Origin: Pelagibacterium luteolum
GTDB taxonomy: Bacteria > Pseudomonadota > Alphaproteobacteria > Rhizobiales > Devosiaceae
Direction of reading: 5' to 3'
Length of the DNA stretch: 64,000 nt
NCBI RefSeq assembly: GCF_900100665.1
Contig: NZ_FNCS01000007.1
Coordinates: 1-64,000 of the forward strand
The stretch's first letter is position 1. Every line of letters begins with the position of its first letter. Made by a program: the position numbers and the translations under genes. Of the stretch, positions 1 to 64,000 are shown piece after piece. Below the pieces are notes generated by a model, which saw nothing but the letters and a program-made list of their open reading frames with translations, ran no database searches and had not been told where the DNA came from.

Positions 1-260
<260 letters not shown>

Positions 261-327
261 TTCTCATTTACCAATGATCGTAATCAAAAAGACCAGTTCA
301 CGAGAAAAACACCAGGTGTGATTGTTT

Positions 328-446
328 GACCTGGTGGCTATGGCGAAGCGCCCAGAACCCGATCCCATTCCGAACTCGACCGTTAAACGCTTCTGCGCCA
401 ATGGTACTGTGTCTTAAGGCACGGGAGAGTAGGTCGCCGCCAGGTC
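328..446 (+). rRNA. rrf: 5S ribosomal RNA
   Basis: A 119-nt unit whose 5' strand GACCTGGTGG (328-337) pairs exactly with CCGCCAGGTC (437-446), which is helix I of 5S rRNA. The conserved loop-A/helix-III stretch CCCGATCCCATTCCGAACTC lies inside. It follows 23S after a spacer of about 70 nt, so this is the distal end of a ribosomal RNA operon. No tRNA gene follows directly. Confidence 0.95.
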
Positions 447-481
447 TAACAATCACACCAATACACTTCTCTCAACACACA

Positions 482-513
482 CAAAAAGCCCCGCAAAAAC
501 GCGGGGCTTTTTG
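482..513 (+). terminator. Intrinsic terminator of the rRNA operon
   Basis: AAAAAGCCCCGC and GCGGGGCTTTTT form a GC-rich stem around a short A-rich loop, ending in a T run. It lies 35 nt after 5S. The A-rich 5' arm makes it potentially bidirectional, so it could also stop transcription coming from the minus-strand MFS gene. Between it and that gene (514-749) I recognise nothing. Confidence 0.9.
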
Positions 514-749
514 CGTTCAAGGGGCGCAACTGCGCCAATGGCACGCTCTCTGTCTCCAATCGTGTCACCGCTACGATAGGCCTTGTGAGACAGCCTCGAG
601 CTTAAGCTGCGGAAGGGTAGGGTGCGCCAGGGCCCCAGTTGCGTTCAGCCAAAGCCGTCAGGCGAGCCTCAAAACGGTGCGTCGAAACACAGGACAGATC
701 GGCGGTAAGAGCACGGCGATTGCCGTGCTCGCTCTCCGCCGATGCGGCT

Positions 750-1952
750 CTAGTCGTCCAATTTCCTGCTCTGCCGATCGGCGAGGAGGTACAGCCCGGC
801 TACACTAACGGCGAGAGCCGTCATCACCATCCATAAGGCAAAGCCGCCGAAGCTGAAGAGGAGGTAGCCGCCGATGAGCGGCGCCAGTGCAAAGCCAATG
901 ACGGCCAGTGAAAAGGCCCCGAAATAGCTGCCTTTCATGTCCTTTGGCGCAATGCGATCGATGATGATGCTCATCGTGGGAAAGAGGATGGCCTCACCGA
1001 TCGAGAGTAGGAACATTGCAAAGAAAAGCGCATAGGGCGGATCGATGGGTGCAATGCCGAAGCCGAAAAATCCCAGGCCGAACAGCGCGACGCCGTACAT
1101 AGACCGATGGAAGGGTCTGATGCGCTCCATGAGCTTGAGCAAGGGGAACTGCAGCACGACGATCGTTGCGGCGTTGAGCCCGATCAGCATGGCATAGAGC
1201 AGCGCGAGATCCGGCACGGATTGCTGTTGCAGATACTGCACCAGTCCCGATTCAATCTGGCCATAGCCGATCGAGCAGATAAGGCTTGCGAGCACGAACA
1301 GCAGGAACGCCGTGTCGCGCCGAAGAACGCCAAGAACCTCGCGGAAGGTAAATTGCGCGCCCATAGCGGATCCCTGAAGCGGGCGCTCGATGCGGAAAAC
1401 GACGATTGCGCCGAGAAAATATAGGGCGTTGACCGCGCCGAGCAGAAAAAACGTGCCCTGTTGGCCGGTAAGGCCCGCGGCTGCCCCGAGTATGGGACCC
1501 AGCGCAGCACCGACGTTTAGGGCGAAATAGCGCATATGGAGCGCCATATCTTTGATCGCGCGGTCCTCGACCATATCGGTCATCAATGCGCGGCCGGGAT
1601 CTTCAACCATCGGGCGGGCAACCGCCTGCATCAATGTGCCGGCAAACAGCATCCAGAGCGAATTCGCGCTCCCCAGCATGATCATTGCCGCAACCGACAA
1701 TACAATGCCGACGAGGATGATCTTGCGTCGGCCGAGGCGGTCGGAGAGATACCCGACATAAAAGCCAAAGCCGATTCCTGCCATTGTCGCCACTGCGAGA
1801 AACAGCCCCACTTCGAGTTCGTTGAGCCCGAACCGTGTGTGAAGCAGGATGGCGAGAAACGGCCAGATCATGAACTGCACGAACCGGCCGGCAAATGTCG
1901 CAAAAATGATGAGCCAGATAGTGAGGTTGAACTGGCGGAGCGCGGAAAACAT
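750..1952 (-). CDS. Major facilitator superfamily transporter
   Basis: A 400-aa integral membrane protein with about 12 hydrophobic segments. The MFS motif A is clear between the second and third segments (GYLSDRLGRRK, residues 67-77), and a proline- and glycine-rich C-terminal half repeats the fold. Length is normal for the family. MFS proteins of this size export drugs or metabolites or import small solutes using the proton gradient. The substrate cannot be read from the sequence. It stands alone, convergent with the rrn operon and divergent from the flavin reductase-like gene at 2044. Confidence 0.85.
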   Translation of the reverse strand: MFSALRQFNLTIWLIIFATFAGRFVQFMIWPFLAILLHTRFGLNELEVGLFLAVATMAGIGFGFYVGYLSDRLGRRKIILVGIVLSVAAMIMLGSANSLWMLFAGTLMQAVARPMVEDPGRALMTDMVEDRAIKDMALHMRYFALNVGAALGPILGAAAGLTGQQGTFFLLGAVNALYFLGAIVVFRIERPLQGSAMGAQFTFREVLGVLRRDTAFLLFVLASLICSIGYGQIESGLVQYLQQQSVPDLALLYAMLIGLNAATIVVLQFPLLKLMERIRPFHRSMYGVALFGLGFFGFGIAPIDPPYALFFAMFLLSIGEAILFPTMSIIIDRIAPKDMKGSYFGAFSLAVIGFALAPLIGGYLLFSFGGFALWMVMTALAVSVAGLYLLADRQSRKLDD

Positions 1953-2043
1953 CGGTGTACTCTGGCCCTAAACGAATCGCACCCAATCGGCACACGTCAC
2001 GCTATTGCCAAAGTGGGCCGCCTTAAACCCGATTACGGAACGC

Positions 2044-2670
2044 ATGATGACGGCCTATCATTCCTATGACCCTGCCATCGGCCACGCCTTGCCGCACGAC
2101 CCCATAAAGGCCATCATTGCGCCGCGCCCCATCGGCTGGATTTCCTCGCAGGACCGAAACGGACGCGTCAATCTGGCGCCCTACAGCTTTTTCAATCTGT
2201 TTTCGTCCGCCCCGCCCATCCTGATTTTCGGCAGTGAGGGACGCAAGGATTCGCTGGACAATATCGAGGCGACCGGCGAGTTCGTCTTCAACCTCGCCAC
2301 ACGCGATCTCGCGACCGCAATGAACCTGAGCTCAGGCAATTTCGCGCCCGAAATCGACGAGTTCGAAGAGGCAGGTCTTGAAAAGTGGCCCTCCGACATC
2401 GTCGCCGCGCCGCGGGTTGCAGCGGCGCCGGCTGCCATGGAGTGCAGGCTTATCGAGATCAAGCCGCTGTTCGATCTAGATGGTCGGCCCCTTGCGTCGC
2501 ATCTGGTGATCGGGCAAGTGGTCCGCGTTCACATCAATCCCGACTATCTCGTTGATGGGTTGTTCGACATAACCAAGGCGGGCACCATAGCGCGGTGCGG
2601 CTATCGAGGTGACTATATCGAGACCACGGAAACCTTCGAGATGTTCAGGCCAAAGGTTAATCAGCGCTAA
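2044..2670 (+). CDS. Flavin reductase-like (DIM6/NTAB) FMN-binding protein
   Basis: A 208-aa protein of the split-barrel flavin reductase-like family. The N-terminal segment PRPIGWISSQD, then a conserved APYSFFN, is the typical flavin-binding start. Members bind FMN and either reduce free flavin or act as small oxidoreductases of unknown substrate. The frame opens at 2005, but the pair of ATGs at 2044/2047 fits the family N-terminus better and has GGAA just upstream. It is divergent from the MFS gene, with no operon partner. Confidence 0.8.
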   Translation: MMTAYHSYDPAIGHALPHDPIKAIIAPRPIGWISSQDRNGRVNLAPYSFFNLFSSAPPILIFGSEGRKDSLDNIEATGEFVFNLATRDLATAMNLSSGNFAPEIDEFEEAGLEKWPSDIVAAPRVAAAPAAMECRLIEIKPLFDLDGRPLASHLVIGQVVRVHINPDYLVDGLFDITKAGTIARCGYRGDYIETTETFEMFRPKVNQR

Positions 2671-2768
2671 TATATTGGGCAAACTTCGCCGAAAATAGGT
2701 CTCAAATTGGTCGCGTTTGTGCGGCAAGAGCAGGACTTGTCGTTGTCTTATCCGATCGTATCGCCGTC

Positions 2769-3665
2769 ATGACTCTTTCGCGTCGCCATTTTATCGGCTC
2801 GGTGGGCGCCTTGGCGCTTGGGAGCTCCCTGCTGTCCAGCCCGGCTCATGCCGTCTCTCTCATGGACCCGTTCAATCTGCCGACCGCCGTCGACAACGGT
2901 GTGGTCAAGATCGGCGATGGCATTCCCTATGCGGGTGGCCCGCGCGGCAAGCTCGACGTTTACGTCCAGCAGAACCCCAAGGCCAATGCGCCGGTCGTGA
3001 TGTTCATCTACGGCGGGGGCTGGAGCCGTGGAGAGCGTTGGGAATATGACTTCGTCGGCCGCGCGCTGGCGTCACGCGGCTTCGTGGTCGTGATCCCGGA
3101 TTATCGCCTCGTCCCAGAGGTGACCTATCCCGCTTTTCTTTACGACGTCGCCGTCGCTGCTAAATGGGTTGAGGACAATATCTCGACCTTCGGCGGCAAT
3201 CGGGAAAAATTCTTTCTCGCCGGCCACTCGGCGGGCGCCTACAATGCCGTAATGCTCGGGCTGGACCCGGCCTTTCTGCGCGACGCCGGGTCGACGCTAA
3301 CCGTTCGTGGCGTTGCGGGCCTTGCCGGGCCCTATGATTTCTATCCGTTCGAGTTCAACGAAGTGCGCGAGGCGTTCGGCTATGCGCCAAATCCGGAAGG
3401 CACCCAGCCCATCCGGTTGGTCACCAGCGCGGCGCCGCCGATGTTTCTCGCCACGGGCAATCTCGATCTGATCGTCAAGACCGACAACACCACCGCACTG
3501 GCCGCGCGACTGCGCGAAAACATGGTGCCGGTCGATGAGCGCTATTACGATGGTATCGGTCATATGGAAATCGTAACCGCTCTGGGCGCGATGCTCCGCT
3601 GGCGCGCCCCGGTGCTCGACGATATAGTCAATTTCTACGCCAGTCTCGGCGCGCTCGACGCCTGA
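2769..3665 (+). CDS. Tat-exported alpha/beta hydrolase (carboxylesterase-like)
   Basis: A 298-aa protein with a twin-arginine signal (SRRHFIG, residues 4-10) and an Ala-x-Ala cleavage site near residue 28, so probably exported folded. The mature part is an alpha/beta hydrolase: nucleophile elbow GHSAG with Ser154, probable Asp233 and His265. The oxyanion motif is YGGGW (81-85) instead of the usual HGGGW of the hormone-sensitive-lipase/BD-FAE group. It is probably an esterase with unknown substrate. A paralog follows 48 bp downstream with the same motif change, so the pair arose by duplication. Confidence 0.85.
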   Translation: MTLSRRHFIGSVGALALGSSLLSSPAHAVSLMDPFNLPTAVDNGVVKIGDGIPYAGGPRGKLDVYVQQNPKANAPVVMFIYGGGWSRGERWEYDFVGRALASRGFVVVIPDYRLVPEVTYPAFLYDVAVAAKWVEDNISTFGGNREKFFLAGHSAGAYNAVMLGLDPAFLRDAGSTLTVRGVAGLAGPYDFYPFEFNEVREAFGYAPNPEGTQPIRLVTSAAPPMFLATGNLDLIVKTDNTTALAARLRENMVPVDERYYDGIGHMEIVTALGAMLRWRAPVLDDIVNFYASLGALDA

Positions 3666-3713
3666 TTTCTCAGCATAGCGAAACCAAAGCGGGTCCTCAC
3701 ACGTAGTGTAGGG

Positions 3714-4589
3714 ATGAGGTTTTTACGACGAGCCCTCGTTTGGGCAGGAGCGCTGGGCGTGGGGGTATTTGCTGCACTGTTCGGAGCCGCGAATGCTTTC
3801 TCTCCGGTGGCCGTCTTCGGTGCCCTTGTGCCCAAGGATGGGGGCGTTGTTGTAACGCGAAATATCGCCTACGGCCCGCTCCCACGCCATAGTCTCGACG
3901 TCTACCGTCCAAGTGGTGATCAGGTCGGTCGTCCAGTCATCTATTTCAGCTATGGCGGCGGATGGGAGAGCGGGGAAAAGTCTGACTACGCCTTTGTCGG
4001 TCGCGCATTTGCGGCGCGTGGCTATGTCACCGTCATCGCGGACTATCGTGTGGTGCCGGACGTCGTCTATCCCAATTTCGTGGCAGACAATGCGCTTGCC
4101 GTCTCATGGCTAAGAGAGAATGTCGCTTCCTTCGGAGGCAATAGGGACAATCTCTTTCTCATGGGCCATTCGGCAGGCGCCTATAATGTGGTCATGATGG
4201 CCCTTGATGGGGAGTTCGGCGTGGCAAATGCGCCGATATCCGGCGTGGTCGGGCTATCTGGCCCTTATGATTTCTTCCCCTTCGATGTGCCGGCCTCGCA
4301 AAATGCCTTCGGGAATTTCGAGCAGCCCGAACAGACACAGCCCATCAATCATTTGCAGGGCGATGCGCCACCAATGCTTTTGTTGCACGGCGACAGCGAC
4401 GACACGGTGCGCGTGCGCAATTCGGTCGCTCTGGCGCAAGGGTTGACCGAAGCGGGTGCCTCTGCGGAGCTCAAGGTTTACGAGGGCGCCAACCACGCCG
4501 ACACGCTCAGCATGCCGCTGCGATGGCGCTATCCGGTGTTTGACGACATCCTGACGTTTCTCGCCACCCATGACAGTGGTAACGGCTAG
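3714..4589 (+). CDS. Alpha/beta hydrolase, paralog of the preceding gene
   Basis: A 291-aa serine hydrolase closely similar to the 2769 gene product. It has the same SYGGGW oxyanion segment (residues 79-84), the same ADYRVVPDVVYP block, a GHSAGAYN elbow with Ser153, probable acid Asp229/230 and His261. The N-terminus has arginines and one hydrophobic segment but no twin-arginine consensus, so it is either Sec-exported or membrane anchored. The stop codon interlocks with that of the convergent aminotransferase gene: both use the CTAG at 4586-4589. Confidence 0.83.
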   Translation: MRFLRRALVWAGALGVGVFAALFGAANAFSPVAVFGALVPKDGGVVVTRNIAYGPLPRHSLDVYRPSGDQVGRPVIYFSYGGGWESGEKSDYAFVGRAFAARGYVTVIADYRVVPDVVYPNFVADNALAVSWLRENVASFGGNRDNLFLMGHSAGAYNVVMMALDGEFGVANAPISGVVGLSGPYDFFPFDVPASQNAFGNFEQPEQTQPINHLQGDAPPMLLLHGDSDDTVRVRNSVALAQGLTEAGASAELKVYEGANHADTLSMPLRWRYPVFDDILTFLATHDSGNG

Positions 4590-5752
4590 CGTTTGAGGAA
4601 GCGCTCGAGCCTCTCGAGCCCGTTGGCGATTTTTTCAGGGCTGGCGGCAAAGCACCAGCGCAGCCAGCCTTCGCCTTCGGGGCCGAACGCACTGCCGGGC
4701 GCCAGCCCCAGGCCGAAATCTGTGACGAGCGTCCTCGCAACGGCCATATCGTCGGCTTCACCGTCGATCCTGAAAAACGCATACATTGCGCCGTCTGCCT
4801 CCGGCACCTCGATCCGCCCCAGCCCTTCCAGGCCATCGAGCAGCGTGCGCCGCGCGGCGGCCAGTCCCGATCGCAGCCGAGACACGGTCTCTTCGCCGCG
4901 CGGATCGGTAAGTGCGGCCAAGCCACCCTTTTGTACGAAGGCTGGCGCGCATGAGGTGTTGTATTCGATGACTTTGGGCACATCGGTCATAAGGGCTTCT
5001 GGCACCGTCAACCACCCCAACCGCCAGCCGGTCATCCGCCAGGCTTTGGAGAAGGAATTGACCCGCACGATCCGGTCGTCGGGGCTGGCATGGGTCAGGA
5101 GCGATGGCGCTGCGTTGCGCCCATCAAAGACCAGCCTCTCATAGACCTCGTCGGTCAGGATCCAGATGCCATGTTTACGGCAATGCGCGAGAATCGTGCG
5201 CTGCGCATCCACGTCGAGCGTAAACCCCGTGGGATTGTTCGGCGCATTGATGATCACCATTCGCGTGTCGGGCGTCAGCGCATCGAGCAGGCGATCGAGA
5301 TCGAGGGACCACCGGCCATCGGCGATGGACAACGGCACGCGGGTCACCTCAGCGCCGATCAGGCGTGGCGCTTCAGCGATATTGGGCCAGATCGGCGTAA
5401 CGACCACGACGCGGTCGCCCGGCGACACGATCAACTGATTGGCGATCATCAGGGCCGATACGCCCGAGCCGGTTACCGCTACGCGGTCAGCCGTGATATC
5501 GATGCCATGCAGCGCGCTTTCATAGCGGGCAATGGCTCCGCGCAGGGCGGGCAGGCCGAGATTATGGACGTAGAACGTCTCGCCATTGCCAATGGCATCC
5601 TGGGCGGCCGCGCGGATGAAATCGGGGGTCACCTCGTCGCCTTCACCGAACCAGAAGATCGACAGGTCGTCGCGCCCCATGCCGGCATTGGCGATGTCGC
5701 GGATGCGCGATGAGGTGAGGGCCGCAACTTGGGGCCGGGCAGTGGCAGTCAT
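4586..5752 (-). CDS. Pyridoxal-phosphate-dependent aminotransferase (class I/II)
   Basis: A 388-aa fold-type I aminotransferase. Visible are the PLP lysine Lys236 in NSFSKAW, the NNPTG loop (172-176), Asp201 and Tyr204 in DEVYERL and the substrate-binding arginine region near the C-terminus. It belongs to the aspartate-aminotransferase-like subgroup; the amino donor is unknown. Only 14 bp separate it from potI upstream on the same strand, so it is probably the last gene of the polyamine transport operon. That suggests, but does not prove, a role with polyamine-derived amines. Confidence 0.87.
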   Translation of the reverse strand: MTATARPQVAALTSSRIRDIANAGMGRDDLSIFWFGEGDEVTPDFIRAAAQDAIGNGETFYVHNLGLPALRGAIARYESALHGIDITADRVAVTGSGVSALMIANQLIVSPGDRVVVVTPIWPNIAEAPRLIGAEVTRVPLSIADGRWSLDLDRLLDALTPDTRMVIINAPNNPTGFTLDVDAQRTILAHCRKHGIWILTDEVYERLVFDGRNAAPSLLTHASPDDRIVRVNSFSKAWRMTGWRLGWLTVPEALMTDVPKVIEYNTSCAPAFVQKGGLAALTDPRGEETVSRLRSGLAAARRTLLDGLEGLGRIEVPEADGAMYAFFRIDGEADDMAVARTLVTDFGLGLAPGSAFGPEGEGWLRWCFAASPEKIANGLERLERFLKR

Positions 5753-5766
5753 GATACCTCGTTTGG

Positions 5767-6567
5767 TCAGGCTTTGGTCTGGCGGCGCGCACCGATCAAT
5801 GTCGCCGCAACCACGCCGATAGCGACAACACCGATGATGATGGTGGCGAGCGCATTGACGTCGGGAGAAACGCCGAGACGGATCTTGGAGAAAATCACCA
5901 TGGGCAAAGTGGACGAGCCCGGGCCCGACACAAAGCTCGCGATCACCAGATCGTCGAGCGAGAGCGTGAACGCCAGAAGCCAGCCCGAAATCAGCGCCGG
6001 CGCGATGATCGGCAGGGTGATGTCGAAAAATACCCGCAAGGGCGTGGCGCCTAGATCCATAGCCGCTTCGTCGAGCGAGCGATCCATGTCGATAAGGCGC
6101 GAGCGTACCACCACAGTCACATAGGCCATGCAGAATGTGGAATGCGCAATGGTGATGGTGGTGAACCCGCGCCCTCCGGGCCAGCCGATCAACGCCTCCA
6201 TCGAGACGAACAACAAGAGCAGCGAAAGCCCGGTGATGACTTCAGGCATAACGAGCGGCGCCGAGACCATGCCGGTCAGTGCCGTCTTGCCGCGGAACTT
6301 GCCCAGCCGAGTCAGCGTCACCCCGGCCAGCGTCCCGAGCACCGTCGCGATGGTCGCGCTGACGGCGGCGATCTGCAGACTCAAGATGCCTGCTGCTACC
6401 ACCTGAGAGTCGTTGAACAGCGCCGCATACCAGCGCAGTGAAAACCCGGTCCATACAGTCACCAGCCGGCTTTCATTGAACGAAAACACGACCAGCGACA
6501 CGATCGGCGCATAGAGAAAGGCGAACCCGAAGATCGCCATGAAAGTGGTGAAGGTGCCGCGTTTCAT
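5767..6567 (-). CDS. potI: Putrescine/spermidine ABC transporter permease (PotI-like)
   Basis: A 266-aa inner-membrane permease with about six transmembrane helices and the cytoplasmic EAA loop (DEAAMDLGATPLRVFFDITL). It is the second permease of a polyamine importer. ATGA stop/start overlap with the upstream permease (6564-6567) indicates translational coupling in the order potF-potG-potH-potI. Confidence 0.9.
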   Translation of the reverse strand: MKRGTFTTFMAIFGFAFLYAPIVSLVVFSFNESRLVTVWTGFSLRWYAALFNDSQVVAAGILSLQIAAVSATIATVLGTLAGVTLTRLGKFRGKTALTGMVSAPLVMPEVITGLSLLLLFVSMEALIGWPGGRGFTTITIAHSTFCMAYVTVVVRSRLIDMDRSLDEAAMDLGATPLRVFFDITLPIIAPALISGWLLAFTLSLDDLVIASFVSGPGSSTLPMVIFSKIRLGVSPDVNALATIIIGVVAIGVVAATLIGARRQTKA

Positions 6568-7520
6568 GCGTCCTTCTCCACCACGGCGTTCTGGGCTCGG
6601 CTCAAAAGCATGATCGGAACCACGAGGATCACCAGCATGACGATGGCGACTGCGGAGGCGACAGGCCAGTCGCGATTGGCGAAGAACTCGTCCCAGAGGA
6701 CACGCCCGATCATCAGCGTATCGGCACCCCCCAGCAGGGACGGGATCACGAATTCACCGATGGCCGGGATGAAAACCAGCATCGAGCCCGCCACGACACC
6801 GGGCATCGAGAGCGGCAGGATAACGGTCAGGAACGTCATGAAGGGCCGCGCGCCGAGATCAGCCGAGGCTTCGATCAGGCTCTGGTCGAGCTTGACCAGC
6901 GTCGTATAGATCGGGAGCACCATGAAGGGCAGGTAGGTATAGACGATACCCACGAACACCGCGCCTTCGGTCTGGAGCATCGTGATGGGCTGGTCGATGA
7001 TCCCCAGCCCGAGCAGCGCGTTGTTGATGATGCCGTTGCGACCGAGAAAGCCCATCCAGGCGTAAACGCGCAACAGGAACGATGTCCAGAATGGCAGGAT
7101 CACCAGCATCAATAGCAGATTGCGGTATTTGTCGTCCGACCGCGCGATGAACCACGCCATAGGATAAGCGATGACCAGCGCTATTGCCGTCGAGATCGCG
7201 GCGATCCGCACCGAGTTGATATAGGCGTTGGCGTAAAGCGCGTCCTGGAGGATGAACAGGAAGTTGGAAAAATGCAGCGTGATCGACAGCGACTCGTCGG
7301 CGCCCCATGCAAACATTGGCAGATAGGGAGGCTGACCGAGCGCAAAGGCGCTGAAGGCGATCTTGAGCACGACGAGCAGCGGGATCAGAAAGAACAGCGC
7401 CAGCCAAAGGGTGGGCGCAAGGATCACCGCCGTTCGGCCGCTGATACCGACACGGCTCAGCCATCCCACGACGAAATCCCGGGCGCGGCGCGGGCGTGTG
7501 ACTATGCCATCCGTGCTCAT
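6564..7520 (-). CDS. potH: Putrescine/spermidine ABC transporter permease (PotH-like)
   Basis: A 318-aa permease from the ATG at 7520 (the frame itself is open further up). That ATG overlaps the stop of potG as ATGA, the usual arrangement in this operon. Six or so membrane spans and the EAA loop (EASADLGARPFMTFLTVILP) are visible, followed by the periplasmic and cytoplasmic loops typical of PotH. It pairs with PotI to form the membrane channel. Confidence 0.9.
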   Translation of the reverse strand: MSTDGIVTRPRRARDFVVGWLSRVGISGRTAVILAPTLWLALFFLIPLLVVLKIAFSAFALGQPPYLPMFAWGADESLSITLHFSNFLFILQDALYANAYINSVRIAAISTAIALVIAYPMAWFIARSDDKYRNLLLMLVILPFWTSFLLRVYAWMGFLGRNGIINNALLGLGIIDQPITMLQTEGAVFVGIVYTYLPFMVLPIYTTLVKLDQSLIEASADLGARPFMTFLTVILPLSMPGVVAGSMLVFIPAIGEFVIPSLLGGADTLMIGRVLWDEFFANRDWPVASAVAIVMLVILVVPIMLLSRAQNAVVEKDA

Positions 7521-8659
7521 GAGGTCAAAACCGCTCCGGCATCGGCCGCCCACGATATATAGACCTTCTCGTCCCAACTGATCCCTTCGATATCGTATCG
7601 GGTGAGATTGGTCTGGGAAACGTGGATGCGCTTGCCGCTGTCGAGCACGATGCGGAAAAGGCTCATGTCACCGAGGTAAGCAACGTCTTCCACCAGCCCG
7701 TGAGTGATGTTGGCGTCGCCGTCCGGGCGCTCGCGGGTCAACACCATCTTTTCGGGCCGGATGGCGTACCAAAGGGTTTGTTCGGGCGCGCAGTCGACGC
7801 CGTGGCTCACATAGATGTCGCAGCCCGCTTCGGCAGTGGAATCGATGCGGATATGGTCGTCCTCGTCTTCGGCAACGACGCCCTCGAACATATTGACCGA
7901 GCCCACAAACCCGGCCACGAAGCGCGAATTGGGGAATTCATAGATCTCGTGCGGCTCGCCGATCTGAGCAATTTTGCCGTCGTTCATCACCCCGATCCGG
8001 GTCGAAAGCGTCATCGCTTCCTCCTGATCATGGGTCACGACGATGAAGGTCACACCGAGCTGTTCCTGGATCTTGACCAGTTCGTACTGGGTTTCCTCGC
8101 GCAGCTTCTTGTCGAGCGCGCCGAGTGGTTCATCGAGCAGCAGCAGTTTCGGGCGCTTGGCCAGCGAACGGGCCAGGGCCACGCGTTGGCGCTGGCCGCC
8201 CGAAAGCTGGTGCGGCTTACGCTTGGCAAAGGGCTCGAGCCGGGTCAGCTTTAAAAGCTCCGCCACGCGATCGGCGATGTCGCCCTTGGCCATGCCCTGG
8301 CGCTTGAGGCCGTAGGCGATGTTGTTTTCGACAGTCATATGCGGGAACAACGCATAGGACTGGAACATCATGTTGATGGGGCGCTGGTACGGCGGCACAT
8401 TAGCCATGTCCTGCCCGTCGATCTCGATCGAGCCCTTGGTGATGGTCTCGAACCCGGCAAGCATGCGCAACAGCGTCGACTTGCCCGACCCCGATCCACC
8501 CAGAAGACAGAAGAGCTCGCCCTTGTAGATGTCGAGCGACACGTCATCGACGGCGTAGACATCGCCGAAGGTCTTGGTGACATTGCGGATACGGACAAAC
8601 GGCTTCGCGTCAGCGTCACGCCATGGACGGGCATCGGCGGCGATCTGAGGTTTCTTCAA
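7517..8659 (-). CDS. potG: Polyamine ABC transporter ATP-binding protein (PotG-like)
   Basis: A 380-aa ATPase with Walker A GGSGSGKST, Q-loop, signature LSGGQRQRVALARSL, Walker B LLLLDEPLGALD and the switch His in VTHDQEEAM. A C-terminal TOBE-type regulatory domain of about 120 residues follows. It energises the PotH/PotI importer. It is separated from the binding-protein gene potF by 82 bp that hold a strong hairpin. Confidence 0.92.
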   Translation of the reverse strand: MKKPQIAADARPWRDADAKPFVRIRNVTKTFGDVYAVDDVSLDIYKGELFCLLGGSGSGKSTLLRMLAGFETITKGSIEIDGQDMANVPPYQRPINMMFQSYALFPHMTVENNIAYGLKRQGMAKGDIADRVAELLKLTRLEPFAKRKPHQLSGGQRQRVALARSLAKRPKLLLLDEPLGALDKKLREETQYELVKIQEQLGVTFIVVTHDQEEAMTLSTRIGVMNDGKIAQIGEPHEIYEFPNSRFVAGFVGSVNMFEGVVAEDEDDHIRIDSTAEAGCDIYVSHGVDCAPEQTLWYAIRPEKMVLTRERPDGDANITHGLVEDVAYLGDMSLFRIVLDSGKRIHVSQTNLTRYDIEGISWDEKVYISWAADAGAVLTS

Positions 8660-8692
8660 TAAAGGACGTCCTCAACCCCAAAATAATGGAAA

Positions 8693-8718
8693 GGGCAGGG
8701 CACCATAAAGCGCCCTGC
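8693..8718 (-). promoter_or_regulatory. Intercistronic hairpin between potF and potG
   Basis: GGCAGGGC (8693-8700) and GCCCTGCC (8711-8718) form a perfect 8-bp stem with a 10-nt loop. On the transcribed (minus) strand it is not followed by a T run, so it is not a clean terminator. Its place right after a binding-protein gene resembles the stabilising hairpins that raise binding-protein mRNA over transporter mRNA in ABC operons. Confidence 0.55.
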
Positions 8719-8741
8719 CATGCAAAGATGCACCGGGTCGA

Positions 8742-9833
8742 TCAGACCCCGGTCTTGATACGGGTCCAGGCGCGGGTCAGCAGCCGGTCGTAACTGGCCG
8801 AGCGTGCCTGCAGCGGGAAGAGATTGGCCATCACGTCGTCGGTCGGATAGATCGCCGGGTCCGACGCGATCTCCGGATCGACGAGGTCGAGCGAAGCGGC
8901 GTTGGGGTTGGCGTACCAGACATAATTGGTGATGTCGGCTGCGATCTGAGGTTCAAGGATGAAGTTGATGAAGGCGTGGGCTGCATCGACATTGGGAGCA
9001 TCCGCCGGGATCGCCATCATGTCGAACCAGAGCGAGGCGCCTTCCTCGGGGATCACATAGGCGATTTCAACGCCCTGTCCCGCTTCGGCAGCGCGATCGG
9101 CGGCGATGAACACGTCGCCCGAATAGCCGACGGCCAGGCAGATCTCACCATTGGCCAGGTCGGAAATGTATTGCGACGAGTTGAAGACCCGGATGTGCGG
9201 GCGCACCGAATTGATCAGCGCTTCAGCCTGCTCGAGATCTTCGGGGGCTTCCGAGTTCGGGTCGAGACCGAGATAGTTTAGCGCCGCCGCGACCATTTCC
9301 ACCGGAGCGTCGAGCACCGAGATGCCGCAATCGGCGAGCTGGCTGGCGATTTCGGGATCGAACAGCATGTCCCAGGAATTGAGCGGGCCATCTTCGCCCA
9401 GCCGTTCGGTAATCATGCCGACATTATAACCAAGTCCGGTTGTGCCCCACATATAGGGAACCGAATACTGGCTGCCGGGGTCATGAGCCTCGACGATCGC
9501 CATCACTGCAGGGTCTAGGTTTTCGAAATTGGGGATCTTGGACTTATCGAGCGGCTGGAACAGGCCGATCGGGATCTGGCGTTCGAGAAAGAACCCCGAA
9601 GGGACGACGACGTCGTAGCCCGAGGACCCTGCCAGAAGGCGCGCTTCGACGATCTCGTTGGAGTCGAACACGTCGTAATTGGCTGTGATACCGGTTTCGG
9701 CGGTGAACTTTTCCAGCGTGTCTTCGGCGATGTAGTCGGACCAGTTGTAGATATTGACGGTCTGGTCCTGGGCCACTGCGACGCCGGCGGCGAGCGAGGC
9801 TGAGAGTGTCAAGAGAAACAAAGACTTGTTCAT
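8742..9833 (-). CDS. potF: Periplasmic putrescine-binding protein (PotF-like)
   Basis: A 363-aa exported protein with a Sec signal peptide cleaved after AVAQ (about residue 22), then the PotD/PotF signature NIYNWSDYI near the mature start. Aromatic and acidic residues of the polyamine site are present (for example WGTTGLGYN and the C-terminal GYSGDVF). It delivers polyamine to PotGHI. As first gene of the operon it is probably transcribed from the 354-bp region upstream. Confidence 0.92.
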   Translation of the reverse strand: MNKSLFLLTLSASLAAGVAVAQDQTVNIYNWSDYIAEDTLEKFTAETGITANYDVFDSNEIVEARLLAGSSGYDVVVPSGFFLERQIPIGLFQPLDKSKIPNFENLDPAVMAIVEAHDPGSQYSVPYMWGTTGLGYNVGMITERLGEDGPLNSWDMLFDPEIASQLADCGISVLDAPVEMVAAALNYLGLDPNSEAPEDLEQAEALINSVRPHIRVFNSSQYISDLANGEICLAVGYSGDVFIAADRAAEAGQGVEIAYVIPEEGASLWFDMMAIPADAPNVDAAHAFINFILEPQIAADITNYVWYANPNAASLDLVDPEIASDPAIYPTDDVMANLFPLQARSASYDRLLTRAWTRIKTGV

Positions 9834-10141
9834 TGAGGCAAGGGTCCTTTCGAGAGCAAAAAAGGATGTGGTGAACGATGTCGTGCGACTGCTCCGGAGT
9901 TAGCTCTTGGCGGCGTCAACCACACGGCACTCCCTTCGCCGCTTCACCAATCGAGTACGAGGATTAAACCCCGCGCGCGGACCCGACCGCTAGGCATAAA
10001 AAGGTCAATTCCCGATTACAGCCAAGTGTGACCCCTGAAAAGCGAAAATGTTAGCGTGCCCGCACGATTGCCCGAAATTTTTGCAGTCTTGCAACGCCCC
10101 CAGTCTTGCTGCTCTGTCTGACGGCCTTGTGACAAACACAA
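9834..10141. other. Non-coding interval upstream of potF
   Basis: No plausible coding frame. It must hold the promoter for the minus-strand potF operon, but I could not pick out a convincing -35/-10 pair. No riboswitch or operator was recognised. Confidence 0.5.
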
Positions 10142-10163
10142 ACCCCGGCGCGGTGGCCGGGGT
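10142..10163 (-). terminator. Intrinsic terminator downstream of bfr
   Basis: ACCCCGGC (10142-10149) pairs perfectly with GCCGGGGT (10156-10163) around a 6-nt loop. Read on the minus strand it is followed by a T-rich tail, 25 bp after the bfr stop codon. Confidence 0.65.
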
Positions 10164-10187
10164 CTGAAAAATCTAATTTGGGGGCGC

Positions 10188-10673
10188 TTAGTCGACTTCG
10201 TTGGCCGGCTTCGCGTTGAGGAGCCCGTATTTCTCTTCGCCGATCTTAGAAAGCAGATCGAGTTCGGTTTCGAGAAAATCGGTATGACCTTCTTCGTCGG
10301 TCAGAAGGTCTTCGAACAGCTTCTGGGTCACGTAGTCGCCCAGATCGTTACAAATCTTGCGGCTCTCGCGATAGGATTTGATCGCATCGAGTTCGCCCGC
10401 CAGATCGGCCTCGAGGACCTCCTTGATGTTCTGCCCGATGCGTAACGGTGCAACGCGTTGCAGGTTCGGGTGGCCTTCAAGAAAGATGATCCGGTCGATC
10501 AGCCTGTCGGCGTGGTGCATTTCCTCGATGGATTCAGCACGTTCCTTTTCGGCGAGGCGTTTGAAGCCCCAATCGTCCAGAAGCCGGAAATGAATCCAGT
10601 ATTGGTTGATGGCCCCCAGTTCGAGGAAGAGCGCCTCGTTAAGCCGCTCGATGATCTTTGCGTCGCCTTTCAC
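10188..10673 (-). CDS. bfr: Bacterioferritin
   Basis: A 161-aa haem-containing ferritin that stores iron in a 24-mer shell. Numbered from the GTG at 10673, the di-iron ligands fall exactly on family positions: Glu18, Glu51, His54, Glu94, Glu127 and His130, with haem ligand Met52. The alternative GTG at 10679 is itself part of the Shine-Dalgarno GGAGGTG, so the second GTG, 6 nt after GGAGG, is the better start. The start lies inside the 3' end of bfd, so the two are co-transcribed and probably translationally coupled. Confidence 0.95.
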
Positions 10674-10953
10674 TTTCACCTCCGTTGCGCGATGACTTGC
10701 GCAGGTTTTTCATACGTGACCTAACGTCGACAAGGTTTGCGGCGTTCCCGGCCAGTTTGAGGTGGTAAGTCTCGGTGACCTTGCCGATAATGTCCACAAT
10801 GTTCGGCACGCAACCGCAACATTGTCCCCGCTTGCCCAACTCGCGATAAATACGCGCAGGCACGACGAGCTGCCAGGGATCCTCGTCGAGAATGGAAACG
10901 ACGATATCCTCGATGTCGGTGTTCGAAATCAGATTGCACTGGCAGATGAGCAT
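10639..10953 (-). CDS. bfd: Bacterioferritin-associated ferredoxin, long form
   Basis: Carries the [2Fe-2S] ligand pattern of Bfd: an N-terminal CxC (Cys4, Cys6) and a second pair in [10 protein letters not shown]. Bfd reduces the ferric core of bacterioferritin to release iron. Usual family length is about 60-75 aa; this frame gives 104 aa because of a basic, low-complexity C-terminal tail that runs 35 nt into bfr. The tail may simply be a consequence of the overlap. A RirA-type iron box lies 56 bp upstream. Confidence 0.85.
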
Positions 10954-11008
10954 GATCGGACGTCAAGAGGCTGTGCTTGGATTTGCCCCATACATACGGC
11001 CTAAAAGA

Positions 11009-11023
11009 TGATTGTCAACATCA
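11009..11023 (-). promoter_or_regulatory. Candidate iron-responsive (RirA/IRO) box upstream of bfd
   Basis: The sequence TGA-N9-TCA (TGATTGTCAACATCA) matches the core of the IRO box bound by the Fe-S repressor RirA in rhizobia. It sits 56 bp upstream of the bfd start, in the intergenic stretch where the promoter should be. The motif is short, so chance occurrence is possible; context is the main support. Confidence 0.4.
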
Positions 11024-11038
11024 CCTTTGTCGCACGGT

Positions 11039-11263
11039 TTATTTCTCCACGTCGCCGGGCGCGTCCGGGCCGTCCTCTCCGTCGTCCTTCCAGACTATAA
11101 AGAAGGTGTAGATGCCGTACGCGGTCATGCCGCCGAAAAGCAGGGCCCATCCGTAATTGGCGTTGACCAGGTCCCAGACTGCCATCGCGGCGGGAATGGC
11201 GACGACAAGGGCTCGGCGCCATACGGGGCGTAGCCAGGGATGGTTCGCATTGGCCTTGGTCAT
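11039..11263 (-). CDS. Small membrane protein of unknown function
   Basis: 74 aa with two predicted membrane segments (about residues 18-33 and 38-56) and an acidic C-terminal tail. The start overlaps the stop of the upstream LprI-like gene as ATGA (11260-11263), so they are co-translated. I do not recognise a family. Confidence 0.65.
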   Translation of the reverse strand: MTKANANHPWLRPVWRRALVVAIPAAMAVWDLVNANYGWALLFGGMTAYGIYTFFIVWKDDGEDGPDAPGDVEK

Positions 11264-11772
11264 AGTTCACCCCATCCGACATAGGTCTTGAGATCGATGG
11301 CCCGCTCAGCGGTCAAATCCAGTACGCACGAGCCATAATATATCGAGCGGATCGTTCCATCGGCCCAAAAGGTGTATTCGAATTCGCACTTGGCGTCGCG
11401 CCAGTCGATCCATGCCCGCTGTGCGGTCTGCAGCGCCTCGGCGCTGTCTTCGTCCAAAACTTCGCGCAAGGCCGCATAGTCGACATTGAGCTGGGAATCC
11501 CACCAGTCGGTTTCCCGAGCGAGGCACTCGGTCATGCCGATCGTCGTCATGCCCTCGTCGGTCTCCATGCACGGACCCGAGGCAGCGCCGATGCAATCTC
11601 TCAGAGGCGCTGCGGATGCACCCTGGGCGTCATCAGCATGAAGGCTCTCCAGCGTCGCGTCTGTGCACGCGACCATCAGCTCGGCATCGGCCGAGGTGAA
11701 TGTAATGTCCTGCGCTAGCGCGGGGGCTGCTGTAAGAACGCCAAGCGTTAGGGCCAGGGTGAATTTGCGCAT
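11260..11772 (-). CDS. Secreted LprI/DUF1311-like protein
   Basis: 170 aa with a Sec signal peptide ending in ALAQ (near residue 21). The C-terminal half has the pattern of DUF1311/LprI (TECLARETDWWDSQLN, then AQRAWIDWRDAKCEFE) and conserved cysteines likely to form disulfides. Some LprI proteins inhibit lysozyme; here the function is unproven. It sits in a minus-strand run with the DUF599 gene 13 bp upstream and the small membrane protein downstream. Confidence 0.72.
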   Translation of the reverse strand: MRKFTLALTLGVLTAAPALAQDITFTSADAELMVACTDATLESLHADDAQGASAAPLRDCIGAASGPCMETDEGMTTIGMTECLARETDWWDSQLNVDYAALREVLDEDSAEALQTAQRAWIDWRDAKCEFEYTFWADGTIRSIYYGSCVLDLTAERAIDLKTYVGWGEL

Positions 11773-11785
11773 TATTGTATCCTTT

Positions 11786-12454
11786 TCAGTGCGGCGTGAT
11801 CCGTGCCACGAGCCAGCGTGCCGTGGAGAAATACTCCCGATGCAGCAGCATGATGATGGTGGCCAGGGTCACGGCGATGGCAGCCCAACTCGAAACGAAC
11901 CAGGCGACCATCGGAATGGCGAAATAATACGAGCGGATGCCTGCGTTGAAGCGCTGCGCCGCCATGGCGTTGATCCGCGCGATCGTGCGAATTTCCTCAG
12001 CAGGTGCCGGTTTTGTGTGATCCAACCCACCAATCAATATGCAGAAATGATTGAACTGGCGCAGCGACAGCGTGAACGAGAGAAACGCGTAAACGAACAG
12101 GACCAGCAGTCCGACATTGTGGACCTGCATGTCGAATTCTGAATGCGGCTGGCCGAAGGTAATGGACGAAAGCGCCGGCAGGAACTGCGGGAGTTGCCCG
12201 ATCACCGTGAACATCGCGAGGATCAAAAGTGCGGTGGTCGAGGCAAAGAATGACACCGAGCTCATGATATTGCCCGAGAGGATCGCATCGAGCGGCGTGT
12301 CGCGTCTCGAGGCCTGGGTCACCCAGTTGAAACGCTGCTCGTTCATCAGCGCCGACATCGACGGCCGGTGCCGATCGAGGATCATCGTCGCCAGGCCATA
12401 CGCATAAAGCGCGGCCAGTGGCAGCAGGGAGGCAAATAGCGCAAACGCGTTCAT
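11786..12454 (-). CDS. DUF599 family membrane protein
   Basis: 222 aa from the ATG at 12454; the open frame continues upstream but without membrane-protein character. Four or five hydrophobic segments and the motif DRHRPSMSALMNEQRFNW after the first one fit DUF599, a family of unknown function. It is probably the first gene of a three-gene transcription unit with the LprI-like and small membrane protein genes. Confidence 0.75.
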   Translation of the reverse strand: MNAFALFASLLPLAALYAYGLATMILDRHRPSMSALMNEQRFNWVTQASRRDTPLDAILSGNIMSSVSFFASTTALLILAMFTVIGQLPQFLPALSSITFGQPHSEFDMQVHNVGLLVLFVYAFLSFTLSLRQFNHFCILIGGLDHTKPAPAEEIRTIARINAMAAQRFNAGIRSYYFAIPMVAWFVSSWAAIAVTLATIIMLLHREYFSTARWLVARITPH

Positions 12455-12595
12455 CGGTCCTCGTTCTACGATTGGCAGAATCCATCGCGACGATAACGCG
12501 GGCACCGATGCGTTGCGACCGCAAAATCAATCGACGATTGGCAAGGTCGCAGCAGAGCGAGGCAATGCGTGAGCCGTGCCTCGCTCGTTGGTATT

Positions 12596-13633
12596 TTAAG
12601 CGACGGTGCGCGGATATAGCCGGTGCAAATCCTCGATGCCCTTGAGCACGTCCTCGCTGAGCGTGACCTCATGGGCCGCGATGTCGCTCTTGAGCTGGTC
12701 GAGCGACGTGGCCCCGATGATCACCGACCCCATGAATGGTCGCGTCAGACAGAAGGCAATCGCCATCTGGCAGGCATCGAGTCCGTGTTGTTCGGCCAGC
12801 GTCATATAGGCTTTGGTCGCGATTTCGGACTGCGGATTGTGCCGCCACATATTGCCCATCGCCCCGCGCGTACCCTCGGGCATCCGGCCATCATTGTACT
12901 TGCCGCTCAACAGCCCAGCCGCCAGCGGCGAATAGGCCAAAAGATCGACATCCTCAAAGGCGCAGACCTCCGCCAGATCCTGATCGAAAGCGCGACGCAG
13001 GAGGTTGTATTCATTCTGAATGGTCGCCATGCGCGGCAGGTCGTGAAGCTCTGCGAGCTTGAGATATTCCATCAGGCCCCAGCTGGTTTCGTTGGACAGC
13101 CCGAGGGCGCGTATCTTTCCGGCCTTGACCTGCTCGCCCAGCGTTTCGAGCACTTCGAGCAGATTGGCGCGGATCGCCTCGCGGTCCTGCCCATAGGGGT
13201 CAAATGTCCAGGACCCCGAGAAATTGTAATGTTTCCGATTGGGCCAATGAAGCTGATAGAGGTCGATATAGTCGGTGCCCAAACGCTCGAGATTGGCGTC
13301 TAGCGCCGCGATCACCTCGTTACGGTTGATCGGTCGTCCGCCACGGATCCAGTCGTTGCCCGGCCCGGCGATTTTCGATGCAACGACCCAGTCGTCGCGG
13401 CGGCCATTGGCCTTAAACCAGCTTCCGGTGATCCTTTCGGTCGAGCCTTGCGTCTCGGCGCGGCCTGGCGTCGAATAGAGTTCGGCGGTATCGAGGAAAT
13501 TGATGCCCTGGTCGAGCGCGTAGTCCATCTGCGCGTGGCCTTCGGCCTCGGTGTTCTGTTCGCCCCATGTCATGGTGCCCAGACAAATGCGGCTCACGGA
13601 AATTCCTGTGCGGCCAAGAGTGCGCTGTTGCAT
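12596..13633 (-). CDS. NADP(H)-dependent aldo/keto reductase (Tas-like)
   Basis: A 345-aa TIM-barrel oxidoreductase. The catalytic set is visible: Asp48 and Tyr53 in LDTAELY, Lys in VASKIAG and His in YQLHWPNR. The C-terminal cofactor-binding block (SVIIGATSLDQLKSDI) fits NADP(H). Length and N-terminus (RTLGRTGISVSRICLGTMTWG) match the Tas/YajO-type AKR group, which reduces aldehydes and ketones. Physiological substrate unknown. Monocistronic. Confidence 0.88.
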   Translation of the reverse strand: MQQRTLGRTGISVSRICLGTMTWGEQNTEAEGHAQMDYALDQGINFLDTAELYSTPGRAETQGSTERITGSWFKANGRRDDWVVASKIAGPGNDWIRGGRPINRNEVIAALDANLERLGTDYIDLYQLHWPNRKHYNFSGSWTFDPYGQDREAIRANLLEVLETLGEQVKAGKIRALGLSNETSWGLMEYLKLAELHDLPRMATIQNEYNLLRRAFDQDLAEVCAFEDVDLLAYSPLAAGLLSGKYNDGRMPEGTRGAMGNMWRHNPQSEIATKAYMTLAEQHGLDACQMAIAFCLTRPFMGSVIIGATSLDQLKSDIAAHEVTLSEDVLKGIEDLHRLYPRTVA

Positions 13634-13776
13634 GAATCAATTCCGGATATCGTTTGGTCAAAAATGGATGGGGCAATGGCCCTGACCCATGTGTAACGTT
13701 CGAGACTGGCAAGCGCAATCGCAGGGGCTTTCCGATTGCTGTCAAAAAAAATGTCGTCAAACCGAAGACAAGGGGT

Positions 13777-13804
13777 TTGCAAACCCAGTTTGCCCCCCTA
13801 TATA
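13777..13804 (+). promoter_or_regulatory. Sigma-70-type promoter of the initiator tRNA
   Basis: TTGCAA (13777-13782), a 16-nt spacer and TATATA (13799-13804), about 60 bp upstream of the tRNA. There is no other gene it could serve on this strand before the island. Confidence 0.5.
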
Positions 13805-13863
13805 GGCGGCGTCCGAGTGGTTCGGTTTTACGAAATCAGCCACGAAATCAGCGACATTATTGG

Positions 13864-13943
<80 letters not shown>

Positions 13944-13949
13944 TTTTCA

Positions 13950-13984
13950 AGGACTTAACCCAGATAGCGGTTAGGTCCTTTTTT
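13950..13984 (+). terminator. Replacement terminator for tRNA-fMet carried by the island
   Basis: AGGACTTAACC (13950-13960) and GGTTAGGTCCT (13969-13979) pair over 11 bp with one G-T pair, followed by six T. It lies just inside the island and stops tRNA transcription where the original chromosomal terminator (32521-32549) was displaced by the insertion. Confidence 0.8.
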
Positions 13985-13987
13985 CTT

Positions 13988-14009
13988 GTGTCCGCGCTGT
14001 GTCCGTAAT
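13988..14009 (+). repeat. Candidate integrase arm-type site, left
   Basis: 22 bp holding two GTGTCCG units 11 bp apart. A near-identical copy (20/22) lies at the other end of the island (32316-32337) in the same orientation. Paired repeats just inside both att sites, near the integrase gene, fit arm-binding sites of a tyrosine integrase. Confidence 0.5.
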
Positions 14010-14113
14010 TCAGGGGCGCTCGGTTCGGATGAACCGGGGTTCAAGCGTCATCCTGATCTGCTTTGCACCGTCAAGTTTTTCTGGCTAGGGTGCCCGAGAC
14101 TATCGGGGGGCCT

Positions 14114-15661
14114 ATGGCTGACAATAACAAAAACAATGGCGATCTCGCTTTTACCGCTGACCTGTTCAAGGCAGCGGACAAGCTCAGGGGCAATCTGGAG
14201 CCCAGCGAATACAAGCACGTCGCGCTGGGGCTGATTTTTCTTAAGTACATTTCAGATGCGTTCGAGGCGCAGCGGGCAAAGCTGCTGACGATTGAAAACG
14301 CCGATCCGGAAGACCCCGAGGAGTATATCGGCGATAATGTCTTCTGGGTGCCCAAGACCGCCCGGTGGTCGTATTTGCGCGACAACGCCAAGCGGCCCGA
14401 GATCGGGGTTCTGATCGATCAGGCGATGGACGCCATTGAGCAAGAGCCGTCCAACGAGGGGTTGAAGGGCGTACTGCCCAAAAACTATGCGCGCCCCACG
14501 CTCAACAAGACCATGCTGGGCGAGTTGATTGATCTGTTTTCCAACATCGGCATGCATGACAGCACCGACAAGGCACGGGACGTGTTGGGTCGGGTTTACG
14601 AGTATTTCCTGTCGGGTTTTGCCGGCTCAGAGGGCAAGCGTGGTGGCGAGTTCTTTACGCCCCGTTCGGTGGTACGCACGCTGGTCGAAATGCTCGAACC
14701 GTTCCAAGGCCGGGTTTATGACCCGTGCTGCGGGTCGGGCGGCATGTTCGTGCAATCGGAGAAGTTCATCGAGGATCACGGCGGTCGGCGCGATGCGATC
14801 TCGGTCTATGGTCAGGAGATCAACCACACCACATGGCGGCTGGCCAAAATGAACCTCGCGGTTCAGGGGATCGATGCCGACATCAAATGGAACAATGAAG
14901 GAAGCTTTCACCGGGACGAGCATCCAGATTTGAAGGCCGACTTCATCATGGCCAACCCGCCGTTCAATATCTCGGATTGGGGCGGCGAACGGTTGGCAGA
15001 CGATACACGCTGGCGCTTCGGCACACCGCCCAAAGGCAACGCAAATTTCGGCTGGCTCCAGCATATCTATCACCACCTCGCACCGCGCGGGACGGCGGGT
15101 GTGGTGCTGGCCAATGGTTCAATGTCGTCACAGCAATCCGGCGAAGGCGAAATACGCAAAGCGATGATCGAGGCGGACGCCGTCGACTGCATGGTGGCAC
15201 TGCCCAGCCAACTTTTCTATTCCACGCAAATCCCAGCCTGTCTCTGGATTTTGGCGCGGGACAAGAGCGCCAATGGTCATCGCGACCGGCGAGGCGAAAT
15301 CCTGTTCATCGATGCGCGCAAACTCGGGTTTATGGTGGACCGGGTGCGGCGGGAGTTTTCGCCAGATGATATTGCCAAGATCGCAGACGCCTATCATCGC
15401 TGGCGCAACAAGGATCATGCTGAGGCTTACGCAGACCAGTCGGGCTTCTGCAAGTCGGCCACACTCGACGAGGTTCGCCAGAACGGCCATGTGCTCACGC
15501 CGGGTCGATATGTTGGTGCAGAGGACATCGAAGACGATGGCGTACCGTTCGAGGAAAAGTTTGCGGAGTTGAGGGAGGAGCTCGAAGCACAGTTTGCCGA
15601 GGGACGGTTGTTGGAGGGGCGCATAGCTACCGCAATCGGAGGTTTTTTCCGCAATGACTGA
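14114..15661 (+). CDS. hsdM: Type I restriction-modification methyltransferase subunit HsdM
   Basis: 515 aa from the ATG at 14114, preceded by a G-rich ribosome site; the open frame begins earlier at 14063 without one. It has an N-terminal helical HsdM domain, then the adenine methylase fold with SAM motif DPCCGSGG and catalytic NPPF. It methylates adenine in the sequence recognised by HsdS and is needed by HsdR. First gene of the operon; its stop overlaps hsdS by 8 nt. Confidence 0.95.
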
Positions 15662-17000
15662 CTGGCAGCTGGTTAGGTTGGGAGATGTAGTCGATTTTCT
15701 GACAGGCTTCCCATTCAAGAGTGCAAATTACTCTGACGCGAGCAGCGATCCGAGGCTTTTGCGTGGCGACAACATCGCGCAGGGCTTCGTTCGCTGGGAC
15801 AATGCGAAGCGATGGCCTAAAGATCGCGTCCCAGATTTGGCGGCATACAAGTTGGAAATCGGCGACGTCGTGCTTGCAATGGATCGCCCGTGGATAGAAG
15901 CAGGCCTAAAATATGCGGCGGTAGGGCAGCAAGATGTTCCTAGCCTGCTTGTCCAACGAGTAACCCGCTTGCGAGGCACTCACAAACTGTCCGGTCGCTT
16001 CCTTAGGTATGTGATCGGGAGTAGAGCGTTCACCGACTATGTACTGGGTGTTCAGACCGGCACAGCTGTACCGCACATAAGCGGTGGACAAATCAAAGAC
16101 TATAGATTTCGACTGCCGACGCCGTCCGAACAGGAAGCCATTGCTGATGCTCTGGGCTCCCTCGATGACAAGATTGAACTAAACCGGCTCACCAGTGAAA
16201 CGTTGGAGGCGATGGCGCAGGCGATCTTTCGGGACTGGTTTGTCGATTTTGGCCCCACTCGCCGCAAAATCGAGGGCGCGTCCGATCCCCTCACCATCAT
16301 GGGTGGTCTCGTCACCGATCCCTCCCGCGCACAGGAACTGGTCGATCTGTTTCCCGACCGGTTTGGGGACGAAGGGCTGCCGGAGGGGTGGAGGATGGCG
16401 CCACTCTCATCGGTTTCGCTGCTGATGAAGCGTGGCCTTGCGCCGTCGTACGTTGATATAGGAATTCCAGTCGTCAATCAGCGTTGTGTGCGAGGTCGCA
16501 AAGTTGACTGGGCAATAGTCCGGCAGCACAACGTGAGCAAGCGACACCCAAAAGAACGCATGCTCGAACTAGGCGATGTCCTGGTGAACTCAACCGGCGT
16601 GGGGACGCTGGGGAGAGTGGCAACAGTGAGACAGCTGCCAGGAAATGCGACTTGCGACAGCCACGTAACAATTTGTCGTCCGGACCCAGCGGTAGTCTCA
16701 AAAGTGGCATATGCGCTCTTCTTAGAGCAGGCAGAAGACACAATCTCATTGCTGGGGCATGGTTCGACTGGGCAAACAGAACTCAAGCCTTCTGTAGTGG
16801 GCGAGCTCCAGATTGCCCTAGCCAATCAACGTATTCATTCGGCTTTCGAAGGCCTGGTTGGGTCTTTGCGTTTGTTAAGTTCCAGCAATGACGATCAGAA
16901 CCGAACCCTCGCCGCCACTCGTGACCTGCTACTTCCCCAGCTGTTGTCCGGCGAAATCCGACTTCGTGATGCCGAGAAACTGGCCGAGGACGCTGCATGA
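15654..17000 (+). CDS. hsdS: Type I restriction-modification specificity subunit HsdS
   Basis: 448 aa with two target-recognition domains, about residues 1-160 and 240-400. They are joined by a helical conserved spacer ([19 protein letters not shown]) and followed by a second such segment at the C-terminus. Each domain reads half of a bipartite target. The TRDs have a less G+C-rich, more irregular composition than hsdM, as is common for these swapped domains. It overlaps hsdM upstream and the DUF4268 gene downstream (ATGA at 16997). Confidence 0.93.
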
Positions 17001-17974
17001 CCTATACCCTCGGACGACTGGAAAAGATCGAGTTGCGCGACATCTGGCGTTCTGAAGCGCATGATTTCACCCCTTGGCTGGCCCGCGAGGACAATATCGC
17101 AATCCTCGGGGACACGTTGAGCATGGAGCTTGAGGTTGAGGCGGAAGAGAGCAATGTCGGGCCATTCCGAGCCGATATTCTTTGTAAGGACCTCGTCGAC
17201 AATTCATGGGTTCTGATTGAAAACCAGCTTGAGCGAACCGATCATACCCACCTTGGCCAATTGCTGACCTATGCAGCCGGATTGCAGACGGTGACGATCA
17301 TTTGGGTTGCCGCTCGCTTCACCGAGGAACATCGCGCGGCGCTCGACTGGCTCAATGAAATAACGGATGAGCGTTTTCGTTTTTTTGGTGTCGAGGTCGA
17401 GCTCTGGCGTATTGGCGATAGTGCCGCCGCGCCAAAATTCAACGTCATCTCCAAGCCGAACGAGTGGTCGCGTTCCGTGTCACAGGCAAGCCGAAGATTG
17501 GAAAACGAGCCTGTCACTGAAACCAAGCAGATGCAGCTCGATTTCTGGACCGAGCTTCAAGGCAGGCTGGAGGGACACAGAACGCTGCGTTCACGGCGGC
17601 CCCGGCCCCAGCACTGGACGACGTATTCGATTGGCCGCTCCGGGATGCATTTGGCTGGTCTGTTCAACACGCGGGACAACCGTGTTGGGGTGGAGCTTTA
17701 TCTGGGTGACGACAACGCAAACGCCTACTTCCAGCAACTAGAACTTCAGCGCCCAGCAATAGAAGCGGAACTTGGTTTTGTCCCCCTCTGGAAGGCCCTG
17801 CCCGAACGCCGCGCGTGCCGCATCATCGTGTATCTTGAAAACATTGATCCGGCTGACCGGTCGCGCTGGCCGGAGTATCATTCATGGATGGTCCGAACAC
17901 TTGAGGCGTTTTCCCGGGTCTTCAAGGATCGCGTGGCCCGGCTCGAAATCGCTCCGCCAGACGGGGAGATGTAG
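16997..17974 (+). CDS. PD-(D/E)xK-like nuclease domain protein with DUF4268, inside the hsd operon
   Basis: 325 aa. The N-terminal 150 residues show a RecB-like nuclease pattern: Asp60 in FRADIL, Glu75-Asn-Gln77 (ExQ in place of ExK) and Gln88-x3-Tyr92, inside VLIENQLERTDHTHLGQLLT. The C-terminal half, rich in aromatic and charged residues, fits DUF4268. It overlaps the hsdS stop (ATGA) and ends 3 bp before hsdR, so it is a true operon member. Role unknown: an extra nuclease, a restriction alleviation factor or an anti-modification sensor. The lysine-to-glutamine change may alter or abolish cleavage. Confidence 0.8.
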   Translation: MTYTLGRLEKIELRDIWRSEAHDFTPWLAREDNIAILGDTLSMELEVEAEESNVGPFRADILCKDLVDNSWVLIENQLERTDHTHLGQLLTYAAGLQTVTIIWVAARFTEEHRAALDWLNEITDERFRFFGVEVELWRIGDSAAAPKFNVISKPNEWSRSVSQASRRLENEPVTETKQMQLDFWTELQGRLEGHRTLRSRRPRPQHWTTYSIGRSGMHLAGLFNTRDNRVGVELYLGDDNANAYFQQLELQRPAIEAELGFVPLWKALPERRACRIIVYLENIDPADRSRWPEYHSWMVRTLEAFSRVFKDRVARLEIAPPDGEM

Positions 17975-17977
17975 CTG

Positions 17978-20900
17978 GTGACCATCGGGGGCGGGGACTA
18001 CATCCAGACTGACACTGACTACTCTCGATCCGGCTTCACCGAGGCGCTTGTCGAGAATGCCGCTGTAGCGATCCTCACTGAGCTTGGCTACGAATTTCGT
18101 CCCGCAACCGAAATAGCGCCCGACGGCACTGCGCCGCTCCGCACGGCTTACGCTGAAATTGTGCTGGAGAGCGTGCTGACGGAGGCAGTTGCCCGCATCA
18201 ATCCAGATGTGCCGTCCGAGGCACGCGAGGCCGCGATCCGGGAAGTCTTTAGAAGCGAGACGCCTTCGCTGGTCGAGGAAAACCGGCGCATCCACAAGCT
18301 GATAGCCGAGGGTATCGACGTCGAGTTCGCTGCCGGAGACGGTGTGTTTCGTGGCGCGAAAGTCTGGTTGATCGATTTTGACGACATCGGGAGCAATGAC
18401 TGGCTGGTCACGACACAGTTCACGGTGGCCGAGAACCGTCGGACACGACGACCCGATATTATGATATTCATCAATGGCCTGCCGGTCGGGATCATCGAAC
18501 TCAAAAATGCTGGCAATGAGCACGTGACCGTCGAGAACGCCTATCGCCAGTTGCAGACATACAAGGCGCAAATTCCCAGCCTGTTTCGCACCAATGCTGT
18601 GATGGTGGCGTCTGACGGCATGCTGGCCCGGATCGGCTCGCTTACCGCCGATGAGGATCGGTTTATGCCTTGGCGCAGTGTGACCGGGGCAGCCGACGAT
18701 TTCACGCCGCACGGTCCCCGCGAGATGGAGACGCTGTTGCGCGGGGTGTTCGATCGGGAACGGTTCCTTGCGCTGATCAGGGATTTCACAGTCTTTGGCG
18801 ATCGCGGCGAAGGGCCGATCAAGATCATCGCCGGTTACCATCAGTTTCACGGCGCACGGAAGGCACTAGACAGTGCCGTAGAGGCTTCGCGGCCCGAAGG
18901 TGACCGCAAGATCGGTGTGATCTGGCACACACAAGGATCGGGCAAGAGTTTGCTGATGGCGTTTCTCGGCGGGCTGGTCGTCCGCTCGGCGGCGCTCGAA
19001 AACCCGACGCTGGTGGTCTTGACTGACCGTAACGATCTCGACGACCAGCTTTACGGCACTTTCAGCCTGTGCAGGGATTTGATCCGCCAGACACCACAGC
19101 AGGCCAATAGTCGGGACGAACTGCGGCAATTGCTCGACCGCGCATCAGGTGGCGTGATTTTTACGACGGTGCAAAAATTCTCGCCGGAAAAGAGTGAGGA
19201 GACATTCCCGGTTCTAACTCAGCGACGCAATGTCATCGTCATGGCTGACGAAGCTCATCGCAGCCAATATGGCTTTGATGCGCGTCTCGACACCAAAACC
19301 GGGCAGCGCCGCTACGGCTTTGCGCATTACATTCGGCAGGCTCTGCCCAACGCCTCGTTCATCGGGTTGACCGGCACGCCCATCGAAGCTGATGACGTCA
19401 ACACGCCCGCGATCTTTGGCGACTACATCGACATTTATGACGTCACGCGCGCGGTTGAGGATAAGGCGACGGTGCCGATCTATTATGAGAGCCGGCTTGC
19501 CCGCATCGAGTTGGACGATGAGGAAAAACCGCGGATCGACGCCGAGATCGAAGCGATCCTTGAAGACGAGGATTTGAGCGAACAGGAAAAGCAAAAGGCC
19601 AAATGGACGACAATCGAGCGTCTGGTTGGCGCTGAAAAGCGCCTCAAGCAAATTGCCTCTGATCTGGTTCAGCATCTTGAAGCGCGCGTCGAGGGCATGA
19701 ATGGCGGCAGGGCAATGGCCGTCTGCATGAGCCGCCGCATTTGCGTAGAGCTTTACAAGCACATCGTCGCCCTACGCCCCAACTGGCATTCAGATGATGA
19801 CGAGCAGGGAGCCATCAAGATCGTGATGACGGGTTCGGCTTCTGATCCCGAGGACTGGCAACCGCATATCGGGCCAAAGCGCCGTCGCGATCTGCTGGCC
19901 AAGCGCGCCCGCGATCCCGATGATCCACTCAAACTGGTGCTCGTGCGAGATATGTGGCTGACGGGTTTTGATGCTCCAGCAATGCACACGATGTATATCG
20001 ATAAGCCTATGCGTGGCCACGGGCTGATGCAGGCCATCGCTCGCGTCAACCGCGTGTTCAAGGACAAGGCGGGCGGGCTGGTTGTCGACTACATCGGCAT
20101 TGCCAGCAATCTCCAAAAGGCAATGGGCCAGTACACGGCCTCGGATCGGTCCAAGACGGGCATTGATGAAGAAGACGCCGTTGCCGCGCTCAAGGAACAG
20201 TTCGAGATCGTGCGCGCGATGTTCCACGGGCACGATTATTCGCTCGGCATCTCCGGCACGCCCCAGCAACGGCTTGTCGCACTTGCCGATGCCATCGAGT
20301 GGATCGGCCAATGGCTCGATGAACAATCGCAGCGAGAGGAGACTACCGAGGGCAAGAAAAGGGCACGGCGGCGGTTCAATGATGCCGTGCTGGCCCTCAG
20401 TGTTGCTTATGGCCTCGCATCGGCCAGCGACTATGCCAAAGCCGTCCGCGACGATATCGGGTTCTTTCAGGCCGTTCGTGCTGCGTTCTCGAAAACGTCT
20501 GTGACTGGCAAGCTGACCAACAGCGCCAAGAATTTCGCTATCGACCAGTTGATGAATGCCGCAGTCGCCAATGCCGAGATCGTCGACGTCTTGAAAGCTG
20601 CGGGCATCAAGTCGCCCGACATATCGATCTTGTCCGAGGCTTTTCTAGCTGAGGTCCAAACAATGGAGCGCAAGAACCTAGCGCTTGAAGCCCTCAAAAA
20701 GCTCATCAACGGCGAAATCACAAGCCGGTCGAAATCCAACGTCGTCGAAGCCAGGACGTTCTTTGCGCGACTTGAGGAAGCAGTCGCCCGCTACCACGCA
20801 AACGCCATTTCCACGGTCGAGATGATCCAGTTCATGATCGACATGGCCAAGGACATCCGGGCGTCGGTGGCGCGCGGAGACGAGTTAGGACTATCCCAGG

Positions 20901-21187
20901 AAGAACTCGCCTTCTATGACGCACTCGCAGTGAATGACAGCGCGGTGGAAGCGATGGGAAACGAGCAGTTGAGGATCATCGCTCATGAACTGGTTGAAAG
21001 CATGCGCGCGTCGGTGACAATCGATTGGCACAAAAAGGTTAGCGCGCGCGCGAAAATGCGAACGCTCGTGCGCCGCATTCTCAAGAAATATGGCTACCCG
21101 CCCGATCTAGAAGCTGAAGCGATCCAGACGGTGATCGCTCAGGCTGAGGCGCTGTTGCGGGAAGTATCCCCGGCGACGGCACCCTAA
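17978..21187 (+). CDS. hsdR: Type I restriction endonuclease subunit HsdR
   Basis: 1069 aa with a GTG start and GGGGAG nine bases upstream. An N-terminal PD-(D/E)xK endonuclease domain ([19 protein letters not shown], about residues 158-176) is followed by a superfamily 2 translocase with Walker A HTQGSGKS (near 316), DEAH (near 421) and TGTP (near 464), and a helical C-terminal domain that docks on HsdM. It cleaves unmethylated DNA after translocation. Full length with no frameshift, so the system appears functional. Confidence 0.95.
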
Positions 21188-21196
21188 GGTTGAGGT

Positions 21197-21562
21197 ATGG
21201 ACCCAATGAGACTATTCCAGATTGCAGCGGCGGCAGTGGTGTTCATCTGTACTGTGGTTCCCGCATCGGCTGAACAAATCTCTCGTTGTGTGTTGGAGGT
21301 ATATTCCGCAACCTTCTTGGACGAACCGTGTAACTTTTCCAGCGGTCGAGACGGCAGTTTCACGATGGGCGTCGGCAACACCGAAAAGGAAGTGTCTCTC
21401 TATTTCGTCTATCTGACCGTCGATGAGGACGACCCAAACGCGGGCTTCGCCTATTGGAACGGCTTTCCGCCAGAAAATCGTGCACATGATCAGCTCGGTG
21501 CGCTGAAAAGGGAAGGGGCGTGCTGGGTGAATGAATTCGTCCGCATTTGCGCTTACCGATGA
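21197..21562 (+). CDS. Small secreted protein of unknown function
   Basis: 121 aa (118 if the second ATG at 21206 is used). A signal peptide ends at ASAE (about residue 26) and the mature part has four cysteines that could form two disulfides. It begins 9 bp after hsdR, so it may be co-transcribed, but a secreted protein is an odd companion to a restriction operon. I do not recognise a family. It converges with the resolvase. Confidence 0.6.
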   Translation: MDPMRLFQIAAAAVVFICTVVPASAEQISRCVLEVYSATFLDEPCNFSSGRDGSFTMGVGNTEKEVSLYFVYLTVDEDDPNAGFAYWNGFPPENRAHDQLGALKREGACWVNEFVRICAYR

Positions 21563-21573
21563 ACCTGGGTTCA

Positions 21574-22128
21574 TCAGTCAGAAAGCACGCGATAGACAGA
21601 TGCGCGGCCAATGTTGAGTTGGCGGGCGATCTCGGTTGCCCCCAATCCCTGCTGCCTTAGTTCTACAATCTCGACTTTTCGATTGCGTACCGTCGGCTTA
21701 CGCCCCTTATACTTGCCCTCGCGCTTCGCCTTCTGGATGCCCTCGCGCTGGCGCTCCAGCATCATTTCTCGTTCGAACTGCGCCATTGCTCCAAACATCG
21801 TCAACATGAGCTTGCCCGTAGGCGACTTTGTGTCGACCTCGCTGCCGCCGAAGTTGAGAATGCGCAGACCAACTCCTTTGCGCTCCAACTGGTCCAGAAT
21901 TGCAAGAAGGTCGGCGGTGGACCGTGCAAGGCGATCCAGCTTTGTTACAACGAAGGTATCGCCATCACGAACAAATCCCAGCGCATTTTCAAGCTCGGCC
22001 CGCTGCGAAACAGACGATACCTGCTCTTCGAAAACTCTCTCCACCCCTGCGAGCGCCAAATCTCGTCGCTGAGCCTCCAACCCTGCAACTTGATCAGCCG
22101 TTGATGTACGCGCGTAACCCACTAGCAT
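21574..22128 (-). CDS. Serine recombinase (Tn3/invertase resolvase family)
   Basis: 184 aa from the ATG at 22128 with GGAG 7 nt upstream. The catalytic domain carries the nucleophile Ser in YARTSTADQ, the arginines in VTKLDRLARS and the E-helix linker (MLTMFGAMAQFEREMM). A C-terminal Hin-type HTH follows (GATEIARQLNIGRASVYRVL). Such enzymes resolve cointegrates or invert segments at short res/gix sites. No transposase is nearby, so it may act on the island itself. Candidate res repeats lie directly upstream. Confidence 0.9.
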   Translation of the reverse strand: MLVGYARTSTADQVAGLEAQRRDLALAGVERVFEEQVSSVSQRAELENALGFVRDGDTFVVTKLDRLARSTADLLAILDQLERKGVGLRILNFGGSEVDTKSPTGKLMLTMFGAMAQFEREMMLERQREGIQKAKREGKYKGRKPTVRNRKVEIVELRQQGLGATEIARQLNIGRASVYRVLSD

Positions 22129-22165
22129 TGTTCGCTCCTGTCTCTTTAGCATCTTAGATATTATA

Positions 22166-22205
22166 AGACATTTGTCTCACAATGTCATAACTATGTGTAT
22201 GAGAC
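22166..22205. promoter_or_regulatory. Candidate res/operator site upstream of the resolvase
   Basis: Overlapping inverted repeats: AGACA-TT-TGTCT (22166-22177) and GTCTCA (22174-22179) facing TGAGAC (22200-22205). They begin 38 bp upstream of the resolvase start, where res sites of Tn3-family elements usually lie. The rest of 22206-22435 shows nothing I recognise. Confidence 0.4.
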
Positions 22206-22435
22206 GCTGTGCGAAAAATTAGCCATGTCTCGCTAGACCCCGCTCAATTGGGATGATGTCAAATCCCACCTCACCGGAGCGAGCCAGCGTCCCGCTCCCA
22301 ATGGGTCTTCGAGACCGAGGTGAGGTTTCCTGAAAGCTGGTAGTGTCTCAGTTTGAAATTCAGCCTGATTGACGCCCCTATCGCACCCGCCGCCGAGATC
22401 CTATATGCTTGCCCTAGAGCATAGGAGGGATATTG

Positions 22436-22810
22436 ATGGCGCAATATGCAATAGCATTCGACTTGGATACCGCTGGCATGAAGAGCCAAGGCGGAATGTC
22501 ACCAGCTGACGTGACACGAGTTTATCAGACGGAGATACCTTCCGCGCTTGCATCATGCGGATTTACCGCACATCCGCAGGGATCTCTGTATCATACGGAA
22601 CTCGATCATGATCCAATAACCGCGTTAATGACTTTGCAAAGTGCTCTTCAACAGCAGGCACCTAGTTTCTGCACGTGGGTGCGCAGGGTCCATGTATTCC
22701 GCATGGAGGAGTGGAGCGACGTTACGGCACTAATTGCAAACCGACCGGCTGCCCCTGCACCTGATGCGGAGGAGGAAATTGAAGAGCAGGAAGCAATGGC
22801 TGCGGAGTAA
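22436..22810 (+). CDS. VapD-like protein (Cas2-fold endoribonuclease family)
   Basis: 124 aa, ATG at 22436 after an AGGAGGG ribosome site. The N-terminus QYAIAFDLDT, the later GFTAHPQGSLY and the VRRVHVFRMEEWSDV segment follow the order seen in virulence-associated protein D, whose characterised members are RNases with a ferredoxin-like fold like Cas2. The expected catalytic acid is Asp9. A C-terminal acidic, alanine-rich tail is extra. No clear antitoxin partner is next to it. Family call rests on motif order only. Confidence 0.65.
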   Translation: MAQYAIAFDLDTAGMKSQGGMSPADVTRVYQTEIPSALASCGFTAHPQGSLYHTELDHDPITALMTLQSALQQQAPSFCTWVRRVHVFRMEEWSDVTALIANRPAAPAPDAEEEIEEQEAMAAE

Positions 22811-22874
22811 TCATACTAACCGGACCTAAAAGATAGAAGCGCCCTGCTGATGTGATCGGCAATGCCCAAAGGTT

Positions 22875-23015
22875 ATGTGCCTTGCCACTGGCGACGAAGT
22901 TGAGACCATCGTTGACGATGGCATAGACCGCGCCGCTAAGGCGCTTGGCACGAAGGGCGGCAGGAAGCGCGCCGAGGACACGACGTCCGAACGCCTTGCC
23001 GAGATTGCGCGATAG
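22875..23015 (+). pseudogene. Short frame or remnant with an AAKALG-KGG-style segment
   Basis: A 46-codon frame from ATG to TAG containing AAKALGTKGGRKRAEDTTSE and ending RLAEIAR. This resembles a segment common in small basic proteins and at the C-terminus of some plasmid-borne proteins, where it normally continues. Only a weak ribosome site precedes it. It may be a decayed end of a gene or a real small protein. Confidence 0.25.
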
Positions 23016-23055
23016 GTAGCAGATAAGCGTTGGGGAAAAGCTGACGGCAATTGAC

Positions 23056-23101
23056 CGCGATAATTTTTCATGCCACACATGAGGAGGAAAAAATTATCGC
23101 G
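23056..23101. promoter_or_regulatory. 13-bp perfect inverted repeat before the ImmA module
   Basis: CGCGATAATTTTT (23056-23068) and AAAAATTATCGCG (23089-23101) are exact inverted copies, separated by 20 bp that hold a nested CATG-N5-CATG and a GAGGAGG. It ends 5 bp before the start of the next gene. It may be an operator for the HTH-ImmA protein or an RNA hairpin that controls translation. Confidence 0.55.
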
Positions 23102-23106
23102 AGGCC

Positions 23107-23754
23107 ATGTGGATGCTAGCCGAAAAGATCTATGCCGACAGCTGGGAAGCTGACGCTAGGTTGGTCCCGTTCCGGATTACACGGGCCGAACTCATCGAAG
23201 TTGCAAAGAAGACCGTCGCAGAAAGGTCTAATACCATCGACGTTGACATAGCGGGGGCGGCCGGAACATTGGCCTATCTTCACGGAAGCAGGCATCTACG
23301 GCTTCTCGCGATGTCGAAGGGCTATCAACTGAGCCGCGAGAAGAACATTGAGGCGTCGATCGATGTAAAATCGGGCATCATGATCGCCTATCAGAATGTA
23401 GATGTCGCCTGTTCCAAGTTCCGCTCTCCGAAGGCGATCCATGGAAAGAAATCGGGCTCTGCCGACATCATCGATCGTGCACAGGGTTCGCTGTTTGCAC
23501 CGGATGCGATCCCGGAGATGGTCGATCTGAAATCTCTTCGTGAATTGAACTCAACGGTTTGGTATTTTTGCGTCTCCTTCACCGAGGACAGTTTTAGTGC
23601 CGAACTGTCGCTGCCGACCTCACTAAGGGGCGATAACTTTAACGGCTTTTTCGAGCGCATTTTCATAGCGCAGGGTCAGGAATGGTTTGGCAAGCCTGCC
23701 GAGACGACTGACGACGACTATGCCGAGCTTGAGCCGCGTATAATGCGCAAGTAA
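23107..23754 (+). CDS. Unknown protein paired with an ImmA/IrrE regulator
   Basis: 215 aa (or from the second ATG at 23113, which has better spacing to GAGG at 23101-23104). No signal peptide or membrane segment. It has mixed alpha/beta character and a central AAGTLAYLHGSRHLRLLAMSK-like stretch. I recognise no family. It ends 6 bp before the HTH-ImmA gene and shares its upstream inverted repeat, so the two form a unit. It could be the protease's substrate, an effector, or a sensor. Confidence 0.65.
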   Translation: MWMLAEKIYADSWEADARLVPFRITRAELIEVAKKTVAERSNTIDVDIAGAAGTLAYLHGSRHLRLLAMSKGYQLSREKNIEASIDVKSGIMIAYQNVDVACSKFRSPKAIHGKKSGSADIIDRAQGSLFAPDAIPEMVDLKSLRELNSTVWYFCVSFTEDSFSAELSLPTSLRGDNFNGFFERIFIAQGQEWFGKPAETTDDDYAELEPRIMRK

Positions 23755-23760
23755 CAGAGA

Positions 23761-24840
23761 ATGTTCAACATTAAGCGACTTGAATTGGCCCGGAAGCGGC
23801 GCCGATATACCTCAAGGATTCTTTCCGAGAGGGCCGGCATTGCGCCGGTTACCTTGTCTCGTGTTCTGAATGGAAAACAGATACCTGACGAAGAGACTAA
23901 GGCTCGATTGATTGCAGCTCTCGGTTTTCCTCCGGGATTTTATCAACTCGACGACCCTGATGAGATTGAAACGCAGTCGGCCAGCTTTCGAAGCTTGAGT
24001 GGGATGACGGCAAAGGAGCGAGATGCCGCTCTTGCAGCGGGTTCCATTGCGTTTGAAATCGCAGACTGGTTGAACGCAGCTTATAGCCTTGACGAACCGG
24101 ACTTGCTGGACTTGGAGCATGAACGGGATCCCGCTGTCGCAGCCCGAACGGTTCGGCAGCACTGGGGTCTCGGTGAAAAACCGATAGGAAACCTAATCAA
24201 GATACTGGAAGCGAAAGGCGTTCGCATCTTTTCGTTGTCCGAAACCACGAAAAATGTGGACGCGTTTTCGCTTTGGCGAAACGACGAACCCTTCATTTTT
24301 CTCAATACTTTTAAGTCGGCAGAGCGCAGCAGATTTGATGCGGCGCACGAGCTAGGACATCTCATCCTGCACAAGCACGGTGGCCCTCAATATCGCTCGG
24401 CCGAAATGGAAGCGAATTTGTTTGCTAGCTCGTTTCTCATGCCCGAAACCGATGTGAAAACGAGACTGCCTTATGTGACTAGCCTCAACAAGATCATCCA
24501 GGAAAAGCAGCGGTGGCGCGTTTCAGCAGCCGCTCTTTGCTATCGGTTGCACAAGCTCGGGATCATTAGCGACTGGCAAAATCGAACGTTCAACATCCAG
24601 CTCAATCAGCGATTTGGAAAGCAAGAGCCCCACGGCATCTTGCGTGAAAAATCCGGCATTTGGCGGATGGTTTTTGACGATCTTTGGCAGCAGAGAAAGT
24701 CCAGAGCGAGCATAGCGCAAGACCTGAGCATTCCCGAAAGCGAACTTGAAAACCTCGTCTTTGGATTGGCTGCCGAAGGCTCCAGTTCGCGCCCCGAACT
24801 TCCGGCAGAAGGACCGTCCCCCCTGCGGCTTGTGAAGTGA
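23761..24840 (+). CDS. XRE-type HTH fused to ImmA/IrrE metallopeptidase
   Basis: 359 aa. Residues 1-60 form a Cro/CI helix-turn-helix (SERAGIAPVTLSRVLNGK). Residues about 140-260 form a zinc peptidase of the ImmA/IrrE family with His196-Glu-Leu-Gly-His200 and likely third ligand Glu217 in EMEANLFASSFLMP. A helical C-terminal region follows. In mobile elements such proteins cleave a repressor to trigger gene expression; here regulator and protease are one chain. The only obvious partner is the unknown gene directly upstream. Confidence 0.85.
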   Translation: MFNIKRLELARKRRRYTSRILSERAGIAPVTLSRVLNGKQIPDEETKARLIAALGFPPGFYQLDDPDEIETQSASFRSLSGMTAKERDAALAAGSIAFEIADWLNAAYSLDEPDLLDLEHERDPAVAARTVRQHWGLGEKPIGNLIKILEAKGVRIFSLSETTKNVDAFSLWRNDEPFIFLNTFKSAERSRFDAAHELGHLILHKHGGPQYRSAEMEANLFASSFLMPETDVKTRLPYVTSLNKIIQEKQRWRVSAAALCYRLHKLGIISDWQNRTFNIQLNQRFGKQEPHGILREKSGIWRMVFDDLWQQRKSRASIAQDLSIPESELENLVFGLAAEGSSSRPELPAEGPSPLRLVK

Positions 24841-25058
24841 ACCTTTATGCGTGACGCTAAGCATAGAGTTCCTATAAAGAGGGCATCAACAAGTTGCCTT
24901 TAAAACCCGTGCCCAAATCTTCTCCATGCTTTGCGGAGGCGTGTGGATGCGCGAAAGCGTCCATCGCTTGAAACGTAATATCAACGGCGATTGCAGCATG
25001 TGCCTCACCTGACAACGGCTCTGCTACTCAAGCCCTCCACCATTGGTCGCTGCTGCTC

Positions 25059-26462
25059 TTAACTCGGGTCCTTGTCCCCTGATTTGGGCTTCTTGCGCGA
25101 CAGATAATCAATGATCGCGTTGAAGTTAATACCGAACCCAAAAAGGCTAGGCTGCAGGATTAGGAAATTGGCATAGGTGCCAAGACCACCCGCCGTTGTG
25201 TCTGACTTGACCTGTTTGCCGGCGAGCATGTCAGTGACGTTCACGAGCAATTCAAGGCGCTGAGTGTTGAAGACCGGCTCGGACGATTTCAGCTGCTTGA
25301 GCATATTGAGCGCAGTGTTCAACATGGGCATTTTTTTCGCGGCGAGTGCCACCACTCCATAGCAATGTGTATAATCTTCGAATTCCCGGCCCACCAGGAG
25401 CCGGGTATCAGCCTTTTCTAGCTCGGCCACGGCACGGTCCACCAGCCCTCGTCGAAGCAAGCACTCAGCGACGTAGACCTGGTCCAGCCCCAACCCTCCA
25501 ATCGCTACTGCGTCGCGATAAACTTGTTCGGCGATCTCGAAGTTCCCGGCGTAACGATGCGTGTCGCCCAACTCCCGCAAGATTTTGGCGCGCCCCAGAT
25601 CGGTCCAGCAGTCTTCTTCGAGTAGCATTTCGAATTCTGTGGTGGACCGGCGCATTAGGTCGGCATCCCTTCTGAGCGAGCCAAGCAGCTGAAGGACGCC
25701 GGCGAACAAGTGACGCTCGCGAACGTCGAAGGGATCTGCCTCGCGGGTCGACTGGGCCCGGGCGACGACATCATCCAAAATTTCCCCGGCAGTCTTTCGG
25801 TCATCGATAAGATAATACTGGATGGCCTTGCCGGTTCGGTATTGCATTTGATTGCTGCGTTCCTCGCTGAGCTGGAGGATGCGGTCGAGAATAGACATGC
25901 GATCGGCGAAGGCCAGATCGTCGAATTCGAGGTCGACATAGATCTGGAGGAGCTCAAGGTCGGTCTCCTCATTGGTTATCGGCCCCAGTTTGGCCAGCTC
26001 ACGACGCCCGGCGATACGATCGCCCTTCGGCCCCAGATATGAAAGTGCCAGATAATAGCCGACCTTTCGATACCACTTATCGTGCTCGATATTGCCCCTT
26101 AGGCGGCCAAGCGCAGCGCGCCAATCGCTCCAAAGATCGAGACGGAGATAGAGGGTAAAGAGGCGCCCGACGTATGCGCCTAGGGCGTCGACGTCTATTT
26201 GGAGAAGATTGGGAAGCATGTGGGCGCGATGCATGAGCGGCGCCGTATGAGACTTGTGCCAAATCGTGTATTGAGTGATGTCAGCTCGCGCGCACAAGAG
26301 GGCACGTTCCAGCTGACCGTCCTTAATGGCCATCGAATAGGCCTTGCCGATGTTTGCGGAGGGCAGGCGCCGGTGGCAACAGTTTTTGTATTTCTTTTCC
26401 GAAGCGCAGGGACACGGAGCGCTCCACTTGGGTTTCCAGCCTCGAAATTCGCGCGCTGCCAT
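25059..26462 (-). CDS. SEC-C zinc-motif protein with TPR-like helical repeats
   Basis: 467 aa. The N-terminus carries a SEC-C zinc motif, CPC (Cys17, Cys19) followed by YKNCCH (Cys28, Cys29/His30), unusually at the start of the chain instead of the end. The remaining 430 residues are helical with TPR-like periodicity (GDTHRYAGNFEIAEQVYRDA, then a further repeat). This suggests a protein- or nucleic-acid-binding scaffold. Last gene of a minus-strand run with the M15-like and PD-(D/E)xK genes. The 218 bp between the ImmA gene and this one (24841-25058) holds nothing recognised. Confidence 0.6.
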   Translation of the reverse strand: MAAREFRGWKPKWSAPCPCASEKKYKNCCHRRLPSANIGKAYSMAIKDGQLERALLCARADITQYTIWHKSHTAPLMHRAHMLPNLLQIDVDALGAYVGRLFTLYLRLDLWSDWRAALGRLRGNIEHDKWYRKVGYYLALSYLGPKGDRIAGRRELAKLGPITNEETDLELLQIYVDLEFDDLAFADRMSILDRILQLSEERSNQMQYRTGKAIQYYLIDDRKTAGEILDDVVARAQSTREADPFDVRERHLFAGVLQLLGSLRRDADLMRRSTTEFEMLLEEDCWTDLGRAKILRELGDTHRYAGNFEIAEQVYRDAVAIGGLGLDQVYVAECLLRRGLVDRAVAELEKADTRLLVGREFEDYTHCYGVVALAAKKMPMLNTALNMLKQLKSSEPVFNTQRLELLVNVTDMLAGKQVKSDTTAGGLGTYANFLILQPSLFGFGINFNAIIDYLSRKKPKSGDKDPS

Positions 26463-26772
26463 GGACCTATTCCTTGTAAATCAGGTTGAGTATCGGTACC
26501 GCAGGCGCTGGCGTCAAATCGAGCTTCCAGGTCATCAGTTCTAATGTGGCAAGAGCGCAGTGCGAACTCACGATCAGGAAAGGCTTCGTGCCGAGCCCTG
26601 CCGTGAGCTAAGCAGCCACTATCGAGCGGCGTTGCCAGGACCACTCAGATGCGTCGGCCCCACTAATGACCCAGCACTCCTTCTATCCCGTTTACTGTAC
26701 CTGGGTTCAATCTTGCTGAAACACGGCGTGCTGCGCTGAAGCTGCTGTCTTGCGCCGCCAAAGGTTGACACC
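26463..26772. other. Intergenic interval, nothing recognised
   Basis: 310 bp between two minus-strand genes. No frame with a ribosome site and no clear terminator or repeat. It could hold a separate promoter for the SEC-C gene, so co-transcription with the M15-like gene is uncertain. Confidence 0.4.
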
Positions 26773-27333
26773 TCAATTCGTAGCCGGATCTCGAAGCAGC
26801 CAATGGGGGCTCGGCAACCGAGAATATATTTCTTTTCTCGGCTTCTCATGCCAGCCAATATTGAAGGCGTTATCCAAGCTGAAAAACGTAAGCCTATGAT
26901 AGGGCATCGCCTCGTGGATGTACCACGCGAGCTGTTTCCAGCTATCGGGCTCAGTTGCAGTCGCGTTGAATGATGGGATCACGACGCAGGCTGCGGCACC
27001 TATGTGACCAGCCGCATCGCGATGGTCCCAAATATGGTATGCGAAATTCTTCTCGTTTGATGCGCATTTCAACCCGTTGCGAGCGCCGAAGTCATTAAGC
27101 TTCGCGGATCGAAAGCCAGACCGCACGACAATCGGACCGAACTTCCTGACAAGTGGTTCCAGAATTTGCTCGCACAACTGGGTTCCAGTCTCGACAGCGA
27201 GATCGGGATTGTCGGGAACGTTGGCAATGCCAAACGCTGCCCCGATCTCTGAGTATAAGAATTGCCGCATATAGAAGTTTTGTGAGAGCCGAATGCGACC
27301 AAGTTTTTCCAGTCGCCAAAACAGGTCCTTCAT
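26773..27333 (-). CDS. Divergent M15-like (DD-peptidase/hedgehog fold) protein
   Basis: 186 aa. The first half follows the M15 pattern closely: LSQNFYMRQFLYSE, then EPLVRKFGPIVVRSGFRSAKLN. The metal site is altered: the usual SxHxxGxAxD is replaced by AGHIGAAACVVI with no aspartate in register, while YHIWDHRD and NIGWHE supply other His/Asp residues. There is no signal peptide, so a peptidoglycan role would need release by lysis. It may be a repurposed or inactive member. 61 bp downstream of the PD-(D/E)xK gene. Confidence 0.5.
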   Translation of the reverse strand: MKDLFWRLEKLGRIRLSQNFYMRQFLYSEIGAAFGIANVPDNPDLAVETGTQLCEQILEPLVRKFGPIVVRSGFRSAKLNDFGARNGLKCASNEKNFAYHIWDHRDAAGHIGAAACVVIPSFNATATEPDSWKQLAWYIHEAMPYHRLTFFSLDNAFNIGWHEKPRKEIYSRLPSPHWLLRDPATN

Positions 27334-27394
27334 TTTTCCGCCACCAGCAACTCGTTTTCGGTTACCACCAGTCTACATTAAGTTTTTGTCTTCT

Positions 27395-28621
27395 CTATGT
27401 TTTTTCCAGATTGTTCGCGCCCAGCCATTGAGAGCAGAAGGGGCGGAAAGTCGAAACCATTGCATTGGCCGATGCCAGAAACCAAGCGCGGAGAACATCG
27501 TCCTCTTGGGCGACGCCGGGATAGCGAACACGCACACATCCTTGAAAGGGATTGGCCTTTTCAGCTTCTAAGTACATCGGCATTCCCAATTGCTCTTCGA
27601 GCGCCTCAGAGGCGTTCTGGATGGCTGCATACGCCGCCTCGCCCTCCTCTCCCCTTAGACGGAATAGGATGCCCGCTGAGCCGTCGCTGAGCTTATAGAC
27701 GGTCATGGAGTTGATTGGTGGCGGCATCGCCAACTTCACCCACCCCGCGCCGCCATGCCGAGGCTTGGGTTGGTCAGCGTGGTCGAACACCGCCTCGTCA
27801 ATGAAGCGCTGCCAGAAGGCTCTCTGCTGCTCCCAGAGCAGGCTACGCTCCGGGTCGCCTATGTCGCCCTCATCTTGGCCGGAGCCGTCCCCATCGGGCT
27901 CCAGGTGGATGGGATATCCATCCTGCGCAACAATGACCCGATGTTTGATGACCTCGGTGCGAAGGGGCACTGAGGGCACAACCATTGTCTTTCCGTCGGA
28001 CCCCTCCCAAAGCTGAAATTCCACCAGGGCGAGCTTCGACGATAACCCGCTGCTGTTGTTCAGGTGCGCCGCGATTGCATCAATGTCAGAGCGTATTCCG
28101 TCGCCTGCAATGACGAGGTTGAAATCGCCAGCTTTGAGAGAGTGCGTTACTCTGTCGACAAACAGTGCCTCGTCTAATTGAGGGAAGGCTTTTTGGGCAA
28201 TCTCGAACAAGGGGTTCGGGCCGGTTAACCCCAGGCTGCTCTTTAGCCTTGCATTTAGATCTGCGTATGACCAACGCCGGAGCAGTGAGGCATATTCCAG
28301 GATTTGTGCAACGACCTCGCGGCGCGCTTGGGGATTACGCCACAATTTACATTCAACCAGGACAAGCTTGCCCTCGGCGGTGACGCCAAAGATATCAAGG
28401 AACACGGTACCGCCCTCTTTTGGAAGGCTCAATTCTCGACAGACGGGCACGTATCCAGCACTGCCTGGAGAAATGTCTGCAATCGGCAGCAGTTCAGGGC
28501 GGACGAACAATAGTTCCTGTAGCCACTTCTCGTTGCGCCCAGTTTCTGTGGAGGCGAGGGAGGAGCGGTGCAACCATTCTCCTTGTTCAAAATCATCCTC
28601 GTTCAGCACCAACGACTGCAT
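27395..28621 (-). CDS. PD-(D/E)xK nuclease-like protein
   Basis: 408 aa from the ATG at 28621, which has a GGGGG ribosome site; the frame is open to a TTG at 28672. The N-terminal 120 residues show a canonical RecB-like nuclease core: Asp76 in FLDIFGV, Glu90-Cys-Lys92 in LVLVECKLW and Gln106-x3-Tyr110 in QILEYASLL. The remaining 290 residues are unknown, perhaps a sensor or DNA-recognition domain. It is divergent from an XRE regulator (114-bp gap) and probably leads the minus-strand operon with the M15-like and SEC-C genes. Confidence 0.65.
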   Translation of the reverse strand: MQSLVLNEDDFEQGEWLHRSSLASTETGRNEKWLQELLFVRPELLPIADISPGSAGYVPVCRELSLPKEGGTVFLDIFGVTAEGKLVLVECKLWRNPQARREVVAQILEYASLLRRWSYADLNARLKSSLGLTGPNPLFEIAQKAFPQLDEALFVDRVTHSLKAGDFNLVIAGDGIRSDIDAIAAHLNNSSGLSSKLALVEFQLWEGSDGKTMVVPSVPLRTEVIKHRVIVAQDGYPIHLEPDGDGSGQDEGDIGDPERSLLWEQQRAFWQRFIDEAVFDHADQPKPRHGGAGWVKLAMPPPINSMTVYKLSDGSAGILFRLRGEEGEAAYAAIQNASEALEEQLGMPMYLEAEKANPFQGCVRVRYPGVAQEDDVLRAWFLASANAMVSTFRPFCSQWLGANNLEKT

Positions 28622-28735
28622 ACCACCCCCAAAGCTGCCCAGTCCGCGAGTTCTGTAGTTGAACTCCGGCAAATACGAAAATTACGCATCTCGGCATCAT
28701 GGATAGTAATTCCACCCGGATCAAGGCTCCGGGTC

Positions 28736-29077
28736 ATGACAGATCAGCTTTCCCAACTCAAAAAGTCTATCGGAAGTCGTGTTCGCTTGGCGCGAAAGAT
28801 GGCTGACCTCACCCAAGAGGATTTGGGCGCCCAGGTCGGACGGTCGACCGAGGCAATCTCAAATATCGAGCGCGGTGTGAGCTTCCCGCCCATCGAGACC
28901 CTGGCAGCCATTGCCCGAGCGCTAAATGTCGAATTGGCTGGTTTCTTTCAGACCCGTGATGGGCAACGTTCACAGCGACGGACTGAGCTTGAAATCGAAA
29001 TTCAGCTCAAAGTTGCTGCGATGGAAGGTGACCGAGCAGAGTTGGCGTTAAAGCTCATTGACGCGCTGCGCGAATAG
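28736..29077 (+). CDS. XRE-family transcriptional regulator
   Basis: 113 aa from the ATG at 28736; the upstream in-frame extension overlaps the divergent gene and is not credible. Residues 10-65 are a Cro/CI HTH (RKMADLTQEDLGAQVGRSTE, AISNIERG), followed by a short helical tail (ALKLIDALRE) that could dimerise. By position it probably represses the divergent PD-(D/E)xK operon and itself. Confidence 0.8.
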   Translation: MTDQLSQLKKSIGSRVRLARKMADLTQEDLGAQVGRSTEAISNIERGVSFPPIETLAAIARALNVELAGFFQTRDGQRSQRRTELEIEIQLKVAAMEGDRAELALKLIDALRE

Positions 29078-29241
29078 CGAAAAACGGCATTTTAAACATC
29101 CCTATGGAGTGTGACATTTTTTGCCATCGCGACCGATGAAGTCCAGCGGCCTGTAAAGCAATTTGTTGCCCAGTCGACAACCGGTCTGAAAACTCTACCC
29201 GTATCATTCATAGGCTCATGCCCCCAGTGAGCTGAGCAAAA

Positions 29242-29394
29242 ATGCTTGCAGAACTAGTTCGCCAGGCGTCCGCTTCAGTGGAGTGCCGGGTAGTCTCCTC
29301 TGATCGCCAACATATCGATGTCATGCTTTCTGGAAATTTCTTGCTTCTAGAGGGGATGGATGAACGCGCAAGGACGAAGTCCGAAGCGAGTTAA
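29242..29394 (+). CDS. Possible 50-aa protein
   Basis: A complete frame, starting MLAELVRQAS and ending TKSEAS, in an otherwise empty 434-bp interval (29078-29511). The ribosome site is weak and no family is recognised. Listed because nothing else explains the left part of the gap. Confidence 0.2.
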   Translation: MLAELVRQASASVECRVVSSDRQHIDVMLSGNFLLLEGMDERARTKSEAS

Positions 29395-29398
29395 GTAG

Positions 29399-29520
29399 TA
29401 ATAATAAATAGTGTTGTTTTATTCGTATTATTAAGGGGAGAGTATTTCATACGGAGCTGATCAAAATGCATACGGGCGCATTCAAAAAACACACAGAAAA
29501 AATATAGAAATTCATACTGG
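29399..29520. repeat. AT-rich repeat region at the end of the winged-helix gene
   Basis: TAATAATA (29399-29406) faces TATTATTA (29426-29433) as a perfect inverted repeat. It is followed by three CATAC(G/T)GG-type direct repeats at 29448, 29469 and 29513, spaced 21 and 44 bp, about two and four helical turns. It is the most A+T-rich stretch in the window. Iteron-like spacing beside a possible replication protein suggests an origin, but a promoter/operator array is equally possible. Confidence 0.35.
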
Positions 29521-30144
29521 AGTTTGTGTGTTTTCGAAGGTTACCTTGAAGAACCGCTGCACGATGAAGCACTCCAGTTCGCTGAGGCTTTCGCTAGCGA
29601 ACTCAACGCTGGGAAGCGCATTTGGCCACGGGACTTGGTTGCGGTCAAATATTGCCACAAGGCATTTTTGGCTAATCGGTGAGAATGCATGAACCTTGCG
29701 GGATGCTGTGTGCATTTCGTACCGGCTGATTGCACCCTGGTCCACAAGCGAGGTCAGCGCGCGTCTTACCGTCAACTTGTCTAAGCCGGTCCCAGAAAAA
29801 TATGGCACGCCGTAGCTGTCGAAATGCGGTTCAGTTCTGTCCATTGGATCACGCATTCCCCGGCTGAATACGTCCAATGGGATCACCTCAATCACTTTCC
29901 TCCACGCAAGTGTCCGAGCAGAGATTGCGGCCAAGACTGCGTATTGGCTCGCCTTCAGTTTGCCGAGTAGGTAGCGTTCCATTATCTGTTTGTGGATCGC
30001 TCTTAGGTCGGTCATTACTCGTTCGCTCGCGGCATTGGTTGCATCAATTTGTCGCCGCGTTACTAGGGGGCCGCCTGGCGGGTTTGGGAAGGGCATGGGT
30101 TGGCTCGCTCCAACGTTGGAAGACACGTCTGTTAAAGTTGGCAT
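29512..30144 (-). CDS. Winged-helix protein resembling phage replication/regulatory proteins
   Basis: 210 aa. The central region (about residues 60-165) has winged-helix order: LKASQYAVLAAISARTLAWR, then LDKLTVRRALTSLVDQGAIS and a wing ending VHAFSP. This is the layout of RepO-like phage replication initiators and plasmid replication regulators. The proline-rich N-terminus is unstructured. It starts 16 bp after alpA on the same strand, so it is part of the integrase operon. Replication or transcription role cannot be separated from sequence alone. Confidence 0.5.
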   Translation of the reverse strand: MPTLTDVSSNVGASQPMPFPNPPGGPLVTRRQIDATNAASERVMTDLRAIHKQIMERYLLGKLKASQYAVLAAISARTLAWRKVIEVIPLDVFSRGMRDPMDRTEPHFDSYGVPYFSGTGLDKLTVRRALTSLVDQGAISRYEMHTASRKVHAFSPISQKCLVAIFDRNQVPWPNALPSVEFASESLSELECFIVQRFFKVTFENTQTPV

Positions 30145-30160
30145 CCTAGGGACACCTGCT

Positions 30161-30418
30161 CTACCGGCGCTCCTTCTTCAAATCAGGAATTGACGAAGTT
30201 TCATTCGCCTCTAGCCAAGCTCGCAGTCTTTCGACGCTGTAAAGAATTCGCTTGCCAAGTCTGGTGAAAGGGGGGCCACGACGCTCCATGCGCCATTTAG
30301 CCAACGTCGTGCGATGAACGCCTATCTCTTCAGCAAGTTCTTCGGTTGTCAGAAAGCCATCGAGGATAGTAGGGCCAACCTTGCCGCTTCCTGCCTGCCG
30401 ATCTCTATCGCTTTTCAT
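30161..30418 (-). CDS. AlpA-type/excisionase helix-turn-helix protein
   Basis: 85 aa with an AAGGGA ribosome site. The core FLTTEELAEEIGVHRTTLAK followed by RRGPPFTRLGKRILYSVERL is the MerR-like HTH_17 domain of AlpA and excisionases. AlpA proteins of P4-like and phage-inducible islands activate int or excision; Xis proteins bend att DNA. Position between int and the winged-helix gene supports that job here. Confidence 0.8.
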   Translation of the reverse strand: MKSDRDRQAGSGKVGPTILDGFLTTEELAEEIGVHRTTLAKWRMERRGPPFTRLGKRILYSVERLRAWLEANETSSIPDLKKERR

Positions 30419-30505
30419 AGTATCCCTTTCTTGTCAGTGATTTTGTTCACCGATGGATAAGGGAACGATGGCGCAGGATAACTGAAAAAAACGCAGCAGA
30501 AATTT

Positions 30506-31030
30506 TCAGTCGTTTTGGCGACCACCCTTGGGCCTGCCGTTGCGAGCAATTGCCCGCTCCTCGATCCTCCTGTTGAACTCTAAGCCAGCGTCATCGTCTG
30601 CGGTCTGCGGATCAACGCGCATTTCCTCCTGCCGATATTGGTGATAGCGGCGGCGCCTATCGGGGTCGTGCAGTCCCTCTTCCTTAAGCGCTTGATCGAG
30701 GGGGATCGGTGCCTTCCCGGTGTGCCCGAGATGCTTATCAATCGCTCGCTTGTATAGGGCTTGGTCCTTGTCCTCGAATACGGGTCTGGCAGATGTCGAC
30801 CGGAGGCGCTTCCGTTCCAAGCGAGTTAGGCCTCTAATGAGTTCTGCATATTCCCGGCACGCTTCGAAGGCCCATTGGGGAATTACCTGATCCCCATCGA
30901 AAAAGCTGCTCTTGGGCCGGCCGATTGCTATTACGAGGTACCTGAGGTCGCCAGTCTTGCGGAAAAGCCGTTCGGCATCTAGATATGCGTTTGCATCTAG
31001 GCCTTCGGGGACTTGATCAGAGGGGGCGAT
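30506..31030 (-). CDS. Unknown protein coupled to integrase, probable ATC start
   Basis: The frame is uninterrupted from 31060 (stop at 31061-31063) to 30506 but contains no ATG or GTG; the only usual start is a TTG at 30820. A perfect AAGGAG (31038-31043) inside the end of int stands 7 nt before an ATC at 31028-31030, giving 174 aa and a 14-nt overlap with int. The part upstream of 30820 looks coding (AYLDAERLFRKTGDLRYLVI, PQWAFEACREYAELIRGL), so a TTG start giving 104 aa would cut a folded domain. The C-terminal half is charged and arginine-rich. Family unknown. Confidence 0.6.
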   Translation of the reverse strand: MAPSDQVPEGLDANAYLDAERLFRKTGDLRYLVIAIGRPKSSFFDGDQVIPQWAFEACREYAELIRGLTRLERKRLRSTSARPVFEDKDQALYKRAIDKHLGHTGKAPIPLDQALKEEGLHDPDRRRRYHQYRQEEMRVDPQTADDDAGLEFNRRIEERAIARNGRPKGGRQND

Positions 31031-32312
31031 CTGAATTCTCCTTAGACAAAATGTTTCCGATCAGCTCCGTCGCTGCGCGTTGTGGATCATCTGAGAGATG
31101 GGCATACCGTTGCGTGGTTTGGGCTTGGGTGTGACCGAGCAATGCGCCGATCAACGGCAGCGAAGCGCCACTGCTGACGAGCAGCGAGGCGTAAGTATGC
31201 CGTAGATCATGGATCCGAACTCCTTGAAGACCGGAAGGTAACGATAGCTCATGCGCTTTCGCAAAGGAGTGTAGCTCAGCCAAAGTCGGCTGCCGATCTA
31301 GCAACGTTCCTAATTGAGCTTCTAACTCGGGGAAGCCGACGACTGATCTCCAAATATGGATGGTACCAACGCTGACAAGGTTGTCCCATGTTTTTCTCAC
31401 GTCTTGAAGCGGACCCACTTTGGTGGGCGACGGGAAGACAAAACGGGTTGAGAGCATTTTTGCCTGGACCGATTTCAGGAGGGCGATGGCGGCTCCCGAA
31501 AGCGGCACCTTGTGTACCTTACGCTGTTTTGTGTGGTGAGATGGCTTGATCCATACTTCAGCACCAAAATCGATGTTGGCCCACTCCGCTTTCAAAGCCT
31601 CACTTTTGCGGGCGCCTGTCAACATGATCAGTCGAATAGCATCCAAGCTCGTCGATGGTCCGTGAGCATTCATGGCCCAAGCAAGGCTCGCGAGCTCTGC
31701 TTTGCCAAGATATCGATCACGCGGTTGTTCTGGATTTTTCCTGACGCCCACAGCAGGGTTTTTCTCTAGCCAGCCCCATCGCACCGCGAGATTTAACGCC
31801 TTTCTCAGCACCTCGATCACCCGATTGGCCCTCACCGGTCTGTCGCGCGTTATTTCGCGGTGAAGAGCATCCACATCAGCTGCAGTGAGGTCTTTTACTT
31901 TCACTTGGCTGAGCCGGGGCAGGATTAATCCCTGCCACATAGACTTGTCGTCCGCTGCCGAGCGTTGTGCCTTGGTTGGCAAGTGCTCGATGCAATAGCG
32001 GTCAAAAAGATCTTTGACAGTGGGCGCTGACTTTTCAGCGTTGCGTAGCGAGAGCGGATCACTGCCGAGATCAATCTGCCTTTTCAAATGCGCAGCCTGC
32101 TCTCGGGCTCGCGCGACAGACCATTCCGGATATGACCCAATGGTAAGGCGCCGCTCTCGCTTTCCAGCACGATAGTTTAAGATGAAAGCCTTGCTGCCGT
32201 GAGCGGTGACGCGGCAACCAAATCCTTTCAACTCGCCACAGTAAGTGATCTTATTGCCGCTTGGGGGAAACGGGAGGGAACGCACGATCTTGTCCGTCAG
32301 CTTTTCGCTCAT
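31017..32312 (-). CDS. int: Tyrosine-type site-specific integrase
   Basis: 431 aa from the ATG at 32312; the frame continues to a GTG at 32387 that would add 25 unlikely residues. It has an N-terminal arm-binding domain (DUF4102-like, starting KLTDKIVRSLPFP), a core-binding domain and a catalytic domain with Arg in LTGARKSEAL, the HxxR box HDLRHTYAS and the nucleophile Tyr in LGHTQAQTTQRYAHL. An insertion of about 55 residues precedes the HxxR box. It recombines the 53-bp tRNA site and lies 150 bp from attR, the usual place. Confidence 0.95.
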   Translation of the reverse strand: MSEKLTDKIVRSLPFPPSGNKITYCGELKGFGCRVTAHGSKAFILNYRAGKRERRLTIGSYPEWSVARAREQAAHLKRQIDLGSDPLSLRNAEKSAPTVKDLFDRYCIEHLPTKAQRSAADDKSMWQGLILPRLSQVKVKDLTAADVDALHREITRDRPVRANRVIEVLRKALNLAVRWGWLEKNPAVGVRKNPEQPRDRYLGKAELASLAWAMNAHGPSTSLDAIRLIMLTGARKSEALKAEWANIDFGAEVWIKPSHHTKQRKVHKVPLSGAAIALLKSVQAKMLSTRFVFPSPTKVGPLQDVRKTWDNLVSVGTIHIWRSVVGFPELEAQLGTLLDRQPTLAELHSFAKAHELSLPSGLQGVRIHDLRHTYASLLVSSGASLPLIGALLGHTQAQTTQRYAHLSDDPQRAATELIGNILSKENSDRPL

Positions 32313-32315
32313 ATC

Positions 32316-32337
32316 GTGTCCGCACTGTGTCCGCAAT
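32316..32337 (+). repeat. Candidate integrase arm-type site, right
   Basis: The copy of the 22-bp double GTGTCCG element found at 13988-14009, differing at two positions and in the same orientation. It overlaps the region just upstream of the int ATG, so integrase binding here could also repress int. Confidence 0.5.
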
Positions 32338-32463
32338 CTAGTCACTATAGCGTGCGATACATCGGTATTCAACGCAACGTAGTCCACGCTAAATTTAACA
32401 TGAAAAACAATGCGTTTCGCCTATATACTCAGCAATGCTAGGGTTTTCGTGAACTTGCTGAAC

Positions 32464-32516
<53 letters not shown>

Positions 32517-32520
32517 CACA

Positions 32521-32549
32521 AAAAAGCCCGCCGTTATGGCGGGCTTTTT
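32521..32549. terminator. Original tRNA-fMet terminator, now orphaned
   Basis: AAAAAGCCCGCC (32521-32532) and GGCGGGCTTTTT (32538-32549) form a perfect 12-bp stem around GTTAT with A and T tails on either side, so it works in both directions. It now serves the DUF2147 gene on the minus strand and isolates the island from it. Confidence 0.85.
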
Positions 32550-32554
32550 GCGTT

Positions 32555-32959
32555 CTAGACGTCGGAATAGCGATTGAGCGTGTAGGTCCGGCAGACGACG
32601 ATGAAGGCGCAGCCTTCGAGTTCGATCGTGTCGTCGGAAACCTGCGTGATGGTCCCATTTGCCGACTGGCCCCAGAGGGACAACCGGCCGTTCCAGCTGT
32701 TTTCACCCGTCGGCTCGGCGTGGTCGATGATCGTCGAGTTCATGTATTGCAGGTTCTCCTCGCTCTGGGCGCTCTCGGCGAGCCAGACAAGCGTGCCGCA
32801 GAGCGATTGACCATCATCTCCGCATAGCTCGACCTGATAGCGCGAATCCCGGGAATCGATCTCCCAAATGCCTTCGGGCGAGGCGAGGTCCTGAGCCAGC
32901 GCCGGCGGGACCATCACGAGCGCGGCAGAAATCGTGGCGAGAAGAGGTTTGAAACGCAT
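32555..32959 (-). CDS. DUF2147-like secreted protein
   Basis: 134 aa from the ATG at 32959; the longer frame lacks coding character. A Sec signal peptide ends in ALAQ (about residue 23). The mature part has the pattern EGIWEIDSRDSRYQVELCG...LCGTLVWL typical of DUF2147, small periplasmic beta-barrel proteins of unknown function. Two cysteine pairs could form disulfides. It lies 53 bp downstream of the amino-acid transporter ATPase gene on the same strand. Confidence 0.8.
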   Translation of the reverse strand: MRFKPLLATISAALVMVPPALAQDLASPEGIWEIDSRDSRYQVELCGDDGQSLCGTLVWLAESAQSEENLQYMNSTIIDHAEPTGENSWNGRLSLWGQSANGTITQVSDDTIELEGCAFIVVCRTYTLNRYSDV

Positions 32960-33012
32960 GGCAATCTCCGACGGTTGGGTGCCAAACGTCGGACCCATGC
33001 CGCGGTTCCCCT

Positions 33013-33762
33013 TTAGAGCCGTCCCGCCTCGATGATGCGTTGCAGAAACTTCTGCGTGCGCGGGTGTTGCGGCGCAGAAAACAGTGCCTCGGGCCTGGCT
33101 TCTTCCATGATCCGCCCATCGGCCAGAAAGCACACCCGGTCCGCCACATCGCGCGCAAAGCCCATTTCATGGGTGACGATGATCATCGTCATACCCTCGG
33201 TCTTCAGTCGCCTGATGATGGCCAGCACTTCGCCGACGAGTTCAGGGTCAAGCGCTGCTGTCACCTCGTCGAGCAGCAGCACTTCCGGGCGCGTCGCCAG
33301 GGCCCGGACGATCGCCACCCGCTGCTGCTGGCCGCCGGACAATTGCTCGGGATAAGCGTTTTCGAATTCGGCCATGCCGAAGGCCGCGAGCAATTCCCGC
33401 GCGGTGGCAAGCGCCTCTTGCTTTGCGGTCTTGTGGACCTTGAGCGGTGCCAGCGTAATGTTCTGGATCACGCTGAGATGGGGAAAGAGATTATACGCCT
33501 GAAAGACGATCCCCACGCGACGATAGAGTCCGTTCCGGCCCCAGATCGGGTCTTCGACCGAAACGCCATCGAGCGAAATGGTGCCATAATCGAACTCGCT
33601 CAGTAAATTGATGCAGCGCAACAGCGTCGACTTGCCCGACCCCGAGGCGCCGATAAGGCATACAACCTCATGGGGCGCGACAGCCAGATTGACGTCGTCG
33701 AGCACCAGTACCTCACCGTAATATTTGGTGAGACCTTCGATCGAAATACGTGGTGTGGTCAC
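33013..33762 (-). CDS. Polar amino-acid ABC transporter ATP-binding protein
   Basis: 249 aa with a GTG start at 33762 that overlaps the permease stop (GTGA). Walker A GASGSGKST, signature LSGGQQQRVAIVRAL, Walker B VLLLDEVTAALD and switch VTHEMGFA match the GlnQ/HisP group of polar amino-acid importers. The open frame runs upstream to 34464, but that part is antisense-like shadow over the permease gene. Confidence 0.92.
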   Translation of the reverse strand: MTTPRISIEGLTKYYGEVLVLDDVNLAVAPHEVVCLIGASGSGKSTLLRCINLLSEFDYGTISLDGVSVEDPIWGRNGLYRRVGIVFQAYNLFPHLSVIQNITLAPLKVHKTAKQEALATARELLAAFGMAEFENAYPEQLSGGQQQRVAIVRALATRPEVLLLDEVTAALDPELVGEVLAIIRRLKTEGMTMIIVTHEMGFARDVADRVCFLADGRIMEEARPEALFSAPQHPRTQKFLQRIIEAGRL

Positions 33763-34655
33763 AAGGCCCCCATGAGGCGTCGCTGGCGATCCTTCTTGGC
33801 GATGTAATCGGTCAGCCGCGCCATGGGAATGGTGGCCACCAGAAACAGCAATGCCGCCGCGATCAGCGAAGAATAATTGAAGGTCATGCCCGTATAGATC
33901 TGCGCTTCGCGCACGGCATCGCGCACCCCGATCACGGAAAGCAGCGCCACGTCCTTTTGCAGCGCTACGGCGAGGTTGAGGTGGACGGGTATGACGTTGC
34001 GGATCGCCTGGGGCAAAATCGCATAGAGCATGGCCTGCCACTGGCTCAGGCCCAAGGCCTTGGCCGCGGCCCGCTGGCCGTCGTGAACGGCCTCGATCCC
34101 CGAGCGGTAGATTTCCGAGGTATAGGCTGAATAGGACAACACCATCGCGGTTGCGCCCCAGAACAGCGCCGAATTGGGCAGTCCGGGCAGGTTGAGCGCC
34201 GGGATGCCGAACCCGAAGATCAGCACCAGCAACAGCACCGGCAGGCCGCGGAAGAGGTCGACATAGAGGACCACGAACACGCGCAGTGGCGCAAACCACG
34301 GTCCTGTCAGGGAGCGCATCAGCGCCAGCACCAATCCCCACACCATGATCGAAAACAGGCACACGGCCCAGACCTGTACGTTGATCCAGAACCCGCGCAG
34401 TACATTGGGAAAAGCGGTGGCCATCGCACCGAGATCGAAGAACTGGCGCGCGATGCGCGGCCATTGCTCGGCCGAGGTTACCACCTGGGCTACAAGGCCA
34501 AAAACGATCAGCACCATGGCGATCGAAATCACCGAGGGCACGTAGCGCTCGGTGGCGGTCAGGGTTTTCTTGCGGGGCGGCGGCGGTGTACGCCGCGAAC
34601 CCATGTCAGGGTCCGCGGCAGTCGTTTTAGTCTCCGGCACGGTGCCAGTAGTCAT
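33759..34655 (-). CDS. Polar amino-acid ABC transporter permease
   Basis: 298 aa with five or so membrane helices and the EAA-type loop (GQRAAAKALGLSQWQAMLYA, ILPQAIRNV). A 40-residue cytoplasmic N-terminus rich in proline and basic residues precedes the first helix. It is the only permease gene in the cluster, so it probably forms a homodimer. The start overlaps the binding-protein stop by 4 bp. Confidence 0.9.
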   Translation of the reverse strand: MTTGTVPETKTTAADPDMGSRRTPPPPRKKTLTATERYVPSVISIAMVLIVFGLVAQVVTSAEQWPRIARQFFDLGAMATAFPNVLRGFWINVQVWAVCLFSIMVWGLVLALMRSLTGPWFAPLRVFVVLYVDLFRGLPVLLLVLIFGFGIPALNLPGLPNSALFWGATAMVLSYSAYTSEIYRSGIEAVHDGQRAAAKALGLSQWQAMLYAILPQAIRNVIPVHLNLAVALQKDVALLSVIGVRDAVREAQIYTGMTFNYSSLIAAALLFLVATIPMARLTDYIAKKDRQRRLMGAL

Positions 34656-35488
34656 TCAGAGATGACCGGCAGATCGGGATCGGCGATCAGATATTCGGCA
34701 ACCAGCGCATCGATCGTGCCATCGGCCTCGAGCGCACCGATCGCTTCGTTGACCCAGCCGACGATTTCGTTGCCCTGTTCAAAGATTAGGCCGTGGCCGA
34801 GGTCGTTTTCATCCTTGGGCAGGATGGCAGTGATCGCAGCGTCGGGCACCTGAACTGCCGTCACGAACAGCGCGGTGGGGAGCGCTACGACGGTGGCGTC
34901 GATCTGGCCGCCCTGCAGCGCCTGGAACACGCCGACCTGATCGTCGTAAACCGCAGCGTCGTCGATGCCCAGGATGTCCTGGAGATAGGTCAGATCGGTG
35001 GTTCCGACCGCAACGCCCCAATTGGCCTCGCGCAATTCGTCAAAACTCGTGGCGCTGGCGACGCTGCTGTCGGGCAGGGCGACGACGGCCTTTTCAGGCT
35101 GGTAGTAAACATCCGAGAAGGTCGCGATCTCGGAGCGGGCTTCGGTGACCGAAATCTGCTGGATACCGAAATCATAGTCCTTGGCGCCCGGTGCGATCGC
35201 CTGATCGAAGGTCTCGCGCACCCAGACCACGTCTTCGGGTGCAAAGCCCATCTGTTCGGCGATGGCATAGACCAGCGCGCTTTCAAACCCTTCGCCATTG
35301 GCGGGATCATTGTCCATCATCCAGGGCGGATAGACCGGATCGGATGTCGCGACGGTCAACTGGCCCGGAGTGAACAGGCGCGGGTCGTCGGTGGTGCCCT
35401 CCTGGGCAATGGCGGCGGTCGCCAAAAGGCTCCCTGCCAAAGTTGCAACCAAAGCGAGCCGCCCCGTATTGAGCAAAGTGCCAGACAT
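34652..35488 (-). CDS. Periplasmic amino-acid-binding protein
   Basis: 278 aa from the ATG at 35488, preceded by GGAGG; an ATG 15 bp upstream overlaps that ribosome site. The signal peptide ends at AIAQ. The mature start VATSDPVYPPWMMDN and later FSDVYYQPEKAVV follow solute-binding family 3. The ligand is probably a polar amino acid. First gene of a three-gene transporter operon read toward DUF2147. Confidence 0.88.
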   Translation of the reverse strand: MSGTLLNTGRLALVATLAGSLLATAAIAQEGTTDDPRLFTPGQLTVATSDPVYPPWMMDNDPANGEGFESALVYAIAEQMGFAPEDVVWVRETFDQAIAPGAKDYDFGIQQISVTEARSEIATFSDVYYQPEKAVVALPDSSVASATSFDELREANWGVAVGTTDLTYLQDILGIDDAAVYDDQVGVFQALQGGQIDATVVALPTALFVTAVQVPDAAITAILPKDENDLGHGLIFEQGNEIVGWVNEAIGALEADGTIDALVAEYLIADPDLPVISE

Positions 35489-35599
35489 GTTCTCAGCCTC
35501 CATCGGCAGGACAGTTTTCGGAAATGACGCGCGATATTATCGGCTATGGGCCTGCTGGCAAGAACTCTGGTGCCCAAGCCTTGATAAGAAAGGGAAAAT

Positions 35600-35923
35600 A
35601 TGACCAATGCGATCGTGGTGACGACCACAACGTCCTCCAAAGACGAGGCGAGATCCATTGCCGAGGCCGTGTTGACGGAGCGGCTGGCGGCATGCGTCCA
35701 AATGCATCCGGTCACGAGCCACTTTCACTGGAACGGCGCGCTGCACAGCGAAGATGAAATCATGCTCACTTTCAAGAGTCGCCTCGACCTCTATTCCAGG
35801 CTCGAAGCCGCCATCGTAAAGCATCACAGCTATGAGGTGCCCGAGATCGTCGCGACGCCCATCGAGATGGGTCATCCGGCCTATCTTGACTGGATCGATA
35901 CCGAGACTGGCGCCGAGGGATAA
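35600..35923 (+). CDS. cutA: Divalent-cation tolerance protein CutA
   Basis: 107 aa, the usual length of this trimeric ferredoxin-like protein. The signature near the C-terminus, YEVPEIVATPIEMGHPAYLD, is clear, and the N-terminal VVTTTTSSKDEARSIAEAVL fits. Linked to copper tolerance and signalling in other bacteria; biochemical role still debated. Divergent from the amino-acid transporter. Confidence 0.92.
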   Translation: MTNAIVVTTTTSSKDEARSIAEAVLTERLAACVQMHPVTSHFHWNGALHSEDEIMLTFKSRLDLYSRLEAAIVKHHSYEVPEIVATPIEMGHPAYLDWIDTETGAEG

Positions 35924-36055
35924 CTTTCTGTCGCACCGGGCGATTTTCGTCGTTGCGGGGCTGGACGCGGCGCAATGGTGCCGTAATCATTGTCCCTATT
36001 GATTTACAGGCCGTTCGCGGTCGTCTGCCACACATTTCGATCGGGTCTTTAAAGG

Positions 36056-37954
36056 ATGATCGACTGGATTTATCCGCTGCTCCTCGTGGGCGCCGGCCTC
36101 ATCGTTGTTTCAGTGTTCACCAGCTTTATCGCGTTTCGCTTCGGCGCGCCTTTGCTGCTCATTTTCCTCGGGATCGGGCTCGCCGCGGGCACCGACGGGC
36201 TGGGGATCGAGTTTTCCGATTATAACATGGCTTATTTCGCCGGCTCGCTCGCGCTGGCGGTCATCCTTTTCGATTCCGGCTTCGGCACGCCGCTCAAATC
36301 CTTCCGCCAGGCGGCAGCGCCATCGATCGTTCTAGCAACCGTCGGGGTCCTTCTCACCACGGCAATCGTAGGCATGGTGGCGCGGCTCGTCTTCGGCTTT
36401 GGCTGGATCGAGGCATTGCTGATGGGCGCCATCGTCTCCTCGACAGACGCGGCGGCCGTGTTCTTCCTCCTGCGCGTCGGTGGCATCACCATTCGCGACA
36501 AGGTGCGCTCGACGCTGGAAGTGGAGTCCGGGTCCAACGATCCGATGGCGATCTTTCTCACCATCATGTTCGTCGAACTGCTGGTCTCGGGCGCTTCGCT
36601 TTCGGGGCTCACCAGCCAGTTTCTGGCCGGCTTCGGCCTGCAGATGGGGCTGGGTCTGGCGCTCGGGCTTTTGGGCGGCGCTGCCATGGTCTTCATCATC
36701 AACCGCGTTACGCTTGAAGGCGCGCTCTATCCCATCATCGTTCTGTCGATGGCCGTCCTCTTGTTTGCCTTCACCGGCCTTTTGGGCGGGTCGGGAGCCC
36801 TGGCCGCCTATGTGGCCGGGCTTGTGGCGGGCAATCGCAAGGTGCGTGGGCGCGACACGCTGGCCAAGTTTCAGGACGGCATGACATGGCTTGCCCAGAT
36901 CGCCATGTTCCTCATTCTGGGGCTCCTTGCCTATCCCTCACAATTTGGAGCGGTGGCGCTACCGGCGCTGGCGCTGGCGCTCGTCCTCATGTTCGTGGCG
37001 CGGCCGGTCGCCGTGTGGCTGTGCCTTTTGCCCTTCCACTACGCCCGCGACGAAATCGCCTTCATTTCCTGGGTGGGCCTGCGTGGCGCGGTCTCGATCC
37101 TTCTGGCCATACTGCCGCTCATCGCCCAGCTGGAAAATGGCGAGGCGCTGTTCAACACGGCCTTCATCATCGTTCTGACGTCGCTTCTGATCCAGGGGTG
37201 GACCATCAAGCCCATGGCGCAATGGCTGGGCCTCATCGTTCCGCCGCGTATCGGCCCGGTCGAGCGCGTTGGGCTCGAACTCCCGGGCAACGCCCATCAC
37301 GAACTGATCGTCTACCACGTCGTCGAGGGCAGCCCGGTGGCCGAGGGCGAACGTCTGCCGCGTTGGGCGCGGCCATCGCTGATCGTGCGCGATGGCCACT
37401 CCATGCGCTACCAATATGCTGGGCGTATCCGGCCCGGCGACTACATCTATATGTTCATTTCGCCGCGCTATACGCGCCTCCTCGACCGGCTGTTTGCCAG
37501 CCCCACCAAAGTGGAGGCCGACGACAAAGACTTTTTCGGCGAGTTCAAGATCAATCCCGAACGTCCGCTCTCGGCGCTCAGGGATGCGTACGACGCGCCG
37601 ATCGGCCCCAATATCTCACTCGACAAGACCATCGCAGAATACATGCGCGAGCGGTTGGGCGGTGGTGCGGAGCAGGGTGACCGCGTCGCCATCGGGCCGC
37701 TGGAATTGATCGTCCACGATGCTGATGTCGATGGTAATGTGACGGCGGCAGGTCTCGCCATTGATCATGACGAGCCAAAGCCCAGGGTGCCGCTTTTCGT
37801 CAATGGCCGCGAATTGTTGCATCTTGTCCGCAGGCGTATCGCCATGGCGCGTCACCGGCGGCAGACCCGCCCGGAGCCTGTGCAGGAGACGCAGGTCACT
37901 GAGGACCAAGTCGCTGTGGCCGATCAGACGCCGTCGGAATCCAAGACCGCATAA
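36056..37954 (+). CDS. K+/H+ (cation/proton) antiporter of the NhaP2/CvrA type
   Basis: 632 aa. About 12-13 membrane helices of the CPA1 type with the transport motifs SSTDAAAVF and SGSNDPMAIF form residues 1-400. A cytoplasmic part with a TrkA-C-like domain (LIVYHVVEGSPVAEG, near residues 420-500) and a transporter-associated segment follows. Members exchange K+ or Na+ for protons and help osmotic adaptation. The 3' end overlaps the convergent flavin reductase gene by 31 bp. Confidence 0.88.
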   Translation: MIDWIYPLLLVGAGLIVVSVFTSFIAFRFGAPLLLIFLGIGLAAGTDGLGIEFSDYNMAYFAGSLALAVILFDSGFGTPLKSFRQAAAPSIVLATVGVLLTTAIVGMVARLVFGFGWIEALLMGAIVSSTDAAAVFFLLRVGGITIRDKVRSTLEVESGSNDPMAIFLTIMFVELLVSGASLSGLTSQFLAGFGLQMGLGLALGLLGGAAMVFIINRVTLEGALYPIIVLSMAVLLFAFTGLLGGSGALAAYVAGLVAGNRKVRGRDTLAKFQDGMTWLAQIAMFLILGLLAYPSQFGAVALPALALALVLMFVARPVAVWLCLLPFHYARDEIAFISWVGLRGAVSILLAILPLIAQLENGEALFNTAFIIVLTSLLIQGWTIKPMAQWLGLIVPPRIGPVERVGLELPGNAHHELIVYHVVEGSPVAEGERLPRWARPSLIVRDGHSMRYQYAGRIRPGDYIYMFISPRYTRLLDRLFASPTKVEADDKDFFGEFKINPERPLSALRDAYDAPIGPNISLDKTIAEYMRERLGGGAEQGDRVAIGPLELIVHDADVDGNVTAAGLAIDHDEPKPRVPLFVNGRELLHLVRRRIAMARHRRQTRPEPVQETQVTEDQVAVADQTPSESKTA

Positions 37955-38493
37955 TGGCGCCGGTGCCAGAGCAGCGGCGCGCGGTCGGGATGGGTCTGGG
38001 TATGAAGCACGATGCCCGCGTAGAGCACATGGGTGTCCATCTCGATAGCACCCGACAGGCGGCAATCAAGGGTCGCAACCGCCCCGTCGAGCCGGGGCTG
38101 GCCTGAGGGCCACGCTTCCCATTGTTCGGCAGAAAAGCGTTCGGCAGGACCAAAGCCGGCGAAGGCGTCGGCAACGGATTGCTGATCCGCTGCAAGAACC
38201 GAAACCGAAAACGCTTGCGCTTCTTCGATCATCGCCGCCAGTGCACTGTCTCGGGTAATCGAAACGAGGATGGCCGGGGGCTCGGCGCTAAGCGAAAGCA
38301 ACGCGGTCACCGTCCGCCCCTGTCGCTCACCACCGACGCCTGCGGTCACCACCGAGACAGACGACGCAAGGGCGCTCATGGCGCTGGTAAATTGCGCCGC
38401 GGGCACCGCTTCGCGCGCCGCGGGATGGTCGGCGCAGTTCAGGGCGAGACGGGTGGCGGTATCGGGCGATGTCGAAAGCTGCGGTTTGGTCAT
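37924..38493 (-). CDS. Flavin reductase family protein (HpaC/RutF-like)
   Basis: 189 aa with the split-barrel FMN-binding fold: FTSAMSALASSVSVVTAGVG, then RQGRTVTALLSLSAEPPAIL and the closing HRRHYAVL. Members supply reduced flavin to two-component monooxygenases or reduce quinones. It is divergent from the SufR-like regulator and near the MhqO/MhqD genes, consistent with quinone or electrophile stress. Confidence 0.85.
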   Translation of the reverse strand: MTKPQLSTSPDTATRLALNCADHPAAREAVPAAQFTSAMSALASSVSVVTAGVGGERQGRTVTALLSLSAEPPAILVSITRDSALAAMIEEAQAFSVSVLAADQQSVADAFAGFGPAERFSAEQWEAWPSGQPRLDGAVATLDCRLSGAIEMDTHVLYAGIVLHTQTHPDRAPLLWHRRHYAVLDSDGV

Positions 38494-38574
38494 AGATGCC
38501 TTTGGGCGACCTGAGCCGCCAGTCGGTCGTCACGCAACGCGAAGGGTTGATCTTGGCGGCCGGTCTTTGTATTT

Positions 38575-38607
38575 TCCAAGTGAGAGCTTTCTAAATGTCC
38601 GCTTGGA
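38575..38607. promoter_or_regulatory. Candidate operator in the SufR-like/flavin reductase intergenic region
   Basis: TCCAAGTG (38575-38582) faces CGCTTGGA (38600-38607), an inverted repeat with one mismatch, ending at the ribosome site of the regulator gene. A related CTCCAA-N7-TTGGAG lies at 39363-39381 just before mhqO. A shared TCCAA/TTGGA half-site would suit one regulator, but the GGAG part may be only the ribosome site. Confidence 0.35.
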
Positions 38608-38610
38608 GCC

Positions 38611-39291
38611 ATGTCAATAGACGTTCCCACCGCCCCTTCGCCGCAAGCGCCTATCGCCTACTGGTCGCCGCGTAATGCCGGTGAGCGTATCCTGTTTCAT
38701 CTCAAGATGCATGGGGACGCGACGGCTGCTGCGCTGGGCAAGGCGCTGGGCACATCGGGCGAGGCGGCGCGCCAGCAATTGGTGCGCCTCTCCGAAGACG
38801 GTCTCGTCGAGTGCTGGAGCCAGTCGCGCGGTGTAGGGCGCCCCGCCCAGTTCTGGCGTTTGACGGCCAAGGGCCAATCTCGGTTTCCTGATACGCACGC
38901 GGCGCTGACCGTCGAACTGTTGGGCATCGTCGGCGATGCCTTCGGTCCCGACGCGCTTTCCACAATCATCGACACCCGCGAAGAGCGCACCAAAACCGCT
39001 TACCGCGCAGCCATGGAAGGCGCGTCCTCACTTGGCGAGCGCGTGGCGCGTCTCGCAGATCTGCGCTCTCTCGAGGGCTATATGGCCGATTGGGAGACCG
39101 ATGGTGAGGGCGGCTACAAGCTCTACGAAAACCACTGCCCCATCTGCGCTGCCGCCACAGCCTGCCAAAACTTCTGCCGCGCCGAACTCGCCGTATTCCA
39201 GGACGTGCTTGGCCCCGATGCGGAGGTCGTTCGTGAAGATCACATCGTCGCCGGCGCCCGCCGCTGCGCCTATCGCATATCGAAGGGCTGA
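38611..39291 (+). CDS. SufR-like Fe-S winged-helix transcriptional regulator
   Basis: 226 aa. An N-terminal winged helix (residues 20-90; GTSGEAARQQLVRLSEDGLV) is followed by a helical domain and a C-terminal cysteine cluster, HCPICAAATACQNFC with a further Cys in ARRCAYRI. This matches SufR/DeoR-type regulators that bind an iron-sulfur cluster. By position it may control the divergent flavin reductase and downstream mhqO-mhqD, sensing redox or electrophile stress. Confidence 0.82.
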   Translation: MSIDVPTAPSPQAPIAYWSPRNAGERILFHLKMHGDATAAALGKALGTSGEAARQQLVRLSEDGLVECWSQSRGVGRPAQFWRLTAKGQSRFPDTHAALTVELLGIVGDAFGPDALSTIIDTREERTKTAYRAAMEGASSLGERVARLADLRSLEGYMADWETDGEGGYKLYENHCPICAAATACQNFCRAELAVFQDVLGPDAEVVREDHIVAGARRCAYRISKG

Positions 39292-39389
39292 CCGTTCGCT
39301 AATATCGAATAATCAATGAACCAAACTGCCGGTTATCCATCCCGGTCTCTGGCCTATATTGGCTCCAACACAAGATTGGAGTTGAAACC

Positions 39390-40322
39390 ATGCTCAATCA
39401 GATCAAGGGCTTGCACCACGTCACGACAATGGCGCGCGATGCTGATGCCAATAACCGCTTTTTCACCGACACGCTCGGCCTGCGCCGGGTCAAAAAAACC
39501 GTCAATTTCGACGAGCCGTCGGTCTATCACCTCTATTATGGCGACGAAGCCGGGACGCCCGGATCGGTCATGACATATTTCCCTTTCCCCCACATCATCC
39601 GCGGCCGGCCCGGCACGGGTGAAGTCGGAGAAACAGTGTTTTCGGTGCCCGAGGGCAGCCTCGAATTCTGGAAGCAGCGCTTTGCCGAAAAGGGCGTTGA
39701 GGGCGTCGTTTCCGAAGAAGCCTTCGGTGAAAAGCGCCTGCGCTTTACGGCTGTCGATGGCGATCATTTCGCTCTCGTCGAAGCCAAAAACGACGCGCGC
39801 AACGCGTGGACCGGCGGCAGCGTCGCTGGTGATGAAGCCATTCGCGGTTTTGCCGGCGCCACCCTGCGCCTTCGCGACAGCGGGGCCAGCGAAGAACTGC
39901 TCAAATTCATGGGTTACGAACACGCCGATACGGCCAAGGGCATCAAGCGCTTCGTGATGCCCGGCGGCAATGGGGCCGACGTCATCGATCTCCAGACCCT
40001 GCCAAACATGCCGCGTGGCGAACTTGGCTCGGGTTCGGTGCATCACATCGCGTTCGCCGTGGAAGATCGCGACGCCCAATTGGCGGTGCGCCAGTCGCTG
40101 CTCGACACCGGTTATCAGGTAACCCCGGTCATCGACCGCGATTATTTCTTCGCGATTTATTTCCGCACCCCCGGCGGTGTCCTGTTCGAGATCGCTACCA
40201 ATGAGCCCGGCTTCGACCGTGATGAGGACACCGCACATCTCGGTGAAGCGCTGAAACTCCCCAGCCAGCACGAGCACCGTCGCGCCTGGCTCGAAACGCA
40301 CCTGCCTGAAATCAAGGATTAA
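39390..40322 (+). CDS. mhqO: Ring-cleaving dioxygenase-like VOC protein (MhqO-like)
   Basis: 310 aa with two vicinal-oxygen-chelate modules. The N-terminal LHHVTTMARDADANNRFFTD and the second-module VHHIAFAVEDRD supply metal-binding His, with Glu in GGVLFEIATNEP. MhqO proteins act in resistance to methylhydroquinone and related electrophiles. Start has a GGAG ribosome site; mhqD follows after 3 bp. Confidence 0.87.
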   Translation: MLNQIKGLHHVTTMARDADANNRFFTDTLGLRRVKKTVNFDEPSVYHLYYGDEAGTPGSVMTYFPFPHIIRGRPGTGEVGETVFSVPEGSLEFWKQRFAEKGVEGVVSEEAFGEKRLRFTAVDGDHFALVEAKNDARNAWTGGSVAGDEAIRGFAGATLRLRDSGASEELLKFMGYEHADTAKGIKRFVMPGGNGADVIDLQTLPNMPRGELGSGSVHHIAFAVEDRDAQLAVRQSLLDTGYQVTPVIDRDYFFAIYFRTPGGVLFEIATNEPGFDRDEDTAHLGEALKLPSQHEHRRAWLETHLPEIKD

Positions 40323-40325
40323 GCC

Positions 40326-40931
40326 ATGATCGAGACGTATGTTTTCAAAGAGCATCCCGCGTCCGAAGCCGGAGCGCCGACGCTTGTGCTGCTGCACGGC
40401 ACGGGCGGTGACGAAAACCAGTTCTTCAGTCTTGGCCGGCAGTTGCTGCCCAATGCTCGGCTGATCGCCCCGCGCGGCGACGTTTCCGAAGGCGGTTCGC
40501 TGCGCTATTTCAAGCGCACCGGCGAGGGCGTCTATGACATGGACGATCTGCGCCTGCGGACCGAAAAGATGGCGGGCTTTCTTGAAGGCCTGAAATCGGA
40601 CGGCCCTTTGGTCGCGCTTGGCTATTCCAATGGCGCCAACATCCTCGCCTCGGTGATGATCGCGCGCCCCGATCTGGTCGATGCAGCGGTTCTCATGCAT
40701 CCGCTCATCCCGTGGATTCCGTCCGATGTCGCTGGCCTTACCGGCCGCAAGGTGCTGATTACCGCCGGCAAGCGCGATCCGATCTGCCCCGCGCCAAAGA
40801 CCCAGGCCCTGGCCGACTGGTTCGGAAAACAGGGTGCCAGCGTCCAGATCGCTTGGCACGAGGGTGGCCATGAGATCACCCAGACCGAGCTGGCAGCTGC
40901 CGCGAGCTTTGTTCAATCGGCAATTGGTTGA
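40326..40931 (+). CDS. mhqD: Alpha/beta hydrolase, phospholipase/carboxylesterase family (MhqD-like)
   Basis: 201 aa. HGTGGDENQF near the N-terminus, nucleophile elbow GYSNG (Ser near residue 103), Asp in GKRDPICP and His in EGGHEIT complete the catalytic triad. Partner of mhqO in other bacteria, where the pair protects against quinones. Co-transcribed with it here. Confidence 0.88.
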   Translation: MIETYVFKEHPASEAGAPTLVLLHGTGGDENQFFSLGRQLLPNARLIAPRGDVSEGGSLRYFKRTGEGVYDMDDLRLRTEKMAGFLEGLKSDGPLVALGYSNGANILASVMIARPDLVDAAVLMHPLIPWIPSDVAGLTGRKVLITAGKRDPICPAPKTQALADWFGKQGASVQIAWHEGGHEITQTELAAAASFVQSAIG

Positions 40932-41012
40932 CGCTGCGGTAACCATTAGAGCGATACGATTTCCCATTGCCCGGCGTGCACGCTGCGCGTGGGTTTGGGG
41001 ATCGTTGGGGCG

Positions 41013-42767
41013 ATGGCACAATCGCTTATAGGCCGGATGATCGGTCGCAGCTTACGCACACGGGTCTTGCTGCTGGTGTTGGCGGCATTACTCGTTGTTG
41101 GCGCTGCGGGTGCGTTCGCGTTTTATCGGATCGTTGATCATCTGACCCTGCAGTTCGGCACGATGATCGCCGAACGGCAGGTTCAGTATGATCGCTTTCG
41201 CGGCATGGAGGCGCTCAATCGCGAGTTGTCGCTGGCCGAAAGCTTCGTGCGTGCGCCAGCTCTGCTCGACTGGCTGGCAAATGAAAGCGACCCCGTGGCC
41301 CGCGAGCGCGGGCTCGCTGAAATGGAGCACTACCGCGCAGCGTTTTCCGATCAAAGCGTGTTCGTCGTCGCCGATGCATCGGGCAATTACTATTTCAACG
41401 ACGCCCAGAACAGCTATGGCGACGACCCCTTCAGCTATACCCTAGACCCCGAGCTGGAGCGCGATTCCTGGTACTACGCCACGACCCAGCGCCGCGAGGG
41501 GTGCTACCCCAACGTCAATGTCGATGACGTTCTGGCGGTCACCAAGGTCTGGATAAACTGCATCGTGACCGAGAATGGCCGCGTGCTCGGCATGGTGGGC
41601 ACGGGCCTCGATCTGTCCGGCTTTATCCGGGAAGTCGTCGATTTGTCCGAGCCCGGTATTGAATCGATCTTTGTCGACCAGAGCGGAGCCGTTCAGGCTC
41701 ACCGCGACGCCTCCCTCGTCGACTTTCGCTCGATCACCAAGGACATCGCCGAGAAAATCACGGTGTTCGGACTTCTCGACAATCCAGCCGAGATGGCCAC
41801 ATTGCGCGGCCTGATGAATGCAGCGCGGCAGAACCCGTCAAGCGTCACGACCGCAATTCTCGATATGGAGGGCGAGCCCCGACTGGTCGGCGTCGGCTAT
41901 CTCAATCATATCGGCTGGTACAACGTCACCGTCATGGATTTGGGCGCCATTATCGATATGGGACTTTTCTGGCCCATGGCCCTCGGCGTTACGGGTGTGC
42001 TACTGGCGGTGGCGCTGGCGCTGTCGCTGATCTTCCGCATCGTCGTGCTCGCCCGGCTCGAAAAGGTCGAGGGCGGCCTTGTTGCTCTGCGCGAGGGCCG
42101 ACGCGCCACCATGGTTGCCGATCCTTCCAATGACGAGATCGGGCGTCTGTCCAGAACGCTTATCGAAATGTCCGACACCATAACCGAAGCGCGCCTCGAT
42201 CTCGAAGCGCAGGTGCGCCAGCGCACCGAACAGCTTCAGTCCCTCGTCAATCTCGATGATCTCACCAAAATCCTCAATCGGCGCGGCTTTGAAGAGCGCT
42301 TCAGCCTGCATCGCCGCCGCGAACTCGATCCGCGCCAGACCAATGGGCTGATGTTGATCGACATCGACAATTTCAAAACGGTCAACGACACGGCTGGACA
42401 CGCTGCCGGCGATCATGTCGTCGTCGAGGTGGCACGGCGTTTGAACCTGTCGCTGCGTTCGATCGATCTCTGCGCTCGTTGGGGTGGGGACGAGTTCATC
42501 ATCCTCATCCGCGGCGGCACGACAGACGGGCTCGCGCAGGTTGCGGCGGCGCTGATTTCCATGATGGCGCACAAGCCGGTGTCGTTGCCCACGGGCCAGG
42601 CAATCGCCATCACGATCAGTATCGGCGCCGTCGTCATCCAGGCTGAAGATACGCTCGATCTCGCCACGGAGATGGCCGATGCCGCGCTCTATGCCGCCAA
42701 GGAGGGGGGCCGCAATCGGGTTGTCCTCTTCGATCGCGAGGTCAAACCCGACCTGCAATCGGCGTGA
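41013..42767 (+). CDS. Membrane-bound diguanylate cyclase with periplasmic sensor
   Basis: 584 aa from the ATG at 41013 (a GTG at 40989 is also possible). Two membrane helices (about 20-42 and 310-335) enclose a periplasmic Cache-like sensor. HAMP-like and coiled-coil segments then lead to a GGDEF domain with an intact WGGDEF active site and a product-inhibition site RSID exactly five residues before it. It makes cyclic di-GMP. No EAL domain. Confidence 0.9.
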   Translation: MAQSLIGRMIGRSLRTRVLLLVLAALLVVGAAGAFAFYRIVDHLTLQFGTMIAERQVQYDRFRGMEALNRELSLAESFVRAPALLDWLANESDPVARERGLAEMEHYRAAFSDQSVFVVADASGNYYFNDAQNSYGDDPFSYTLDPELERDSWYYATTQRREGCYPNVNVDDVLAVTKVWINCIVTENGRVLGMVGTGLDLSGFIREVVDLSEPGIESIFVDQSGAVQAHRDASLVDFRSITKDIAEKITVFGLLDNPAEMATLRGLMNAARQNPSSVTTAILDMEGEPRLVGVGYLNHIGWYNVTVMDLGAIIDMGLFWPMALGVTGVLLAVALALSLIFRIVVLARLEKVEGGLVALREGRRATMVADPSNDEIGRLSRTLIEMSDTITEARLDLEAQVRQRTEQLQSLVNLDDLTKILNRRGFEERFSLHRRRELDPRQTNGLMLIDIDNFKTVNDTAGHAAGDHVVVEVARRLNLSLRSIDLCARWGGDEFIILIRGGTTDGLAQVAAALISMMAHKPVSLPTGQAIAITISIGAVVIQAEDTLDLATEMADAALYAAKEGGRNRVVLFDREVKPDLQSA

Positions 42768-43061
42768 TCAGGTCAGCAGATCGTCCCAATCGGGGTGACG
42801 CCGGAACTGTACGGCGACATAGGGGCATTGCGGCACGATCTTGAAGCCCTTTTCGCGCGCATCGTCCACGGCCTTTTTCACGAGTTGCAGCGCGTAGCCC
42901 TTGCCCTCGAAAGCGCGCGGCACGCCCGTGTGGTTGATGACGATCGATCCGTCCTCGCGGCGCACATAGGTCATTTCGGCCTCATGCGCATCGTCGAGCT
43001 TGGCCCAATAGCGTCCATGATTGCCGTTGAGTTCGTGGTGTATGTCGAGGGTTTGAGCCAT
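42768..43061 (-). CDS. Small GNAT-like N-acetyltransferase (YjdJ/COG2388 type)
   Basis: 97 aa. The compact fold shows RAFEGKGYALQLVKKAVDDA, the acetyl-CoA loop, and IVPQCPYVAVQFRRHPDW at the end, typical of this minimal GNAT group. Substrate unknown. Its stop is adjacent to the end of the convergent diguanylate cyclase gene, and it diverges from ridA-like 43161. Confidence 0.82.
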   Translation of the reverse strand: MAQTLDIHHELNGNHGRYWAKLDDAHEAEMTYVRREDGSIVINHTGVPRAFEGKGYALQLVKKAVDDAREKGFKIVPQCPYVAVQFRRHPDWDDLLT

Positions 43062-43160
43062 CAGCGAATGCCTTTTGTTTTGCGCGAGCGCCCTTTATTG
43101 ACGCGGGATGGCCAGCACAGCACAGTGCCGCCAAATGTCACCCGATCCCAAGGAGATCCG

Positions 43161-43556
43161 ATGAGCCTGCCCATCCATCACATGATAGAACGCGGACCGC
43201 GCCCAGTGGCTCCATTTTCGCACGCGGTCGAAGCCGATGGGTGGATTTTCGTCACCGGCCAGATGCCGACCGATCCCGACAATCCCGATGCCCCGCTGCC
43301 CGCGGGCATCGTCGCCCAGACCCGCCGGGTCATGGACAATCTCACGATCATCTTGCAGGGTATCGGCCTCGCGCTCGAAAACGTCACGATGATCCGCATC
43401 TATCTCACAGATTTCGATGGCGATTACGCCGCAATGAACGAAACCTATGTGAGCTATTTCGAACAGGGCAAGCTCCCCGCCCGCACAACCGTCGGCGTCA
43501 CCGGCCTCGCGGTCGGCGCCAAGGTCGAAATCGACATGATCGCAAGGCGGCCCTGA
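43161..43556 (+). CDS. RidA (YjgF/YER057c) family protein
   Basis: 131 aa from the ATG at 43161 with AGGAG upstream; the longer frame reads into the divergent gene. Conserved RidA features: PVAPFSHAVEADGWIFVTGQ at the N-terminus, DFDGDYAAMNETY and the final ARTTVGVTGLAVGAKVEID. RidA proteins hydrolyse reactive enamines or imines from PLP enzymes; some paralogs lack the catalytic Arg, which here is present (PARTTV). Confidence 0.88.
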   Translation: MSLPIHHMIERGPRPVAPFSHAVEADGWIFVTGQMPTDPDNPDAPLPAGIVAQTRRVMDNLTIILQGIGLALENVTMIRIYLTDFDGDYAAMNETYVSYFEQGKLPARTTVGVTGLAVGAKVEIDMIARRP

Positions 43557-43560
43557 CCGG

Positions 43561-44469
43561 TCACCCCACCAGTATCTTGACGCGGTTCCCTGCCGGATCA
43601 CGGGTCTCTATCCCACCTTCTATTCGCGTCACCGCCACGTTGCCCGCTTCCAGTCGACCAAGGATCTCACTGCGCACCCTATCGCTCTCGACGACAATCT
43701 CAAACCACCGCAGCCCCGCCACACCCTCAGGCGGCAGCGAAGGATTGCGTCCGGCCCAGATATTGAACGCAAGGATATGCGGGACATAATCGAGGCTGAC
43801 ATCGCCCATGCCGTAGCGTCGCGACAGCAGCTGGCCGGCAAAGCCGAGCTTGTCGCGATAAAAATCCATCGCGGTGTCGAGGTCGTCGACATGGACATGC
43901 ACGTGCCCGATGCGGGTTTTCTCGGGCATCGGCGCCATCGGTGTCTCGTCGCCATCGAGTTCGGCGAGCAGGCCCGGCACGTCGATCGGCTCGCGCCCGG
44001 AATGGGGCTTGCCGTCATGGGTGATCGCCATCAACTCGTCATGCTCCACGAACCGCCCGCGCCAGGGCGTTTCGAACGTGATCTCGATGCCGTTGCCGTC
44101 GAGGTCCCAAAGGTACAACGCCTCGGAGACCAGATGGTCGGTAGGCGAAATCCGCACCCGTGCCGCAATGGCGCGGTTGAGCATACGCGCAAGGTCGCGC
44201 CGCGTCGGAACATGGATCGCAACGTGGTAAAGCCCGATCGTATGCTGGGGCACCGGCCCACTCGCGCCCGTTTCGAGCACCACGAGCACGCTGTCGCCGG
44301 CACCCAGCTCCAGCCGGTCCTCATGACGCGCCAGAAGCGTCAGTCCCACGACGTCGCGCCAGATCGCAAGCGCGCGCTCCGGGTCGGTCACGGCGATGTG
44401 GATGGGGCCGAGCCGCGTCGTTGTTGGCAACAATAGCGGGGTGGCGACGGTCGGCGCGGTGGTGGACAT
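43561..44469 (-). CDS. VOC family protein (CatE/catechol 2,3-dioxygenase-like)
   Basis: 302 aa with two tandem vicinal-oxygen-chelate modules. HIAVTDPERALAIWRDVVGL and HVAIHVPTRRD in the first and HVHVHVDDLDTAMDFYRDKL in the second carry metal-site histidines, with Glu in GNGIEITFE. Similar to YfiE/CatE proteins that open catechol rings, but the substrate is not provable. Convergent with the RidA gene. Confidence 0.82.
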   Translation of the reverse strand: MSTTAPTVATPLLLPTTTRLGPIHIAVTDPERALAIWRDVVGLTLLARHEDRLELGAGDSVLVVLETGASGPVPQHTIGLYHVAIHVPTRRDLARMLNRAIAARVRISPTDHLVSEALYLWDLDGNGIEITFETPWRGRFVEHDELMAITHDGKPHSGREPIDVPGLLAELDGDETPMAPMPEKTRIGHVHVHVDDLDTAMDFYRDKLGFAGQLLSRRYGMGDVSLDYVPHILAFNIWAGRNPSLPPEGVAGLRWFEIVVESDRVRSEILGRLEAGNVAVTRIEGGIETRDPAGNRVKILVG

Positions 44470-44570
44470 GACACTCTCCGGTTGCGGACCCTGATGGTCC
44501 GCATGATTGGTTTAGCGTGGAAGCGCTCCAGCGTTTCCAACTCCCAACATAATCGCTCCAATGGCCCCGA

Positions 44571-45326
44571 TTAAGAGGACAGGGCGCGACGGATCGTTCC
44601 GGAATCGTGAATGGTTATGTCGTCGTTGAACAATTCGGGGCGTTCGCGGGACAAGCGAGCGACTTCGGTGATGATGCCCTCGAGATGCTGCGCCATCACC
44701 CAGGCGGCGCGGTTGCCATCGCGAGCACGCAGCGCGTCGACCATGTCGGCATGTTCATCGATGCCCATGGCGATACGCTGGGGCGTGTTGGTCATCTGGC
44801 GGGCCCGGGAAAGATTGTTGCGCACCGATTCCACCATGGCGCGTATCCGCCGAAACGACAGTGAACTGATCAGCATGTCGTGGAAGGCGCTGTCGAGGTC
44901 GTGAAAACGATCGCGTTCGTCCTTATTCGCGGTGTCGCGCTGGGCGGCGATATTTTCATCGAGCGCATCAAGCAGATCGGGCGTAGCGCGCTGGGCCAGA
45001 AGCCAGACTGCATGGCATTCGAGTCCCTTGCGGATGAACACGAGCTCTTCAACATCCCGCACCGAGAGAAACGTCACCGTGGTGCCCCGCTGGGGCAGGA
45101 TATCAACAAACCCCTCTGCCTGCAGCCGCGCAAACGCCTCGGCGACCGGCGCGCGGGATACGCCCAGACGGGTGCAGATTTCGGATTTGTTGAGCATGGT
45201 TCCCGGTTCGAGCCGGGACGTCATGATGGCCGTGCGCAATTGATCGGTGACGTGCGCAGCCAGACTTCCGCGCTGAATAGATGGGTCCGGTGACAGAAAG
45301 GCGTAGGTGTCCTGGCCCGTGTCCAT
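44571..45326 (-). CDS. GntR/FadR-type transcriptional regulator
   Basis: 251 aa. GntR winged helix at residues 20-88 (SEICTRLGVSRAPVAEAFAR, then GFVDILPQRGTTVTFL) and an FCD ligand domain of about 150 residues with metal-site histidines (FHDLDSAFHDML, DEHADMVDAL). Divergent from gabD with a 153-bp gap, so it probably regulates gabD. An imperfect palindrome TTGGTATTATAGACAA lies between them at 45367-45382. Confidence 0.88.
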   Translation of the reverse strand: MDTGQDTYAFLSPDPSIQRGSLAAHVTDQLRTAIMTSRLEPGTMLNKSEICTRLGVSRAPVAEAFARLQAEGFVDILPQRGTTVTFLSVRDVEELVFIRKGLECHAVWLLAQRATPDLLDALDENIAAQRDTANKDERDRFHDLDSAFHDMLISSLSFRRIRAMVESVRNNLSRARQMTNTPQRIAMGIDEHADMVDALRARDGNRAAWVMAQHLEGIITEVARLSRERPELFNDDITIHDSGTIRRALSS

Positions 45327-45479
45327 GCGTCCCCTTAGCTTGTCCTGGCCAAACTGGCCCCCTCAATTGGTATTATAGACAAGACGAGTCGCTGTGCCAG
45401 AAAAACCGAACATTTTTCGCCACTTATTGCTTTTGCGCCGCGCAGGGCGTTCAATCGGGAACAACGACAGGAGGCTGGA

Positions 45480-46955
45480 ATGACCCTCACCGCAGCGCTG
45501 ACCGACAAGCTCAAGGACCCCTCGCTCGTCGCCGCGGGCGGGTTTATCAACGGCAAATGGAATACGGTGTCCTCCCGCGGCAAGGTTTTTCGCGTCGACA
45601 ATCCGGCGACCGGCGAAGTGCTCGCCCAGATTCCCGATCTTTCGACCCATGCCACGCGCGATGCCATCGACGCCGCCTACGCCGCCCAACCGGGCTGGGC
45701 GGCCAAATCGGCCAAGCAGCGCGCTGACAAGATGAAAAAGCTCTTCCAGCTCATGGTGGAAAATGCCGACGATCTGGCGACCATCCTGACGCTCGAAATG
45801 GGCAAGCCATGGGCCGAGGCACGCGGTGAAATTTTATATGGCGCAAGCTTTATCGAATGGTTCGCCGAAGAAGCGCGGCGCGTCTATGGCGACACCATGC
45901 CCGGCCATACGCCCGACGTCCGGATTTCGGTCATCAAGCAGCCGGTCGGCGTTGTCGGGACGATCACGCCATGGAACTTCCCCAACGCCATGATCGCGCG
46001 CAAACTGGCGCCGGCGCTCGCGGTGGGCTGTACTGTGGTCTGCAAACCCGCCGCAGAAACCCCGCTCTCGGCGCTTGCAATGGCACGGTTGATTGAGCGG
46101 GCCGGCTTTCCCGCCGGTGTTTTCAACGTGGTCCCCGGCACCGATTCCGCGGCCATCGGGCAGGAGCTGTGTTCCAACCCCAAAGTCGCCAAGATCAGCT
46201 TCACCGGCTCGACCAATGTTGGCAAGATCCTGATGCGCCAGTGCGCCGACGGCATCAAGCGCATGAGCATGGAACTGGGCGGCAACGCGCCCTTCATCGT
46301 CTTTGATGATGCCGATGTCGAAGCGGCGGTGGATGGCGCCATCGCGTCGAAATTCCGTAATGCCGGCCAGACTTGCGTCTGTGCCAACCGTGTCTACGTG
46401 CAGTCGGGTATCCACGACGCCTTCGTTTCACGCCTCAAGGAAAAGATGGCCGATCTTAAGCTCGGCAACGGCATGGAGAAGGGCGTCAATCTCGGGCCGC
46501 TGATCACCGATAAGGCCGTCGCCAAGGTCACCGAACTGGTCGGTGATGCGACGGCGAAGGGTGCGGACATTCTCATGGGTGGCGCGCCCACCGGCGAGCG
46601 CACCTTTTATCCACCGACCCTTTTGGTCGGTGCAACCAAGGATATGCGGATCGCGCGCGAGGAAATCTTTGGCCCCGTCGCTCCGGTTTTCAAATTCGAA
46701 ACCGTCGCGGAAGCGATCGAACTCGCCAACGCCACCGAATTCGGCCTAGCCGCCTATTTTTACGCCAAGGACATCTCGAAGGTCACAAAGGTTGCCGAGG
46801 CGCTCGAGTATGGCATCGTGGGGATCAACACCGGCATGATCTCCACCGAAACTGCCCCCTTCGGCGGCATCAAGCAGTCGGGCTTTGGCCGCGAAGGCTC
46901 GAAATACGGCATCGAGGACTACCTCAACATCAAATATCTCTGCCTTGCGGTCTGA
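45480..46955 (+). CDS. gabD: NAD(P)-dependent succinate-semialdehyde dehydrogenase
   Basis: 491 aa, normal length. Catalytic Glu in MELGGNAP and nucleophile Cys in GQTCVCANR are present, with the GabD-typical double-Cys CVC, NAD-binding TGSTNVGK and the ending GIKQSGFGREGSKYGIEDYL. It converts succinate semialdehyde to succinate, the last step of GABA and putrescine degradation, which fits the potFGHI importer elsewhere in the window. Confidence 0.9.
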   Translation: MTLTAALTDKLKDPSLVAAGGFINGKWNTVSSRGKVFRVDNPATGEVLAQIPDLSTHATRDAIDAAYAAQPGWAAKSAKQRADKMKKLFQLMVENADDLATILTLEMGKPWAEARGEILYGASFIEWFAEEARRVYGDTMPGHTPDVRISVIKQPVGVVGTITPWNFPNAMIARKLAPALAVGCTVVCKPAAETPLSALAMARLIERAGFPAGVFNVVPGTDSAAIGQELCSNPKVAKISFTGSTNVGKILMRQCADGIKRMSMELGGNAPFIVFDDADVEAAVDGAIASKFRNAGQTCVCANRVYVQSGIHDAFVSRLKEKMADLKLGNGMEKGVNLGPLITDKAVAKVTELVGDATAKGADILMGGAPTGERTFYPPTLLVGATKDMRIAREEIFGPVAPVFKFETVAEAIELANATEFGLAAYFYAKDISKVTKVAEALEYGIVGINTGMISTETAPFGGIKQSGFGREGSKYGIEDYLNIKYLCLAV

Positions 46956-47045
46956 CCCCATCGGTAAAGTCCCCGGCTTGGCGCTAACCGGGCGTTAGCG
47001 CACCACCCCCTATCCTCACATGAGGCTATAAGGGGATTCGGGGTC

Positions 47046-47582
47046 ATGAGCAGGGGTGGTGGTTACGCCAGCCGCAACGCGGCTGCCGCGCGCCGGCGAC
47101 GCGGCATTTTTGGCGAACTGGTCGTTGCGCTCATGGCGGTTGCCGCGCTCGGTTATGTCGCCATCGATCAGGGATATGTCAGCGTTCCTGGCCTCGATGC
47201 CCTGTCGCCATCCGTTACAGCCCAGCCGGATCTCATCGCCCATCGCTTCGCGGTCTGCGCCGGGGCAGGGGGCACCTGCGTTATCGACGGCGACACGATC
47301 CGCATCGAGGGTCAGTCGATCCGCATTGCCGATATTGATACCCCCGAAGTGCGGGGTTTTGCCTGTCCCGCCGAAAAGGCGCTGGGCGATCGGGCCACGC
47401 TGCGCATGGTCGAGCTGCTGAACGCAGGCGGCTTTTCCATGCGGCGCTGGGACCATCGCGATGCGGATCAGTATGGCCGCAAGCTGCGCGTTATCACCCG
47501 CGATGGCCAATCGCTGGGCATGACGCTCGTCGCCGAGGGCCTGGCGCGACCTTGGGACGGCGCGCGCCGCGGCTGGTGCTGA
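47046..47582 (+). CDS. Membrane-anchored thermonuclease (SNase) family protein
   Basis: 178 aa. A basic N-terminus and one membrane segment (about 23-41) anchor a staphylococcal-nuclease fold. Catalytic residues are kept: Asp in DGDTIRI, Arg-x4-Asp-Thr-Pro-Glu in IRIADIDTPEV and Arg in QYGRKLRV. Probably a periplasm-facing nuclease. Converges with slyX. Confidence 0.87.
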   Translation: MSRGGGYASRNAAAARRRRGIFGELVVALMAVAALGYVAIDQGYVSVPGLDALSPSVTAQPDLIAHRFAVCAGAGGTCVIDGDTIRIEGQSIRIADIDTPEVRGFACPAEKALGDRATLRMVELLNAGGFSMRRWDHRDADQYGRKLRVITRDGQSLGMTLVAEGLARPWDGARRGWC

Positions 47583-47585
47583 GGA

Positions 47586-47789
47586 CTAATAGTGCGGTGG
47601 CGGCGGTTCGGCCTTGCCGGAACGCGCTATCTGTTCGACCGCGGCAATCTGGTCGTCGATTGCCTGCAGCCGGCGCTTGAGCCTGTCGATCTCGCGCCAT
47701 TGCGCCGCGATCACGTCATTGAGCTCGTCGATGGTCTTGTCCTGAAATGCCGCGCGCTCTTCGAGCGCCGTCAATCGTTCATCGCTCAT
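47586..47789 (-). CDS. slyX: SlyX family protein
   Basis: 67 aa from the ATG at 47789. Entirely helical coiled coil, ERLTALEERAAFQDKTIDEL onward, ending in the SlyX hallmark PPPPHY. Function unknown. The frame is open far upstream (to 48464), but that part overlaps the GNAT gene and is a shadow. It starts 5 bp after the GNAT gene stop. Confidence 0.88.
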   Translation of the reverse strand: MSDERLTALEERAAFQDKTIDELNDVIAAQWREIDRLKRRLQAIDDQIAAVEQIARSGKAEPPPPHY

Positions 47790-47794
47790 CGTCG

Positions 47795-48187
47795 TCACCG
47801 GATCGTCAGAACGCCGGCATCGGTCGGTGTGAAGCCGCAGGAGAGATAGAAGTCGCGCAGATGCGGCTCGAAATCGACGTGGATTTTTTCCACGCCGCGC
47901 TTGCGCGCCACTTCGATGGCCTTGTCCACCATGGACTGGCCGATGCCGCCGTCGCGATAGTCGGGATGCACGCACACATCGACCAGGAACGCATGCACGC
48001 CCCCATCCCAGGCCATATTGGCAAAGCCAACGAGTTCGTCGTTTAGATAGGCGCCGACATGGGTCAGGCTGCGGGTCAGGACGGACTGGAAATCGGCGAG
48101 CCCGTCGATTTCCCATGTGGCGCGCCAAAGGTCGGACAGCATGCGTTGCGTGGGAAAGGGATCGACGCGAATGTCGATGGTGTCCAT
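47795..48187 (-). CDS. GNAT family N-acetyltransferase
   Basis: 130 aa. The acetyl-CoA site appears as VDVCVHPDYRDGGIGQSMVD, followed by the C-terminal motif HLRDFYLSCGFTPTDAGVL. Substrate unknown. Forms a two-gene unit with slyX. Confidence 0.86.
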   Translation of the reverse strand: MDTIDIRVDPFPTQRMLSDLWRATWEIDGLADFQSVLTRSLTHVGAYLNDELVGFANMAWDGGVHAFLVDVCVHPDYRDGGIGQSMVDKAIEVARKRGVEKIHVDFEPHLRDFYLSCGFTPTDAGVLTIR

Positions 48188-48380
48188 GGCAAAATCCCTC
48201 GATTTGCGGATGATCGTCTAGCGGTTGCGGACTGTTACAGGCGCCCGCGGAATGCGCAAGCCATACTCGTGCCAAACAAAGCGCACCCCTGAACTTTAGT
48301 CGTACAAACATTGCGCCGTGATCTTGGCGAATGCGCGGCTTGCCGCTAAGAGACGGTCGAAGTTTCGGGGAGGACACCTC

Positions 48381-49340
48381 ATGTTCGTTGTGGCCGGCGA
48401 AAGCCTTATCGATCTTGTCGCCAAGCCCCATGCGCTCGGCAGCGATCTGGAAATGGGTGCCCATGCGGGCGGTTCGCCCTATAATTGCGCCATCGCCTTG
48501 GCCCGCCTCGGCCAGGAGGCCGGCTTTCTATGCCCCATCTCCAGCGACACGTTTGGCGATCTGCTGATGGCGCCGCTCGACCAGGCCGGCGTCGTGCCCT
48601 TGGTCAAGGACCGTTCGGGTTGTAACACGACGCTCGCCGTCGTCACCCGCAACGCCCGCGGCCTTCCCGCCTATGCGTTTTATCGCCAGGGCACTGCCGA
48701 ACGCGATATCTCGCGCGAAAAGCTCATGGCGTCGCTGCCCCAGACCATCGATCTGTTCCAGATCGGCGGCTTTCTCCCCATTGAGCCGGAAGACGCCGAA
48801 ATCTGGCTCGACGTGGTGAAATCGGTTGCAGCGCAGGGCATTGTGCTCTCGATCGATCCCAATGTGCGCCCCTCGCTGATCTCTGATTTTGCGGGCTACA
48901 AACAGCGCCTTTCGGCTTTCCTCGACCTTGCCCATATCGTCAAAGTCTCCGACGAAGACCTCGCCGCGCTTGATGCGACCAAATCCATCGACGATCACGC
49001 AGCAGCCCTTCTGGCCCGCCCCAATGTCGAACTGGTCGTCGTCACGATGGGCGAGGAGGGCTCGCGCGCCTTTACCACCACGGCCCAGGCCAGCGCCCCC
49101 ATCCATCGCCCCGACATTTTCGGTGACACCGTTGGCGCCGGCGACAGCCTCATGGCCGGCATCTTGACTGCCCTTGCCGACCGCAATGTCCTCGCCGTCG
49201 GCAAGCTCAAGGCCCTCGACAGCGAGACGCTGCACGACATCCTGATGTTCGGCGCCATCACCGCCGGCCTCAACTGCGGCTATGTCGGCTGCAACCCGCC
49301 CACGCGCGCTGAAGTCGAAGCGGTGATCAACGCGAACTAA
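48381..49340 (+). CDS. PfkB-family carbohydrate kinase (fructokinase-like)
   Basis: 319 aa from the ATG at 48381 with a GGGGAGGA ribosome site; the open frame starts earlier. N-terminal GGSPYNCAIALARLGQEAGF and the C-terminal PfkB signature DTVGAGDSLMAGIL with catalytic Asp are present. The arrangement best fits fructokinase or a related sugar kinase. Its stop interlocks with that of convergent nadB. Confidence 0.87.
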   Translation: MFVVAGESLIDLVAKPHALGSDLEMGAHAGGSPYNCAIALARLGQEAGFLCPISSDTFGDLLMAPLDQAGVVPLVKDRSGCNTTLAVVTRNARGLPAYAFYRQGTAERDISREKLMASLPQTIDLFQIGGFLPIEPEDAEIWLDVVKSVAAQGIVLSIDPNVRPSLISDFAGYKQRLSAFLDLAHIVKVSDEDLAALDATKSIDDHAAALLARPNVELVVVTMGEEGSRAFTTTAQASAPIHRPDIFGDTVGAGDSLMAGILTALADRNVLAVGKLKALDSETLHDILMFGAITAGLNCGYVGCNPPTRAEVEAVINAN

Positions 49341-50926
49341 GCCCCCGCCCGAATAGCCCGCGCCTCGGCCAGCGTCATTTCCGTATGCGTCTGCCACGCC
49401 GCACTCGTCTGCGGATAATCGGTCCTGAAATGCCCGCCCCGGCTTTCCGTACGCTTGAGCGCCGCCGCCGCCACCAGCGTCGCCGATGTCGTCATGTTGA
49501 GATAGGCGCGCGTCACCTCGATTGCCGTCTCCTCGAGCTCCAGCAACCGCTGCAATGCCCGCCGCAGCCCGGCTTCGTCACGCTCGACGCCCACATCGTC
49601 GCTCATCACCGCGCGCACATCCTTCACGGCCCTCAAATTCCGCAGCACGTCCTCGGCCTTCGCCCCGATCTCCGCGTCCCAGCCGATACCCTCGAACGGC
49701 GGCAGCACGGAGCGCACGGGCTCCAGTCCCGAAATGTCCTCGGCGATCCGCGCGCCGTAAACGATGGCTTCGAGCAGCGAATTGGAGGCCAGCCTGTTGG
49801 CCCCGTGCAGCCCGGTACACGATGCCTCTCCGCACACCCAAAGCCCAGGGAGCGACGAGCGCCCGTCTTCGTCCACCTTCACCCCGCCCATGTGATAGTG
49901 GGCCGCCGGCGTCACCGGGATGGGGTCGTTGACCGGATCTATCCCGGCCACGCGGCAATATTCGGCAACGGTCGGATACGCGTCCATTATCCGCGCCCCC
50001 AGCGCGGCCCGCGTATCGAGAAACACACTGTGCCCTGCCTTGATCTGGCGGAAATTTGCGCGCGCCACGATATCGCGCGGCGCCAGTTCGGCGTCGGGGT
50101 GAATATCGAGCATGAACCGCTCGCCGCTTTCGTTGATCAGCGTTGCCCCTTCGCCGCGCAGCGCTTCAGTCGCCAGCGGCGCCGGATCGCGGCCCGTCAG
50201 GATTGCGGTAGGGTGAAACTGCACGAATTCGGGATCGGCGATCACAGCGCCGGCCCGCGCCGCCATGCCCATGGCGTGCCCACGCACCGATGGCGGGTTG
50301 GTGGTCACTGCATAAAGCCCACCCAATCCGCCAGCCGCCAAAACCGTCGCCCGCGCCCTGATGAACACCGGCTCGACATAGCGATCCCCAAGTTTGCGCC
50401 CGAACACACCGATGATGCGGCCATCCGCATGGGCCAGATCGACCGCCGTTATCCCCTCGACCACGCGGATCGAGGGCGTCGCCCGCACCTTGGCGATGAT
50501 CGCCTGCATGATCGCGTGCCCGGCCCGGTCGCCCGAAACCCGCACCACGCGATTGGCCGAATGCGCCGCCTCGCGCGACAGAATGAACTCTCCCAGCGCG
50601 TCGCGGTCGAACGGCGTGCCCCAACTCGACAGATCGTCGATCCGCGCCGCCGCCTCCGCCGTCACCGATTCCGCAACGCCGTGATCGACAATCCCGGCAC
50701 CAGCCATTTCGGTATCGAGCGCATGGGCATGCGCGCTGTCTCCCTTGCCCACCGCCGCCGCAACGCCCCCTTGCGCCCAGGCCGAGGACGCGCCCGATCC
50801 CAGTGGCATCGGCGACAGCACGGTCACGGGCCGCGGCGAAAGCTTGAGGGCACAGAACAGTCCCGCCAGCCCCGCGCCAACGATCACCACGCCCTCGGCG
50901 TTAAAGACATTGTCGAAGATGTCCAT
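49337..50926 (-). CDS. nadB: L-aspartate oxidase
   Basis: 529 aa flavoprotein that makes iminoaspartate, the first step of de novo NAD synthesis. FAD site GAGLAGLFCALKL, the SSAWAQGGVAAA segment, catalytic HPTAI and Arg regions, and the C-terminal helical domain are visible. Its partner nadA lies 0.7 kb away on the same strand with a VOC gene and a repeat between; nadC is not in the window. Confidence 0.93.
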   Translation of the reverse strand: MDIFDNVFNAEGVVIVGAGLAGLFCALKLSPRPVTVLSPMPLGSGASSAWAQGGVAAAVGKGDSAHAHALDTEMAGAGIVDHGVAESVTAEAAARIDDLSSWGTPFDRDALGEFILSREAAHSANRVVRVSGDRAGHAIMQAIIAKVRATPSIRVVEGITAVDLAHADGRIIGVFGRKLGDRYVEPVFIRARATVLAAGGLGGLYAVTTNPPSVRGHAMGMAARAGAVIADPEFVQFHPTAILTGRDPAPLATEALRGEGATLINESGERFMLDIHPDAELAPRDIVARANFRQIKAGHSVFLDTRAALGARIMDAYPTVAEYCRVAGIDPVNDPIPVTPAAHYHMGGVKVDEDGRSSLPGLWVCGEASCTGLHGANRLASNSLLEAIVYGARIAEDISGLEPVRSVLPPFEGIGWDAEIGAKAEDVLRNLRAVKDVRAVMSDDVGVERDEAGLRRALQRLLELEETAIEVTRAYLNMTTSATLVAAAALKRTESRGGHFRTDYPQTSAAWQTHTEMTLAEARAIRAGA

Positions 50927-50985
50927 TGCTCCCCCGCCCGTTTTGCGCGTTCATACGTCAGTGGGGCCAGATTGTGGAGCGGGAA

Positions 50986-51378
50986 ATGTCCAGAGCTAGC
51001 GAGATCATGCCCATGCTGTCGGTCGCGGACATGGCCGCCAGCCTGCAATTTTACCGCGAGCGCCTCGGCGGGCAACAAAGCTATCAGTTCCCGCCCGAGG
51101 GCGAACCGGAGTTCCTCACCCTCAAATTCGGCGCCAGCGAAATCGGTATCGGCCGCATCAGCGCCACCCCGCTGCACGGCCAGCCCCAACGCCCCGCCAC
51201 CGGCCACCGCATCGAATTGTGCATCTATATCGACGACGTCGACTCCTGTGTCGCCGAGCTGGAGGCCGACGCCATCACCGTCCTCGCCCCGCCCGCCGAC
51301 CAACCCTGGGGCGAGCGCACCGCTTTTGTCTCGGACCCGGATGCCAACATCGTCATGCTCGTGATGCGGTTGGAGTAG
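50986..51378 (+). CDS. VOC/glyoxalase-like protein
   Basis: 130 aa from the ATG at 50986; the frame's first codons overlap the nadB start. A single vicinal-oxygen-chelate module: IMPMLSVADMAASLQFYRER at the start and FVSDPDANIVMLV at the end. Several expected metal ligands are unclear, so it may be a binding or resistance-type (bleomycin/fosfomycin) homolog. It sits on the opposite strand between nadB and nadA. Confidence 0.78.
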   Translation: MSRASEIMPMLSVADMAASLQFYRERLGGQQSYQFPPEGEPEFLTLKFGASEIGIGRISATPLHGQPQRPATGHRIELCIYIDDVDSCVAELEADAITVLAPPADQPWGERTAFVSDPDANIVMLVMRLE

Positions 51379-51383
51379 GGCCC

Positions 51384-51665
51384 TGAGCGCCAGTGAACGC
51401 CGCCCAGCCTCACCAAGCGCACCACCCTGTCACCCCGGCCCTGCGCCGGGGCCCAGTATGCTCCGCGCTTATGGATAACCCGCCGTCTCGGCGCATACTG
51501 GGTCCCGGCTCAAGGCCGGGACGACGCCCGAGGGAGTGGCAAAGGCATTGAGCTCAAGACCGAACGAGATCGGTCATTCTTGCCACCGCCTAACACCCTC
51601 TCCCTTGGGGAGAGCGTTCGGGTGGAGGGGCGCGTTGAGCGCCAGTGAAAGCCGCCCCAGCCTCA
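51384..51665. repeat. Intergenic palindromic repeat element flanked by a direct repeat
   Basis: A 29-30 bp near-identical direct repeat (51384-51412 and 51636-51665, TGAGCGCCAGTGAA-type) flanks palindromic units. GCCCAGTATGC (51451-51461) faces a near-complementary arm ending at 51502, with CCCGGCC-rich hairpins outside and a CTCTCCCTTGGGGAGAG hairpin further on. This mosaic style is common in Hyphomicrobiales intergenic repeats. The right copy runs 3 bases into the nadA stop region. Confidence 0.6.
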
Positions 51666-52730
51666 GCCCTTCCGGGTCGAAAACCCGATCATCTTCTCAA
51701 CAGCCGCCCGCGCCGGGGCCATCAGCTCTTGCGGGATCGTCACTTCCTCGGTCCCCGTATGCAGGCTCCAGAGGATGTTTTCGAGATTGATCCGCTTCAT
51801 GTGCGGGCAGATATTGCACCCGCGCAAAAACGCGACGCCCTCGGTTTCGGCGGCGACGTTGTCGCTCATCGAGCATTCGGTGACCATCACAACCTTGGCC
51901 GGCCGCTCGGTCTTCACCCAGTCGATCATGCCCGACGTCGATCCGGCGAAATCGACGGCATCGATCACTTCGGGCGGGCATTCGGGATGCGCGATGATCT
52001 TGGCGCCCGGGTACGCCGCGCGCAGCTCTGCGATGTCGTCGGCAGTGAACGTCTCGTGCACTTCGCAGGCGCCTGCCCAGGTGACGATTTTCTTTTTGGT
52101 CTTTTTCGCGGTGTTCTGGGCCAGATACTGATCGGGGATCATCATCACCGTATCGCCCTCGACCGCCTCGACGATGGCCAGCGCATTGGACGATGTGCAG
52201 CACACATCGGTCACGGCCTTCACCGCTGCCGACGAGTTCACATAAGTCACCACCGGCACGCCCGGATATTGCGCCCGCATGGCCAGCACGTCCTCGGCCG
52301 TGATCGAAGACGCCAGGGAGCACCCAGCGCGGCTGTCGGGAATCAAGACGGTCTTGGACGGGTTGAGAAGCTTGGACGTCTCGGCCATGAAATGCACGCC
52401 GCACTGCACGATCGTATCCGCCTCGACTTTGGTCGCTTCGATCGCCAGTTGCAGACTGTCGCCCACGATATCGGCAACGCCGAAAAAGATCTGCGGCGTC
52501 TGGTAATTATGCGCCAGAATCACCGCGTTCTTTTCGCGCTTCAATTTATTGATCTGGAAAATCAGTGGCGCATAGAACGGCCATTCCACCTCGGGAATGC
52601 GGTCTTTGAGCTTGTCGAAAACCGGACGGGTTTCCTTTTCCACGCCTTTGGAAAACGTGAGGTCGAAATCGGCGGCGAGCACTGCACGCGCCTCATCGAT
52701 CGGTGTCAGCGCGTTGATTTGCTGCATCAT
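51663..52730 (-). CDS. nadA: Quinolinate synthase
   Basis: 355 aa from the first of two adjacent ATGs, with GGGGAG upstream. Three Fe-S cysteines are placed as in the family: [19 protein letters not shown] and [10 protein letters not shown]. It condenses iminoaspartate with dihydroxyacetone phosphate to quinolinate. The end carries a short tail into the flanking repeat. Confidence 0.93.
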
Positions 52731-52864
52731 GTGAGTGGCTCCCCGCCTGCTTCTCCATGGCCGCACGCGACCGCGACGATGACTTAGGGACTTTTGGTTC
52801 CCAATTCAATAAAGCCCATGGTAGTAGGTGGCCACGGTGCAAGACTTTTCGACGGAGATCGCAA

Positions 52865-53500
52865 TTGGCCCAGGATGCTGCAAAGCTCAAAACCCTTCTT
52901 TCCGCAGCGCCCGTCGTGCCGGTCATCATCCATGACGATGTCGCAACGGCCAGAAATCTCGCCGAAGCGCTGGTCGCCGGCGGGCTCACCAATCTCGAAG
53001 TGACGCTGCGCACGCCAAATGCGCTCAAAGTCATGGAAGAGATGGCCAAGGTCAAAGGCGCTGTCGTCGGTTCGGGCACCGTGCGTCGGAAAAAGGATAT
53101 GAAGGCGTCGCGCGATGCGGGCTGCCAGTTCATGGTTTCGCCCGGCGCACCCGTCGCGCTGCTCGAAGCGGCCGAAGACATTTCGATCCCTCTCCTGCCG
53201 GGCATCGCGTCGCCCACCGAGGCCATGGCGGCATCGCTGATGGGCTACACCTATCTCAAATTCTTCCCCGCCGAAGCCATGGGCGGAGCGCCGGTTCTCA
53301 AATCCTTCGCCTCACCTCTGGCCGACCTCATCTTCTGTCCCACCGGCGGCATCGATCTGGCCAAGGCGAAAACCTATTTGGCGCTCCCCAACGTCATCTG
53401 CGTCGGCGGCTCCTGGGTCGTCCCCAATGATGCTATCGCGGCAGGTGATTTCGACAAGATCCAGGCTCTCGCCGCCGAGGCGGCAACGCTTTCGGCCTGA
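52865..53500 (+). CDS. eda: KDPG/KHG aldolase (2-dehydro-3-deoxy-phosphogluconate aldolase)
   Basis: 211 aa with a TTG start at 52865 and GGAG 7 nt upstream; the longer frame adds unlike residues. Catalytic Glu in NLEVTLRT and Schiff-base Lys in YLKFFPAE are present, with the phosphate loop GIDLAKA. It splits KDPG to pyruvate and glyceraldehyde-3-phosphate (Entner-Doudoroff). The modE-like gene starts 2 bp after its stop. Confidence 0.9.
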   Translation: MAQDAAKLKTLLSAAPVVPVIIHDDVATARNLAEALVAGGLTNLEVTLRTPNALKVMEEMAKVKGAVVGSGTVRRKKDMKASRDAGCQFMVSPGAPVALLEAAEDISIPLLPGIASPTEAMAASLMGYTYLKFFPAEAMGGAPVLKSFASPLADLIFCPTGGIDLAKAKTYLALPNVICVGGSWVVPNDAIAAGDFDKIQALAAEAATLSA

Positions 53501-53502
53501 GT

Positions 53503-53862
53503 GTGAAACGGCCCGTTCCAGTTTCGGGCCTTGGCCATCTGCGGATCACGCTGAGCGAAAATTTCTATATCGGGCCGGGTCGCGCTGATCTTTTGGAAGG
53601 CATCGAAGCCACCGGTTCAATCCAGGCTGCCGGCAAGCGGATGGGCATGAGCTATAAGCGCGCCTGGGGTCTCGTTCAGGCGCTCAATGATGGCTTCGGC
53701 GCGCCGCTCGTGGAAACCTCACGCGGAGGCTCGGGGCAGGGTGGGGCACAGTTGACCGATGCCGGCCGCGCCGTTCTCTCCCACTATCGCGCCATGGCGG
53801 AAAAATCCGCAGCAGCCATCGCCGACGATGTCGCGGCGCTCAGGTCGCTTTTACCAAAATAG
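53503..53862 (+). CDS. ModE-type HTH regulator without molybdate-binding domain
   Basis: 119 aa, GTG start. Only the N-terminal LysR-like winged helix of ModE is present (ATGSIQAAGKRMGMSYKRAW, then GGSGQGGAQLTDAGR), with no TOBE/Mop domain that normally binds molybdate. It is translationally linked to eda, and a diguanylate cyclase gene separates it from modAB. ModE-type operators before modA support regulation of molybdate uptake, but how it senses the metal is unclear. Confidence 0.82.
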   Translation: MKRPVPVSGLGHLRITLSENFYIGPGRADLLEGIEATGSIQAAGKRMGMSYKRAWGLVQALNDGFGAPLVETSRGGSGQGGAQLTDAGRAVLSHYRAMAEKSAAAIADDVAALRSLLPK

Positions 53863-53865
53863 CGC

Positions 53866-54786
53866 TCAAGCCGCGCACATCACCCGATCCCGGCCCGCCT
53901 CCTTGGCCTCATAGAGCGCGTTGTCCGCTGCCGCGATCACGTCATCGAGCGTCGTGGCCTCCGGCTTCATCTCAGCGACGCCAAAGCTCGCCGTCACATG
54001 CGCAAGCCCGGGAAGCTGGAACCCGTGGTCGAAAAACGCGCTGCGAATGCGCTCCGCGATCGCCGCTGCCTCCAGCCGGTCGCAGCCAACGGCGAGGATG
54101 CAGAATTCCTCGCCCCCGATTCGGCCCACGATGTCCTGTGGTCGCACGTGCTCGCGAACGAATTCGCCTACATCTTTGAGCACGATATCGCCGCTCGCGT
54201 GCCCATATGTGTCATTAAGCGTCTTGAAATGATCGATATCGAAAACGATCACCGACAGCTTTTCATTGCGCCGCCGCGCCAGATCGAAGGCAAAGGCACC
54301 GCGCGTGTTGAGCCAGCGCTTGTTGCCCAGCCCGGTGAGAAAGTCGACATTGGCCTTGGCATCGGTGGTGCGAATGGCAAAATCGAGTTCTTCGAGCGCC
54401 GATTGCACATTGCGCATCATGAGGCCCATGTCGTCGGCGTGGTGCAGTGGCAGTTTCGGCAGGGCCCGCGTCTTGACATATGTCTCCATGGCGCCGCTCA
54501 CCAGCCGCACCGGCGCCAGAAGGTGGTGCACCAGAAACAGCGTCGTCGCAAACGCCGCTATTGTCGCCAACAGCAGCACGAGCATCTGGGGCCAGATTTC
54601 GGCAAGGGTAATTTCGGTCGCGAAGACAATGAAGATCGAAAAGCCGATCAGTGGCACATGGGTGCCGAAAAAGCAGATCAGAAACAGCTTGCCCATGAAG
54701 CTTTTCGGGTGAGCCAGGCGGCTGATCCATTCATAGATCGTGATCGTGTCGGTCCGGCTCGAGCGGGCGAGAACTGCCTCGTGCAT
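53866..54786 (-). CDS. Membrane diguanylate cyclase
   Basis: 306 aa with two membrane segments (about 35-55 and 65-90), a short HAMP-like linker and a C-terminal GGDEF domain with active site GGEEF. The inhibition site RPQD stands five residues before it. No periplasmic sensor domain. It converges with the modE-like gene (3 bp between stops). Confidence 0.9.
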   Translation of the reverse strand: MHEAVLARSSRTDTITIYEWISRLAHPKSFMGKLFLICFFGTHVPLIGFSIFIVFATEITLAEIWPQMLVLLLATIAAFATTLFLVHHLLAPVRLVSGAMETYVKTRALPKLPLHHADDMGLMMRNVQSALEELDFAIRTTDAKANVDFLTGLGNKRWLNTRGAFAFDLARRRNEKLSVIVFDIDHFKTLNDTYGHASGDIVLKDVGEFVREHVRPQDIVGRIGGEEFCILAVGCDRLEAAAIAERIRSAFFDHGFQLPGLAHVTASFGVAEMKPEATTLDDVIAAADNALYEAKEAGRDRVMCAA

Positions 54787-54924
54787 GTGGGATAGCCTCC
54801 TGTCGCGAATCTGGTGCCATCCATAATGCAGGCCGGGTATGGAAGTTTGACCATTTTGCGCCCGGCGCCTGTTATGCTGAACACCGTCCTAACGCACTGC
54901 CCAGCATTTCGTGCCCCGCGAAAG

Positions 54925-54948
54925 CGATATGGCAGGAGAAACATATCG
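54925..54948 (+). promoter_or_regulatory. ModE-type operator, upstream copy
   Basis: CGATATGG-N8-ACATATCG, a 24-bp element with the spacing of Escherichia coli ModE sites. The first seven bases of each arm are complementary. It lies 54 bp upstream of a second copy. Confidence 0.6.
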
Positions 54949-54978
54949 GTTGTGGTGAGCGCCGCGCTGTGCAAACTT

Positions 54979-55002
54979 CGATATGTTCTGTTGTACATAT
55001 CG
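54979..55002 (+). promoter_or_regulatory. ModE-type operator, copy next to modA
   Basis: CGATATGT-N8-ACATATCG is perfectly palindromic, and the flanking TT/AA extend the arms to 10 bp. It ends at the modA ribosome site, 11 bp before the GTG start, so binding would block transcription or initiation. Confidence 0.7.
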
Positions 55003-55013
55003 AAGGGACGCTC

Positions 55014-55751
55014 GTGCGCCTCGCCTCCTCAGCCGTCATCGCGGCGTCCACCTTCATGGCTTTTGGCGCCGTGCAAGCGCAGGACGCTCAGATCGCCGTC
55101 GCCGCCAATTTCACCGCCGCAGCTGAAGAACTGGGCGCCGCCTTCTCCACTGAGACGGGCCAGAGCATTGCTTTTTCCTTCGGCGCAACCGGCCAGTTTT
55201 ATGCCCAAATCACCCAGGGCGCGCCGTTCGATGCCTTGCTCTCGGCCGACTCGGCCACGCCTGCCCGCCTCGTTAATGAGGGGATCGGCGTTATCGGCAG
55301 CGAGTTCACCTATGCTATCGGCAAGCTCGTCCTCTTCTCGATCGAGCCCGATACGGTGACGGGTCCTCAAAGCCTTGAGGGCGATTTCGAGCGTCTCGCG
55401 ATCGCCGAGCCTGCGGCCGCTCCGTATGGCGCCGCCGCGTTGGAGGTCATTGCGGCTCTCGGCCTGACCGAAGTGCTCGCCGACCGGCTGGTCATCGGCC
55501 AGAACATCTCGCAGGCCTATCAGTTCGTTGCCACGGGCAATGCCGAATTGGGCTTTGTCGCCCTTTCCCAGATCGCCGACCGCGATGATGGCTCGCGCTG
55601 GATCGTCGACGAAGACCTCTATGCCCCGATCACCCAAGACGCGCTGCTGCTCTCTGCGGACAACGCGGCCGCCGCCGAATTCCTCGCATTCCTTGGCTCG
55701 GAAACGGGCCGAGCGATCATCGCATCCTATGGCTATGGATTTACCGAGTGA
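55014..55751 (+). CDS. modA: Molybdate ABC transporter substrate-binding protein
   Basis: 245 aa from the GTG at 55014, preceded by AAGGGA; the longer frame would include the operator. The signal peptide ends at AVQAQ. Mature motifs VAANFTAAAEEL, FGATGQFYAQI, GAPFDALLSAD and the C-terminal LGSETGRAIIASYGY are typical ModA anion-binding segments. modB follows with GTGA overlap. Confidence 0.9.
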   Translation: MRLASSAVIAASTFMAFGAVQAQDAQIAVAANFTAAAEELGAAFSTETGQSIAFSFGATGQFYAQITQGAPFDALLSADSATPARLVNEGIGVIGSEFTYAIGKLVLFSIEPDTVTGPQSLEGDFERLAIAEPAAAPYGAAALEVIAALGLTEVLADRLVIGQNISQAYQFVATGNAELGFVALSQIADRDDGSRWIVDEDLYAPITQDALLLSADNAAAAEFLAFLGSETGRAIIASYGYGFTE

Positions 55752-56443
55752 GCCTCTTTTGGGACATCTGGCCGGCGATCAAGCTCACGCTTTCGCTCGC
55801 CTTCATCACCACGATCGTCCTCCTCGTCATCGGCACGCCGATCGCCTGGTGGCTGGCGCGGTCGAAATCGCGCTGGACAATTATCGTCAACGCGCTCGTC
55901 GCCCTGCCGCTCGTTTTGCCGCCGACGGTGCTCGGCTTCTATATGCTCATCGCGCTCGGCGCCAACGGCCCCGGCGGCTGGATCGCCTCGAGCTGGGGCG
56001 GGCGCACGCTCGCCTTCACCTTTCCCGGTCTCGTCATCGGGTCCGTGTTTTATTCACTGCCCTTCGTCGTCCAGCCGCTGCGCAACACATTTGCGGCGCT
56101 GGGGTCGGGACCGCTCGAAGCCGCATTTTCCCTAGGCTTTGATTTCAGGAAAGCCTTCGTTCTCGTCATTCTTCCCCTGGCGCGCCCGGGCTATCTCACC
56201 GCCACGGTCCTTGGCTTTGCCCATACGGTGGGTGAGTTCGGCGTGGTCATGATGATCGGTGGCAATATCCCCGGCCAGACCAAGGTCCTCTCCATCGCGA
56301 TCTTTGACTATGTCGAGCAATTGCGCTGGACCGAGGCCCACATCGTGGCACTCGGCATGCTGGTTTTCGCCTTCATCACCCTCGCCATCACAATGAGCGT
56401 CGACCGCCGCATCGCCCAGGTTCAGCCGGGCACTTCACGGTAG
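55748..56443 (+). CDS. modB: Molybdate ABC transporter permease
   Basis: 231 aa with five or six membrane helices and the EAA-type loop (AAFSLGFDFRKAFVLVILPL). The start overlaps the modA stop. The usual ATPase gene modC does not follow; the next gene is an unrelated dehydrogenase, so the ATPase must be elsewhere. Confidence 0.92.
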   Translation: MSLFWDIWPAIKLTLSLAFITTIVLLVIGTPIAWWLARSKSRWTIIVNALVALPLVLPPTVLGFYMLIALGANGPGGWIASSWGGRTLAFTFPGLVIGSVFYSLPFVVQPLRNTFAALGSGPLEAAFSLGFDFRKAFVLVILPLARPGYLTATVLGFAHTVGEFGVVMMIGGNIPGQTKVLSIAIFDYVEQLRWTEAHIVALGMLVFAFITLAITMSVDRRIAQVQPGTSR

Positions 56444-56534
56444 TGGCGACAAACTTTGTGCTTGCTTTGATTAAACTCAAACCAAGCTTTTGTTCGCACT
56501 CAAACCGAGTCACTCTCCAGAAAACGGCAGCAGT

Positions 56535-56550
56535 AAACTGTCGACAATCG
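56535..56550 (+). promoter_or_regulatory. Half-conserved GntR operator before the dehydrogenase gene
   Basis: AAACTGT-CG-ACAATCG: the left arm equals that of the perfect palindrome at 57683-57698 and the right arm keeps only ACA. It sits just before the ribosome site of the Ldh-family gene. Confidence 0.4.
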
Positions 56551-56563
56551 GGAGAGGGCAGCG

Positions 56564-57649
56564 GTGATCGTCCACGACTATCAGACCCACGAAGATCAGG
56601 CCGCGGCCATTTTCGAAAGCTGGGGCATGCCGGAAGAGCGCGCCCGTGCTTCGGCGCGCGTCCTCGCCTGGGCTGATCTGCACGGCATCGAGAGCCACGG
56701 CATCGCGATGCTGGTCGAATACGACGAGCGCCGCGCGACCCGCCCCATCAATTTCGCGCCCACGCCCCATATCGTCCAGGAAACGCCGGTCAGCGCCCTC
56801 CTCGACGGCGATGGTGGTCTCGGCCACGCCACGGCCACACAAGCCATCGACGTCGCCATCGCCAAAGCCAAATCCAATGGCATCGGCGCGGTCTCGGTGC
56901 GCAATTCGGGCCATTTCGGAGCCCTTGGCTTTTTCACCACCCGCGCCGCCGACGGGGGTCTGATCGCCATGGCCGCCACTTCGGTTTTCGGCATCCGCGT
57001 GCCTCCCACCGGTGGATCTCAGGCGCGGCTGGGGACCGATCCATGGTCCTTTGCCGCGCCGAGCGCCGATGGGCGTCACTTCGTGCTCGACATGGCGACG
57101 ACGACCGTCGCCTCGGGCAAGGTGCGCAACAAGATCGTTGAGGGGCAAGAGATGCCGCCGGGCTGGGGGTTCGACACCTCGGGCCGCCCGACGCTCGATC
57201 CTTCGGTCGTCATGAATGGCGGCTTCCTCTCCCCGCTCGGCGGTGGCGCGGAAACCGCAGGCTACAAAGGCTACGGCCTTGCCGCCATGGTCAACATCCT
57301 TGCGTCCTGCCTGTCCGGCTCGACGCTGATCACCGATCCGATGCATTCCAGACAGCCCAAGGGGCTTGATGTCGGGCACTTCTTCCTCGTCATCGACCCC
57401 AATTTGTTCCGCCCCCTCGATGCTTTCTCCGCCGACGTGCAGCGCTTTTCCGACGATCTGCGCGCAACGCCCGCCGTCGATGCCGCACAGCCCGTGCAGG
57501 TCGCCGGCGATCCCGAGCGTGCCATCAAGGCAAAGCGCAGCGCCGAAGGCATTCCCATTGGCCCGGGCCTCTATCAACGCCTCAAGGATATCGCCTCTGA
57601 ATCTGGCGCGCGCTGGCTGTTTGAGGACCAGATGAGCCGGGCAGGATGA
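56564..57649 (+). CDS. Ldh/MDH2-family NAD(P)-dependent 2-hydroxyacid dehydrogenase
   Basis: 361 aa, GTG start with GGGAGAGGG upstream. Family residues are visible: Ser-His in GIESHGIAML, His in NSGHFGALGF and Asp in VLDMATTT. This family includes malate, sulfolactate and diketogulonate reductases, all acting on 2-hydroxy or 2-keto acids. First gene of a catabolic region with a GntR regulator, enolase-superfamily enzyme and tricarboxylate-type transporter. Confidence 0.86.
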   Translation: MIVHDYQTHEDQAAAIFESWGMPEERARASARVLAWADLHGIESHGIAMLVEYDERRATRPINFAPTPHIVQETPVSALLDGDGGLGHATATQAIDVAIAKAKSNGIGAVSVRNSGHFGALGFFTTRAADGGLIAMAATSVFGIRVPPTGGSQARLGTDPWSFAAPSADGRHFVLDMATTTVASGKVRNKIVEGQEMPPGWGFDTSGRPTLDPSVVMNGGFLSPLGGGAETAGYKGYGLAAMVNILASCLSGSTLITDPMHSRQPKGLDVGHFFLVIDPNLFRPLDAFSADVQRFSDDLRATPAVDAAQPVQVAGDPERAIKAKRSAEGIPIGPGLYQRLKDIASESGARWLFEDQMSRAG

Positions 57650-57682
57650 GACAGGGGCGGAGCGGCACAACCATGGTTTTGA

Positions 57683-57698
57683 AAACTGTTGACAGTTT
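57683..57698 (+). promoter_or_regulatory. Palindromic operator AAACTGT-N2-ACAGTTT before the GntR gene
   Basis: A perfect 7-bp arm palindrome, 52 bp upstream of the GntR start and 33 bp after the dehydrogenase stop. A degenerate copy precedes the dehydrogenase gene. Size and symmetry fit FadR/GntR operators, so autoregulation is likely. Confidence 0.55.
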
Positions 57699-57750
57699 AT
57701 TGAAGACTGACGAGGATCGGGAGACTGCCCAATCAGCGAGAGTGATCCCC

Positions 57751-58422
57751 ATGCCCGTCAAACCCCTCCAGCGTGCCGAAAGCCTGTCGTCTCAGGTGTA
57801 TCGCGAGGTCGAACGCTTGGTGATGTCGGGCCAGCTCGAGCCGGGCAGCAAGGTCAATGAATATATCCTCGCCGAGCAATTGGGCGTCAGCCGCGGCCCG
57901 GTCCGCGAAGCGACCCGTGCCCTGGTGCAGGCCGGTCTTCTCGTTGCCGTTCCCGCCCGTGGCGTGTTCGTCCGCGAGCTTTCGGAAACCGAGATTTCGG
58001 AAAACTACGACGTTCGCGCTCTCCTCACCGGGTTGATGTGCGCCCGCGCTGCCGAACGCCGCACGGACAGCGTGATCGCCGAACTCAATCATCTGATCGT
58101 CGAAATGGAAGAGGCGATCGGACAGCGCGCCATCCTTGCCTATTACAAGGCCAACCTCGCTTTCCATGGGCTGATCGCCCAGGTCGCCGATCATGCCTGT
58201 TCGAGCCGGATCTATGACGATCTGATCCGCGAAACCCATTTCCTGCGCCGCTCGCTTCATGCCCCGGCCCAGACCAATGAAGAACACCGCGACATGGTTG
58301 CCGCCATCGCCGCCGGTGATGTGGAGCGCGCCCGCCGGCTCGGCGAAGAGCACGTTTTCCACGGCAAGAGACGCTGGCTGTCCTCGCTCAAAGAGGATGC
58401 CGCTGAGACAAAGACAATCTAG
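57751..58422 (+). CDS. GntR/FadR-type transcriptional regulator
   Basis: 223 aa from the ATG at 57751; the longer frame would put the operator inside the gene. GntR winged helix at about 15-85 (EYILAEQLGVSRGPVREATR, ARGVFVREL) and an FCD domain with the metal-site pattern AFHGLIAQVADH and EEHRDMVAAI. Probably responds to the acid imported by TctCBA. The enolase-superfamily gene follows 15 bp downstream. Confidence 0.86.
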   Translation: MPVKPLQRAESLSSQVYREVERLVMSGQLEPGSKVNEYILAEQLGVSRGPVREATRALVQAGLLVAVPARGVFVRELSETEISENYDVRALLTGLMCARAAERRTDSVIAELNHLIVEMEEAIGQRAILAYYKANLAFHGLIAQVADHACSSRIYDDLIRETHFLRRSLHAPAQTNEEHRDMVAAIAAGDVERARRLGEEHVFHGKRRWLSSLKEDAAETKTI

Positions 58423-58437
58423 CGAGGAGACAAGACT

Positions 58438-59613
58438 TTGAAGATCGCCAATATCACTACAAGCCTGCACCGGCACGAGATCGACCTGCCCGGCATCGGG
58501 GAATCGATTGAAACGCGCATGTTCGTTTTCGTCGAAATCGAGCTCGAAGACGGCCGCAAGGGCATGGGCGTCACCGGCTCGTTCCTGCCATGGGCCACCA
58601 TGCCCTGCATTCGCGAGCACATCTTCCCGCTCATCAAGGGCATGGATGTGCGCCACACCGAGGCGATCCACTCAAAAGTCTGGAAGCAGCTCAACAACCG
58701 CTCTTACACCGGCGTCATCGTCAACGCGCTCTCGGCCATCGACATCGCCTGCTGGGATCTGCGCGGCAAGGATGCCAACCAGTCCATCTCCGAGCTTTTG
58801 GGCGGCTATTCGCGCGAAGCGATGACCTACGCGACCTTTGGCTACCCGTTCTTTGACGAACAGCAGATCGCCGACTACGCCAAGAAGTTCCTGGCCGAGG
58901 GCCACACCATGCTGAAGATGGTTGTCGGTGGCGAGCCCACCCGCACCTGGAAGGACGACATCCGCCGCGTGCAGGCCGCCCGCGACGCCATCGGCCCCGA
59001 TGTGGATCTGATGATCGACGCCAATTGCTGGTTCAACCCGCACGATGCGTTCATGCTCGCCAAGGGCGTCGAAGATTGCAACCTCAAATGGTTCGAAGAG
59101 CCCATCCAGCAAAACGACGCCCGCGCTCTGGCCGATCTGCGCTCCCGCGTTCAGGTGCCGATTGCTGCCGGGCAGATGGAAGGCTGGCGCTGGCGCTTCC
59201 GCGAATTGGTCATGCACCACGCCGTCGACGTGCTGCAGCCCAACGTTCTCTACAATGGCGGCTATACCGAAGCCCTCAAGGCCGCCCATTTGGCGCAGGC
59301 GTTCAACCTGCCCATGGCCAATGGCGGCGGCTGGCCGATCTTTAACATGCACATCCTTGCCGGTGTCATGAATGGCGGCCCCGTCGAATTCCACTACGGC
59401 ATGTGGATGACCGGCAAGCACTTCTTTGACGGCACGCCGGACCCCGTCAACGGCAAGATGACCATCCCGGATCGTCCGGGCCTGGGCTTCACGCCGAAAT
59501 ACGACGCCCTCAAGGACGGCGAAATCAAGAACCCCGAAGACAGCCGTCTCAAGGGACGCGACGCGCATGGCTATCTGCTGCGCGAAGCCATCGAGGCGCA
59601 AAAGAGCGCCTGA
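58438..59613 (+). CDS. Mandelate racemase/muconate lactonizing enzyme family protein (enolase superfamily)
   Basis: 391 aa, TTG start with GAGGAG upstream. Enolase fold: capping domain (residues 1-125), then barrel with metal ligands Asp in LMIDANC and Glu in KWFEEP; the third ligand region reads AAGQMEGW in place of the usual A(x)GE. The catalytic lysine segment is MLKMVVGG. The superfamily dehydrates or epimerises sugar acids and hydroxy acids. Exact substrate not readable. Confidence 0.84.
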   Translation: MKIANITTSLHRHEIDLPGIGESIETRMFVFVEIELEDGRKGMGVTGSFLPWATMPCIREHIFPLIKGMDVRHTEAIHSKVWKQLNNRSYTGVIVNALSAIDIACWDLRGKDANQSISELLGGYSREAMTYATFGYPFFDEQQIADYAKKFLAEGHTMLKMVVGGEPTRTWKDDIRRVQAARDAIGPDVDLMIDANCWFNPHDAFMLAKGVEDCNLKWFEEPIQQNDARALADLRSRVQVPIAAGQMEGWRWRFRELVMHHAVDVLQPNVLYNGGYTEALKAAHLAQAFNLPMANGGGWPIFNMHILAGVMNGGPVEFHYGMWMTGKHFFDGTPDPVNGKMTIPDRPGLGFTPKYDALKDGEIKNPEDSRLKGRDAHGYLLREAIEAQKSA

Positions 59614-59623
59614 TACCGACATC

Positions 59624-59670
59624 GGGCATGACGGCGGGGAGGCCGCCATGCCCGGGCCCGCATGCGGGCC
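59624..59670 (+). promoter_or_regulatory. Two tandem hairpins between the enolase-family gene and tctC
   Basis: GGGCAT...GGCGG/CCGCC...ATGCCC (59624-59653) and the perfect palindrome GGCCCGCATGCGGGCC (59655-59670). Neither has a T tail. With the hairpin after tctC they bracket the binding-protein gene. Confidence 0.5.
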
Positions 59671-59756
59671 ACAAGGGTTCCGGCACACAAAAAAACCGGG
59701 ACCTCGGAGGAACGGGACACACCATGCCGGTGGTCCCAGCTATGGAGGAAACACCT

Positions 59757-60716
59757 ATGAAACGCTTTGCCAAATCCGGTGCCGTTCTGGGCGCTAGCCT
59801 GCTCGCACTCGGTGCCACGACCGCCCCGATCTTTGCGCAAGACTATCCTTCGCGCGACATCGAAATGATCATCCCGTTCGGCGTCGGGGGCGGCAGCGAC
59901 GTGCTGGCCCGCACCATCGCCTCGGTCATCGGCGAAAAAGAACTGCTGCCCGTCCAGATCCTGCCCGAAAACCGTCCCGGCGGATCGGGCGCCGTGGGCT
60001 ATGGCTATGTCGGCCAGCAGCAGGGCAACGACCATCTGATCGCAACCGTGTCGGTCAGCTTTTTCACCACACCGCTGCTTGGCGCGTCGCCCGTCAGCTA
60101 TGAGGACTTCACTCCGCTCGCGGCGATTTCGTACTCGCCCTACGTTCTCGCCGTACCGACATCCTCGCCCTATGAAAGCGTCGATGATCTTGCCGAAGTC
60201 GATCGCCTGACAACCGCCACCGTGGGTGTCGTTTCCGACGCCGCCCTTCTGGCCGACATGCTCACCGACTCCGCCGGCGTCCAGATCGACGCCGTGCCGT
60301 TCGATGGCGAAGGCGAAGCGCTGGCCGCCATCCTCGGCGGTCACGTCGATATCGTCTTTATGAACCCCAGCGAGCTTTTGGCCCAGACCGAAGCGGGCAC
60401 ACTGCGTCCGCTGGCCGTCAGTTCGGCCGAGCGTGTTGAGGCTTTCCCCGACGTTCCGACCTTTACTGAACTCGGTCACGATATCGAGCACGTGCAGTTG
60501 CGCGGTCTCGTCATGCCCGGTGGGGTCAGTGAAGAGGTCGTCGACTATTGGGAAGGCATTCTCGAAGAGGTCGCGACCAGCGACGAATGGCGCGAGCAGT
60601 ATATCGAGACCTATTACGACTCCCCGGCCTATCTGAACTCCGAAGAGTTCGCCGCCCTCATCGAACAGACCAATGACCGCTATCGCGCGATCATGGAAGA
60701 ACAGGGTCTGATCTGA
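59757..60716 (+). CDS. tctC: Tripartite tricarboxylate transporter substrate-binding protein (TctC family)
   Basis: 319 aa from the ATG at 59757 with GGAGG upstream. The signal peptide ends at IFAQ. The mature part begins YPSRDIEMIIPFGVGGGSDV and continues with the N-[RK]PG-type loop ENRPGGSGAVGYG, both typical of TctC. It binds a carboxylate in the periplasm for TctA/TctB. A hairpin follows the stop. Confidence 0.9.
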   Translation: MKRFAKSGAVLGASLLALGATTAPIFAQDYPSRDIEMIIPFGVGGGSDVLARTIASVIGEKELLPVQILPENRPGGSGAVGYGYVGQQQGNDHLIATVSVSFFTTPLLGASPVSYEDFTPLAAISYSPYVLAVPTSSPYESVDDLAEVDRLTTATVGVVSDAALLADMLTDSAGVQIDAVPFDGEGEALAAILGGHVDIVFMNPSELLAQTEAGTLRPLAVSSAERVEAFPDVPTFTELGHDIEHVQLRGLVMPGGVSEEVVDYWEGILEEVATSDEWREQYIETYYDSPAYLNSEEFAALIEQTNDRYRAIMEEQGLI

Positions 60717-60729
60717 CCTTGAATCTATT

Positions 60730-60757
60730 GGCCGGGCGCGGTTTTGCGTGCCCGGCC
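60730..60757 (+). promoter_or_regulatory. Hairpin between tctC and tctB
   Basis: GGCCGGGC (60730-60737) and GCCCGGCC (60750-60757) form a perfect 8-bp stem, without a T run, shortly after the tctC stop. Likely an RNA-processing or stability element that raises binding-protein mRNA. Confidence 0.55.
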
Positions 60758-60803
60758 ATTCTGCCTGCCATACGGCGGGGTGTGTCACGGGAGGAGGAGC
60801 ACC

Positions 60804-61271
60804 ATGTCCATAACGCGCGTCGATCAGATCTTTGCTTTGTTTCTGGTCCTGTTCGGCTTTTACATCGTCTGGTCGGGCTTCGATTACGGCTATATGAACG
60901 GCACGACGCCGGGTGCCGGGTTCTTTCCCGTCCTGATCGGCGGCGCCATCTCGGTCTTGAGCGCCTTTAACCTCTACCGCGCCGTGGCCGGCAAGGAACG
61001 CCTTTCAGGCGGTGTCGCCAAAGATGACATTGCCAAGATCGTCTTGATCAGCCTCGCCATCGCGGCGGTCATTTTCCTCACGCCGTTTCTGGGGCTGACG
61101 CTCTCGGTCATCGCCTTCATGCTGGCGGCCGGTTTCATCATCCGTCCCTCGCTGGCGCCGGGCTTTTTGCTCAGGCTCATCCCCGTCGCCATCCTCTTTC
61201 CGCTTTTCCTGCGCCTGGCCTTCGGGGTCTGGCTGCGCATACCGGTCCCCACCGGCCCATTCGGCCTTTAG
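60804..61271 (+). CDS. tctB: Tripartite tricarboxylate transporter small membrane subunit (TctB family)
   Basis: 155 aa from the ATG at 60804 with GGAGGAGG upstream. Four membrane helices, with the family's GTTPGAGFFPVLIGGAISVL after the first one. Poorly conserved partner of TctA. Ends 15 bp before tctA. Confidence 0.88.
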   Translation: MSITRVDQIFALFLVLFGFYIVWSGFDYGYMNGTTPGAGFFPVLIGGAISVLSAFNLYRAVAGKERLSGGVAKDDIAKIVLISLAIAAVIFLTPFLGLTLSVIAFMLAAGFIIRPSLAPGFLLRLIPVAILFPLFLRLAFGVWLRIPVPTGPFGL

Positions 61272-61286
61272 GCGAGGGAGCTTATA

Positions 61287-62801
61287 ATGGAAGTCTTTTC
61301 ACTGCTCTTTGAGGGCATTGCACAGGCAGCAGAGCCGACCACGCTGCTGGCCACGCTGTTCGGCGTCATCATCGGTCTGCTCATCGGCGCCTTGCCGGGC
61401 CTCGGCCCCTCTGCCGGTGTCGCTATCATGCTGCCCGTCGCCATCAGCCTAGGTGGCGTGCCCGCGCTCGCTTGCCTTGCCGGCATCTATTACGGCTCGA
61501 TGTTCGGTGGCGCCGTCACCTCGATCCTGCTCGGCATTCCCGGCGATCCGCCATCGGTCATGACCGTGATGGACGGCTATCCCATGGCCAAGAACGGCGA
61601 AGCGGGCCGAGCGCTTGGCATGAGCGTTTTCGCATCATTTATCGGCGGCTTGATCGGCCTGATCGGCCTCGTCACCCTCTCGGTCCCCATTGCCAGCGCC
61701 GCGCTGGCGTTCGGCCCCACCGAGATGACAGCGCTCATGATTTTCGCGCTGTCCCTGGTCTCGGTACTCGGCGGACGCAATGCCATAAAGGGCTTCGTCG
61801 CTCTGGCCCTTGGTTTTTGGGTCGGCATGATCGGTCTCGATCCCATCGCCGGTCCCATTCGCTTTACCTGGGGATCGATGGATCTGTTCGACGGGGTGGA
61901 TTTCTCCGTCGTTGCCGTGGGCCTGTTCGGCCTCACCGCCATGTTCCTGAGCCTTAACGAAACCGCCACCTCGGGCCTGCAGAAGTTCAAGTTCTCCAGC
62001 CTGTTCCCCCGCATAAAGGATGCCGTCTCCTCGCGTTTCGATCTCTTGCAGGGGTCGATCACCGGATTTTTCGTCGGCGTGCTTCCCGGCATCGGGGCCA
62101 CGGCCGCGACGATGATGGCCTATGCCACCTCCAAGCGTATGTCGAAAACGCCCGAGAAATACGGCACCGGTCACATCCAGGGTATCGCGGCCCCGGAAGC
62201 GGCCAATAACAGCGCGTCCTATGCGTCGATGATCCCGCTCTTTACCCTCGGCATTCCCGGCTCGGCGACCACCGCTGTCATGATGGCGGGCCTTTTGATG
62301 CTCGGGCTGCAACCCGGCCCGCTTCTTTTCATCAACAATGGCGATTTCATCTGGGCGGTGTTTGGCAGCTTCTGGATCGGCAATCTGATGCTGGTGTTCC
62401 TGACCCTGCTGCTGACGCCCTTTTTGGCCTCGATCCTCTTTATCGCCACGGCCATTCTCTACCCGATCGTCTTCGCCATCATCGCCTTTGGCGTTTTCGC
62501 GATCGATTATTCGATGAGCGGGTTGATGATCGCGCTCGCCGCCGGGGTCATCGGCCTTGTCCTCCTCAAGCTCGATTACCCACCAGTGCCACTGGTGCTC
62601 GGCCTCATCCTCGGTCCGATGCTGGAGCGCAACATCCGCCGCACCATGATCCAGTCGCAGGGCGATCTCATGGTGTTCATCGAAAGACCCATTGCGCTGG
62701 CCCTGTTCATCCTGACCATATTGGTCATCGCCTGGCCGATCATCCGCAACATGATGGGCAAGAAATCGAACGCTCTCCTCGAAGTCTCAAATTCCGGTTA
62801 G
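61287..62801 (+). CDS. tctA: Tripartite tricarboxylate transporter large membrane subunit (TctA family)
   Basis: 504 aa, about 11-12 membrane helices. Family motifs: GALPGLGPSAGVAIMLP near residue 37, GGAVTSILLGIPGDPPSVMT, and GVLPGIGATAATMMAYATSK in the second half. It forms the channel with TctB. Confidence 0.92.
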   Translation: MEVFSLLFEGIAQAAEPTTLLATLFGVIIGLLIGALPGLGPSAGVAIMLPVAISLGGVPALACLAGIYYGSMFGGAVTSILLGIPGDPPSVMTVMDGYPMAKNGEAGRALGMSVFASFIGGLIGLIGLVTLSVPIASAALAFGPTEMTALMIFALSLVSVLGGRNAIKGFVALALGFWVGMIGLDPIAGPIRFTWGSMDLFDGVDFSVVAVGLFGLTAMFLSLNETATSGLQKFKFSSLFPRIKDAVSSRFDLLQGSITGFFVGVLPGIGATAATMMAYATSKRMSKTPEKYGTGHIQGIAAPEAANNSASYASMIPLFTLGIPGSATTAVMMAGLLMLGLQPGPLLFINNGDFIWAVFGSFWIGNLMLVFLTLLLTPFLASILFIATAILYPIVFAIIAFGVFAIDYSMSGLMIALAAGVIGLVLLKLDYPPVPLVLGLILGPMLERNIRRTMIQSQGDLMVFIERPIALALFILTILVIAWPIIRNMMGKKSNALLEVSNSG

Positions 62802-62803
62802 CC

Positions 62804-64000
62804 ATGGACTATCAATACGCAGTCATCGGCGGTGGCATCGTTGGCCTTGCCACCGCACTCGAACTGGCACGGCGCGAAGCGGGCGCCAGGGTGATCGTCC
62901 TTGAAAAGGAAGACGCCGTGGCCCTGCACCAGACGGGGCACAATTCCGGCGTCATCCACGCAGGCATCTACTATCAGCCCGGCTCGCTCAAGGCTCAGCT
63001 CTGCCGCGCCGGGGCCGATGCCACCAAGGCCTTCTGCACCGAAAACAACATCCCGTTCGAAACCTGCGGCAAGCTTCTCGTCGCCACCAATCCGCTCGAA
63101 GCCGAGCGCATGACGGCGCTCGAAACCCGGGCACGGGACAACGACATCGCCTTCGAGACCATCTCACAAGCGCGGCTGCGCGAGATCGAGCCCAATATCG
63201 CCGGCGTCGGCGCGCTGCTCGTCCACGCCACGGGAATCGTCGATTATCGCAAGATCTGCGTCGCCATGGCCGAACAGCTTAAAGCCATGGGCGGCGAGAT
63301 CCGCTTTGGCGCAAAGGTCTCCGCCATCACCGAAACCGGCACCGGGGTCACCGTCAAAACCGCTGACGGCCAATCGGTCACCGCGTCAAAACTCGTCGCC
63401 TGCGCCGGCCTGCAATCGGACCGCCTCGCGCGCCTCGCCGGCCTCGACGTCCATCACAAGATCGTCCCCTTCCGGGGCGAATATTACACCCTGCCGCGCG
63501 AAAAATCGCAGGTCGTCAAGCATCTGATCTACCCGATCCCCGACCCCGAACTGCCGTTCCTCGGCATTCATCTTACCCGCATGATTGATGGCCGCGTCAC
63601 CGTCGGTCCCAACGCGGTTCTCGGCTTTTCCCGCGAGGGCTACACAAAAGGTAGCACCGATCTTTCCGATGTCGCCTCGCTCGTCTCCCATCCCGGCTTT
63701 TGGAAAATGGCGCGCAAGAATCTCAAATCGGGCATCACCGAGTTCCGCAATTCGATCCTCAAACGCCACTATCTCGAAGAATGCCGCAAATACTGCCCCA
63801 GCCTTACAATCGACGATCTGGGCGAGCCCGGCGCCGGCATTCGCGCGCAAGCGATCCTCGACGACGGCACGTTGGTCCATGATTTTCTGTTTCTGCAATC
63901 GGACCGGATGCTCCATGTTTGCAACGCGCCTTCGCCCGCCGCGACCTCCGCAATGCCGATCGCCAAAATGATCGTCGACCGGCTGGCCGGAGCGACAGGG
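62804..64000 (+). CDS. lhgO: L-2-hydroxyglutarate oxidase (LhgO), 3' end beyond the window
   Basis: 399 codons to the window edge, no stop. Start ATG is 2 bp after the tctA stop. FAD-binding GGGIVGLATALELARR, then QTGHNSGVIHAGIYY, ATGIVDYRKICVAM and the C-terminal NAPSPAATSAMPIAKMI match LhgO. The family oxidises L-2-hydroxyglutarate to 2-oxoglutarate with electrons to the quinone pool. Its place in this operon suggests a hydroxy-acid substrate, perhaps the transported one. Almost complete at this length. Confidence 0.88.
   Translation, partial: MDYQYAVIGGGIVGLATALELARREAGARVIVLEKEDAVALHQTGHNSGVIHAGIYYQPGSLKAQLCRAGADATKAFCTENNIPFETCGKLLVATNPLEAERMTALETRARDNDIAFETISQARLREIEPNIAGVGALLVHATGIVDYRKICVAMAEQLKAMGGEIRFGAKVSAITETGTGVTVKTADGQSVTASKLVACAGLQSDRLARLAGLDVHHKIVPFRGEYYTLPREKSQVVKHLIYPIPDPELPFLGIHLTRMIDGRVTVGPNAVLGFSREGYTKGSTDLSDVASLVSHPGFWKMARKNLKSGITEFRNSILKRHYLEECRKYCPSLTIDDLGEPGAGIRAQAILDDGTLVHDFLFLQSDRMLHVCNAPSPAATSAMPIAKMIVDRLAGATG

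Follow-up and report, generated by a model that had tools for sequence, protein, structure and literature searches.

A candidate Shield-like cassette of an XRE regulator, a PD-(D/E)xK nuclease and an M15-fold protein on a Pelagibacterium luteolum island

A divergently transcribed XRE regulator, a PD-(D/E)xK nuclease and an M15-fold protein form a conserved unit in the first 64,000 nucleotides of Pelagibacterium luteolum contig NZ_FNCS01000007.1 (the window), and the SEC-C gene that follows on the nuclease strand lies outside it. The three genes have an identical order in the window, in a sister Pelagibacterium island (L002) and in three further loci (L003, L004 and L005), with the nuclease and M15 genes 52–63 bp apart in all five; order and tight spacing are kept at 51–62% nuclease identity, while the remaining neighbours vary. 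By analogy with Shield II we tentatively read the unit as a mobile anti-phage cassette made up of an XRE switch, a nuclease effector and an M15-fold regulatory partner, an interpretation that we hold to be plausible though well short of secure.

The conserved unit and its island

The four open reading frames lie where the first-pass annotation had placed them, three transcribed leftwards (25059–26462, 26773–27333 and 27395–28672) and one rightwards (28568–29077). The last two overlap as listed because the longest starts were taken, a TTG at 28672 for the nuclease and a GTG at 28568 for the regulator; homologues indicate the ATG codons at 28621 and 28736, which were chosen here. The regulator (28736–29077, rightwards; 113 aa) matches HTH_3 with E=1.6e-11, in keeping with its original label, and has homologues of 118 and 121 aa at the equivalent position in L003 and L004 and another in L005. 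The 114 bp between the two starts (28622–28735) presumably hold a shared promoter and operator, and include a short inverted repeat, ACCCGGA/TCCGGGT (28714–28734). A locus-by-locus search of the corresponding gaps returned repeats unlike this one in L004 and L005 and none in L003, and a common operator was rejected, the repeats differing between loci. The M15 gene begins 61 bp past the nuclease stop; a promoter and terminator scan found no more sites than in shuffled sequences and so does not show co-transcription of the cassette genes. Genes in the fetched loci are mechanical longest-ORF calls, and the M15 frame is masked by another ORF in 19 of these loci.

The island is real, bounded by a perfect 53 bp repeat of the tRNA-Met 3' end (13891–13943 and 32464–32516), and restriction is present in it as had been claimed: it carries a tyrosine integrase (PF00589; 31017–32387) and a type I restriction region (14063–21187), whose operon contains a full-length PDC-S11 protein (16997–17974). 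A pair resembling the RosmerTA genes (RmrT/RmrA-like; 23107–24840) adjoins the cassette area. This combination of tRNA island, type I restriction and RosmerTA-like genes was counted in favour of a defence role. A leftwards-transcribed serine recombinase of the resolvase family (21574–22152; PF00239, E=1.2e-40) has relatives with 64–73% identity no more than 5 kb from the M15 gene in the other cassette loci. It is a possible vehicle for cargo exchange, its membership in the cassette being unproven.

The sister island is 99.5% identical to the window across 26783–32514 (blastn, L143/L002), and other genes occupy the place of the block at 22254–26782, which in the window carries the RmrT/RmrA-like pair and the SEC-C gene (25059–26462, leftwards). 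The exchange junction lies within the M15 gene, 10 bp from its end, and the SEC-C gene is placed outside the cassette because of this exchange. It was originally proposed as the third member of a single three-gene unit, with the gap ahead of it, indeed 310 bp, recognised as the weak point. An operon of nuclease, M15 and SEC-C genes draws on their shared strand and is barely credible: besides lying on the exchanged block, SEC-C has no match in L002–L005, and four SEC-C relatives on rhizobial plasmids have no nuclease, M15 or XRE match nearby. Membership of SEC-C was ruled out on the exchange in the sister island together with its absence from L003–L005. Recurrence of the proposed cassette in other genomes therefore stands for the regulator, nuclease and M15 genes, but not for SEC-C. 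The SEC-C part of that gene's label is sound (motif E=4.4e-5), but its TPRs fall under their cut-offs.

The nuclease and its relatives

The nuclease (27395–28621, leftwards) is NucS/RecB-like, with a C-terminal domain related to PDC-S11/DUF4268. A D...ExK core with a QxxxY element is characteristic of the PD-(D/E)xK superfamily, and both are present here: Asp93, Glu107-x-Lys109 and Gln123-xxx-Tyr127 (28292–28396, leftwards; 425-aa ORF numbering). All five residues are invariant in 19 aligned sequences, a set that excludes L204, a relative in genome G316 broken by stops, and the overlong frame L198; the nuclease core is thus intact, as first described. NucS matches positions 37–101 with E=0.014, and PDC-S11 profiles match with a best E of 2.6e-8, the matches being partial (58 and 133 residues). 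Residues 281–413 match a PDC-S11 profile, and the full-length match in the island has DUF4268 over the corresponding part; the Pfam DUF4268 model itself has no match to the nuclease at E<=1, and at that threshold none is listed for the RmuC domain (PF02646). Foldseek returned YbjN as its best match and also NucS/EndoMS, none at E<=0.001 and with ranges not stated, and a single-sequence PDB search gave no matches. A hydropathy scan alone found no N-terminal transmembrane helix, the highest 19-residue value being 1.41 at residue 90, within the core.

Nuclease relatives also occur apart from the M15 gene. Strong nuclease matches (E<1e-50) were obtained in nine genomes; an M15 gene adjoins the nuclease in three of these (G000, G128 and G096) and not in the other six, and the family lacks M15 at 17 of 21 loci, the other four being cassette loci that were partly picked through M15. 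One intact relative, L197, is about 50% identical, and within about 5 kb of it neither M15 nor the XRE regulator of the window finds a match; more distant relatives are also without M15 nearby. This neighbour check leaves out matches with E from 8e-5 to 1e-3, those of G020, G055 and G107 (fetched as L177–L179), G140, G226 and G320 and the second one of G207.

The M15-fold protein and its family

The M15-fold protein (26773–27333, leftwards; 186 aa) belongs to an unnamed family related to the phage M15_3 endopeptidases, with matches in 46 of the 397 genomes of the order in a scan that favours close relatives, because short peptides of the window protein served as query. Its structure model (pLDDT 93.9) has a Foldseek probability of 1.0 to viral M15 models; E<=0.001 is reached with 18 viral models, of which several are named M15. 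Similarity to the phage endolysins extends to sequence, with phrog_894 at E=3e-7, about 30% identity to eight viral M15_3-type proteins over 133 aligned columns, and 99% by HMM–HMM comparison with hhalign, though Pfam M15_3 (PF08291) reaches only E=0.17. Matches to M15 enzymes in the PDB were not significant; PDB sequence searches found nothing with the family profile and one match (E=0.52) with the single sequence, and no PADLOC model matched at E<=0.1.

The zinc ligands of M15 peptidases are His, Asp and His, and the catalytic residue is Glu. In contrast to M15_3 enzymes, all 107 family sequences have Ile, Val or Leu in the zinc Asp column and Asn in the second zinc His column; the first His is kept. 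The catalytic Glu is not conserved, its alignment place being a gap; 42 of the 107 have a Glu nearby (positions 147–151), which the window protein lacks. These differences make a zinc-peptidase role unlikely for the protein, and the original M15-like label stands for the fold but not for the zinc site. It lacks a hydrophobic N-terminus, hence no signal peptide is seen, and an active M15 peptidase acting on peptidoglycan was disfavoured on the loss of zinc residues and the missing secretion signal. Cys90, His100, Asp103 and Asn158 are invariant in the same alignment.

M15 proteins of the cassette loci cluster together (support 100/94; six rows), and the cluster includes that of L152, which is without the nuclease. 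Four probed nuclease families are absent from the fetched flanks (at most about 6 kb, often shorter) at 101 of 108 M15-family loci, so the M15 protein must serve some purpose in their absence as well. These loci have matches of at least 140 residues and still include near-identical viral contigs; L002 and L143 (the sister island), L113, L154 and L155 (second fetches of L007, L021 and L024) and L010 (a plasmid copy of L009) had been removed, and L175, which duplicates the fetch of L003, was never included. Three of the seven positive loci are the sources of the RmuC, DUF2130 and DUF6946 probes, so the count provides no further case of these. In one of them, L023, the family member comes immediately after RmuC, and a WYL gene lies further upstream; in L015 it directly precedes DUF2130; WYL, DUF4258 and a large AAA/RNase H-like protein are common to the two stretches. 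Pfam clan CL0236 is the PD-(D/E)xK clan. DUF6946, to which the M15 family member of L022 is fused, is placed in CL0236 by PMC10584680. Among 15 further M15 loci the neighbours scanned include a metabolic or housekeeping domain in ten, a secreted-protease domain in one and none in four. In a search for ShdB by way of RmuC genes on plasmids, six of 64 records were inspected and none contained a match to the M15 family of the window; no RmuC is listed near an M15 match on a Pseudomonas aeruginosa plasmid, for which the gene table is incomplete.

A possible function and its alternatives

The exact combination was not found in open-licence PMC papers, but the earlier statement that no described system has it needs qualifying, as Shield II is of the same kind. 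As described in PMC10270631, Shield II comprises ShdA, an RmuC nuclease of the PD-(D/E)xK superfamily, and ShdB (tag AN400_RS26695), which has an M15 fold, lacks a signal peptide and interacts with ShdA, whose level is lower when ShdB is present; its authors found Shield in Pseudomonas only. It is the closest known system by fold and layout. Shared with Shield II and III are a PD-(D/E)xK-superfamily nuclease, a downstream M15-fold partner without a signal peptide and nuclease relatives that also occur alone, and the same M15 family directly follows RmuC in L023. However, the cassette nuclease is not RmuC and lacks the N-terminal membrane segment of ShdA, the unit includes an XRE regulator, and the host is an alphaproteobacterium. 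PDC-S11, a PADLOC phage-defence candidate, resembles the nuclease through its profile matches but only over parts of the protein. RosmerTA likewise ties a peptidase-fold protein to defence (PMC10440598), but its relatives here are separate genes on the exchanged block, with an M78/ImmA-type peptidase domain rather than M15.

In the Shield-like cassette as we propose it, the XRE protein would repress the shared divergent promoter, and the nuclease, whose catalytic residues are conserved, would attack DNA on a trigger, its DUF4268-related C-terminal domain perhaps serving regulation or partner binding. The M15-fold protein would restrain or gate the nuclease by contact, as ShdB appears to do with ShdA, and its invariant Cys, His, Asp and Asn may either recognise the trigger by binding it or make up a new active site. 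The kept order and spacing, the invariant nuclease core and the nuclease links of other M15-family lineages speak for this reading; the 101 M15-family loci without a probed nuclease, the six strong-match genomes in which no M15 gene adjoins the nuclease, L197 and L152 speak against it. SEC-C would be an unrelated neighbour that arrived by cargo exchange, the junction being visible against the sister island.

It is possible, if on balance unlikely, that nuclease and M15 protein are neighbours and not partners, separate single-gene accessory functions hitch-hiking on one kind of island. Such an arrangement fits the ordinary neighbours of the 15 scanned M15 loci, the 17 nuclease loci without M15, and the resolvase-family recombinase at all cassette loci, which suggests common vehicles; against it are the order and close spacing kept while other neighbours change, and the other M15-family lineages that are fused to or abut nucleases. 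A strict toxin–antitoxin pair, in which the nuclease kills unless M15 neutralises it, would agree with a two-gene layout under an XRE regulator, with the fall of ShdA on co-production of ShdB (PMC10270631) and with the peptidase domain of RmrA-type antitoxins (PMC10440598), of which the island probably encodes one close by. Yet we consider it improbable and disfavoured by L197, which with the more distant relatives lacks the obligate pairing of effector and antitoxin with M15 as partner; moreover, the effector gene comes first, and an antitoxin that worked as a degrading zinc peptidase would need two zinc residues that are missing from M15. Type IV-like restriction, with the nuclease reading modified phage DNA through its DUF4268-related C-terminus and M15 as an accessory, seems similarly improbable. 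DUF4268 does occur in GmrSD-family type IV enzymes (PMC4619093), residues 281–413 align with the DUF4268-bearing portion of PDC-S11, and the cassette has no methyltransferase, but the Pfam model does not reach the nuclease, and the best structural matches, which are not significant and have no stated ranges, are to YbjN and not to a base-reading domain.

A broader and more doubtful proposal is that the M15 family is a new class of enzyme or sensor, an endolysin scaffold that had its zinc site taken apart and remade with the invariant Cys90, His100, Asp103 and Asn158 at its centre, perhaps to serve as a cysteine-type hydrolase or as a pocket that binds a signal. The family would be mostly a solitary accessory gene of Proteobacteria, found as well on at least one plasmid of a cyanobacterium, and repeatedly wired to PD-(D/E)xK nucleases as a control subunit, with ShdB as one instance.

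If the Shield-like reading is true, control of a DNA-cutting effector by an M15-fold partner would be a recurrent design of bacterial immunity beyond Pseudomonas, and the poorly understood ShdB would gain a large family with clear residues for testing. A phage lysis enzyme fold, its zinc site emptied, would have been reused inside the cell, a reuse that the automatic label 'peptidase M15' masks.

The conserved cassette and its nuclease

The cassette comprises a rightwards-transcribed XRE regulator (28736–29077) and, transcribed leftwards, genes for a PD-(D/E)xK nuclease (27395–28621) and an M15-fold protein (26773–27333). Short peptides from the M15 protein, used to scan about 85,000 species genomes, yielded 25 loci. 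These three genes occur together at four other loci, the sister island in Pelagibacterium sediminicola (L002) and L003, L004 and L005, all with the same layout: a divergent XRE gene, the nuclease gene, a 52–63 bp interval, and the M15 gene. Identities to the window's nuclease and M15 proteins are 62% and 76% in L003, 51% and 64% in L004, and 54% and 66% in L005. Six intact M15 proteins among the fetched loci (window, L002–L005 and L152) share at least 60% identity, and the nuclease lies beside five of them, being absent from L152; the five cassette proteins and L152 form one group in a 92-row tree (support 100/94). Locus L026 retains the second half of the M15 gene alone, with no nuclease match and with upstream genes in common with L004, and looks like a deletion remnant.

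Nuclease matches are present in 18 of 397 genomes of the order and 7 of 136 of the family. At E<1e-50 nine genomes are matched, of which three have M15 beside the nuclease (G000, G128 and G096) and six lack it there (G052, G237, G280, G365, G371 and G397); in G280 (L197), where the nuclease is ~50% identical, neither M15 nor the cassette XRE is matched within ~5 kb. More distant nuclease relatives are faced by XRE-type genes in L206 and L208, as read from the sequences by eye, and in L211, where the gene is annotated as a regulator. In genomes G365 (L112/L198) and G316 (L133/L204) an M15-like gene and a nuclease relative are both present, but widely separated or on separate contigs, and the nuclease relative of G316 (L204) is broken by stops.

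Nuclease residues D93, E107, K109, Q123 and Y127 are invariant in 19 aligned sequences. Its profile matches NucS (E=0.014) and a designed protein (E=0.005, positions 313–384) in the PDB. Foldseek comparison of the structure model (mean pLDDT 80) with the PDB gives no match at E≤0.001; the list, which carries no match ranges, is headed by YbjN and NucS/EndoMS, and the YbjN match would correspond to the C-terminal half of the nuclease. PADLOC PDC-S11 models match the nuclease in part.

Island cargo and the sister island

The host genome is 4.3 Mb in 50 contigs, and the island is ~18.6 kb, bounded by two perfect 53-bp copies of the tRNA-Met 3' end (13891–13943 and 32464–32516) with a tyrosine integrase at its right end. 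The cargo includes a type I restriction system (14063–21187), a resolvase-family recombinase (21574–22152), and a RosmerTA-like pair (RmrT/RmrA-like; 23107–24840; PADLOC E=1.4e-33 and 3.5e-144). Between the restriction operon's S and R genes lies the gene of a full-length PDC-S11 protein with DUF4268 (16997–17974), which is similar to the cassette nuclease in its C-terminal domain.

The P. sediminicola island (L002/L143), also carried by G128, a genome of the window's genus, matches the window at 99.5% over 26783–32514, spanning the XRE, the nuclease, almost the whole M15 gene and the integrase, and at ~93% over 19814–22253; no match is reported in it for 22254–26782. The exchange junction lies 10 bp within the end of the M15 gene. 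The exchanged block contains the RosmerTA-like pair and a SEC-C gene (25059–26462, leftwards) in the window, and a PLD-like protein and a reverse transcriptase in the sister (L002:6832–9861). Reverse transcriptase genes also occur near M15 in L004 and L006.

The first-pass annotation had proposed a new three-gene system of nuclease, M15 and SEC-C proteins. We reject SEC-C as a member, since its block is exchanged in the sister and the four plasmid relatives opened lie apart from nuclease, M15 and XRE genes, and the proposal fails in that form. SEC-C matches one of 136 family genomes, its own; plasmid relatives are found in 13 records, all from rhizobia. Of the four records opened, two have AAA ATPases as neighbors (accompanied in one by a methyltransferase and an endonuclease), a third has TIR and caspase genes, and the fourth has hypothetical proteins; no nuclease, M15 or XRE match is near the SEC-C relative in any of them. 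On the Bradyrhizobium BTAi1 plasmid (L220:2555–11371), a SEC-C relative sits among DUF2130, metallophosphoesterase, caspase, TIR and Fic genes.

Each of the four cassette loci has a recombinase relative no more than 5 kb from M15, with 64–73% identity, or 97% in the case of the sister; other recombinase matches among 108 M15 loci are 29–40% identical, within limited flanks. GTCTC/GAGAC-type repeats precede the recombinase gene in the loci inspected by eye (21574–22253 in the window, recombinase included), and the block exchanged with the sister begins close to them. One possible reading is a resolvase site that serves cargo exchange.

The M15-fold family and associated nucleases

M15 matches are found in 46 of the order's 397 genomes (two partial), 31 of 385 of the class (eight weak or partial), and 38 of 398 in the phylum sample (strong in 21); many weak phylum matches cover the N-terminal part alone, and these could be phage M15 proteins of the ordinary kind. 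An M15-like protein beside a NACHT protein on a Nostoc plasmid (L212:1202–6639) shares 51% identity with the window's protein, even though it comes from another phylum.

The M15 protein model is confident (pLDDT 93.9) and in Foldseek searches is matched by phage M15 endopeptidase models in a viral library, 18 of them at E≤0.001; nothing is significant in the PDB, where the best match is VanY-like (E 0.47). HMM-HMM alignment with eight viral M15_3-type proteins (99% probability, 30% identity, 133 columns) places the viral SxH, xAxD and WxH residues, which we take to be zinc ligands, opposite His100, Val117 and Asn158. In all of the 107 distinct family members compared, residue 117 is I, V or L and residue 158 is Asn, and Cys90, His100, Asp103 and Trp161 are invariant. 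The viral catalytic Glu falls in an alignment gap; a Glu occurs somewhere within 147–151 in 42 of the 107, so its loss is not general in the family, and none is present there in the window protein or L003–L005. Judged by these alignments, two zinc residues are gone from the family, which keeps a strict set of polar residues that may serve as a binding pocket or as an active site of the cysteine type.

Four probed nuclease families are near M15 at seven of 108 distinct loci: the cassette nuclease at four, a natural DUF6946–M15 fusion in Novosphingobium sediminis (L022:1062–2366), and RmuC (within L023:2433–11704) and DUF2130 (within L015:820–8805) adjoining M15, both in gammaproteobacteria. The last three probes originated from L022, L023 and L015 themselves, so these three cases cannot be counted independently, and the probes gave no additional ones among the 108. 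One neighbor was scanned at each of 15 other M15 loci: ten are metabolic or housekeeping, one is a serralysin-type protease, and four have no Pfam match. We take clan CL0236 to be the PD-(D/E)xK clan and DUF2130 to be RmuC-like. The authors of DUF6946 assign it to Pfam clan CL0236 (PMC10584680), and the Shield paper describes RmuC as a PD-(D/E)xK superfamily member (PMC10270631).

In the M15 tree L015 pairs with L023, and this pair, L022 (its placement not among the best supported) and the cassette group stand apart; from these separate positions, the M15–nuclease link probably arose more than once. Common to L015 and L023 are WYL, DUF4258 (below the Pfam cut-off in L023) and a large AAA/RNase H-like protein, and both gene stretches resemble defence operons. 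L023 has a Shield II-like appearance outside Pseudomonas.

Comparison with Shield and a proposed mechanism

According to the Shield paper, the RmuC nuclease ShdA protects against phages, and subtypes II and III include ShdB, which is predicted to adopt an M15 fold and lacks a signal peptide; exported ShdB leaves growth unaffected, and in a two-hybrid test ShdB interacts with ShdA, whose level it lowers (PMC10270631). The layout of the window cassette is the same in kind, pairing a nuclease with an M15-fold protein, but its nuclease belongs to a different family, has no membrane anchor and comes with an XRE regulator, and we therefore do not file it as Shield. The predicted, unvalidated defence domains of DefensePredictor include one labelled 'M15 family peptidase' (PMC13092281).

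In the probable mechanism, the XRE protein would keep the divergent promoter low, the nuclease would be the effector, becoming active in phage defence, and the M15 protein, which may be the sensor of the trigger, would restrain or gate the nuclease through contact. The analysis leaves standing a conserved nuclease/M15 cassette and a large, as yet unnamed M15-fold family without an intact zinc site, joined to nucleases in several lineages.
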